A stretch of DNA of 34,800 nucleotides from Bacteroidales bacterium. GTDB lineage: Bacteria; Bacteroidota; Bacteroidia; Bacteroidales; UBA932. Where the stretch lies: contig JAGCUV010000122.1 in assembly GCA_017962705.1 (NCBI GenBank), positions 1-34,800 on the forward strand. Reading direction: 5' to 3'. Made by a program: the position numbers and the translations under genes. Of the stretch, positions 1-34,800 are shown piece by piece (within the stretch, counting starts at the first letter, position 1; each line of letters begins with the position of its first letter). The notes beneath the pieces were generated by a model. It worked only from the letters and a program-made list of their open reading frames with translations, ran no database searches and was not told the DNA's origin.

Positions 1-2433
1 ACGGACTTGTTTTTAAGTTGCCCCCCCCCTGCACCCAAATCAACTATCGACATGGGGACCGGAACCGTATCTTTCGTCGCCGGGGACAAGGTGAAGATTC
101 TCTACGGAGAGACCAGCGGCGAAGGTATTGTCCAGGAAAATGAAGGCGTGCAGTGGCTGGCCACCAATATTCCATCAACGGAAGAAGGGCCCTTCTACGG
201 TGTATATCCCAACACCATTAACGCCAGCCTCGCATCAAGCACGCTGACCCTGGAAATCCCCCGGGTTGTCAGCGGAGAATGGGCAGATGCCAACGTCATG
301 GCGGCCAAAACGACCAAAGAAGACCTGTCTTTCAGCTTCCAGCACGCTTGCGCCTATGTGGCATTCGAAGTGAGCGCAGCCGACATCACCGCCGGGTTTA
401 ACAAGTTCCAATTGGCCCGCGCGGACGGAAACGGCAAGCTGTTCGGCACCCAACGCGTCAGTTTCGATTCAGAAGGGGCTATTAGCCTGGGCGTCCAGAC
501 CGAAAATATCGGCAGTTATTTCTCCACGGTCCAGTATCTGACGAGCGCCGGCACTTATTTCTTCCCCGTGCTCGCCGGACTTTCTTTGGAAGGCGGTGTC
601 ATCGTTGGCCGCTTCAAAGACTCCAACGGCCTCCTCAGAAGTAAACTAACCAGCACCTCCCGGGGTCATATCGCCGCATTGGGCAATGTCTGCTCCAAGA
701 TGACCAATAAAGAAATCCGCTATTACATCACTCCTGATGGTGCGGGCGACGGAAGCAGCTGGGCAAATGCCGCTCCTGTCAGCAGCATTGAAACCATAGC
801 CAACGCCGCTACCAGCTCCGCCTCCGCCCCGCAATCCTGGCTGGACAAATACCATTATTTCTGCCTGAAGGGTGCCACGGGAGATGGCGCGGTATATAAT
901 GCCAACCTTTCCATCAACAGCACGGGCAACATCAATATCATAGGCGGTTATGCCGGATCCGGCACTCCGGGAACACGAGATATCAATACCTACAAGACCT
1001 ATTTGGAACAAAATGTCACGAGTTCTCCCATCGTCCTATTGAGCGGAAATGCAGGTTATATCCAATTCTACGGGCTCAATTTCCGCAACGCCAACCTATC
1101 ATCGGGCAACGGAGGGGCTGTCCGCATCAACATAGGGACAGATGCCTATTTCCGGTCCTGTTCTTTTGCGAACAACAAGACTTCCGACTCCAATTTTGGA
1201 GGCGCCCTGTTTATCGACAATGGCGCTAGCGTTACCATCGGGGAAGAAAGTGTATTTGAAGACAATTCTGCCAGTCGTGGAGGAGCCATCTATATGAGAG
1301 GGGGTTCTACGCTAAAAATTACTGACACCCGTTTCCTGGGCAATGCCAGCAAGCAGAGCGGCCACGGCGGCGGCAGCCTGTATCTATACAATGGCCAGTC
1401 AGACATATCCGACTGCTCCTTTGAGGACAACACAGCTGTCTCATACGGAGGAGCTGTTTATGCCCTTGGCGGCACGCAACGCTTTACGGACTGCACATTT
1501 ACAGGCAATTCCGCTGCCAATGGTGGAGCATTTAGCGTCCAGGGGGCTACGGCAAGCGTAGGCGTCACTGTACAAATTCAAGGCGGAGAAATCTCAAGTA
1601 ATGTATCCAACAACGCCACAGCCAACTATGGTGGCGGTGCGATTTGGATGTCGCAAGGCAACAAGGCGACCGTCCGATGCAGTGGAGTAAACTTTATTGG
1701 CAACAAGGTCGTCTCTTCGGTCGCCTCCCGTGGCGGTGCTATTTGTATGGTACAAGACAAGGGAGCGGCCTTGATGGTCAACGCCTGCGTATTCTCGGAC
1801 AACGGCTTTGAAATCACAGGGTCCAAAGCTGTCTTTGGTACGGCCATAGCCTGTCAGAACGGCAATCCCAGCAGCAATTACAACGATGCGGCCATTTACA
1901 ACTCCGTCTTCACGGGCGGCTACGCCACCGGTGCCAGCAAAGCCAACACCTGCTCCCTGATGCTGACCGGCTCAGGACTGCTGGTCAACAGCACCGTTGT
2001 GGAAAGCACCCAAAGTGGCGACGACGCAGCCCGCTATGCTAACCTTGGCGAAGGGCGAGGTGTCTTATATAATTCCATTGTTCTTAATCAAGCGGGAAGG
2101 GCCATCATCAATGTTACCAGTAGCGGATATGCAATCACCAATGCCGGTACCTTCTACCCTGCCGAAACCGACTTGGTCGACAATTCCGTCACCCAGGCTT
2201 CCCTGGGCCTGAATTTCACGACCAACCCTTACGGATCCTGGAGCGGGACCACGCCTGCCGGCTACACCAAGGGAGCGAATGCAACCGATGCTCGAGCCGC
2301 CGTCCGCAGCCACGCCGGCATCGGCGAGGCCTTTGACGAATGGCTGCTCTCGCTGGATGAGAACATTTACAGCAAATCCGGAAACGGCGCCACCCGTACG
2401 ACCCCGTTCTGGCCCGGCGCCTTCCAAAATTAA
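1..2433 (+). CDS. Fimbrillin-like / Pmp-like right-handed beta-helix surface protein, 5' end missing
   Basis: The reading frame is open at the left edge of the window, so the true start lies upstream. A TTG at position 7 could be read as a start but is unlikely. The first ~230 residues (to about base 700) resemble a fimbrillin/Mfa-like domain: a K-S-T-I-D turn, then a VSFVAGDKV strand, as in other Bacteroidales surface lipoproteins. After a GDGSSWANA segment (about 745-770) comes a right-handed parallel beta-helix, with about eight GGA-type turns alternating with FxxN turns and Cys-containing strands, as in chlamydial Pmp proteins. The C-terminus (GATRTTPFWPGAF) looks like a decayed form of the R...P.iGA.E ending common in such Bacteroidetes proteins. 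It probably sits on the cell surface as an adhesin or ligand-binding protein. Frame 1 reads LFLSC before the domain, a possible lipobox, but a nine-C tract at 21-29 makes the upstream frame uncertain. It is followed after 17 bases by the next lipoprotein gene. Confidence 0.75.
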   Translation, partial: TDLFLSCPPPAPKSTIDMGTGTVSFVAGDKVKILYGETSGEGIVQENEGVQWLATNIPSTEEGPFYGVYPNTINASLASSTLTLEIPRVVSGEWADANVMAAKTTKEDLSFSFQHACAYVAFEVSAADITAGFNKFQLARADGNGKLFGTQRVSFDSEGAISLGVQTENIGSYFSTVQYLTSAGTYFFPVLAGLSLEGGVIVGRFKDSNGLLRSKLTSTSRGHIAALGNVCSKMTNKEIRYYITPDGAGDGSSWANAAPVSSIETIANAATSSASAPQSWLDKYHYFCLKGATGDGAVYNANLSINSTGNINIIGGYAGSGTPGTRDINTYKTYLEQNVTSSPIVLLSGNAGYIQFYGLNFRNANLSSGNGGAVRINIGTDAYFRSCSFANNKTSDSNFGGALFIDNGASVTIGEESVFEDNSASRGGAIYMRGGSTLKITDTRFLGNASKQSGHGGGSLYLYNGQSDISDCSFEDNTAVSYGGAVYALGGTQRFTDCTFTGNSAANGGAFSVQGATASVGVTVQIQGGEISSNVSNNATANYGGGAIWMSQGNKATVRCSGVNFIGNKVVSSVASRGGAICMVQDKGAALMVNACVFSDNGFEITGSKAVFGTAIACQNGNPSSNYNDAAIYNSVFTGGYATGASKANTCSLMLTGSGLLVNSTVVESTQSGDDAARYANLGEGRGVLYNSIVLNQAGRAIINVTSSGYAITNAGTFYPAETDLVDNSVTQASLGLNFTTNPYGSWSGTTPAGYTKGANATDARAAVRSHAGIGEAFDEWLLSLDENIYSKSGNGATRTTPFWPGAFQN
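21..29 (+). repeat. Homopolymeric C tract (nine C) in the 5' part of the coding region
   Basis: Nine consecutive C residues lie inside the coding region of the first gene, just before the fimbrillin-like domain. Frame 1 crosses the tract as written. If the tract had eight C, the upstream frame that joins the domain would read LVFKLPPPAPKSTI, which looks more like the strand normally preceding this domain. Frame 2 upstream has a stop (TAA at 14-16). The tract may be a slipped-strand phase-variation site or a sequencing/assembly length error. Confidence 0.6.
1081..1815 (+). repeat. Pmp-like GGA / FxxN beta-helix repeats
   Basis: This is a protein-level repeat inside the first gene. Successive turns read GGAV, GGAL, GGAI, GGGS, GGAV, GGAF, GGGA and GGAI, interleaved with FRNA, FANN, FEDN, FLGN, FEDN, FTGN, FIGN and FSDN. 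Several strands carry SCSF, DCSF or DCTF. The spacing is about 25-35 residues, consistent with rungs of a parallel beta-helix. The DNA is not an exact tandem repeat. Confidence 0.8.
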
Positions 2434-2450
2434 AAATATTTATTGATTGC

Positions 2451-5400
2451 ATGCGTATGAAGAAACGGATCCGCTTGACTTTGCTTGCCTTGCTGGCGAT
2501 TGCCTGTGCGAAAGAGCAAGACATTGAAGACAAGACCGCTATCGCGCAATCTTCCAACACCGTGAGCGTCTCCTTACCCGAGACGCTCAAAACGGCTTTA
2601 CAAGCCCCTGATGCCGGAATCTATCCGGTGGTCTGGTCGGAGGGAGATTGCATTTCGACCAATGGCGTCACTTCTGTTCCGCTCGCCTCTTCGGAGGCGG
2701 GAAAGAAAGAAGTCGTCTTCCAATTCCAAGGCGACCTGTTTTTGCCGTTCAACATCCTTTATCCGGCCTCAGCGTCCGGCGATGTCGTCACCTTCTCCCC
2801 CACGCAGAATTACACCGCAGGAAGTTTTGCCAGCGGGGCTGCGCCCATGTGGGGAACTACAGATGACTTCGCCAATGTGACACTGCACCACCTGTCCGCC
2901 GTTCTGAAATTCCCCTTCAAGGCCTCGGGGTCCGGTCAGAGCATCACCCGGGTGATGGTGTCCGCACTGGGCGGCGAGCCTCTCTGCGGCGATTTTACGA
3001 TGAAACTTTCCGGGGAAGGCCTGTTTAACGGCAACATGAAGGCTCCGGCATCCGCCCCTTCCACCGTAGAACTCAACTGTGGCTCGGGGGTCGCCCTGTC
3101 CACTTCCAGCGCCACGGACTTCTTCGTATGCATTCCCGCGGGCACCTACGTCAAGGGGTTCAAAGTCATCGCCGTTGACAACAACAGCCAGGCAATGACG
3201 CTGTATTTTTACACCAATACGACCCCTACCGACATCGAAGCAGGCAAAGTGATTGAATTCCCCGCAAGTGCATTTTCGGCTACAGAATCCATTCTGACCA
3301 TCTCTACGGTGGGACAGTTGCAGACCTTTGCTGCCAACGCGTCCGCCTACAAAAAAGTCGTTTTGCTAAACGACCTCACTTGGCCGGACGGGAACGCCTG
3401 GACGCCCATCAACGGTTTTTCCGGTGAGTTTGACGGCGGCATGCACTGTGTGACTGGGCTCAATGCTCCCCTCTTCAACACCCTCTCCAACGAAAGTATT
3501 GTCCGCAATCTGACGCTGGAGTCCGACATCACCCAACCCAGTAATGGAGTCATTGCCACCCTGGCTTGCCTGTTCAGTTCCGGACGCATCGTCAACTGTC
3601 ACGCGAAAGGCAGCATCCAGGTGGACGCCGATGTGGAGCAGGCCGGAGGTCTGGTGGCCAAAATGAACGGCACCTCCTGCCGCCTGACTGATTGCAGTTG
3701 CGCAAGCGACATCCGCATCAACGGCCAAACCGCAAGCCTGGCCCGGATCTGGTGCGGAGGTGTCGTAGGGCACGTCCAGAACGGCATTTTGAGCAACTGC
3801 CGTTTCTCCGGCACCCTGGTGCTGGCCGACACCTTCAAGATGATTTTCTGCGGTGGCATCGTTGGACGAGACGATGCTGCAGCCGGGGTGGAAAATTGCA
3901 CCAACACCGGTTATATCAACATTGATTCCTCAGCCCGGGCCTCTTCGCAGAGTTTCATCGGCGGTATCGGCGGACTGGTGGCAGGTACAGCGACAGGTTG
4001 CGTCCACAGCGGAAACCTGGTATGCCAGGGCACCAGCCTGATCAACCTCTACGTTGGAGGCATCTGCGCCTCCTGCCGGGGCGGAGCCTCGGATTGCGTC
4101 AATGACGGAGCCGTCAACTTTTCCGTCACGGGACTTACCAATCTCGCCTATGTCGGCGGCGTCATCGGCATCCTGGATTCCGGTAGTGCTCTGACCTACC
4201 GTCAGCTCACCACAACAGAAAATGCCTATGTCAACATTGACGCTCCTGTAGTTGGACAAAACCTGGGCTACATCAGCGTCGGCGGCATTACCGGCGGCTG
4301 CAATATGAACAATGTCACCCTTGAAGACTGTATTCACAAGGGACGTATACGGGCTAACAACGCGTATGAAAGCTACGGGACCCACGGCCTGATACTGGGC
4401 GGCATCACCGGCAGTACGCTCCGCACCGTCGCGATGTCGGTGACCATCAGCGGATGCGTCAACCAGGGTTCCATCCATCTGGAGGAACTGGAGAAATCCA
4501 GCAATTATGTCTATGCGGGCGGCATCATCGGTCTGGCCGCCAGCGGCGACGCCGACTCCAAGGCACTTACCTTGACCGTTCGGAATTGCTCCAACCAGGG
4601 CGATATCACCCGCCACGTGGACAGTATGACCTACACCAGCAACCGGCGCTCCTTCTGCGGCGGGATTTGCGGCGCCATCGGCGGGGACAACCGCGTCTAT
4701 GAAAGTTACGACCGTATCAATGCCACATTGACCGCCTGCTCGAATTCCGGCACGCTGATTTTCAACCGATATACCACCCAAAACCAATTCAAGGAAGTTG
4801 CGACGGTGGAATCGTACACCGGCGGCATCGTCGGAGTGAGCAAGAGCATCGGCAACTTCCGCACGCACATCGTGCGCTGCGAGAACAGCGGCAAGGTTCT
4901 GTCAACTTCGGGATACAATGGAGGCATCGTCGGCTTCGTCCGCTGCGGCACCCTCATCTATGGAGAGAAAGTAGGAGACACCTGGGAGTACACCCGCAAC
5001 AGCGGCATCGTCGGGATGTTCGACACCAACAACGTCAAAGAGACCGGAAGCGGCTACATGAACGCGGGCGGTATCGCCGGCTGTCTTGACAGCAGATATT
5101 CCAACAATCGCATTGAATATTGCTGGAACTCGGGTTATGTAGCAGCCTCTACGGCGGGAACGGTGGGAGCCGGCGGCATTGTCGGGGACCTTCGCCTGAA
5201 AGACGCCGTCACCCATTGCAAGAACAGCGGCACCGTCCGTTTCAAACTTTCGCCCAACCTGTCTGCGGACAAGTGTGTCGCCACCGGCCAGATTTCCGGA
5301 GTCAGCGCCGATTACACCATCAGCTACTGCGGTATCGGCGGGCAGTATGGCCGGAAAGGGAACGGAACGGCAGGTCTGGACAACTTCGGCGGAGACGAGC

Positions 5401-5522
5401 GATATGTCTTCTCGAAATTCATTTACGCGCTCACGGACAACATCACCAGTCAGGCCGGCGTTGACATGCTGGCGCCCGGATGCGTTTGGTGGAATGGTGT
5501 GGACAAACTGGATTGGGAATAA
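2451..5522 (+). CDS. Large surface lipoprotein: fimbrillin-like N-terminus plus GLUG-type beta-helix repeats
   Basis: This is a 1023-residue predicted lipoprotein. The signal peptide ends in LLAIAC, with lipidation at Cys19. An ATG at 2457 (MKKRIRLT) is an equally good start. Residues ~35-280 resemble a fimbrillin-like domain (VSVSLPETLKTAL, then a VVWSEGDCI strand). From about residue 375 to 930 there are at least 13 rungs in which a C-x-x-x-G-x-[IV] strand (for example ENCTNTGYI, RNCSNQGDI, THCKNSGTV) alternates with GG-[IV]-[VIG]-G turns, as in GLUG-motif proteins. The fold is expected to be a long right-handed beta-helix on the cell surface. The gene follows its neighbour by 17 bases and precedes a third surface lipoprotein by 18 bases, so all are probably co-transcribed. 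The ligand is unknown; an adhesive or glycan/nucleic-acid-binding role is inferred only from architecture and context. Confidence 0.85.
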   Translation: MRMKKRIRLTLLALLAIACAKEQDIEDKTAIAQSSNTVSVSLPETLKTALQAPDAGIYPVVWSEGDCISTNGVTSVPLASSEAGKKEVVFQFQGDLFLPFNILYPASASGDVVTFSPTQNYTAGSFASGAAPMWGTTDDFANVTLHHLSAVLKFPFKASGSGQSITRVMVSALGGEPLCGDFTMKLSGEGLFNGNMKAPASAPSTVELNCGSGVALSTSSATDFFVCIPAGTYVKGFKVIAVDNNSQAMTLYFYTNTTPTDIEAGKVIEFPASAFSATESILTISTVGQLQTFAANASAYKKVVLLNDLTWPDGNAWTPINGFSGEFDGGMHCVTGLNAPLFNTLSNESIVRNLTLESDITQPSNGVIATLACLFSSGRIVNCHAKGSIQVDADVEQAGGLVAKMNGTSCRLTDCSCASDIRINGQTASLARIWCGGVVGHVQNGILSNCRFSGTLVLADTFKMIFCGGIVGRDDAAAGVENCTNTGYINIDSSARASSQSFIGGIGGLVAGTATGCVHSGNLVCQGTSLINLYVGGICASCRGGASDCVNDGAVNFSVTGLTNLAYVGGVIGILDSGSALTYRQLTTTENAYVNIDAPVVGQNLGYISVGGITGGCNMNNVTLEDCIHKGRIRANNAYESYGTHGLILGGITGSTLRTVAMSVTISGCVNQGSIHLEELEKSSNYVYAGGIIGLAASGDADSKALTLTVRNCSNQGDITRHVDSMTYTSNRRSFCGGICGAIGGDNRVYESYDRINATLTACSNSGTLIFNRYTTQNQFKEVATVESYTGGIVGVSKSIGNFRTHIVRCENSGKVLSTSGYNGGIVGFVRCGTLIYGEKVGDTWEYTRNSGIVGMFDTNNVKETGSGYMNAGGIAGCLDSRYSNNRIEYCWNSGYVAASTAGTVGAGGIVGDLRLKDAVTHCKNSGTVRFKLSPNLSADKCVATGQISGVSADYTISYCGIGGQYGRKGNGTAGLDNFGGDERYVFSKFIYALTDNITSQAGVDMLAPGCVWWNGVDKLDWE
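3577..5245 (+). repeat. Cys-ladder GLUG-type protein repeats
   Basis: These are repeats within the 1023-residue lipoprotein. About 13 copies of x-x-C-x-x-x-G-x-[IV] occur at intervals of roughly 30-60 residues (VNCHAKGSI, SNCRFSGTL, TGCVHSGNL, SDCVNDGAV, EDCIHKGRI, SGCVNQGSI, TACSNSGTL, VRCENSGKV, EYCWNSGYV and others). Each is followed by a GGIVG-like turn. The Cys is almost invariant in position, which would stack Cys side chains along one face of a helix. At least two rungs (around YTRNSGIVG and NAYVNI) lack it. Confidence 0.75.
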
Positions 5523-5526
5523 ACGC

Positions 5527-5532
5527 GGGAGG
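5527..5532 (+). promoter_or_regulatory. Shine-Dalgarno-like site before the third lipoprotein gene
   Basis: GGGAGG lies 8 bases before the ATG at 5541. Strong Shine-Dalgarno sites are uncommon in Bacteroidetes, so this one supports the chosen start. Confidence 0.4.
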
Positions 5533-5540
5533 TTGCAACT

Positions 5541-6341
5541 ATGAAAAGAATTGGATTTTTGATTCTAATATTGGCAGTGACCGCTTGCAATTTGAAATTG
5601 CAACAGTCCGATGAGCCCATTGTAAAAGAAACCATATCCCTGGTACAAGTCAATATCGCTCCCTTCACCCTGAAGAATGCAGGTACGGGCGAGGCCATCC
5701 CGGGAGAAAGTTCGCGAATCTGGCGCAGTGAGGAAAAATTAGGCATCATTGGAGAAGGAGTTGCCAACAAAGCCTTTTTTCTGCGCGAAGCCTACGATGG
5801 TGTACGTTCGCAGAGCGCGGAGTTTTATGGTGAACCTGTCAGTGGCAGCAACTTGACCGCCTATTTCCCCTGGAACGAGAACGGAACGGTTGGCGAGACT
5901 GCCGTTCAGCAATATGAAGCAGACCCTTACGACCATTTCACCCGCAACAGTCCGCTTTCCGCCCATCTGACCGGAGGGAACCTGACTTTTGTCTATTCCG
6001 GGGGGCTGATCAAGCTCACTTGCAGCGAAGAGTTGGGAATGGTGCAATCGCTCCATATCCAAAGTGCCCGATGGGGCTGCGAAGTGACGGGTATCAATAC
6101 CGTCTGCAGCGCAGCGAAACCTTTGATTGTCTTTGTTCAGGTTCCAACCGGAGATTACCGGAATTTCAATGTCACCTACCGCTCTGCCACGTCAACGGTC
6201 TCCATGCCGGCTCTGGCGGAAATCACCATCAAGGATTACGACTACGTCAGCATCACCGCCCGCCAGCAATCCTTCACAGACGGCATCGACAACTTCCAGG
6301 GAGAAGGCGGCAGTTATTCGGACCAACCCAACAATTACTAA
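5541..6341 (+). CDS. Fimbrillin-like lipoprotein
   Basis: This is a 266-residue predicted lipoprotein. The signal peptide ends LAVTAC, with the lipidated Cys at residue 16. The mature part has the layout of a fimbrillin/Mfa-like domain: a VQVNIAPFTL strand, an IWRSEEKLGI strand, a TAYFPWN strand (the usual 'Y-P' position), LTFVYSGGLIKLTC, and a late IVFVQVPTGDYRNF strand typical of the family's second half. It carries no repeat domain, unlike the two genes before it, and may be a shorter structural or anchoring partner. It is followed by the next ATG after only 5 bases. The family is reasonably clear but the specific function is unknown. Confidence 0.75.
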   Translation: MKRIGFLILILAVTACNLKLQQSDEPIVKETISLVQVNIAPFTLKNAGTGEAIPGESSRIWRSEEKLGIIGEGVANKAFFLREAYDGVRSQSAEFYGEPVSGSNLTAYFPWNENGTVGETAVQQYEADPYDHFTRNSPLSAHLTGGNLTFVYSGGLIKLTCSEELGMVQSLHIQSARWGCEVTGINTVCSAAKPLIVFVQVPTGDYRNFNVTYRSATSTVSMPALAEITIKDYDYVSITARQQSFTDGIDNFQGEGGSYSDQPNNY

Positions 6342-6346
6342 CGGCT

Positions 6347-6961
6347 ATGAGAAAGTATCTGTATATTATCGCTGCGGTTTGTCTGCTTTGCTCCTGCCAA
6401 AAGGAAGGTATCCAGACGCGTGAAGAAAACGGTGGCGTCCGAACGGTAGGAGTCACCTCCGGGACCTTTCCGGTACTGGTCCTGACGGAAGGGGTATGGA
6501 TGGCAGAGTCCACTGATTCCTGGATTCATATCAAGGAGGAATGGCACAAAGACAAGGCCAGTTTCATCGTCAAATACGACTCCAACGAATCCACGGATGG
6601 AGACCGCCGCTTTAACCGCGTCGGTACCATCCGCGTGAAGACCTGGGACGGTGCCATCGTCAAGAGCATTTCTCTCCGTCAATATGGAATGGGACCGTTC
6701 ATCAGTCTGCCCGACTCAAAGATCAGCACGGCGGGAGGTCGTCAAAACATTCCCTTCCTCACCAATCTGACCGACCGGGAAAGACCTTCGCTGATATTCT
6801 CCTCCGACTCTCCGTCCATTATCGCTCCGGTATGGGACGAAGACGGGGAAAGCGTATCCTTTGATACGACCGCAGGGACGACGGGCGGGGTCATTCAAGT
6901 TCAATTCACCGATGCCTGGGGACAGGTTTTCACCGCATCGGCAACCATCACCAGGGAGTAG
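6347..6961 (+). CDS. BACON-like lipoprotein
   Basis: This is a 204-residue predicted lipoprotein. The ATG at 6347 gives MRKYLYIIAAVCLLCSC, with lipidation at Cys17; the longer upstream reading of this frame overlaps the preceding gene and is not credible. Residues ~35-125 look like a BACON-type Ig-like domain: VWMAESTDSWIHI, FIVKYDSN, a GTIRVKTWDG strand and a closing SISLRQYG strand. A second beta-rich segment follows (ISLPDSKISTAGGRQNIPF... GVIQVQFTDAWG). BACON domains are usually spacers or weak ligand binders in SusC/SusD loci. It lies 5 bases after the fimbrillin-like gene and 4 bases before the next lipoprotein gene. Confidence 0.7.
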   Translation: MRKYLYIIAAVCLLCSCQKEGIQTREENGGVRTVGVTSGTFPVLVLTEGVWMAESTDSWIHIKEEWHKDKASFIVKYDSNESTDGDRRFNRVGTIRVKTWDGAIVKSISLRQYGMGPFISLPDSKISTAGGRQNIPFLTNLTDRERPSLIFSSDSPSIIAPVWDEDGESVSFDTTAGTTGGVIQVQFTDAWGQVFTASATITRE

Positions 6962-6965
6962 CGCT

Positions 6966-7655
6966 ATGAGAAAGATACTATACCTTATTGTTATGGTGGG
7001 CGCGCTCGCGTCCTGTGGGAAAAAGGCACTCGATCCGAACCGCCCCCTGGATGTGGAATTCGAATCCGACGTCGCCTATGAAGCTGACACCCTTCTGTAC
7101 CTCAACCTGTCCGAAGAAACTTCGTTGAACATGATGACGTTGCAGAATTATATCAAAGGGAAGAATTTCGCAGCTGTGATGCTTTTTGCATCCACTCTCC
7201 AAGCGACTCAGATTCAATCCCTGGGAACCGTCTGGGGGTATCCCCACCAGTATGTAGGCACGGCAAGTGGAGGCAAGCAGGCCTTCATTCTCTGCAAAGA
7301 AAAAGCCCAGGGGAGTATCACTACGCTTGCCGGGGCGGTAGCCGCCACCTTCCCCAGTTATACGCTGGTCAGCGGCAGTTACAACCCGTCGCTGCTGACA
7401 GATACGAATGCGTTGAAAGGCCGGATTATTTTGTTCGAAGCCGGCGAAGATCCTTCGGAAGAATACTATAGGCTGAGTTTCTGCAACTGCATCAACTACC
7501 AGTGGGGCATCGAGATGGCAACCTGCCGGAAGGGAAAACAAGATTACATCTTCGCCCGCCCTGCGCAGTGGTCTCTGATGGGGGTTATCTCGATGGATAA
7601 AGAAAGTGTCTGGGTCCACCATCCGCTTCGTTTCACGATTAAAAAGGAGAAATAA
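6966..7655 (+). CDS. Lipoprotein of unknown function, possibly a decayed EEP (endonuclease/exonuclease/phosphatase) fold
   Basis: This is a 229-residue predicted lipoprotein. The ATG at 6966 gives MRKILYLIVMVGALASC, with lipidation at Cys17. I do not recognise a family with confidence. The pattern LLYLNL, then LQNYIKGKNFAAVMLFAST, WGYPHQYVG, GKQAFILCKEK, GRIILFEAGED, KQDYIFARP and finally VHHPLRFTI follows, in order, the strands of EEP nucleases (first strand Asn, QE, G-I-I-S-K, GDFN, IDYIF, SDHYP). If that reading is right, the catalytic residues are missing: AS stands where QE is expected, and HH replaces the final D-H. It could then be a binding protein with a nuclease-like fold. It sits directly before the SusC gene (3 bases), so it is probably an accessory surface lipoprotein of that transporter. 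Confidence 0.6.
   Translation: MRKILYLIVMVGALASCGKKALDPNRPLDVEFESDVAYEADTLLYLNLSEETSLNMMTLQNYIKGKNFAAVMLFASTLQATQIQSLGTVWGYPHQYVGTASGGKQAFILCKEKAQGSITTLAGAVAATFPSYTLVSGSYNPSLLTDTNALKGRIILFEAGEDPSEEYYRLSFCNCINYQWGIEMATCRKGKQDYIFARPAQWSLMGVISMDKESVWVHHPLRFTIKKEK
7644..7649 (+). promoter_or_regulatory. Shine-Dalgarno-like site before the SusC-type gene
   Basis: AAGGAG lies 9 bases before the ATG at 7659, inside the last codons of the preceding gene. It may raise translation of the transporter relative to its neighbours. Confidence 0.4.
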
Positions 7656-7658
7656 ACG

Positions 7659-10600
7659 ATGAAAAAAATCATAGTTCTTTCCTTTGCCCTATTCTTCTGC
7701 CTGACGGGATTCGCCCAAAAAAGCAAGAAAGTCTCCGGTGTCGTAGCCGATGACACGGGACTTCCCGTCATCGGAGCGACCGTCATGGTGGAAGGGACAC
7801 AAAACGGTGTCGTTACCGATGAAAATGGTAAATATACGATTCAATGTGCTGAAAGAGACGTGCTGGTGTTTTCCTGCCTGGGCTATGAGGACTACAAGTC
7901 TGAGGTAGGTGCCTCTACGCAGATCAATGCGGTGATGCGCACCAGCAACAAGATGCTGGACGAACTGGTGGTCGTCGCGTATGGTACGCAAGCCAAATCC
8001 GACCTGACCGGTTCCGTGGGCGTGATTAATGTGGATGATTTGACCAAGGCTCCCATCATGTCCGCCGACCAGGCCCTGCAAGGAAGAGTGGCCGGCCTGG
8101 AGGTTATCAACGGCAACGGTGATCCGAGCGCCGCTGCTACGATGCGTATCCGGGGTACCCGTTCCATCAACGCCAACAACGACCCGTTGCTGGTTGTGGA
8201 CGGTGTAGTGGACGCGGTGGAAAGTTTCGCTGACATCAACCCGGCTGACATCAAATCCATCTCCGTACTGAAAGACGCGTCTTCGACGGCAATGTATGGT
8301 TCCCGGGGCGCCAACGGCGTCATTCTGGTCACCACCCGCTCCGGTGGAAACACAGAAAAACTCTACATCCGTTTCAATGCCGATCTGGGTGTCGCCACCC
8401 TGCCGCGGGAACTGGATGTGATGAATGCGACGGAATTTGCAGAATTCCGCAACGACGCCCGCTACATGTCTTACTACAGGGACGGGAATGTCGATCAATA
8501 CACCCCCTACTTCGAGCATCCCGAGCAGTTTGGAGAGGGGACCAACTGGCAGCGCCTGCTGACCCGCCCGGCCCTCAAACAATCCTACTTTCTCGCCCTG
8601 AATAACGGAGATTCCAACCGAAAAATCTTCTGTTCGGTGGGTTATAACAACACCGATGGTATCATCATCGGAACCAACTCCCAGCGCGTCACGAGCCGTT
8701 TCAACTTTGAGTGGAAATGGTTCAAAAACCTGAAGGCCTTCATCAATGCCAACTATACCTATACGACGAACAAGGTCAACAACATCACGATGAATGGCTA
8801 CAGTCCCAACGCTGCAGCCTGCCTGAGCCCGATGCTCAACCAGGACGATATCTGGAATGTCTTCGGCGATTCGGAAACAGTCGGAGGTGTGCTGTTCGAC
8901 AACCCGTACCTCAAAGCCACCCGGGAACAGAATGGCAACAAAAAACACTTTTTGGTGATATCTCCCAGGCTTGAGTTCACTTTCCTCAAGAACTTCCTGC
9001 TCAAGACGACTTTCACCTACACGCTCAGCATGCTGGACAATTTCTATTATTCTCCGTCCACGATGCCCGTTGCCCAGGCCAGCAACAGGGGCGGTACGGC
9101 GCGCAGGGGGACTGTTGATCGGAATGCTTTTCTCAGCGAGACGACCCTGGGTTGGAAAAAGACCATCCAGAAGAAACACAAAGTCGATGCTCTCATCGGT
9201 TTCACGGCGGAAAGCAGCAAGATTGACAGCAACAGCCTCAGTGGAACCGGATATATGGATGACAACGTCACTTTCAAAAATATGGGCACGCTGATGGACG
9301 CCCGCACCCTGACACCGTCCTCCAGCATCACCGAGGTTGCCCGCATGTCCGTGCTGGCCCGCGTCAATTACTCCTACGCCAAACGCTATTACCTCACCCT
9401 TACGGGACGTGCCGACGGTTCATCTATCTTTGCAAAAGGACACAAATGGGGCTTTTTCCCGGCCGCCGCACTCAAGTGGAACCTCAGCGAAGAACGCTTC
9501 TTGCGCAAAGCCCGTTCCAAATGGCTGGACGACCTGTCCCTGCGGGTGAGCGCCGGCCTCAGCGGCAATGACGGCCTGTCCAGTTACGCTTCCCAGGCCA
9601 CGCTCAACAACACCCTGACCGGCTGGCTTTTTAACAGCGGAAGAAGCGTCGCCTTCTATCCCTCCCGTCTGGAAAACAACAACCTCACCTGGGAAAAGAC
9701 CTTTTCCTATAATGTGGGTATCGATTGGGAAATGTTCAAGGGACGGCTTAAGATAACGCTGGAAGGATACCAGTCCTTCACCCACGACATGTTGCTGGCG
9801 GTGCAGAACGCCGTCGTCACCGGCTACAGCAACCGCTACCAGAATTGCGGAAGCACCAAAAACTCCGGTCTGGAATTCAGCATCACCTCCAATAACATTT
9901 CCAAAAAGAATTTCAGCTGGACCACCACTTTCACCATCGGGCACAACGTCCAGGTAGTCACGGATACCGGGGTGGGCAATGAGTATATATCCACCTACAG
10001 CCCGACCGGCGGACAGATGTTCTACGGCTATGTCACGGGCTACCCGGTCAATTCACTGTGGGGCTACCAATATGCCGGCGTGTGGCACAACAGCGCCGAG
10101 CGCGCCCGCAACGCCAACACCAGGGCTTTTGTTTCCTACCAGGACCGCGATGGCTACGCCAAATACGTGGATGTTAACCACGACGGCGTGCTGGACAAGA
10201 GAGACTGGATCTATCTGGGAAGCACCGACCCCCTGTTCAGCGGCGGTTTCAACAATGAATTCGTGTTTTGGAACAAACTCACGCTGGGCATCTACTTCAC
10301 TTACTCCTACGGTGCCCGGATGTACAACCTGACGGAAATGTACCTGGGAAGCGGCAGCGTCAACTCCAATGCCTACCGCTATATGATCAACCGCTGGCAT
10401 CCGGAGCGCAACCCGAATTCCGACATCGTGGGCGCCTACTGCCAGGATCGTTTCGGCAGCAGCCGTTTTGTGCACGATGCTTCCTACATCCGTCTTAAGA
10501 CCCTCAACCTGTCCTATCGCTTCTCTTTCAAAAAGAAATGGTTGCGCGAGTTGAGCCTGACACTATCCGGAGACAATTTACTGCTCTTCACCCCGTACAA

Positions 10601-10700
10601 CGGCTATGATCCCGATGTCACAAACGGTTCCCGCCGCATTGACAACGGAGCGTATCCGTATCCCCGCACGTATTCATTCAGCCTTGTTTTGAGATATTAG
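7659..10700 (+). CDS. SusC/RagA-type TonB-linked outer-membrane transporter
   Basis: This is a 1013-residue protein. It has a signal peptide (cleavage after TGFA, about residue 19), then a carboxypeptidase-like regulatory domain at ~24-105 (VSGVVADDTGLPVIGATVMVEG). A TonB-box-like DELVVVAYGTQ segment follows, then the plug at ~112-225. The plug carries the family signatures DPLLVVDGVVD and SISVLKDASSTAMYGSRGANGVILVTT. The remainder is a beta-barrel ending in an aromatic residue (SLVLRY), as usual for outer-membrane barrels. The length is normal for the family. SusC proteins import large ligands through the outer membrane with energy from TonB-ExbBD, using the neighbouring SusD lipoprotein as a lid. 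The SusD-type gene starts 3 bases downstream. The substrate cannot be read from the sequence. Confidence 0.97.
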   Translation: MKKIIVLSFALFFCLTGFAQKSKKVSGVVADDTGLPVIGATVMVEGTQNGVVTDENGKYTIQCAERDVLVFSCLGYEDYKSEVGASTQINAVMRTSNKMLDELVVVAYGTQAKSDLTGSVGVINVDDLTKAPIMSADQALQGRVAGLEVINGNGDPSAAATMRIRGTRSINANNDPLLVVDGVVDAVESFADINPADIKSISVLKDASSTAMYGSRGANGVILVTTRSGGNTEKLYIRFNADLGVATLPRELDVMNATEFAEFRNDARYMSYYRDGNVDQYTPYFEHPEQFGEGTNWQRLLTRPALKQSYFLALNNGDSNRKIFCSVGYNNTDGIIIGTNSQRVTSRFNFEWKWFKNLKAFINANYTYTTNKVNNITMNGYSPNAAACLSPMLNQDDIWNVFGDSETVGGVLFDNPYLKATREQNGNKKHFLVISPRLEFTFLKNFLLKTTFTYTLSMLDNFYYSPSTMPVAQASNRGGTARRGTVDRNAFLSETTLGWKKTIQKKHKVDALIGFTAESSKIDSNSLSGTGYMDDNVTFKNMGTLMDARTLTPSSSITEVARMSVLARVNYSYAKRYYLTLTGRADGSSIFAKGHKWGFFPAAALKWNLSEERFLRKARSKWLDDLSLRVSAGLSGNDGLSSYASQATLNNTLTGWLFNSGRSVAFYPSRLENNNLTWEKTFSYNVGIDWEMFKGRLKITLEGYQSFTHDMLLAVQNAVVTGYSNRYQNCGSTKNSGLEFSITSNNISKKNFSWTTTFTIGHNVQVVTDTGVGNEYISTYSPTGGQMFYGYVTGYPVNSLWGYQYAGVWHNSAERARNANTRAFVSYQDRDGYAKYVDVNHDGVLDKRDWIYLGSTDPLFSGGFNNEFVFWNKLTLGIYFTYSYGARMYNLTEMYLGSGSVNSNAYRYMINRWHPERNPNSDIVGAYCQDRFGSSRFVHDASYIRLKTLNLSYRFSFKKKWLRELSLTLSGDNLLLFTPYNGYDPDVTNGSRRIDNGAYPYPRTYSFSLVLRY

Positions 10701-10703
10701 CGT

Positions 10704-12338
10704 ATGAAGAAGATATTACCTTTCCTGTTTTTGGCCTTGACGGTCTCATCCTGCTCGCTGGACGAGAAGATCGAATCCTCCTCGGTCAAGGAAAAATACT
10801 ATAAGACGAGTGCGCAGTGCCTTACCGGGCTCAACGGCTGTTATATACCCCTGCGCAATATATACGGCAACATCAGTTACTTTGTCGTCACGGAATGCCA
10901 GGCCGATATGATTTACTATAACGGCACGGATGTGATGGATGCGATTCTGGAAGTCTCCCAATCCAAGCCGCAGTTCGGCACGACGATGTGGACCCAGGGT
11001 TATATCGGCGTATCGCGTTGCAACGCGATGGAAGCCGCCATCAGGAAGGCGCCTATCAGCGACGAGGAAAAAGCGCCTCTCATGGCGGAAATGACTATCT
11101 TAAGAGCGTTTTACTATTATATTCTGACGGCCAACTTCGGCGACGTTCCCTTCTACGAGGAAGAGGTCACCGATGCGAACAATGACGCCATTGCCACCCT
11201 GCCGCGCTATCCGGCAAAAAAAATCCGCGAGAAGATGGTGGATGAGCTTCGAGAATGGATTCTCGACAAGAAGGCCCTGTCTTTCACTCGAACCTATGAC
11301 AACAACAGCAATCCCGAACACCGTATGGGCGCTGCCGTTGGCTTGATGCTGGCCGGAAGGATGTCGCTGTGGGACGGATATTGGAACGAAGCTGTCGAAT
11401 TTTTCTCCAAACTGGAAAAAATCTACGGCAATCTTGAGTCCTATCCGGTCTCCGATATCAAATTCCGCAACAAATACACCCGGGAGTCCATTTTTGAAGT
11501 GTCGTACACCGTGGATGACTACAAACTTCAGGTGTATCATTCCCTCTCTTCCCGTTGCCTTCCCAGGCGGGAACAATACGCCAGTTCCAACCCTGACGAG
11601 GAACTGGATATCCGAAGCCAGGATGACGAAGTGGATTACTACGCCGGCATCGGCATCCCTGAACTGGGCCGGTATTGTACTACCCGCAATCCCTTCCGTC
11701 CCACCAACAAGGCATACAGCCTCCTTCCCTACTCCGGCAATGACAAACGGACCTGTTCCAGCAGAGCTGGCGGCGATGTGGAAGACGGCGGTGGCTGGAT
11801 GGCCTGGGGCTGGACCGGCTACACGCCCGAAGACGACCGCAGTACGGATAAGCCCCACTGGCGCTTTTTCTCAGGCGTCAGTCAGACATCCCGTCCCTAT
11901 CTGGGCGACAAATTCTGGTGCTTCGGCATGCACTACACCTACGACAGCAACAACATCAAGGTATTCCGTTATGGCGGTGCCGTTCTGGGACTGGCGGAAG
12001 CCTGGCGTGAACTAGGTGACCTGGACAAATCCCTCAGCTATCTGAACAAAGTCCGGCGCAGGGCCGGCGCAAGCGAATATACAGGAAGTTTCACGGCCGA
12101 CAGGATTCGCCAGCTGATTATGGATGAATACGGCATCGAGCTATTCGGTGAATACAGCCGCAAGCACGACTTGGTTCGCTGGGATGTCTGGAACGATGTC
12201 GTCTCGGAGAACACCAATGCCGGTCGGTTGAACCAGAAGAGAAAGCCCTGTCATCGCTACTACCCCATCCCCTCCGAGCAGATTACCTACTCTCGCGGAG
12301 CGCTTGACAACAAAGAATACGAAGAATACGGATTATGA
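10704..12338 (+). CDS. SusD/RagB-type substrate-binding outer-membrane lipoprotein
   Basis: This is a 544-residue lipoprotein. The signal peptide ends LTVSSC, with lipidation at Cys17. The typical N-terminal start (SLDEKIESSSVKEKYYKTSAQCLTGLNGCY) and the TPR-like helical segment (LMAEMTILRAFYYYILTANFGDVPFYEE) are present. So is the C-terminal NxxR region (LSYLNKVRRRAG, LIMDEYGIELFGEYSRKHDLVRW, YPIPSEQI). The length is normal. SusD caps the SusC barrel at the cell surface and binds the ligand. The gene overlaps the next one by 4 bases (ATGA at 12335-12338), which suggests translational coupling. Confidence 0.97.
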   Translation: MKKILPFLFLALTVSSCSLDEKIESSSVKEKYYKTSAQCLTGLNGCYIPLRNIYGNISYFVVTECQADMIYYNGTDVMDAILEVSQSKPQFGTTMWTQGYIGVSRCNAMEAAIRKAPISDEEKAPLMAEMTILRAFYYYILTANFGDVPFYEEEVTDANNDAIATLPRYPAKKIREKMVDELREWILDKKALSFTRTYDNNSNPEHRMGAAVGLMLAGRMSLWDGYWNEAVEFFSKLEKIYGNLESYPVSDIKFRNKYTRESIFEVSYTVDDYKLQVYHSLSSRCLPRREQYASSNPDEELDIRSQDDEVDYYAGIGIPELGRYCTTRNPFRPTNKAYSLLPYSGNDKRTCSSRAGGDVEDGGGWMAWGWTGYTPEDDRSTDKPHWRFFSGVSQTSRPYLGDKFWCFGMHYTYDSNNIKVFRYGGAVLGLAEAWRELGDLDKSLSYLNKVRRRAGASEYTGSFTADRIRQLIMDEYGIELFGEYSRKHDLVRWDVWNDVVSENTNAGRLNQKRKPCHRYYPIPSEQITYSRGALDNKEYEEYGL

Positions 12339-12988
12339 AACGACCTGCTATATTCCTTTGGGGGATTTTGCTGTTCAGTACGATTTCCTGTACGGACTAC
12401 CTGTCCCCGCGCTACAACGACATCGTCGCCCTGGGGGCCACCAACAAAAGCGTCACCATTGATGCTGAGCCCAACACCTGTATGTTCCGCCTTACCTCCA
12501 ATGTGGATTTTGGCGCGTATGTCGTATCGGGTTCGGAATGGCTGAAATTTGAAGAGAATGGCTCCGACCAGCTCCTGTGCTATGCCTCCCGCAGGAATAT
12601 CAAACTGCGCGCAACGGCCAACCGGGGATTCCCTCGGATGGGCATCGTTACCCTGGAGGCCGAGGGGCGGGCGGATACCCTCTTCGTCAAACAGGAAGGC
12701 CAACTGGAGCCGTTTGTGCAATTGCAGGTAACCGACCTGACGGCTGCTCCTGAAGGTGGGACCTACCGTTTCACTCTTGAAACGAACCTCCCTGCCCGCG
12801 ATATCCGTACGCAGGCGGATATGGAAGGAATACTGAGCGTTACATACGAAGAAAGCACCCTCACGGTGGTGATGTCCCCTAACGACGGCCGCAACGACCG
12901 TCACATCCATCTGGATGTATACAGCATCACCCAATGGAGGGAAAAAATCGGATCTGTGTTGAATATCACCCAAAAGAAAATCCAATGA
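12335..12988 (+). CDS. BACON-like surface lipoprotein
   Basis: This is a 217-residue predicted lipoprotein. The signal peptide ends FSTISC, with lipidation at Cys19. The first Ig-like unit (~35-125) has BACON features: FRLTSNVDFGAYVVSGSEWLKF, IKLRATANRGFPRMGIVTLEA and a closing DTLFVKQEG strand. A second unit (~130-217) repeats the layout: AAPEGGTYRFTLETNL, IHLDVYS and VLNITQK. In SusC/SusD loci this position is often taken by a surface-glycan-binding-type (SusE/F-like) lipoprotein, so an accessory ligand-binding role is reasonable. It overlaps SusD and the S1/P1 nuclease gene by 4 bases each, linking nuclease and transporter translation. Confidence 0.72.
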   Translation: MKRPAIFLWGILLFSTISCTDYLSPRYNDIVALGATNKSVTIDAEPNTCMFRLTSNVDFGAYVVSGSEWLKFEENGSDQLLCYASRRNIKLRATANRGFPRMGIVTLEAEGRADTLFVKQEGQLEPFVQLQVTDLTAAPEGGTYRFTLETNLPARDIRTQADMEGILSVTYEESTLTVVMSPNDGRNDRHIHLDVYSITQWREKIGSVLNITQKKIQ

Positions 12989-13770
12989 AAAAGTTCATGC
13001 TACTGGGACTGCTTCTGACCGTTGTGTCAGGGTTGTCCCCCAAAGCCTCGGCCTGGGGTGTCCGCGGACACGAAGCCATTGCTTACATCGCCGAACTGAA
13101 CCTCAAACCCGAGACCAAAGCCATTGTCGAACATTACCTCGGCGGTAAATCCATTGTCTATTACGCCGTCTATCTCGACCAGATGCGCTTCATTCATGAG
13201 TGTTCCTTCATCTACAAGACGCTCCATCACGGCGCCGAATTCACCGCTGATCTCAAATCCAAGGGCCGGGACGGTAGCGCCGAGGATGCACTCTTCCAGA
13301 TGACTAAAAACATGGAACGGCTGGGAAACGGGCAATACAAGCATCTGCCCGACTCCGTCGTCACCCTCGCCATCCAGTGCTTCATCCATCAGATGGGAGA
13401 CGTCCACTGCCCCGTCCATATGAGCGTGGACGGCCGGAAAGCGAACTTCCCCATCACCCGCTTCGGCAAAAAATCCATGTTCCATGCGTTCTGGGACGAT
13501 ATGCCTGAGACAGGACACGACTGGGGTTATATGGAATACGGTCATCAACTCAACCGTTGCACGCCAGAGCAAATTGCAGAAATCACCAAAGGCAGCCTCT
13601 ACGACTGGGGTGAAGAAGTCATCGTGGAGACCTTGCCCGTGTGGGACTACGCAGCGGAAGGCGGCGAACTGGCCAAGCCCTACATCTATAAGGTAGTAGA
13701 CATCATGGACTCCATGATAATCAAAGGCGGATATCGCCTGGCCTATGTACTGAACACAGTTTTCAAATAG
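12985..13770 (+). CDS. Secreted S1/P1-family nuclease
   Basis: This is a 261-residue protein. The ATG at 12985 overlaps the previous stop by 4 bases and is followed by a signal peptide ending KASA. The mature protein starts WGVRGHEAI, so Trp24 becomes residue 1; its amino group is the first zinc ligand in this family. The ligand pattern of P1 nuclease is present in order: Trp24, His29, Asp65, His81 (or 82), His135, Asp139, His145, His167 and Asp171, including HxxxDxHCPVH and HAFWD. The length fits. S1/P1 enzymes cut single-stranded DNA and RNA and often remove 3'-phosphates, using three zinc ions. The signal peptide lacks a lipobox, so the enzyme is periplasmic or exported. Its fixed place after SusC/SusD suggests it processes imported or surface-bound nucleic acid, which is an inference. 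Confidence 0.9.
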   Translation: MKKFMLLGLLLTVVSGLSPKASAWGVRGHEAIAYIAELNLKPETKAIVEHYLGGKSIVYYAVYLDQMRFIHECSFIYKTLHHGAEFTADLKSKGRDGSAEDALFQMTKNMERLGNGQYKHLPDSVVTLAIQCFIHQMGDVHCPVHMSVDGRKANFPITRFGKKSMFHAFWDDMPETGHDWGYMEYGHQLNRCTPEQIAEITKGSLYDWGEEVIVETLPVWDYAAEGGELAKPYIYKVVDIMDSMIIKGGYRLAYVLNTVFK

Positions 13771-13780
13771 TCGGAACAAG

Positions 13781-14677
13781 ATGAAAAACAAGATAAGTAT
13801 CCTCCTGCTTGCGGCCCTGATGGGCCCGTGCGCCCTGTGGGGCGCGGAACCCGCCGTCACCGGACAACCCGTCAAGAAAAACTCCGTCGGAACGGAAGAT
13901 TTCACCATCATCTCCCTGGAACTGGGCTCCTACAACAAGGAACACCGCTGGGAAGACAAAGTTCCCGGTATCGCGGAGATGGTCAAGGTTGAGGCGCCCG
14001 CCGTTGTCGGATTCCAAAGCGCCAGCACGGCCAAAGTCGAAGACTTGGATATGGTCCTCGACGGATACGACTCTTTCGGAGACGCTACCGACGACGGAGA
14101 GACCAAAGGCCGCATCAACGCCATCTACTGGCGCAAAGACTGCCTGAAACTGGTCAAGTCCGGTACCTTCTGGCTAGGCGAATCTCCGGACATGCCCGGT
14201 TCCATATTTGACGGCGCTTCGCAGGCTTGCACGGCCACCTGGGGCATCTTCACCATCAAGTCCAGCGGACGCAAGTTCTTCTTCCTGCACACCTCCCTCG
14301 ATGTCAACTCCGAGAAAGTCCGTCCCTTGCAGGCCAAACTGATTTTGTCAAAGATGGCAGAATATGCACCCGGCCTTCCCTGCATCGTGGCGGGAGATTA
14401 CCGTTCCTTCCAGGCGGGCTTGTTTGGCAAGGATATGAACAATCCCTGCGTCGTGATGGTGCAGAGCATGATTGACGCCCGCCGCCTGGCCCTCTCCGGG
14501 GATGAAGGCAAGACGGTCAACCACTTTGGCGCCAAGGGCGGCAATGTCAAGGATTTTGTCTTCTATACGGACAATTTGGAATGCCTGGTCTATGACATCC
14601 TCACCAACGAATACGCCGGTATCAAATACCTCGCCATCCACAACCCCATCAAGTGCATCCTTCGATTCAGGAAATAA
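13781..14677 (+). CDS. Secreted EEP-fold protein with degenerate active site (likely pseudoenzyme)
   Basis: This is a 298-residue exported protein with a signal peptide of about 22 residues (cleavage near LWGA). The EEP fold is recognisable from strand order and from the FWLGESPDMPGS motif (130-141), which matches the FWLSETPD.PGS of secreted Bacteroidetes EEP proteins. Most catalytic residues are replaced: the first-strand Asn is Glu47; the metal-binding Glu of the QE motif is Ser80 (Gln79 kept); the NTHLDH motif reads H-T-S-L-D-V (170-175); the GDFN Asn is Arg208 (Asp206 kept); and the SDH Asp is Ile286 (His287 kept). Loss of the metal-ligand Glu and of Asn, His and Asp argues against normal phosphodiesterase activity. 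It may bind a phosphodiester ligand or protein partner. It starts 10 bases after the S1/P1 nuclease gene and ends the operon, converging on a minus-strand gene 7 bases away. Confidence 0.8.
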   Translation: MKNKISILLLAALMGPCALWGAEPAVTGQPVKKNSVGTEDFTIISLELGSYNKEHRWEDKVPGIAEMVKVEAPAVVGFQSASTAKVEDLDMVLDGYDSFGDATDDGETKGRINAIYWRKDCLKLVKSGTFWLGESPDMPGSIFDGASQACTATWGIFTIKSSGRKFFFLHTSLDVNSEKVRPLQAKLILSKMAEYAPGLPCIVAGDYRSFQAGLFGKDMNNPCVVMVQSMIDARRLALSGDEGKTVNHFGAKGGNVKDFVFYTDNLECLVYDILTNEYAGIKYLAIHNPIKCILRFRK

Positions 14678-14684
14678 GGGTCCG

Positions 14685-15776
14685 TCATTGTTGGACAGGA
14701 CCGCTTTCGAAGCCCGCCTCCACCTTTTTGAAGGGTTTGCCGGAGAATGACCGGCCATAGAGTACGGCTTTCGCGCTGTAGCGTCCTTTCCCTGTTTCCG
14801 GGTCTTTCGATTTTTTGCTTTGTGCCAGATACCAATACCCATTCCCCAGGGAGCACATACCCATCGCCCCATATTTAAAACGCCAGCCCTCTCCGGCCAG
14901 AGGAAGCGTCATCACGGACTTCTTCTCATAAGGTACTCCGTCCAGTCTGGCTTTGACAGGACGGGATGCCATGTCAACGGCAAATAAGTCATAGTTGGGG
15001 TAGGCCTTTTTCTTTCCTTTGTAAACGGCCATATACATCAGCCCGGAGAAGGCATCATAGGCCAGGTTCTGAACTCCATACGAGGTGTTGCCCGTCTTGA
15101 CGAAAAAACGGCGGGGAGAAGAACTTTTCCCTTTGCGGATATCTCTCATCTTGTATTGCAGCAGAACTTGATAATCATTGTCCGTCCGCAAGGTGTCGGA
15201 TTTGATCCCATAGGCGACATAGAGGAATTCTCCGCCCTTACCCCCAAAATCCGGTCCGATGGTAATTCCGTCTATGCCGGTACAGCCATAACGGTGCTGA
15301 AAGACCTGACCGTCCACCGTCACCTCGGCTTTGTAGTCCTGAACGGCCTGGGGGACAGGAATCCGGCGCATCGCCTCTTCCTGGGCCACCCCCGTGCGAT
15401 TGATGGCATCCACATCGATTTCCACGATGTAAAAAGACGATTCCTTGTAGGTATCAACCCCCATATTTCTGGAAATATTGGTGCCAATTTCATCATTCTT
15501 ACATTCCAGGGATGCATAAACCTTTCTTTTCGAGGCATCAAAAGTCATGGCTCCGAGGTGTCCGTGAATTTCATCAATACTGCCCGTTATCTGCCCGTTG
15601 TCATCCGTTACGATAAAGCGTGTCGTAAAGGAGAAATACATCCGGGAGGCGGCCTCATCATAGGCGATGCCCTGGACATGATGGGACTGGCCCTCGACGA
15701 GGACAGAATAAGGACGGGCCTGGATGATGAGCGAGAAGAAAAAGACGAGGAATAAAAGGGTAAAATACTTTTTCAT
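14685..15776 (-). CDS. Secreted protein of unknown function, probably beta-propeller-like
   Basis: This is a 363-residue protein with a signal peptide (MKKYFTLLFLVFFFSLIIQA, cleavage about residue 20) and no lipobox. Repeated motifs such as HHVQGIAYDEAASRMYFSF, HLGAMTFDASKRKVYAS, GCTGIDGITIGPDFGG, YGVQNLAYDAFSGLMYMAVYKG and YGAMGMCSLGNGYWYLAQ look like blades of a beta-propeller, with an H/G-containing loop before each strand pair. I do not recognise a named family. It starts one base after the stop of the last glycosyltransferase, so it is likely the final gene of the long minus-strand transcript. It may act on or sense the surface glycan made by that cassette, which is inferred from position only. 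Confidence 0.75.
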   Translation of the reverse strand: MKKYFTLLFLVFFFSLIIQARPYSVLVEGQSHHVQGIAYDEAASRMYFSFTTRFIVTDDNGQITGSIDEIHGHLGAMTFDASKRKVYASLECKNDEIGTNISRNMGVDTYKESSFYIVEIDVDAINRTGVAQEEAMRRIPVPQAVQDYKAEVTVDGQVFQHRYGCTGIDGITIGPDFGGKGGEFLYVAYGIKSDTLRTDNDYQVLLQYKMRDIRKGKSSSPRRFFVKTGNTSYGVQNLAYDAFSGLMYMAVYKGKKKAYPNYDLFAVDMASRPVKARLDGVPYEKKSVMTLPLAGEGWRFKYGAMGMCSLGNGYWYLAQSKKSKDPETGKGRYSAKAVLYGRSFSGKPFKKVEAGFESGPVQQ

Positions 15777-15777
15777 A

Positions 15778-16728
15778 TTATTGAAGATTTTTGATTTTCG
15801 TCGAACGGCGAAGGGCCTTGATCCCAGCGTTGTGCCGGCAAAGGGAGGGGAACAGGCGGAAAGGTGCCCAACTGCGGTATTTGAGGGCTTGAACGGGGGT
15901 CAGCAGGCACACGTACAGCCAGGAAAAGCATAGCGGACGGTTGATGTCGGCCAGGCGGACAAGGGCGGCGTTCCGATAGTTGCGATCAAGGAGACGCTCC
16001 TTGGATTCAGCGCGGGCAGCGCGGTCGTGAATGGCGCGGGCCGACGGCACGACGCCGATTTTCCAACCATGGTAGCGGGCCCGGTCGCACCAGTTGTCAT
16101 CCTGCCCGTAAAGCGGAAACAACGGAGCAAAAGTTCCTATTTCTTGCAATGCCTTCACCGGCACCAGCCAATGAGCGGCCATCACGAAGGGCAAGGGTAT
16201 GATTTCGCGTGCTTGCTCATCACGCACAGGAAAAAAGTTTTCGGGTCCCGAAAAAAGGGCGCGCGAAATCAGTTTCTTGAACTTCGGGTCAAAGGAAACC
16301 CCGTCGGCCTGGAGTTGCAGCGGACTGAGGACGGCGTACTCGGGATGGCCGGCGGCCGCCTCGAGCAAAGCCGCCAGCGCCCCTTCCTCCAGCCAAGCGT
16401 CTTGGTTGAGCAGATAGACATAGTCGTAGCCCTTGCGCAGGGCATACTCGAAACCCAAGTTGTTGGCGGCGGTGAAGCCTAAGTTCTCCGCGCAGCGCGT
16501 CAACTGGGCCTGCGGGAAACGCGCCTCCACAAAATCGGCGCTCCCGTCCGTCGAATCATTGTCCACCACGAACAAGTCCACCTGCGTCCCAGCCACAGAC
16601 GAAGCCACGGCATCTCCCTGTCCCGCGACCACTGCGCTTTGCGCCACGACTGAGCCCAGACAACGCTCCAGCCAGGGCATCCCATTGTAGGTAACGATGA
16701 TAAACAGAACCTTCACGGACGGTAACAT
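15778..16728 (-). CDS. Glycosyltransferase family 2, rhamnosyltransferase-like
   Basis: This is a GT-A fold family 2 enzyme of 316 residues from the ATG at 16728 (MLPSVKV). An ATG at 16743 would add five residues. Longer readings run back through the DUF616 gene and are rejected. Motifs: the N-terminal FIIVTYNGMPWLERCLGSV strand, VDNDSTDGS, an ENLGFTAANNLG loop (typical of rhamnosyl-type GT2), LLNQDAWLEEGAL in place of a strict DxD, and an acceptor region with YGQDDNWCDRARYHGW. An Ala/Val/Gly-rich insert of roughly a dozen residues follows the first helix (SAVVAGQGDAVASSVAG). It is cytoplasmic or membrane-peripheral and transfers a nucleotide sugar to a lipid-linked glycan. The start overlaps the DUF616 gene by 16 bases. 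Confidence 0.9.
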   Translation of the reverse strand: MLPSVKVLFIIVTYNGMPWLERCLGSVVAQSAVVAGQGDAVASSVAGTQVDLFVVDNDSTDGSADFVEARFPQAQLTRCAENLGFTAANNLGFEYALRKGYDYVYLLNQDAWLEEGALAALLEAAAGHPEYAVLSPLQLQADGVSFDPKFKKLISRALFSGPENFFPVRDEQAREIIPLPFVMAAHWLVPVKALQEIGTFAPLFPLYGQDDNWCDRARYHGWKIGVVPSARAIHDRAARAESKERLLDRNYRNAALVRLADINRPLCFSWLYVCLLTPVQALKYRSWAPFRLFPSLCRHNAGIKALRRSTKIKNLQ

Positions 16729-17498
16729 AGTATTCTCAACCATAACACGTGCACCATCAGTCTGCGAACGGCATAAGACCAACGCGTCAGAACAGGTCCG
16801 CCTCCCCCCGGATGAATGGTGTATTCGATAAAATCTACATTGCGGACATTCCGACCCTCTCCAAAAAGCAGGAAAGGAGACACGCGTCCCGTATTTCCAC
16901 AGGCTTCGGGGCAGGCCAAAACCGGAGTGAAAGACAGCTGGTCCCGAATCGGGCAGCACTTGAAAAGATTCCACCAGGCATTGTCCAGGGCCACAACATC
17001 CGGATGATGATGCGTGCGCAGCAACAAGCCCGTCTCATACAATCCGAAATGCCGAGGCATCCTCATCCTCATCAGGCGGTTCAAATGCGCCCAAGCCTGA
17101 CTCCAGGAAATGCGGCCAGTCCGGTAGCATTTGCACAACTCTTCAAAAACACAATCCCGCTGGCCGTGGGGCAAGGTGGCAAAAAGCGGCTCCATTTCCA
17201 ACGCCTTTTCCACATATTCATAAAAGACGTTTCCACCGATACGGATATTGGCATCCATCCAAACGCTAATCTGATACTCCGGTAAAACCTCGTGAGGCTG
17301 GAGTTTGACTTGCCTGACCCGTTCCACATCGGTACCCTTGAACGAAATGCGCCTGAGTTGCCACACGCCATCCTGTCCTTCTCGATCCGTGAAACAGATA
17401 TAATCCCAGTCGTCCCGGATGACAACGGGCTGTTTGAGGACATCATAGTTGCCCGTCAAGGCCGTATATATCACTTTCTTCTTGGGAGACGCACTCAT
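16713..17498 (-). CDS. DUF616 (TOD1/MUCI70-like) putative glycosyltransferase
   Basis: This is a 261-residue protein starting at the ATG at 17498, which overlaps the flippase stop in ATGA. The N-terminus KKVIYTALTGNYDVLKQP, then DDWDYICFTD, is the DUF616 signature. WMDANIRIGG is the expected strand with an acidic pair, corresponding to the DxD-like position. Later motifs (FATLPHGQRDCVFEE, GLYETGLLLRTHH, DQLSFTPVL) fit the family. Members are thought to be glycosyltransferases of GT-A type. In this cassette it probably adds one sugar to the glycan; donor and acceptor are unknown. Confidence 0.85.
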   Translation of the reverse strand: MSASPKKKVIYTALTGNYDVLKQPVVIRDDWDYICFTDREGQDGVWQLRRISFKGTDVERVRQVKLQPHEVLPEYQISVWMDANIRIGGNVFYEYVEKALEMEPLFATLPHGQRDCVFEELCKCYRTGRISWSQAWAHLNRLMRMRMPRHFGLYETGLLLRTHHHPDVVALDNAWWNLFKCCPIRDQLSFTPVLACPEACGNTGRVSPFLLFGEGRNVRNVDFIEYTIHPGGGGPVLTRWSYAVRRLMVHVLWLRILCYRP

Positions 17499-19036
17499 TT
17501 TCTCGATATCTTTTTGACAACATAGACTCTCTCGCCCGGGGTCAGGACCAAACAGAAAGACAGGAAAACCAACAAAACCGTACTGGTAAGCGTGACCGCC
17601 ACCAAACGCCATAGCGTGCCCGTACACAAAGTCCCCACCCATCGGGCCACGAAGAAGGCGGGCAAAGCCACAAGCACAAGTCGCAGGAGCAGACCCGCAT
17701 AGCGTTTCGCAGGGAAAGCGGCCAAAGACCGGGCCAGACCGATTTTCATCAGGAACACGAAGCCATAGACAATGGCAAAAACCACATAGGAAGTCTCCGG
17801 CGGGAATCCCCAATGGAAAAACAACCACGAGACGGGAAACACCAACAGCGAAACCGAGGCTGTCAGCAAGGCATATTTCTTGACCTTTCCGGTCGCCAGC
17901 ACCAATTGGTACAGGGCGTTGGAGGTCATGTCAATCCAGGTACACAACAGAGTCAGCCGGACGAAGAGGACAGAATAATCGGGAACTTGTCCCAGCCACA
18001 GGCGCAACAGCGTTTCTGTTTCCAGGCCGATGGGAATCGCCAGCAACAGCAGGACCAGACTGGTGAATTTGGAAGCCCGGAAGACCAAGGCAAAACAGAA
18101 ATCCTTGTCTTCCGCCGCGTACGAGCGGGTGATTTGCGGATTGAAAGCCAACATGATGTTGGAGGCAAACTGTTTGAAGATGCCTTCCACCTGATTGGCG
18201 ATACCCCGTCCGGCATTGACCAGCACGCCAAAGAAAATGTTCTGCAGAATGTTGACACCTTGCGTATTGAGCAAGAAGGCAGAAGTCCCCAGTGTATTCC
18301 ATCCCGCAAAAGAGAACATCTCCCGCAAAAGCCCCCGGTCCAGCGCGTCGCGTTCGAACAGAGAACCCCGGCTCTCGGCATAGTAGCGATGACAATAGAC
18401 GACATAGATACTTCGGACAATGAGGGCGACACCTAACATCAACAAAGCGTATACAATCAGTTTATCGCCGGCCGAAAGATAGAGCAGATAGGCGACCAGA
18501 AGTTTCAACAGTCCCTCCAGGATACTGACTCCGGCAAACACCCCCATCTTCTCCCGCGTAATGATCAAGGCATTGTAGGGCACAGCCAGGAGGTTGACCA
18601 CCATCAGGCCCATCGCACATTCCAGCACCCAGCGGGCCGCCTCCAAACGATCCGGCGGAAGATTCATCCGGGTATTGACAAACCAAAGCCCCACGGTTTG
18701 CGTCAAAACGACCAGCAGCAGACACAGCAAGACCTGCACCATGCGACTGGCAACAAACACGCGCTTGAGCCTCTGAAAATCCCCCCGGCCCAACTCAAAG
18801 GCCATATAGCGGCTGATGGCCGAAGAAACGGCGGTTGTCAGCACATTGAACAGCACGACAACGCCCGCCACGGCCGTATAGATGCCAAAATCCTCTACGC
18901 CGAGGGCCGATAGGACGATGCGGGAGGTAAAAAGTCCGACCACCAGCAACACCAGCATGCGCGCATAGAGCAGCATGGCGTTCCGTGCAATCCGGATGCC
19001 GTGAGAGGAGGTATGAAGGTTGTCCGACGGCATCAT
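17495..19036 (-). CDS. Wzx-type oligosaccharide flippase (MOP superfamily)
   Basis: This is a 513-residue polytopic membrane protein with about 12-14 hydrophobic segments. The N-terminal GIRIARNAMLLYARMLVLLVVGLFTSRIVLSALGVEDFGIY matches the start of polysaccharide-biosynthesis flippases in Bacteroidetes, where the first helices carry conserved small residues and the LGVEDFGIY turn. Such proteins move undecaprenyl-linked oligosaccharide from the inner to the outer leaflet of the cytoplasmic membrane. The gene begins ATGATG at 19036-19031; the first ATG overlaps the ATP-grasp stop by 4 bases. Its stop overlaps the DUF616 start by 4 bases. It implies that the surrounding transferases build a lipid-linked glycan for export. 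Confidence 0.93.
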   Translation of the reverse strand: MMPSDNLHTSSHGIRIARNAMLLYARMLVLLVVGLFTSRIVLSALGVEDFGIYTAVAGVVVLFNVLTTAVSSAISRYMAFELGRGDFQRLKRVFVASRMVQVLLCLLLVVLTQTVGLWFVNTRMNLPPDRLEAARWVLECAMGLMVVNLLAVPYNALIITREKMGVFAGVSILEGLLKLLVAYLLYLSAGDKLIVYALLMLGVALIVRSIYVVYCHRYYAESRGSLFERDALDRGLLREMFSFAGWNTLGTSAFLLNTQGVNILQNIFFGVLVNAGRGIANQVEGIFKQFASNIMLAFNPQITRSYAAEDKDFCFALVFRASKFTSLVLLLLAIPIGLETETLLRLWLGQVPDYSVLFVRLTLLCTWIDMTSNALYQLVLATGKVKKYALLTASVSLLVFPVSWLFFHWGFPPETSYVVFAIVYGFVFLMKIGLARSLAAFPAKRYAGLLLRLVLVALPAFFVARWVGTLCTGTLWRLVAVTLTSTVLLVFLSFCLVLTPGERVYVVKKISRK

Positions 19037-19902
19037 ATCTTTAAATATGCTCCGGCCGCCACATCCATTTCGGGCGTAAGGAAAGGAATGTATCCGCCAT
19101 TCGGGTAGAAGGTCGCTTCCGAAAAATAAACCCGCCCCTCTATCTCATACAAATCGATTCGCAAAAAAGGATGTCCCTCCGACAAGGCGCGGCAAACGGA
19201 CAACATTTCCTCCAGGCAAGACGGTTTGGGCGGCAGCGTCTCAAAGGGAAGATAATCGCTCCGCTGAAAAGGGGCCATCGTCCAATCTGGAAAAAGAAAA
19301 CACATACGGGCGGTCGCGTGGTTCGACAAACCGGACGAGACATATAGATATTCGGGAGCCCCGTGGAAACAGAAAAATTTATAATCCACCATCCCCTCCG
19401 GCGTATGAGCGTCCAGATACCGCTCGGCGAAAACGCGACGCGGGATGTCCCGATAGACCCATTCTCCGGCCAGTTTCGAGAAATCACGTTTGAGCGCGCG
19501 GGACAATCTCTTTCGAGCCCCCTCCCTATCAAACGAAGACTTGTCCGTACAAATGACGACACTCCCGCTATCGTGGTTGCACTTCAAAACAAATTGATCG
19601 GGAAGCCCGTCAAAATCAATCGCCTCTGCACTCGTCCAAACGCCATAATCCGGCACGACATATCGGGCCCCGACTTTCTCCGCCACCCATTGTTTCGCCC
19701 GGCACTTGTCCGCCTCGCGAACATATTCGGGACGACGGTCGTACAACTTCATATATTGAATCTTTTCATTGAACGACCGGGGATGCCGCCAATCGATCCA
19801 CACGCCGAAAAACTGATAATAACGCAGCGAAAGCATCCACTTGTCCGGAAGGGGAAGCTTCAACACGTTCCATATCAATTTTCTTTTAAGCTTGGCGAAC
19901 AT
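19033..19902 (-). CDS. TupA-like ATP-grasp protein
   Basis: This is a 289-residue protein of the ATP-grasp TupA family, found in cell-surface polysaccharide clusters. Motifs: WRHPRSFNEKIQYMKLYDRRPEY near the N-terminus, ADKCRAKQWVAEKVG, LPDQFVLKCNHDSGSV (nucleotide-binding loop), a VFAERYLD segment, YKFFCFHGAPEYLY, and the C-terminal FLRIDLYEIEGRVYFSEATFYPNGG, which supplies the D/E and N metal ligands. TupA takes part in teichuronopeptide synthesis in Bacillus, where it joins an amino acid or peptide to a polysaccharide. An ATP-dependent ligation onto the glycan is therefore the likely reaction; the substrate is unknown. It overlaps the preceding GT2 gene by 17 bases and the flippase by 4. 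Confidence 0.88.
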   Translation of the reverse strand: MFAKLKRKLIWNVLKLPLPDKWMLSLRYYQFFGVWIDWRHPRSFNEKIQYMKLYDRRPEYVREADKCRAKQWVAEKVGARYVVPDYGVWTSAEAIDFDGLPDQFVLKCNHDSGSVVICTDKSSFDREGARKRLSRALKRDFSKLAGEWVYRDIPRRVFAERYLDAHTPEGMVDYKFFCFHGAPEYLYVSSGLSNHATARMCFLFPDWTMAPFQRSDYLPFETLPPKPSCLEEMLSVCRALSEGHPFLRIDLYEIEGRVYFSEATFYPNGGYIPFLTPEMDVAAGAYLKI

Positions 19903-20854
19903 CTTGGAGTTGATTGTAATATTTCAAGAAAATCTCTTTCGGGGTTTTCGTGGTGAAAATGCTGGCCATATTGTGGACATAGACCGTACGCTTGATACGA
20001 AGTCCCTTTTTGGAACTGAACAGGCAGCGCAGGGCGGCCCAGCAGAATTTGCAGAATTCCGCCCACCAGACGATGCAACCGAGGATAAAGTAGCGCAGCA
20101 AACGGTCGCGGCTATGGAACATCAGAAAGCCGCGCATGCCCGCCGGTTTGGTAGCCGTAATGACCTTCCGGGCCGTTTTATGGTGGTAATGAATCACCAG
20201 CGCGTCCACATCCACATAGATGCCATAACCCTTCTTGCGGGCCAAGGTGGAGAGGGCGATGTCCTCCGGGGTGAAAAAATACCGCTCATCAAACCAACCC
20301 AACTTTTCGAAGATATCCCGGCGAATCAGGAAACAAGCCCCATTGATATCGGTGGTACGGAAAATGGAATTCGTGACCGGACGCTTCCCGAGGGTGTCAT
20401 CTTTGCGGGCATTTCCATCCAGATGGTAACGTTCCAGAATGTATTTCCAAGCTGTTTGCCGGGGTCTTCCGCAGGTCTGTACCTCCCCGCTGGGGAAATC
20501 GATCTTCGGGGAAAGAATGGCTGCATCTTCAGGCAGTTTGGCAAAATCGCGTACCAGACAATCAATAGAGGGCATAAAGATGCGCGTATCGTCATTGATG
20601 CACAGCACCAGTTCTCCGCTCACCTGCCGCAAGGCCAGATTGTTGTTTTCGGCAAAGCCCCGCACCTCGTCGCTCACCACCCAATGCACTTCCGGAAACT
20701 CGGCCTGCAACTTCGCCAAGGCCTCTTTGTCAAACAGATACGCCACCACCCAGATCTCATACGACACCGAAGTATAGCGCTGCAAACTATCCAGACAAGG
20801 CTCCAGGTTGTCCGGACGATTCATACACACTATAACAATACTTACCTGAGGCAT
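19886..20854 (-). CDS. Glycosyltransferase family 2
   Basis: This is a 322-residue protein starting at the ATG at 20854 (MPQVSIV). A TTG two codons upstream could extend it but is less likely. GT-A features: VSIVIVCMNRPDNLEPCLDSL, SDEVRGFAENNNLALRQ, CINDDTRI (the metal-binding D-D), GACFLIRRDIFEKLGWFDERYFFTPEDIALSTLARKKGY and an HYHHKTARK segment before a hydrophobic C-terminal stretch (LRYFILGCIVWWAEFC) that may anchor it to the membrane. It is one of two GT2 enzymes in the cassette. It is preceded by a 26-base gap, the largest between the genes of the mreB-to-cassette string; no promoter match is convincing there. Confidence 0.92.
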   Translation of the reverse strand: MPQVSIVIVCMNRPDNLEPCLDSLQRYTSVSYEIWVVAYLFDKEALAKLQAEFPEVHWVVSDEVRGFAENNNLALRQVSGELVLCINDDTRIFMPSIDCLVRDFAKLPEDAAILSPKIDFPSGEVQTCGRPRQTAWKYILERYHLDGNARKDDTLGKRPVTNSIFRTTDINGACFLIRRDIFEKLGWFDERYFFTPEDIALSTLARKKGYGIYVDVDALVIHYHHKTARKVITATKPAGMRGFLMFHSRDRLLRYFILGCIVWWAEFCKFCWAALRCLFSSKKGLRIKRTVYVHNMASIFTTKTPKEIFLKYYNQLQDVRQA

Positions 20855-20880
20855 ACGCAAATTTTAATCCGCTAAGTTAG

Positions 20881-22002
20881 TCATTTTCCCACAATTTTCT
20901 GAATATAGTCGTCATAGAGGGCGACGGTGCGTTCCCAGGTGAAGCGGGTAGCGACACGTTCATAAGCCCGGTCTGCGTGGCGTTTCAGCATATCCTGCAC
21001 CCGGGCGTCATCTTCAGCGGACACCCCGGGAAAGACAAAACGAAAAGCGTGTTCGAGGGAAGAAAGGTCGTCGGGACGCATCCAGATGGCATTGTCCCCC
21101 AGGGCCTCGCGGTTGGAAGGGATGTCGGAAACCAGGACGGGAATGCGGCGTGCGGCCGCTTCGAGCAAAGCGATGGAAAGCCCTTCGATGGAGGAAGGCA
21201 GGCAGAAAAGCCGGGTCCGGCGCAGCAACGCCTCCTTTTCCTCGCCAAACACTTCGCCCACATACTCGACCGACTCGCAGGAGTCAATCAGTTTCCGGAT
21301 TTTCCGCCCGTAGGCGCCGGAAGCATCCATCGAGCCGGCAATCAGCAGGCGCGCATCCACGCCCCTTTCCACCCGGATGCGGGCAAAGGCCCGGATAAGC
21401 AAGTCCACATTCTTCTCCGGAGAAATACGCCCCATATACAGCAAGGTGAAAGGCCCGTCGGCTCCCACCACGCCCGGCTCAGGCAAATCCACGGCGCTGG
21501 GGATGGTCACCGCCTTGCCCTCACAGCCATAATGCCGGATATACCAATCCGTCTGCTCCTGACTGCATAGAACGATATGCTGGTGCCGCCGGGCGGCCCA
21601 ACCTTCGCAAAGCCGCAGCAGCGCGCGTTGCAGCCCATTGTACTTGCTTCTTTTCCACTCGAAGCCGTGGCCCATCAAGAGGGTCTTCACCCCTTTTCGC
21701 TCCGCCAGAGGACTCCAGACGGCGCTGGGCCACACATTGTAATGAATCAGGTCGCAACCCTCGGTCAGCGCCCGGAGCGTCGCCCGGCGGGAAGCCCAGA
21801 TTTTGCGAAGATATTTGCTCTTCGGGGCTTTCAAATAGAGAACACGGACATTTTGATAGAAACGCACGCCATCCTCGTCGCTTTCGCAGCAGACCGTGAT
21901 GTCGTGGCCCCTGGCCGCCAGTGCCACCGGAAGATGAAGCATCCAGTTCTCAATGCCCCCGACGGAAAAGATATCCCGGCCACCTATAAAGAATATTTTC
22001 AT
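20881..22002 (-). CDS. Glycosyltransferase family 4
   Basis: This is a 373-residue GT-B enzyme. The N-terminal GGRDIFSVGGIENWMLHLPVALAARGHDITV segment is the Gly-rich loop of GT4. The C-terminal domain has LLYMGRISPEKNVDLLIRAFA, LLIAGSMDASG and SSIEGLSIALLEAAARRIPVLVSDIPSNRE, with the E-x7-E motif that binds the nucleotide sugar. Length and layout are standard. It retains the donor configuration and is cytoplasmic or membrane-associated. The start overlaps the radical SAM gene by 4 bases (ATGA). Confidence 0.94.
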   Translation of the reverse strand: MKIFFIGGRDIFSVGGIENWMLHLPVALAARGHDITVCCESDEDGVRFYQNVRVLYLKAPKSKYLRKIWASRRATLRALTEGCDLIHYNVWPSAVWSPLAERKGVKTLLMGHGFEWKRSKYNGLQRALLRLCEGWAARRHQHIVLCSQEQTDWYIRHYGCEGKAVTIPSAVDLPEPGVVGADGPFTLLYMGRISPEKNVDLLIRAFARIRVERGVDARLLIAGSMDASGAYGRKIRKLIDSCESVEYVGEVFGEEKEALLRRTRLFCLPSSIEGLSIALLEAAARRIPVLVSDIPSNREALGDNAIWMRPDDLSSLEHAFRFVFPGVSAEDDARVQDMLKRHADRAYERVATRFTWERTVALYDDYIQKIVGK

Positions 22003-22988
22003 TCCGCACCCTCCCTCTTCGCGTCATGCCTAAGACAACGCCGGCACTTCGCTTCGATAATCCATCCTCCCACTTGGAAAGGATGACTTTTGATAGCGGG
22101 CGACGCGGTTCCCATCATCCAGCACTGACGCTGACAAATCGCCACGGCGGAACGCACCTCGCGGGCGCGGGGGCTCTCCCAAATCTCCTCGAAAGTGGCC
22201 GCCTCGGCCAGATTGCCCATCACTATCGCCTCCTCCATCCCGTTACAAGGAAGGACATTAGCATAAGGGTCTACAAAAAAGTTGCTGCTCCCGGCCCGGC
22301 AGGGAAGCGGACGGGGATGTCCCAACACATAGCCTTTCAGGCCGTTGTTGAAATAGGCCCGCGCCCACGACTTGGGGCTGTTTTCGGCCAGCATGCACCC
22401 CACCAGTTCATCCAGCGCGGCAGCCACGCCAGCAACATCCGAGATGGCATTGTCCTGCTTGTGGAAATAGAAAGAATTGTGGGCCGCCGCCGTAGCAAAT
22501 TCCAGCCCTTTTCCGCGCACCAGCCGATAGAGCGGCAGCAAATCCCGGTGATTGGTTCCAGAAAGCGTGATAGCTACGCCCACATCCTGACAACCCAGCT
22601 CCTGCAGCCGGCGCACCGTCTCCATGCCCCGCTCAAAACCGCCCGGAACACCCCGCAAGGCGTCATTGGCCGCCTGCAAGCCCTCCAGGCTGATGCGGAA
22701 TCCCGCCTCGGGATAACGGCGGGCCATCGACACGATGCGCTCCGTGTACCAGCCGTTGGTCGAAAACACGATACGACGGCTCTTGGGAACAAGGATGTGG
22801 ACGATGTCCTCCAAATCCTCCCGTTCGAAAGGTTCTCCGCCCGTGATATTGACGGCATTCATGCGAGGCAGTTTCTCCAGGACGGACGGCGCGAACTCTT
22901 CCGAGCATAAGGACGGGTGCTGCCAGATAGAGCACATCTTGCAGCGGAAAGGACAACGCCAGGTGACTATGATACACGCATCCATCAT
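21999..22988 (-). CDS. Radical SAM / SPASM-like enzyme within the glycan cassette
   Basis: This is a 329-residue radical SAM protein. The cluster motif CPFRCKMC (Cys12, Cys16, Cys19) is at the N-terminus, followed by the NITGGEPF motif that binds S-adenosylmethionine. The C-terminal part has additional Cys residues: LPCRAGSSNFFVDPYANVLPCNGMEE, then ICQRQCWMMG, a SPASM-like arrangement for extra Fe-S clusters, and a closing KCRRCLRHD. SPASM proteins often modify peptides; others in cell-envelope clusters have uncertain roles. Here it lies between two GT4 genes with 4-base overlaps on both sides. It could modify a sugar, a lipid carrier or a peptide attached by the ATP-grasp protein. The substrate cannot be read from the sequence. 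Confidence 0.9.
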   Translation of the reverse strand: MMDACIIVTWRCPFRCKMCSIWQHPSLCSEEFAPSVLEKLPRMNAVNITGGEPFEREDLEDIVHILVPKSRRIVFSTNGWYTERIVSMARRYPEAGFRISLEGLQAANDALRGVPGGFERGMETVRRLQELGCQDVGVAITLSGTNHRDLLPLYRLVRGKGLEFATAAAHNSFYFHKQDNAISDVAGVAAALDELVGCMLAENSPKSWARAYFNNGLKGYVLGHPRPLPCRAGSSNFFVDPYANVLPCNGMEEAIVMGNLAEAATFEEIWESPRAREVRSAVAICQRQCWMMGTASPAIKSHPFQVGGWIIEAKCRRCLRHDAKREGAE

Positions 22989-23953
22989 AGGCCGCGATAC
23001 ATTTCAACAAGTTTGCTGGCCGTATCTTCCAGCCCATAGCCCAACTTGAGCAGCGCGTCCCGCGAAGTTTGTCCGGGTCCCCCGGCCACGCCTGTCATCA
23101 CCTCCCAGGCCTTTTGGGCCAAAGTATTGGGGTCAAAATCCGGAACCACATGACAATCCGGGCAGTACTTCGCCAGATAAGGCAGATCCCCCACCGGCGT
23201 CGCCACCACCGGAGTATTGCACATCAGGCACTCCTTGACGGCATTGGGAGAACCCTCATAATCGCTGGTCAGCAAAAACAAGTCGGCTGCATTGTACCAA
23301 AGAGGCATCCGTAAGGGATCCTCATCTTGCAGAATCATGGGATGAACCGGCTTGCCGAGACACTCGCACAAACGGATCAGCGCCACATCAAAACGGTCTC
23401 TCCGTTTCTGGGAATGCTTCTTGGCGGCACGACGGGCGTTGGCATCGATGAAAAGGACATAACTCCCCTCCGGCTCCAGTCCCAATTCCCGCCGGCACTC
23501 CGCCTTGTCCATCGGGCGGAAACGTTCGGGGGAACAGCCGTTGGGAATCACGCACACCTTTTTATAGCCCGAAAGTGCTTCATCCCGGAACTTGAGGATG
23601 AACCGGCGGAAAAAGGGATAAAGCAGAAAGAAAGTCCCCCTCCCCCATTCATAGGAAGGGCTGTTCTGATAAGACAGGACGCACCGGGAAAAAAGCGGAG
23701 CCCCGGTCAGGCAGAGCAGAAGGCCTGTAAGCGCGTGATGACAATGCAGTACATCGTACCGATGCGTCAGCAAATGCCACACCAGCCTCATCCATGCCCG
23801 GAGATAACGCCACACGCAGCCCCGTCCATCCACGAAAAACACCGCACAATCCACCCCCGAAGCCTGCAGCGACGCCACCTGCGATTGGACGAAAGACCCA
23901 AACGCCGGATTCCTCTCCGAAGGATAATTATTCGTAATGTGCAGTATTCTCAT
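22985..23953 (-). CDS. Glycosyltransferase family 4
   Basis: This is a 322-residue GT-B enzyme. The N-terminus MRILHITNNYPSERNPAFGSFVQSQVASLQASG is the classic GT4 start. The linker has VCVIPNGCSPERFRPMDKAECRRELGL, and the donor site has DLFLLTSDYEGSPNAVKECLMCNTPVVATPVGD with E-x7-E. Its start overlaps the rodA stop by 4 bases, which is the exact junction where the cell-elongation genes pass into the glycan cassette. Its own stop overlaps the radical SAM start by 4 bases. Confidence 0.94.
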   Translation of the reverse strand: MRILHITNNYPSERNPAFGSFVQSQVASLQASGVDCAVFFVDGRGCVWRYLRAWMRLVWHLLTHRYDVLHCHHALTGLLLCLTGAPLFSRCVLSYQNSPSYEWGRGTFFLLYPFFRRFILKFRDEALSGYKKVCVIPNGCSPERFRPMDKAECRRELGLEPEGSYVLFIDANARRAAKKHSQKRRDRFDVALIRLCECLGKPVHPMILQDEDPLRMPLWYNAADLFLLTSDYEGSPNAVKECLMCNTPVVATPVGDLPYLAKYCPDCHVVPDFDPNTLAQKAWEVMTGVAGGPGQTSRDALLKLGYGLEDTASKLVEMYRGL

Positions 23954-25404
23954 AAGAAATATTTCTTTTCGCTACGAATCAATGCTACAAAGATAAAAAT
24001 CATTATGGAAAAAGACCAGAGCGACGAGCCGCCATAACTCAAAAACGGCAAAGGAATGCCGATGACGGGCATCAGGCCGATGGTCATCCCTACATTGACA
24101 ATCAAATGCATCAACACAATCCCCGCAATACTGTAGCCATAAATGCGGGTGAACGCCTCCCGCGAGCCCTCAGACAAAACCATGATGCGCCCGATGAGAA
24201 AAACATACAGCGCAATGGTCAGCAAACAACCGGAAAAGCCCCATTGTTCCCCGATGGTACAGAAGATAAAGTCTGTACTTTGTTCCGGCACAAAACCATA
24301 GGACGACTGCGTCCCTTGCAACCACCCTTTGCCCCAGAAGCCGCCGGAACCGATGGCAATCATCGACTGGCGCACATTGTAGCCTGCGCCGGCCGGATCT
24401 TCTTTCATCCCCAGCAGAACTTCGATACGGATCCGCTGATGGTCCTGCAAGACATTTTGGAATACCCACGGAACCACCCGCGTGATAATCAGTCCCAGCA
24501 CCAGCGCGAAGGCCACGAACATACGGAAAGAGTTCTTTTCCTTCCAAGCCTTCACCCAGTAGCCGACGATCATCACGCTTGCCGCCGCCAGCAACACCCG
24601 GGACGGGCAAAGGAAAGCCCAAAAACTTTCCTCCAACCAAGTACGGTAGATCAGCGGATAAAAGGCCAGCAACAGCCCCAGGGGCAGGTAAAAGCGGAAG
24701 AGACGGCGCAGATTCATCCGCTCCGCACAGACACAGACGGCGGCCACCGCCATTGTCACCCACAACGCGACATAAGGCGACAGCACAAGGGTGAAAATAA
24801 ACACGATGATGACCATCAACAGCAGCAGAAGCCACCAACCGGAGAGGCCTTCCCGATAAAGGACAAACAAGAAAGACAGATAGACCAGGGCCGAGCCGGT
24901 CTCGTTTTCTGCCACAATAATCAGCATCGGCAAGAGAATGATGGCCGCCGTCAGCAGAAAGTCCCGCCAATGCGTGAGGCGGAAGTCGTAACGGCTCATC
25001 CGGTTGGCCAGCAGCAGTGCCGTCGTGATTTTGGACAGTTCCGCCGGCTGGAAACTCACCGGGCCCAGCACAAACCATGAATGGGATCCCCTCGTGCTGG
25101 CCCCCAGAAAAATCACCGCCACCAACAAAAAGAGCATCACACCGTATAAAAGCGGCGAAAGCGTCTCCAGATTGCGCGGGGAGATGAAAAACAAAATCAA
25201 CATGCCCAACAGAAACGACGTCCCGATCCACACGAGTTGTTTCCCGCTGCGCATCTCCCAGGAGAAGATGGAACGAATATTCTCCGGATCATATTCGGAA
25301 GCATAGATATTGAGCCAGCCGATCAGCACCAGGAGCAGGTACGCCCCTACCAAATACCAGTCAATGGTCTTCAGCAGACTTCTTTGTGCGACCTGTCCTG
25401 TCAT
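23950..25404 (-). CDS. rodA: RodA, SEDS peptidoglycan glycosyltransferase
   Basis: This is a 484-residue multi-pass membrane protein of the SEDS family. RodA polymerises lipid II into glycan strands during cell elongation, together with PBP2. Recognisable motifs: AENETGSALVY (~165-175), NVRQSMIAIGSGGFWGKGWLQGTQSS (~343-368), FVPEQSTDFIF with the catalytic-type Asp378, and the late GIPLPFLSYGGSS. It is about 100 residues longer than E. coli RodA, because of extra hydrophobic segments around residues 190-305, as is usual in Bacteroidetes. The start overlaps mrdA by 4 bases and the stop overlaps a glycosyltransferase by 4 bases. Confidence 0.96.
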   Translation of the reverse strand: MTGQVAQRSLLKTIDWYLVGAYLLLVLIGWLNIYASEYDPENIRSIFSWEMRSGKQLVWIGTSFLLGMLILFFISPRNLETLSPLLYGVMLFLLVAVIFLGASTRGSHSWFVLGPVSFQPAELSKITTALLLANRMSRYDFRLTHWRDFLLTAAIILLPMLIIVAENETGSALVYLSFLFVLYREGLSGWWLLLLLMVIIVFIFTLVLSPYVALWVTMAVAAVCVCAERMNLRRLFRFYLPLGLLLAFYPLIYRTWLEESFWAFLCPSRVLLAAASVMIVGYWVKAWKEKNSFRMFVAFALVLGLIITRVVPWVFQNVLQDHQRIRIEVLLGMKEDPAGAGYNVRQSMIAIGSGGFWGKGWLQGTQSSYGFVPEQSTDFIFCTIGEQWGFSGCLLTIALYVFLIGRIMVLSEGSREAFTRIYGYSIAGIVLMHLIVNVGMTIGLMPVIGIPLPFLSYGGSSLWSFSIMIFIFVALIRSEKKYFL

Positions 25405-27251
25405 TTTGTTTTCACTTTATTCATTAAGTTCCCTTCCAGCACCCGTTTTTCGAGGGGTTTTCGTTCTTCGGAAATGCCGCCGGTAAGATACTGTTCTACC
25501 AACAAAGAAGCGACGGGCGCCGCCCAGGCAGCCCCGAAACCGCCATTTTCAATATAGGCTGCCACGGCGATTTTCGGATTGTCGCGGGGAGCGAAACAAA
25601 TGAACACGGAGTGGTCGTCTCCGTGCGGGTTTTGGGCCGTCCCCGTCTTTCCGCAAATCTCCAGCCCCCCGACCGCCGCCACACCGGCCGTAGCCCCGCT
25701 GCCCAAACCGGCATTGACCGCCCGGAACATACCCGGAATGAGCTTGGCGAAATGCGTCGTGTCAATCAGCGTATAATGTCGCTCGCGATATTTTTCATCC
25801 AACGGGACCTGCCCGCTTCCTTTCACCAGATGCGGAATATAATAATAGCCCCGGTTAGCAAGGGTGGCACACAGGTTGGCCAGGTGCAAAGGCGTACAGC
25901 CGAGTTCCCCCTGCCCGATGGACAGCGAAAGGATGGTATGCGCCTTCCAGGCATTCTTGCCGTAATATCGGTCGTAATAGGAAGCCTGCGGGATAAAGCC
26001 TCCCAACTCGGAGGGGAAATCGCTGCCCAGTTTTTTCCCGAAACCGAAACTTTCCACATAGGCCCGCCACTGCGAAAAAGCGGCTTCTGAATTGCCATAG
26101 GCCGGGTTATCGATGAGATCCTTGAACACATAGCAGAAATAGGCGTTGCACGACATCATGATTGCCTCGTCCATATTGATGGGAGAACGATGGTTGTGAC
26201 AGCCCAGACGACTGCTTTTGCCAAAATGATAACCCGCGTGGCAGGGATAGAGCATAGAGGGCTTGAGCACCCCTTCCTGCAAACCGATCAGCGCGTTGAC
26301 CAGTTTGAACACCGAACCCGGCGGATAAGAGGCCTGGACCGCCCGGTTGAACATCGGCTTATAAGGGTTGGCGGCGATTTCTTTGTAATGCGAACCGATG
26401 TCCGCCAGACACTCCACGTCGATGCCCGGACTGGAAACCAGGGTCAAAATCTCGCCGGTCGACGGCTCGATGGCAACCAGCGAGCCCACTTTGTTCTTCA
26501 TCAGTTGCTGCCCATAGTGCTGGAGACGGGCATCGATGGTGGTCGTAATATCCATTCCGGACACCGCCGGCTTGTCTGCCTCGCCGCCACGGTAGGACGC
26601 CCCGATCCTTCCCCGGGAATCCCGATAAAAGATTTTTTCTCCCTTTTCTCCCCGCAGCAGGCGTTCGCAAGAAGATTCGAGCCCCGTCTTACCCGCATAA
26701 TCCCCGCTCTTGTACTCGGGATGAGCCTTGATATAAGCGGCGTCCACCTCGCTGATGTAGCCGAGCAGATTTCCCCCGGCGTTGTAAGGATATTGGCGCA
26801 GGCTTCGGGCCTGTCCGGAGAATCCGGGGAAACGATAGGAAATCTCCTCAAAACGCATATAGGTCTCCTCCGGCAACTTGGGAAACATCACGACACTGCG
26901 ATAGCCGATTTTCCGACGGGATTTGCGGGAGGTATATTCCGCCAACTTCTTTTTGATGATGTCCGGTTCGATCTCCAGAACCCGGCTCAGCAAAAGGGTG
27001 TCGAAGGGTTCCAGCGCAGTAGGCGTACAGAGCAAATCGTAGCAAATCTTGTTGCCCACCAGAATCCGTCCGTTGCGGTCGTAGATGATACCCCGTAACG
27101 GATAGACCGGGATATGGGCCATGGAGTTGTTGAGTGCATCCGTCTTGTAACTGTCGTCCATCAGTTGAATATAAAAAATGCGCCCCAGCAGAATCAAGGC
27201 TGCTACTGCCAGGGCAACCATCATCCGGATATGGCGCACGGACTCTTTCAT
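25401..27251 (-). CDS. mrdA: Penicillin-binding protein 2 (elongation transpeptidase)
   Basis: This is a 616-residue protein starting at the ATG at 27251, which overlaps the mreD stop in ATGA; longer readings run into mreD and are rejected. One N-terminal membrane anchor (~9-30) is followed by the PBP dimer/pedestal domain and a transpeptidase domain with all three motifs: S313-V-F-K316 (PPGSVFK), S367-C-N369 and K535-T-G537. PBP2 cross-links peptidoglycan during lateral growth and works with RodA, MreC and MreD. Length and motif spacing are normal. Confidence 0.96.
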   Translation of the reverse strand: MKESVRHIRMMVALAVAALILLGRIFYIQLMDDSYKTDALNNSMAHIPVYPLRGIIYDRNGRILVGNKICYDLLCTPTALEPFDTLLLSRVLEIEPDIIKKKLAEYTSRKSRRKIGYRSVVMFPKLPEETYMRFEEISYRFPGFSGQARSLRQYPYNAGGNLLGYISEVDAAYIKAHPEYKSGDYAGKTGLESSCERLLRGEKGEKIFYRDSRGRIGASYRGGEADKPAVSGMDITTTIDARLQHYGQQLMKNKVGSLVAIEPSTGEILTLVSSPGIDVECLADIGSHYKEIAANPYKPMFNRAVQASYPPGSVFKLVNALIGLQEGVLKPSMLYPCHAGYHFGKSSRLGCHNHRSPINMDEAIMMSCNAYFCYVFKDLIDNPAYGNSEAAFSQWRAYVESFGFGKKLGSDFPSELGGFIPQASYYDRYYGKNAWKAHTILSLSIGQGELGCTPLHLANLCATLANRGYYYIPHLVKGSGQVPLDEKYRERHYTLIDTTHFAKLIPGMFRAVNAGLGSGATAGVAAVGGLEICGKTGTAQNPHGDDHSVFICFAPRDNPKIAVAAYIENGGFGAAWAAPVASLLVEQYLTGGISEERKPLEKRVLEGNLMNKVKTK

Positions 27252-27748
27252 TTTTCCAGAAAGGCCAGCAAAACGGGCACCGACAACAACAGGTTGGCCA
27301 CCAGGGAAGTTCCAAAAGTAAGCAGGCAAGGCAGCACGCCTCTTTCACCGGCAGCGTCCACCGCCACATACAAGACCAGGAAAAGAGCCGTGCAGAGCAG
27401 GGTGCATCCGAGGATGCGGGGCATCCCCCCTTTTCGCCAGGAAATCACTTCTCCCCGGGAGACCAGTTCTTCGTTGAAAAAGCGCACCAACAGGAAACGG
27501 CGCACCAGGGCGACAGGAACCAAAGAGAAGGCATTGAGGCCCAGGATGCCGTCCGCCAGAAAATCGACCGCCAGACCACTCAAGAAAGCGACCAGCATCA
27601 ATCGAAGGGTGGACCATTGGGTTGGCAGACAAAGCACCATGGCCGGAAGCAGGGTCAACACACACCACGGACCGGTCTGGAACAAGTGACCGATGAGCAC
27701 CTGAACGAGCAACAGCAAGAAAAAGAGGAAAGATACATTCCGGTTCAT
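27248..27748 (-). CDS. mreD: MreD, rod-shape-determining membrane protein
   Basis: This is a 166-residue hydrophobic protein with about five membrane segments. GLAVDFLADGILGLNAFSLVPVALVRR matches the conserved D-x-L-x-x-x-x-x-G motif region of MreD. It overlaps mreC and mrdA by 4 bases each. It belongs to the elongasome, bridging MreC and PBP2 in the inner membrane. Confidence 0.9.
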   Translation of the reverse strand: MNRNVSFLFFLLLLVQVLIGHLFQTGPWCVLTLLPAMVLCLPTQWSTLRLMLVAFLSGLAVDFLADGILGLNAFSLVPVALVRRFLLVRFFNEELVSRGEVISWRKGGMPRILGCTLLCTALFLVLYVAVDAAGERGVLPCLLTFGTSLVANLLLSVPVLLAFLEK

Positions 27749-28533
27749 CGCTCCAACTGTTCTATTTCTTCCCGCCAGGCCCGATCCGCTATCATCACAT
27801 AGCGCAAGCGTGTGGGGTCTTCATACAAAGAAACTTCAATGGTCTGTGTCCCGTCCTTGGAAAAGCGGCTTTCGCCCGTTATACCCAAAGGAATGTCGGA
27901 CGGAAACAAGCCGGAATAAGGACTCGTGCGGATTTCCCGTCCGGGAGGAATCACAATGTGGTGGGGAATGGAATGGATGCAGGCGCCGCTGCGCCCTTTT
28001 CCATCCCAGCTCATCGGGCCGGTGACCCCGGTGCTGTCTTCCCGGACACTGACGGTCATCCCCACGCTGAAGAACGAGCGGACGTAACTGTAATGCGACG
28101 TGACCGCTTCCACCACCCCGACTACACCCCGGGGCGTAATTACACCGCTGGTGGAACGCACCCCGTCGTCGGACCCTTTATCCAGCAGGTAATAACTGTG
28201 ATCTCCCTTGAATTGGTGTTTGACGATTTCCGCAGGAAGGAAGGTCCATTCTTCGGTACTCACCGGATGCACGCCTGCTTCTGTGCTGCGCATCCGCATG
28301 AGTGAAAGGTTCTGCTCGGCCAGCAAGTCATTCTCCGCCCTCAAATGAAAATAACGTTCCACTTTTTCGACGCCACCCCAGACAAAGGCCGTCACCGTAT
28401 GTACCATTCCGCCCATCCACGAACGTTGGATTTTGGTGTTAGCTCCTATCAAAGCCAATGCAGCCACTTCCATCGCAATGAAGGCGGCTGCATTGATCCA
28501 ATGCCGACGGGTATTCGTACTACCTGCTGACAT
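27745..28533 (-). CDS. mreC: MreC, rod-shape-determining protein
   Basis: This is a 262-residue protein starting at the ATG at 28533, which shares one base with the mreB stop (TGATG). One N-terminal membrane segment (WINAAAFIAMEVAALALIGA) is followed by a coiled-coil stretch (VEKVERYFHLRAENDLLAEQNLSLMRM) and the periplasmic beta-domain (YYLLDKGSDDGVRSTSGVITPRGVVGVV, then SYVRSFFSVGMTVSV). The LDKGSxDGV and GVVGVV motifs are family hallmarks. MreC activates PBP2-RodA. Confidence 0.95.
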   Translation of the reverse strand: MSAGSTNTRRHWINAAAFIAMEVAALALIGANTKIQRSWMGGMVHTVTAFVWGGVEKVERYFHLRAENDLLAEQNLSLMRMRSTEAGVHPVSTEEWTFLPAEIVKHQFKGDHSYYLLDKGSDDGVRSTSGVITPRGVVGVVEAVTSHYSYVRSFFSVGMTVSVREDSTGVTGPMSWDGKGRSGACIHSIPHHIVIPPGREIRTSPYSGLFPSDIPLGITGESRFSKDGTQTIEVSLYEDPTRLRYVMIADRAWREEIEQLER

Positions 28534-29564
28534 CAGCGCATCAAGAAGGAAAAGTATTTCTGTGTATCTTTCAAAGCAATGCAAGTTCCACGGGCCACGG
28601 CCTTGAGCGGGTCTTCCGCCACGTGGAAAGGAATGTTCATCTTATCGGAGAAACGGGCGGCCAGACCGCGAAGCAAGGCGCCGCCGCCAGCCAGCCAGAT
28701 GCCGTCCGCCACAATATCGGAATAATGCTCGGGCGGAGTCTGCTCCAGCACGTGGATGATGGCCTGCTCCAGTTTGCTGATGGTCTTGTCCAGACAGTGG
28801 GCAATCTCTTCGTAGGTCACCACCGCTTCCACAGGACGGGCCGTCATCATATTGGGGCCGACCACGCGGAACGGTTCGGGCACTTCTTCGGGGGGCAGAT
28901 TCGGAATCACGGCTCCCACCGCACATTTGATTTCCTCCGCCGTCACTTCACCCACTTTAAGGCTGTACTGCTGACGCATATAGTCCTGGATGTCTTTCGT
29001 AAAGGCATCTCCGGCCGTACGCACGCTGTCCTGGACCACGATGCCGCCGAGTGAAATCACAGCAATCTCCGTCGTACCGCCTCCGATGTCCACCACCATA
29101 TTGCCTTTGGGTTCCAGCACATTCAGTCCGATACCCAGTGCAGAAGCCATCGGCTCGAACACCAGATAAATATCGCGGCCACCCGCATGCTCGGTTGAGT
29201 CGCGCACCGCACGGATCTCCACCTCCGTCGAACCCGCCGGAATACCAATCACCATCTTGATGCTGGGATTGATGATGAATCTGCGGTTCTCGTTCACCTT
29301 GCGGATGAAACTGCGAATCATCAACTCCGCTGCGTTGAAGTCCGCAATCACGCCGTCTTTCAAAGGACGGATGGTTTCGATGCCGGGGTTGGTCCTTCCG
29401 TGCATCCGCTTGGCCTCACGGCCATAGGCCACACAACGCCCCGAAGATTTCTCAATGGCTACGATGCTGGGTTCGTCCAACACCACCTGATCGTTCTGAT
29501 ATATCACGGTGTTGGCGGTCCCCAGATCGATGGCCAGTTCTTGTGTTAAAAAGGAAAATGCCAT
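28533..29564 (-). CDS. mreB: MreB, actin-like rod-shape protein
   Basis: This is a 343-residue actin-family ATPase. Phosphate 1 motif: LAIDLGTANTVIY (~11-23). Phosphate 2: MVVDIGGGTTEIAVISLGG. Connect/adenosine motif: GIWLAGGGALLRGL near the C-terminus. Length and motifs are standard. It forms membrane-bound filaments that direct lateral wall synthesis. It is the first gene of the long minus-strand string. A 77-base gap separates it from ispD upstream and holds a weak promoter candidate. Confidence 0.97.
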   Translation of the reverse strand: MAFSFLTQELAIDLGTANTVIYQNDQVVLDEPSIVAIEKSSGRCVAYGREAKRMHGRTNPGIETIRPLKDGVIADFNAAELMIRSFIRKVNENRRFIINPSIKMVIGIPAGSTEVEIRAVRDSTEHAGGRDIYLVFEPMASALGIGLNVLEPKGNMVVDIGGGTTEIAVISLGGIVVQDSVRTAGDAFTKDIQDYMRQQYSLKVGEVTAEEIKCAVGAVIPNLPPEEVPEPFRVVGPNMMTARPVEAVVTYEEIAHCLDKTISKLEQAIIHVLEQTPPEHYSDIVADGIWLAGGGALLRGLAARFSDKMNIPFHVAEDPLKAVARGTCIALKDTQKYFSFLMR

Positions 29565-29594
29565 ATCACGTTAATTTTTCTGTCTAAAAGTTTG

Positions 29595-29624
29595 TAAAGA
29601 TACGAAAAAATCAACGCTTGTAAA
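29595..29624 (-). promoter_or_regulatory. Candidate mreB promoter (Bacteroidetes type, imperfect)
   Basis: On the minus strand, TATCTTTA (29602-29595) is one base off TAnnTTTG. TTTA (29624-29621) lies 18 bases further upstream in place of TTTG at 19-21. The -7 element ends 30 bases before the mreB ATG. It is the only non-coding space before the mre genes, but the match is weak. Confidence 0.35.
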
Positions 29625-29641
29625 GAGAAATAATGAGTTTT

Positions 29642-30358
29642 TTAGCGAGTTTTTAAAATGGCTTCGGCCAGAAGCAAATCCTCGGGGGTCGTCAGCTTGA
29701 TATTGTGTCTTTCTCCCGGAACATATTCGATCTTTTGGGGCAGACCTTGCTGCCAGATGTAACGCTCCACGACCGAGGCATCGTCCGTAAAATCGGGCTC
29801 GAAAGGCAGGGTATAAGCCGCTTTCAGCAGAGCCGCATCAAAGAGTTGCGGAGTTTGTACAGCATAAAGTTCCGAACGGGCCGGCAGGTCTTTTCCGCCG
29901 AAACGCCCTACCCCGTCCGCCATCTGCAGGCAGCGCAAGGTATCCACTACGGGCAAGCAGGGAATCACTCCATCCGCCGTTTCGGCCCGCTGAAACAGGT
30001 CCCGCACCAGTTCTTCGCTGAGCAAGGGACGCACCCCGTCGTGGATGGCGACAAGGGCTTCGTCAGGAATCTGGGCAAGGGCATTCTGCACGGAATGGAA
30101 ACGGGTCAGACCCCCGTCCGCCATACTTTGGGGATAGAAAAAACGATGCTGCATACACAGATCCCGCCAGTGTTCCTTCCACTCCGGCGCAAGCACGGTC
30201 ACGACCTTGATGCCCGGGACCGCCCGTCGGAAAACATCGATGCTACGCAGGAGAATGACGCGTCCGCCCAACAGCAAGAACTGCTTGGGGAGCCCGCCGC
30301 CCATGCGATGGCCGCTGCCGGCCGCGACCATGACCAGATAACGGGGCCTCGCCATCAT
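29642..30358 (-). CDS. ispD: IspD, 2-C-methyl-D-erythritol 4-phosphate cytidylyltransferase
   Basis: This is a 238-residue protein. The ATG at 30358 shares one base with the queF stop (TAATG); an ATG three bases later is an alternative. The N-terminal nucleotide loop VAAGSGHRMGGGLPKQFLLLGGRVILLRSI is the IspD signature (AAGxGxRM...PKQ). ALVAIHDGVRPLLSEELV (the HDgaRP motif) and ELYAVQTPQLFDAALLKAAY with FTDDASVVE are also present, as is the closing NIKLTTPEDLLLAEAIL. It makes CDP-methylerythritol from MEP and CTP in the non-mevalonate isoprenoid pathway, in the cytoplasm. All catalytic regions look intact. Confidence 0.95.
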   Translation of the reverse strand: MMARPRYLVMVAAGSGHRMGGGLPKQFLLLGGRVILLRSIDVFRRAVPGIKVVTVLAPEWKEHWRDLCMQHRFFYPQSMADGGLTRFHSVQNALAQIPDEALVAIHDGVRPLLSEELVRDLFQRAETADGVIPCLPVVDTLRCLQMADGVGRFGGKDLPARSELYAVQTPQLFDAALLKAAYTLPFEPDFTDDASVVERYIWQQGLPQKIEYVPGERHNIKLTTPEDLLLAEAILKTR

Positions 30359-30816
30359 TATTCCCTTTCGCTCAGGCGTTTGAACGCCACGTCCGCCCAC
30401 GGGGTCCCGGGGCGGCCGTAATTGGCGTAGGGATGGATGCTGATGCCCCCGCGCGGCGTGAAGAACCCGGTGACCTCGATGTATTTGGGATCCATCAGCG
30501 CGATGAGGTCCTTCATAATCATATTGACACAATCTTCGTGGAACGCCCCGCAATTGCGGAAACTGCCCAGATAAAGTTTGAGGCTCTTGCTCTCGACCAT
30601 CCGCTCGCCGGGAACATAGCAGATGCGGATCTCGGCAAAGTCCGGCTGCCCGGTGATGGGGCATACGCTGGTGAATTCCGGACAGTTGAACCGGACCCAG
30701 TAATCGTTTTCCTTGTGCTGGTTCTCGAACGCTTCCAGCAGACTGGGCGCATAGTTATGAATGTATTGGCTTTCGTGCCCCAAGGCCTTCAAACCTTCGT
30801 TTTTTCTGTTTTCCAT
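30358..30816 (-). CDS. queF: QueF, NADPH-dependent preQ0 reductase
   Basis: This is a 152-residue, unimodular (B. subtilis-type) QueF. The catalytic Cys52 lies in [13 protein letters not shown], with Asp59 as the acid/base. The substrate and NADPH motif [14 protein letters not shown] and the FHEDCVN segment are present. It reduces 7-cyano-7-deazaguanine (preQ0) to preQ1 for queuosine in tRNA. Length is normal. The gene has its own strong promoter 26-57 bases upstream of the ATG, and is followed by ispD with a one-base overlap. No queC/D/E genes are in the window. Confidence 0.96.
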
Positions 30817-30841
30817 TTTCTTAAAAATTCACGTGAACGGG

Positions 30842-30873
30842 CAAAGTTACGGTTTATTTTTCAGCGAGCCAAA
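30842..30873 (-). promoter_or_regulatory. queF-ispD promoter, consensus Bacteroidetes type
   Basis: On the minus strand, TTTG (30873-30870) is followed after exactly 20 bases by TAACTTTG (30849-30842). This is a perfect fit to the Bacteroides consensus TTTG-N19-21-TAnnTTTG. The -7 element is about 26 bases before the queF ATG, leaving a short leader of about 20 bases. The -33 element lies within the last codons of the S46 peptidase gene. Confidence 0.8.
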
Positions 30874-32996
30874 ACCAATTCTTTCAGGATGCGGTCCATT
30901 CCCATATAGGCATCCAGCGTCCACAGGACGTAACGGATGTCCACGCAGACGCATTTGTTGTATTCGGGCGTGTAGTCCACGTCGCTCGCCAGCGACTCGG
31001 CATTGCCGTCGAAGGCCAGCCCCACCACTTCGCCGCGGGCGTTGAGCACCGGTGAGCCGGAATTGCCGCCCGTGATGTCGTTGTCGGTGATGAAGTCCAC
31101 CTTCATCCCGCCTTTACCCCAGCCGTTCCAGCCCTTCCAAGGGGCCTTTTTGAGGGCTTTCAACACATCTTCCCGCAGGGCGAAATCATAATCTTTCGGG
31201 TTGTGCTTTTTCAGCAACTGGGCAGGCGTCGTAAACCACGGCTTATTGATATCTCCCGCCGCCGGGGCGAGCCGGCCTGTCTGCCCGTAAGTGACGCGCA
31301 GGGTGGAATTGGCATCGGGATACTGGACGCGCTCCTGCGACTTGAACATCTCGTAGAGCGCAACTTTATATTCCTTGTTGACCGCGGTGATGGCCCGGAA
31401 ATCCGTTGTCTGCTGGAATCTGGCGATGCGCACATCGGTAAAGAAACGGAAAAGCGGGTCTTTGGGCAGGTCGTTTTTGATAAGTTCCACCCGGCAGAGC
31501 GAGTCCTTTCCATCCTTGACGGGGGCGGCCAGGCGGCCGTCGGTCAGGGGACTTTGGGACCATAGCGCCTCGGCCATCGTTGTGTAATCCCGGCCATAGA
31601 CGCGCAGCAGGGACTTATGGAAAGCGCCCATATAGGCCGTATCCAATTTTTCGAACCAGGTCCGCAAGGCCAAATCGAAGAGTTTGCGCTCCATCCCCAT
31701 ATCGAGGGATTCCCACTCCTTGGGCTCGCAGCGGCCTTTCTCCGAAGAAAGGCGCGTAGCGAAAATGGAAATCGCCGTAGCACGTACCATGGTCTCCTGA
31801 AAAAGCGTCACCCGGTAGCGGGAGGCATCGCTCACGCGGTACAGGGAGTCCATCTCGTGAAGGAGCGTCCCCCATTTTTTCCGGCGGGACAGGTTGGCAT
31901 CAATCCACACCTGCAACTGCTGCTCCTGCGCCTGCTTCCTGGCAACGACACCAAAGCGTTTGCAGCACTCCACCTGCATCTGCTGGAGTTCCTGCAGATT
32001 GCTCAGCGAAAAGAACTTGTCGGCGTACTTGAGACGGACCCCAGGGTCGGCGTTCATCGCCTCCTTCATCAGCCGCATCTTTTCGGAGCGGATTCCGTTG
32101 GCCAGCGGAAGCGTCACCTCCTGCTGCTGCCTGACCTTGAAAGACGAACTGTAACGATCGGTAGTCCCGGGATAGCCGATAACCATCGTATAGTCTTTCT
32201 CTTGCAGTCCCTTGGTCGAAATGGCCAGCGGACGCTCGAAATGCAGGGGAGCATTGTTTTCGGCATATTCCGCCGGCGTACCGTCGGGTGCGGCATACAC
32301 CCGGTAGAGGGCGAAATCGCACTTGTGCTGAGGCCACTGCCAATTGTCCACATTGCCGCCGAAAGCCGCCATACACACGGGAGGAGCCGCCACCAGGCGC
32401 ACATCCTTGTACTCCTGATACAGGCAGATGTAATACTTGCTGCCGCCCCACATAGAGCTCAGCTGTGCGCTCAGTCCCGTCTCCTTTTCATACTTGGCCT
32501 CCATCGTCCAGCTCAGTTTGCGGGAGCCCATCACAACCCCTTTGGCGTGGGCCTTCGACCACATTTGCCTGACCTCTTGGGTCACATCGATGACCTTTTT
32601 GAGGAACTGGACCTTCTTGCCCTTGATGGGAATCTCATTCTCTTGACGATAGGCCCGGAAGCCCTCTTCCAGATAATTTTTCTGCGGGGTACTGAGGCTG
32701 TGCAGGTCGAAATACGCGCAGTGGTGATTGGTAATCAGCAGCCCGTCATGGGAAATGATGCTGCCCGTCCCCATAAAATCCAACGACACGATGGCATCGC
32801 TGAGCGTGGCGCGCGGGGCGTCCGCATCGTAGATGGCCTTAGCGGGAAGAGCGAGCCCCCTTTCCTGCATTTTCTTTTCCAGCGCCGCATCGATGGCTTG
32901 AATCATATACATTCCCTCGTCGGCAAAGGCCCAGAAGGCGCAAAGCGACAACAAAACTGTCAGGAAGCCCCGACGCAAACAAGATGAAATTTTCAT
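30861..32996 (-). CDS. dpp7: S46-family dipeptidyl-peptidase, DPP7-type
   Basis: This is a 711-residue exported serine peptidase. The ATG at 32996 leads a signal peptide ending WAFA (cleavage about residue 25). The chymotrypsin-like triad of family S46 is in place: His92 in LITNHHCAY, Asp227 in NWQWPQHKCDFALYRVY and Ser646 in TGGNSGSPVLN. The residue 18 positions after the Ser is Gly664 (GLAFDGN). In DPP11 an Arg at that place selects acidic P1 residues, so Gly points to DPP7-type cleavage after hydrophobic residues. Such enzymes work in the periplasm, releasing N-terminal dipeptides from peptides as a nutrient source. Length matches characterised DPP7. It starts 5 bases after the polyferredoxin gene. 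Confidence 0.95.
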   Translation of the reverse strand: MKISSCLRRGFLTVLLSLCAFWAFADEGMYMIQAIDAALEKKMQERGLALPAKAIYDADAPRATLSDAIVSLDFMGTGSIISHDGLLITNHHCAYFDLHSLSTPQKNYLEEGFRAYRQENEIPIKGKKVQFLKKVIDVTQEVRQMWSKAHAKGVVMGSRKLSWTMEAKYEKETGLSAQLSSMWGGSKYYICLYQEYKDVRLVAAPPVCMAAFGGNVDNWQWPQHKCDFALYRVYAAPDGTPAEYAENNAPLHFERPLAISTKGLQEKDYTMVIGYPGTTDRYSSSFKVRQQQEVTLPLANGIRSEKMRLMKEAMNADPGVRLKYADKFFSLSNLQELQQMQVECCKRFGVVARKQAQEQQLQVWIDANLSRRKKWGTLLHEMDSLYRVSDASRYRVTLFQETMVRATAISIFATRLSSEKGRCEPKEWESLDMGMERKLFDLALRTWFEKLDTAYMGAFHKSLLRVYGRDYTTMAEALWSQSPLTDGRLAAPVKDGKDSLCRVELIKNDLPKDPLFRFFTDVRIARFQQTTDFRAITAVNKEYKVALYEMFKSQERVQYPDANSTLRVTYGQTGRLAPAAGDINKPWFTTPAQLLKKHNPKDYDFALREDVLKALKKAPWKGWNGWGKGGMKVDFITDNDITGGNSGSPVLNARGEVVGLAFDGNAESLASDVDYTPEYNKCVCVDIRYVLWTLDAYMGMDRILKELVLAR

Positions 32997-33001
32997 TCTT
33001 T

Positions 33002-34800
33002 TTAATTCTCTACCGGAATCACTTCTCCTTCCTTGCGGAAACTCATACGAGGTTTCTCCTGCCGGACATCCCCCACCTTGTAAGTGATGGTCCACTCCTT
33101 GGCCTGCAACAGTTCCCAGATGCGCTGGGGCGTAGCAGGCGCGGCATAGCGGATTTGCAAGGCGGGCGCATAGTCCCGGTTGAGCGTCAACGCCAAGGAG
33201 ATGATACCTTCCTCGCGGGAAATATGGTTGCTCAGGAAAGGCAGGGCCCGGCGGACGATGGGTTTCTGATAATTGGTGTCCGCCAACTCATAAATAAATT
33301 GTTTCTTTCCGGCATATACTTCCGAACGCTTGAGCACGATGCTGTCCGCATCCGGCTTGTTCTCCCTCAACTTCTTGGGCAAGGAAGAAGCGGCATAACG
33401 GCCGTTGTAGGAGGCAAAGAAGCCGTCGAACATCTTCTCCAGAAACGCGGTGGTGGCGATGCTGTCCACTCCTTCTTCCAAGCGCACGAATTCCAGGTTC
33501 ATCGGGGTTTTCTTGGTGCCGCCGCCGTGCAGGGGCATATCAAGGCTCTTGCGATTCACCATCTCCTTGAACCAGGCCTCATCCAGCGCTTCTGCCGGAT
33601 CGGAATAGACGAGCACCTTGACCGGGCAGTCGAACTCGGACTCCAGTCCGTACACCCGCTTGCCGGCCTGACGCATTTGAAGGCCGAGATAGTTCAAATC
33701 GAGTTTGTCGTACATCTTCTCCACCCGGATGGTCTGAATCTTCAACTGCGGAACAGCCAAGTGGTCGGGGGTGTTGATGCGGAAACGGGACGGGACGAAA
33801 ATCGCCGTCTGAATCTTGTCGGCGTTGGTCACGGCCGGGTCGTAGAACACCTCGACGGTATGCGACTTGACATAGGTTTTGACGCGGTGTACGCCGGGGA
33901 CCTTCTGCATACGGGCTTTGAAAGCCATCGAACTGCCGAAACACTTGACGGTGCGAAGCCCTTCCACCTGCACCATCTCCATCTTGCCGGAAACCTGCTC
34001 CATATCCCACTCCTCGTCAATGGTGGGCAGTTCATACGAGTTGCCCACGCAGAACGCGACCACCGTCAACACGACGGCCAGGCAGGCGGGGACCATCTTG
34101 GTCCAAGGCAGCGGAACGCTCGTCTTCGGAGCGCCGACACCGAGCGCTTTGTGCGGGCAGGCCCCGATACAATCTCCGCAAAGGGTGCAATCTACATCGT
34201 TCATCCGCGCGCCATAGCGCAAGATGTCGATGGCATACGGGCATTCCTTTTCGCACAGGCCGCAACGGGTGCAAGCCAGTTCGTCGCGAACGAGGGTCAA
34301 CACCTGTCCTGCCGGCTTCTGATTCAGTATTTCAAAGAGATAGCCGGTCAGGCAAAGAGCGCCCAGCAGCCAAGCCCAATGCAACTGCACGCCGCACAGG
34401 GAAAGGACCCACCAGAGCAAGATGATGCCGCCCAAGGGCAAATAGAACTTGAAACTGTTGCTGACTGCCCCCAGCGGGCAAATGTATTTGCACCAGAACC
34501 GGTCGATGAACAAGCCGAACAGCACCACGGCCACCAGGGTGCAGATGCTGCCCCACAGGACGATTTCGCCCTTGAAACCGGTCGCCACCGCATAATACGG
34601 ATCGAACTTCTTGCAGAACAACTCGCTGGATGAGCAGGTCATATAGAAAATCCAAAACAGCAGGCCGTATTTGACCACCCGCAGAACCTTGTCCAGCACG
34701 CTGCTGCGGGAAATGTTGAACGGACGGATGCGCAAGGCCCGGCGCAGGCGGCCCAACAGGTCCTCCACCGTCCCGACAGGACAGAGATAGCCGCAGAACA
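33002..34800 (-). CDS. Polyferredoxin-type membrane protein (NapH/NosR-like 4Fe-4S), 5' end missing
   Basis: The frame stays open to the right edge: upstream of an apparent GTG start at 34768 it reads FCGYLCPVGTVEDLLG, the conserved CxxxCP motif of NapH/NosR-type proteins, so the gene begins outside the window. A second WCKYICPLGAV motif follows after two hydrophobic segments. Then come two 4Fe-4S motifs (CTRCGLCEKECPYAI at about 34238-34278, and CTLCGDCIGACPHKAL at about 34150-34195) and another membrane segment (ACLAVVLTVVAFCVG). The ~370-residue C-terminal part is soluble. It includes an HMA-like ferredoxin fold (FGSSMAFKARMQKVPGVHRV, then VEVFYDPAVTNADKIQTAI) whose CxxC is not present, and an unassigned remainder. 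Probably it is an inner-membrane electron carrier; partner and reaction are unknown. The S46 gene follows after 5 bases. Confidence 0.88.
   Translation of the reverse strand, partial: FCGYLCPVGTVEDLLGRLRRALRIRPFNISRSSVLDKVLRVVKYGLLFWIFYMTCSSSELFCKKFDPYYAVATGFKGEIVLWGSICTLVAVVLFGLFIDRFWCKYICPLGAVSNSFKFYLPLGGIILLWWVLSLCGVQLHWAWLLGALCLTGYLFEILNQKPAGQVLTLVRDELACTRCGLCEKECPYAIDILRYGARMNDVDCTLCGDCIGACPHKALGVGAPKTSVPLPWTKMVPACLAVVLTVVAFCVGNSYELPTIDEEWDMEQVSGKMEMVQVEGLRTVKCFGSSMAFKARMQKVPGVHRVKTYVKSHTVEVFYDPAVTNADKIQTAIFVPSRFRINTPDHLAVPQLKIQTIRVEKMYDKLDLNYLGLQMRQAGKRVYGLESEFDCPVKVLVYSDPAEALDEAWFKEMVNRKSLDMPLHGGGTKKTPMNLEFVRLEEGVDSIATTAFLEKMFDGFFASYNGRYAASSLPKKLRENKPDADSIVLKRSEVYAGKKQFIYELADTNYQKPIVRRALPFLSNHISREEGIISLALTLNRDYAPALQIRYAAPATPQRIWELLQAKEWTITYKVGDVRQEKPRMSFRKEGEVIPVEN

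Follow-up and report, generated by a model that had tools for sequence, protein, structure and literature searches.

A SusCD operon with an S1/P1-family zinc protein and a probable EEP pseudoenzyme in a Bacteroidales bacterium: a candidate uptake system for phosphodiester-bearing substrates

The ten-gene operon analysed here is read, by a modest balance of probability, as an outer-membrane uptake system of the SusCD type whose substrate would be a phosphodiester-bearing carbohydrate or other organophosphate. An S1/P1-family zinc protein, the one member of the operon that still has the look of an active enzyme, would do the work of the EEP-fold protein of sister loci. Lipoproteins A–E, SusD and the BACON lipoprotein would capture material at the cell surface and SusC, judged by its family, would import it via TonB, while the trinuclear-zinc S1/P1 protein, given its intact metal site, would cut the phosphodiester bond either at the surface or in the periplasm. 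Sister loci end with an EEP-family protein that keeps all of its invariant residues; in the window, the gene at that place has decayed. That this decayed gene adjoins the S1/P1 gene points to a takeover by the zinc enzyme, a replacement proposed from gene position. Gene E may be an older decayed EEP, perhaps retained as a binder. To our knowledge, phosphodiester-linked glycans and organophosphates have been little studied as gut nutrients.

Organization of the operon

The window, meaning the whole 34,800-nucleotide stretch analysed, makes up the entire contig C68. The MAG to which it belongs is 79.6% complete and comes from a Bacteroidales bacterium that has relatives among the inhabitants of herbivore guts. 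Ten same-strand genes span positions 1–14677 (Table 1), separated by intergenic gaps of 17, 18, 5, 4, 3, 3 and 10 bases and joined by two 4-base overlaps, SusD/BACON (12335–12338) and BACON/S1/P1 (12985–12988). These coordinates bear out the close packing described in an earlier sequence-only reading (no gap longer than 18 bases, and two overlaps of 4 bases), as do the family matches, and homology in the case of the EEP-fold protein, for the SusC, SusD, BACON, S1/P1 and EEP-fold content. The SusC/SusD pair of a polysaccharide utilisation locus is present.

The operon begins at the contig end, which lies inside gene A. Among the ten genes Pfam recognised neither a glycosidase, a lyase or a sulfatase nor a complete peptidase, and no CAZyme was seen in the visible part up to the contig end. 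Because the 5' end of gene A is cut there, the earlier statement that no glycoside hydrolase is present holds for the visible part of the operon only. The absence of a visible carbohydrate enzyme was counted against the preferred reading. Gene B gave a sub-cut-off Pfam match to the repeat part of an M26 peptidase model.

Several of the genes have counterparts in related loci. Homologues of gene B stand before SusC in many of these, those of gene C occupy the same place in L131–L136 and those of gene D (36–39%) the same place in L132–L136. A homologue of the BACON lipoprotein was found in all eight nearest SusCD loci. Scans for promoters and terminators at the end of the operon yielded nothing that was used.

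Table 1. Genes of the operon, with positions in the window and basis of assignment
Gene product	Position	Strand	Basis and remarks
Gene A: surface right-handed beta-helix protein, Chlam_PMP repeats	1..2433	+	PF02415 E 4.1e-13; TIGR01376; 5' end cut by contig end
Gene B: 1023-aa lipoprotein, GLUG-like repeats, fimbrillin-like N-terminus by eye	2451..5522	+	PF05342 repeats matched weakly, under the cut-off
Gene C: 266-aa lipoprotein, fimbrillin-like by eye	5541..6341	+	no Pfam match
Gene D: 204-aa lipoprotein, BACON-like by eye	6347..6961	+	no significant Pfam match
Gene E: 229-aa lipoprotein immediately preceding SusC; possible strongly decayed EEP-fold domain	6966..7655	+	profile chain
SusC/RagA TonB-linked outer-membrane transporter	7659..10700	+	TIGR04056 E 1.6e-235
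SusD/RagB lipoprotein	10704..12338	+	PF07980 E 4.2e-21, PF14322 E 3.5e-10
BACON-domain lipoprotein	12335..12988	+	PF13004 E 3.1e-06, over cut-off
S1/P1-family zinc phosphoesterase, secreted	12985..13770	+	PF02265 E 4.5e-26
EEP-fold protein, secreted, pseudoenzyme by sequence	13781..14677	+	3mpr E 1e-24, 4c1r E 1.1e-24

The S1/P1 protein and its loci

The S1/P1 protein scores 92.7 bits against PF02265 (family cut-off 29.5) and is the sole match to that family in the 79.6%-complete genome. It keeps the full set of nine P1 zinc ligands (W24, H29, D65, H82 or H81, H135, D139, H145, H167 and D171), and its R68 corresponds in position to Lys68/Arg74. Across the S1/P1 alignment, the His and Asp ligands of the trinuclear site are kept in 76/76 rows and the first Trp in 74. 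The intact metal site is consistent with an enzyme that would cut a phosphodiester bond. A scan for closest relatives queried with this protein found nothing.

In S1 and SmNuc1 the nucleobase is held by a Phe/Tyr and Asp/Asn pair (61 and 63 in P1 numbering), which stack against and hydrogen-bond the base (PMC5201275, PMC11705217). Although the window protein shares with P1 (1ak0), S1 (5fb9) and SmNuc1 (8qjl) the family, the nine zinc ligands and a Lys/Arg beside the cluster, it differs from all three in that this pair of nucleoside binding site 1 is absent. The window protein reads H-H-G-A-E where P1 reads H-F-I-D, and neither pairing of the two His residues restores the pair; a base could still be held by other residues. 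The pair is kept in 36 of the 76 rows (31 of 70 distinct sequences) and missing in the other 40, and it is missing both in the window protein and in the eight other rows whose gene lies in one chain with SusC or SusD.

S1/P1 genes recur in SusCD loci, together with a NAGPA (phosphodiester glycosidase) gene in L145, L146 and L149 and with a GDPD gene in L047 and L049. They were also surveyed in 39 loci chosen without regard to SusCD, five of 44 having been dropped (L098 and L104 for a length under 10 kb; L113, L118 and L121 because no S1/P1 frame was recognised). No link was established between loss of the base-holding pair and linkage to SusCD, whether in the same chain (0/8 loci with the pair, 5/31 without, p 0.56) or within 10 kb (1/8 and 9/31, p 0.65); L056, which keeps the pair, lies within 10 kb of SusC/SusD. 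S1/P1 and GDPD genes share one chain in 9/39 loci, all nine lacking the pair, and here too a link with pair loss was not established (0/8 with the pair, 9/31 without, p 0.16).

These placements bear on whether the S1/P1 gene is a passenger, inserted by chance into an operon for an unrelated substrate such as an ordinary glycan free of phosphate. The gene does stand outside the SusCD chain in 26/31 loci without the pair and in 8/8 with it, and the sister loci show none. However, in the window it overlaps the BACON gene by 4 bases, its metal site is intact, and it recurs in or near SusCD pairs of the same lineage as that of the window (one chain in L146 and L147, within 10 kb in L145), so that insertion by chance is very improbable.

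EEP-fold proteins and the nearest SusCD loci

The last gene of the operon is homologous to EEP proteins (2.1e-51 against a profile of relatives), and did not reach the Pfam EEP model. Eight invariant residues, which we take to be catalytic (N47, E80, H172, D206, N208, D258, D286 and H287; window numbering), are kept in 25/25 relatives, a count that excludes L152_7, a tree row which, judged by its length and fill, was matched in a non-EEP part. In the window protein five of the eight are replaced (N47E, E80S, H172S, N208R and D286I), which indicates that it is probably catalytically dead. D206, D258 and H287 are still present, which was counted against the preferred reading. The branch of the window EEP is the third longest of 27 in the tree (2.45, median 0.32); with this long branch, an unresolved tree and other rows nearest to it, orthology with the EEPs of L133, L134 and L136 is not established. 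The idea of two active nucleases in the operon was rejected on the loss of EEP residues.

Gene E, directly before SusC, may be another EEP, decayed at an earlier time and retained as a lipoprotein, as suggested by a chain of profiles leading from L179, L182 and L178 through L176 (9.3e-12) to the E family (4.3e-7) and to the window protein (4.6e-6). In L179 the gene in this position is clearly an EEP (PF03372 E 7.9e-16), and in L182 it gives a sub-cut-off PF03372 match (0.0012). Matched directly against the L178/L179/L182 profile, window E gave 0.036, and with a larger profile it was not among the matches under E 5. When the E family was compared with EEPs profile against profile, the signal peptide alone matched. 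The small L178/L179/L182 profile aligned with three E proteins at the N-terminus, over 67 columns and with a probability of 62.8.

The eight nearest SusCD loci have SusD proteins 49–54% identical to that of the window, a distance at which the substrate may differ from that of the relatives. An EEP gene is present in six of them and an S1/P1 gene was seen in none (all are MAGs, and two loci are cut short). PF02265 was not found in seven of the eight genomes. The remaining one, G282, carries it on a different contig, where the 12 kb read gave no SusC/SusD match. The order B-C-D-E-SusC-SusD-(small gene)-BACON-EEP, with an intact EEP and no S1/P1 gene, occurs in L133, L134 and L136 and equals that of the window save for the one small extra gene, which was not called in L136, where the BACON frame is short. 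The ORF caller is a simple longest-frame picker that misplaces some genes, for instance in L140, L176 and L182, where a longer frame on the opposite strand displaced that of SusC or SusD. A conserved SusCD–S1/P1 unit was rejected, as it was seen in 0 of the 8 nearest loci.

Carbohydrate enzymes occur in the relatives' loci. DUF6259, DUF5696, WbsX and GH28 genes lie downstream of SusCD in the same run in L131 and L132, GH31 (L156) and GH88 (L154) lie further upstream, possibly outside the operon, and histidine phosphatase, GH43, GH2 and GH5-like genes are also found. In L144 the B-type gene follows an HTCS regulator recognised by Pfam, as it does, by similarity to that regulator, in L177, L180 and L181. 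HTCS regulators are typical of carbon PULs.

The sequence-only reading had proposed nucleic-acid foraging, in which SusCD imports oligonucleotides and the S1/P1 protein trims DNA or RNA in the periplasm. The PF02265 match, the complete zinc ligands, the Arg beside the cluster and a visible operon free of carbohydrate enzymes all accord with this. The proposal is nevertheless weakened by the S1/P1-free sister loci, the probably dead EEP, the missing base-holding pair and the loci with carbohydrate enzymes, NAGPA or GDPD, and is now unlikely. That reading had itself named two findings that would speak against it: conserved SusCD pairs without the nuclease in relatives, which is the case in all eight nearest loci, and glycoside hydrolases upstream in the same operon, of which the relatives offer a loose version. 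Surface capture, import and a secreted phosphodiesterase-type enzyme still fit the anatomy, and the accompanying hedge, 'or another phosphodiester polymer', survives.

A further, tentative possibility is a phosphodiester-glycan SusCD system in which the EEP fold has twice become a non-catalytic capture protein (gene E and the last gene), with an S1/P1 enzyme that lost nucleobase binding as the cutter, in a family that includes misannotated glycan or glycerol phosphodiesterases in gut Bacteroidales. Should the preferred reading hold, a large share of the 'S1/P1 nucleases' of this genus, given the 40 rows without the pair, could be something other than nucleases, and a binding role could fall to EEP-fold lipoproteins next to SusC. 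A 'nuclease' beside SusCD need not mean feeding on DNA or RNA.

Comparison with known systems

No paper on nucleic-acid SusCD systems was found by title in the open-access library searched. SusCD–phosphodiesterase loci are already known from the Flavobacterium PUS. In F. johnsoniae PUSI, PusCD1 is joined with two periplasmic phosphodiesterases, PUSIII and PUSIV include low-phosphate lipoproteins with a resemblance to polygalacturonase, and the authors propose phosphodiester scavenging, naming lipid head-groups and nucleic acids (PMC8115612). By Pfam family, the window would share the trait of a SusCD pair beside a phosphodiesterase-family gene and, like PUSI, shows no CAZymes in its place, as far as the visible part of the operon goes. 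The PUSI enzymes are listed there as pf00149 and pf16670 proteins, whereas that of the window is S1/P1; a response to phosphate depletion was shown for the F. johnsoniae PUS, whereas the window is known here from its genes; and decayed EEP proteins, a feature of the window, are not met in the same part of the PUS description (PMC8115612).

A system of this type, with lipid head-groups, glycerophosphodiesters or mixed organophosphate taken up as a source of phosphate and not of carbon, is a rather unlikely alternative for the window. The PUSI gene content argues for it, as do the polygalacturonase-like lipoproteins, the nine S1/P1–GDPD chains and the GDPD genes of both L047 and L049. On the other hand, no GDPD or phosphomonoesterase was recognised by Pfam in the window operon, the sister loci contain carbohydrate enzymes, and HTCS regulators appear in the more distant loci.

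The preferred reading, uptake of a phosphodiester-bearing carbohydrate or other organophosphate, also invites comparison with Bacteroides-type PULs that combine SusCD with an EEP-family sugar phosphatase. One of the nearest solved relatives of the window EEP, 4c1r, is recorded as a mannosyl-6-phosphatase and presumably works in a mannan locus. The sister loci keep an intact EEP as such PULs do, some together with carbohydrate enzymes, whereas in the window the EEP has lost five invariant residues and an S1/P1 gene is present.

Operon structure and its conservation

The SusC/SusD (SusCD) operon consists of ten plus-strand genes, which encode the surface proteins or lipoproteins A to E, then SusC, SusD, a BACON protein, an S1/P1-family protein and an EEP-fold protein. 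The genes are separated by gaps of 17, 18, 5, 4, 3, 3 and 10 bases, with two 4-base overlaps, and this tight spacing, together with the domain matches, bears out the operon anatomy put forward in the sequence-only reading. Opposite-strand genes follow downstream, starting at 14685. The window is the entire contig C68 of a MAG (2.14 Mb, 79.6% complete), and this contig has no sequence 5' of base 1, where gene A is cut off.

Gene-order conservation was examined through SusD. Of 400 genus genomes searched, 49, counting the window's own, reached E 1e-90 or better. The nearest named SusD relatives come from MAGs titled Bacteroidales, Bacteroidia or Alistipes, and the sources of these include goat/sheep rumen, buffalo reticulum and horse faeces. 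Loci were read in the eight nearest other genomes (G440, G542, G429, G405, G253, G284, G499 and G282), whose SusD proteins are 51–54% identical to that of the window in the genome search and 49–53% by blastp. No S1/P1 gene is visible in any of the eight SusCD loci. Seven of the genomes (74–96% complete) gave no PF02265 match, and in G282 the match lies on a contig other than that of SusCD. The SusCD lineage of the window does not keep the nuclease.

The order B-C-D-E-SusC-SusD-BACON-EEP was found in three related loci (L133, L134 and L136), each ending in an intact EEP; L133 and L134 carry a small additional gene ahead of BACON, and the BACON frame of L136 is short. The same core is joined by further enzymes in L131, L132 and L135. 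Pfam identified those of L131/L132 as DUF6259, DUF5696, WbsX with GH28, a protein of metallo-beta-lactamase fold, an EEP extended by a long additional part and a histidine phosphatase fused to GH28, and those of L135 resemble them in length and sequence start. L137 is disturbed past SusD and L138 is a contig of 7.4 kb. Upstream of the sister loci, and not necessarily in the SusCD operon, are genes for additional surface and EEP-domain proteins, for GH31 (L156) and GH88 (L154), and for a protein resembling glucuronyl esterases (L152).

Active-site residues of the S1/P1 and EEP proteins

A set of 76 S1/P1 rows from the genus and family (70 distinct), the window protein among them, was aligned with P1. 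The eight His/Asp zinc ligands are kept in 76/76 rows and the N-terminal Trp in 74/76, and the zinc site of the window protein is intact. The aromatic and Asp/Asn residues that grip the nucleobase are Phe81 and Asp83 in S1 (excerpts of PMC5201275) and Tyr89 and Asn91 in SmNuc1 (excerpts of PMC11705217), and fall at P1 positions 61 and 63. These positions are Tyr with Asn or Asp in 36/76 rows and other residues in 40/76, window included. Unlike S1 and SmNuc1, the window protein is without this base-holding pair. In an alignment by eye it has Arg (residue 68) at the place of S1 Lys68 and SmNuc1 Arg74.

Linkage to SusCD was assessed in 39 loci picked by S1/P1 alone (from 44; five dropped). SusC or SusD shares a gene chain with S1/P1 in 0/8 loci with the pair versus 5/31 without it (p 0.56), and lies within 10 kb in 1/8 versus 9/31 (p 0.65). 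Absence of the pair is therefore true of the window protein itself, and a statistical link with SusCD is not established in these 39 loci.

The nearest solved relatives of the terminal EEP protein are 3mpr and 4c1r. As 4c1r is recorded as a mannosyl-6-phosphatase, the nearest recorded activity is that of a sugar phosphatase, not a nuclease. Comparison with 25 EEP rows gathered from the fetched loci gave eight columns invariant in all 25 (N47, E80, H172, D206, N208, D258, D286 and H287), which lie in the EEP-enzyme active site. The window protein has E, S, S, D, R, D, I and H there, with five lost and three kept, a loss already visible in a smaller comparison with ten relatives. The frame of its gene is open and the N-terminus is signal-like; in a tree of 27 rows the protein has the third longest branch (2.45; median 0.32). 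Judged by these residues, the protein is probably a dead enzyme.

The position just before SusC, occupied in the window by gene E, encodes a clear EEP lipoprotein in L179 (PF03372, E 7.9e-16) and a sub-cut-off EEP match (0.0012) in L182; the L178 protein has no Pfam EEP match, yet groups with these two. In L176 the protein before SusC matches a larger profile of this group at 9.3e-12 and the E family at 4.3e-7, and window gene E matches the E family at 4.6e-6. Some loci, among them L042, L142 and L145–L147, have a single gene of ~330–360 aa that fuses a D-like part to the domain at this position. Direct tests of window gene E against EEPs failed or were weak. On balance, we lean towards gene E being a decayed EEP.

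Phosphodiester-type enzymes and the candidate substrate

L145, L146 and L147, with SusD 42–45% identical to that of the window, carry an S1/P1 of another subfamily downstream of SusCD, as does L149, and a NAGPA phosphodiester glycosidase accompanies S1/P1 and SusCD in L145, L146 and L149. S1/P1 lies <10 kb from SusCD in L145, with the chain broken, and farther away in L148. L145–L149 are a biased sample, since they were fetched for SusD and S1/P1 matches on one contig. Another SusCD occurs with S1/P1 and GDPD in L047 and L049, the former with an additional protein giving a sub-cut-off EEP match. In L109, L120 and L123, too, S1/P1 shares a gene chain with SusC or SusD, and blastp gave no GDPD match there; the Pfam scan left out these three and L147. 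These recurrences indicate that phosphodiester-type enzymes gather in this SusCD set, none of them being constant. S1/P1 beside GDPD is also a recurring genus pair with SusCD not in the same chain (L096, L097, L103–L107 and L130; that of L104 comes from the blastp neighbour check only, outside the chain count).

The sequence-only reading had proposed foraging of DNA, RNA or another phosphodiester polymer. Nucleic acid is probably not the substrate, given that the S1/P1 protein lacks the base-holding pair, that the EEP is probably dead and that the nuclease is not kept with SusCD. Flavobacterium already offers examples of SusCD operons with phosphodiesterases, for which lipid head-groups and nucleic acids were put forward as likely targets (excerpts of PMC8115612). 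The novelty lies in the variant: an S1/P1 lacking the pair stands alongside a probably dead EEP protein and a possible second one, where the EEP of sister operons is intact. We judge a phosphodiester-bearing glycan to be the best-fitting candidate substrate.

Neighbouring genes and a second SusCD locus

Features of the window downstream of the SusCD operon
Feature	Position	Strand	Basis
Surface/exopolysaccharide gene set, convergent with the SusCD operon	14685-25404	-	
RodA/FtsW-type gene	23950-25404	-	
Rod-shape genes (RodA/FtsW-type, PBP2-type, MreC, MreB) adjoining the polysaccharide set, then IspD	23950-30664	-	
Peptidase S46 family protein, 744 aa	30861-33095	-	PF10459 E 2.7e-166

The polysaccharide set includes glycosyltransferases, a TupA-like ATP-grasp protein, a radical SAM/SPASM protein, a sub-cut-off MatE-like protein and a 363-aa protein without a Pfam match. 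Elsewhere in the window's own genome, contig C101 (L053) holds a second SusCD locus that encodes a pair of EEP-domain proteins (PKD and PQQ-type repeats in one, an Mfa-like part in the other), along with GH27-type (Melibiase_2), GH2 and purple-acid-phosphatase-like proteins. DUF5107 with TPR repeats is a further recurring feature, lying downstream of the SusCDs of L178 (L178:14391-17696) and L139 (L139:2436-5699).
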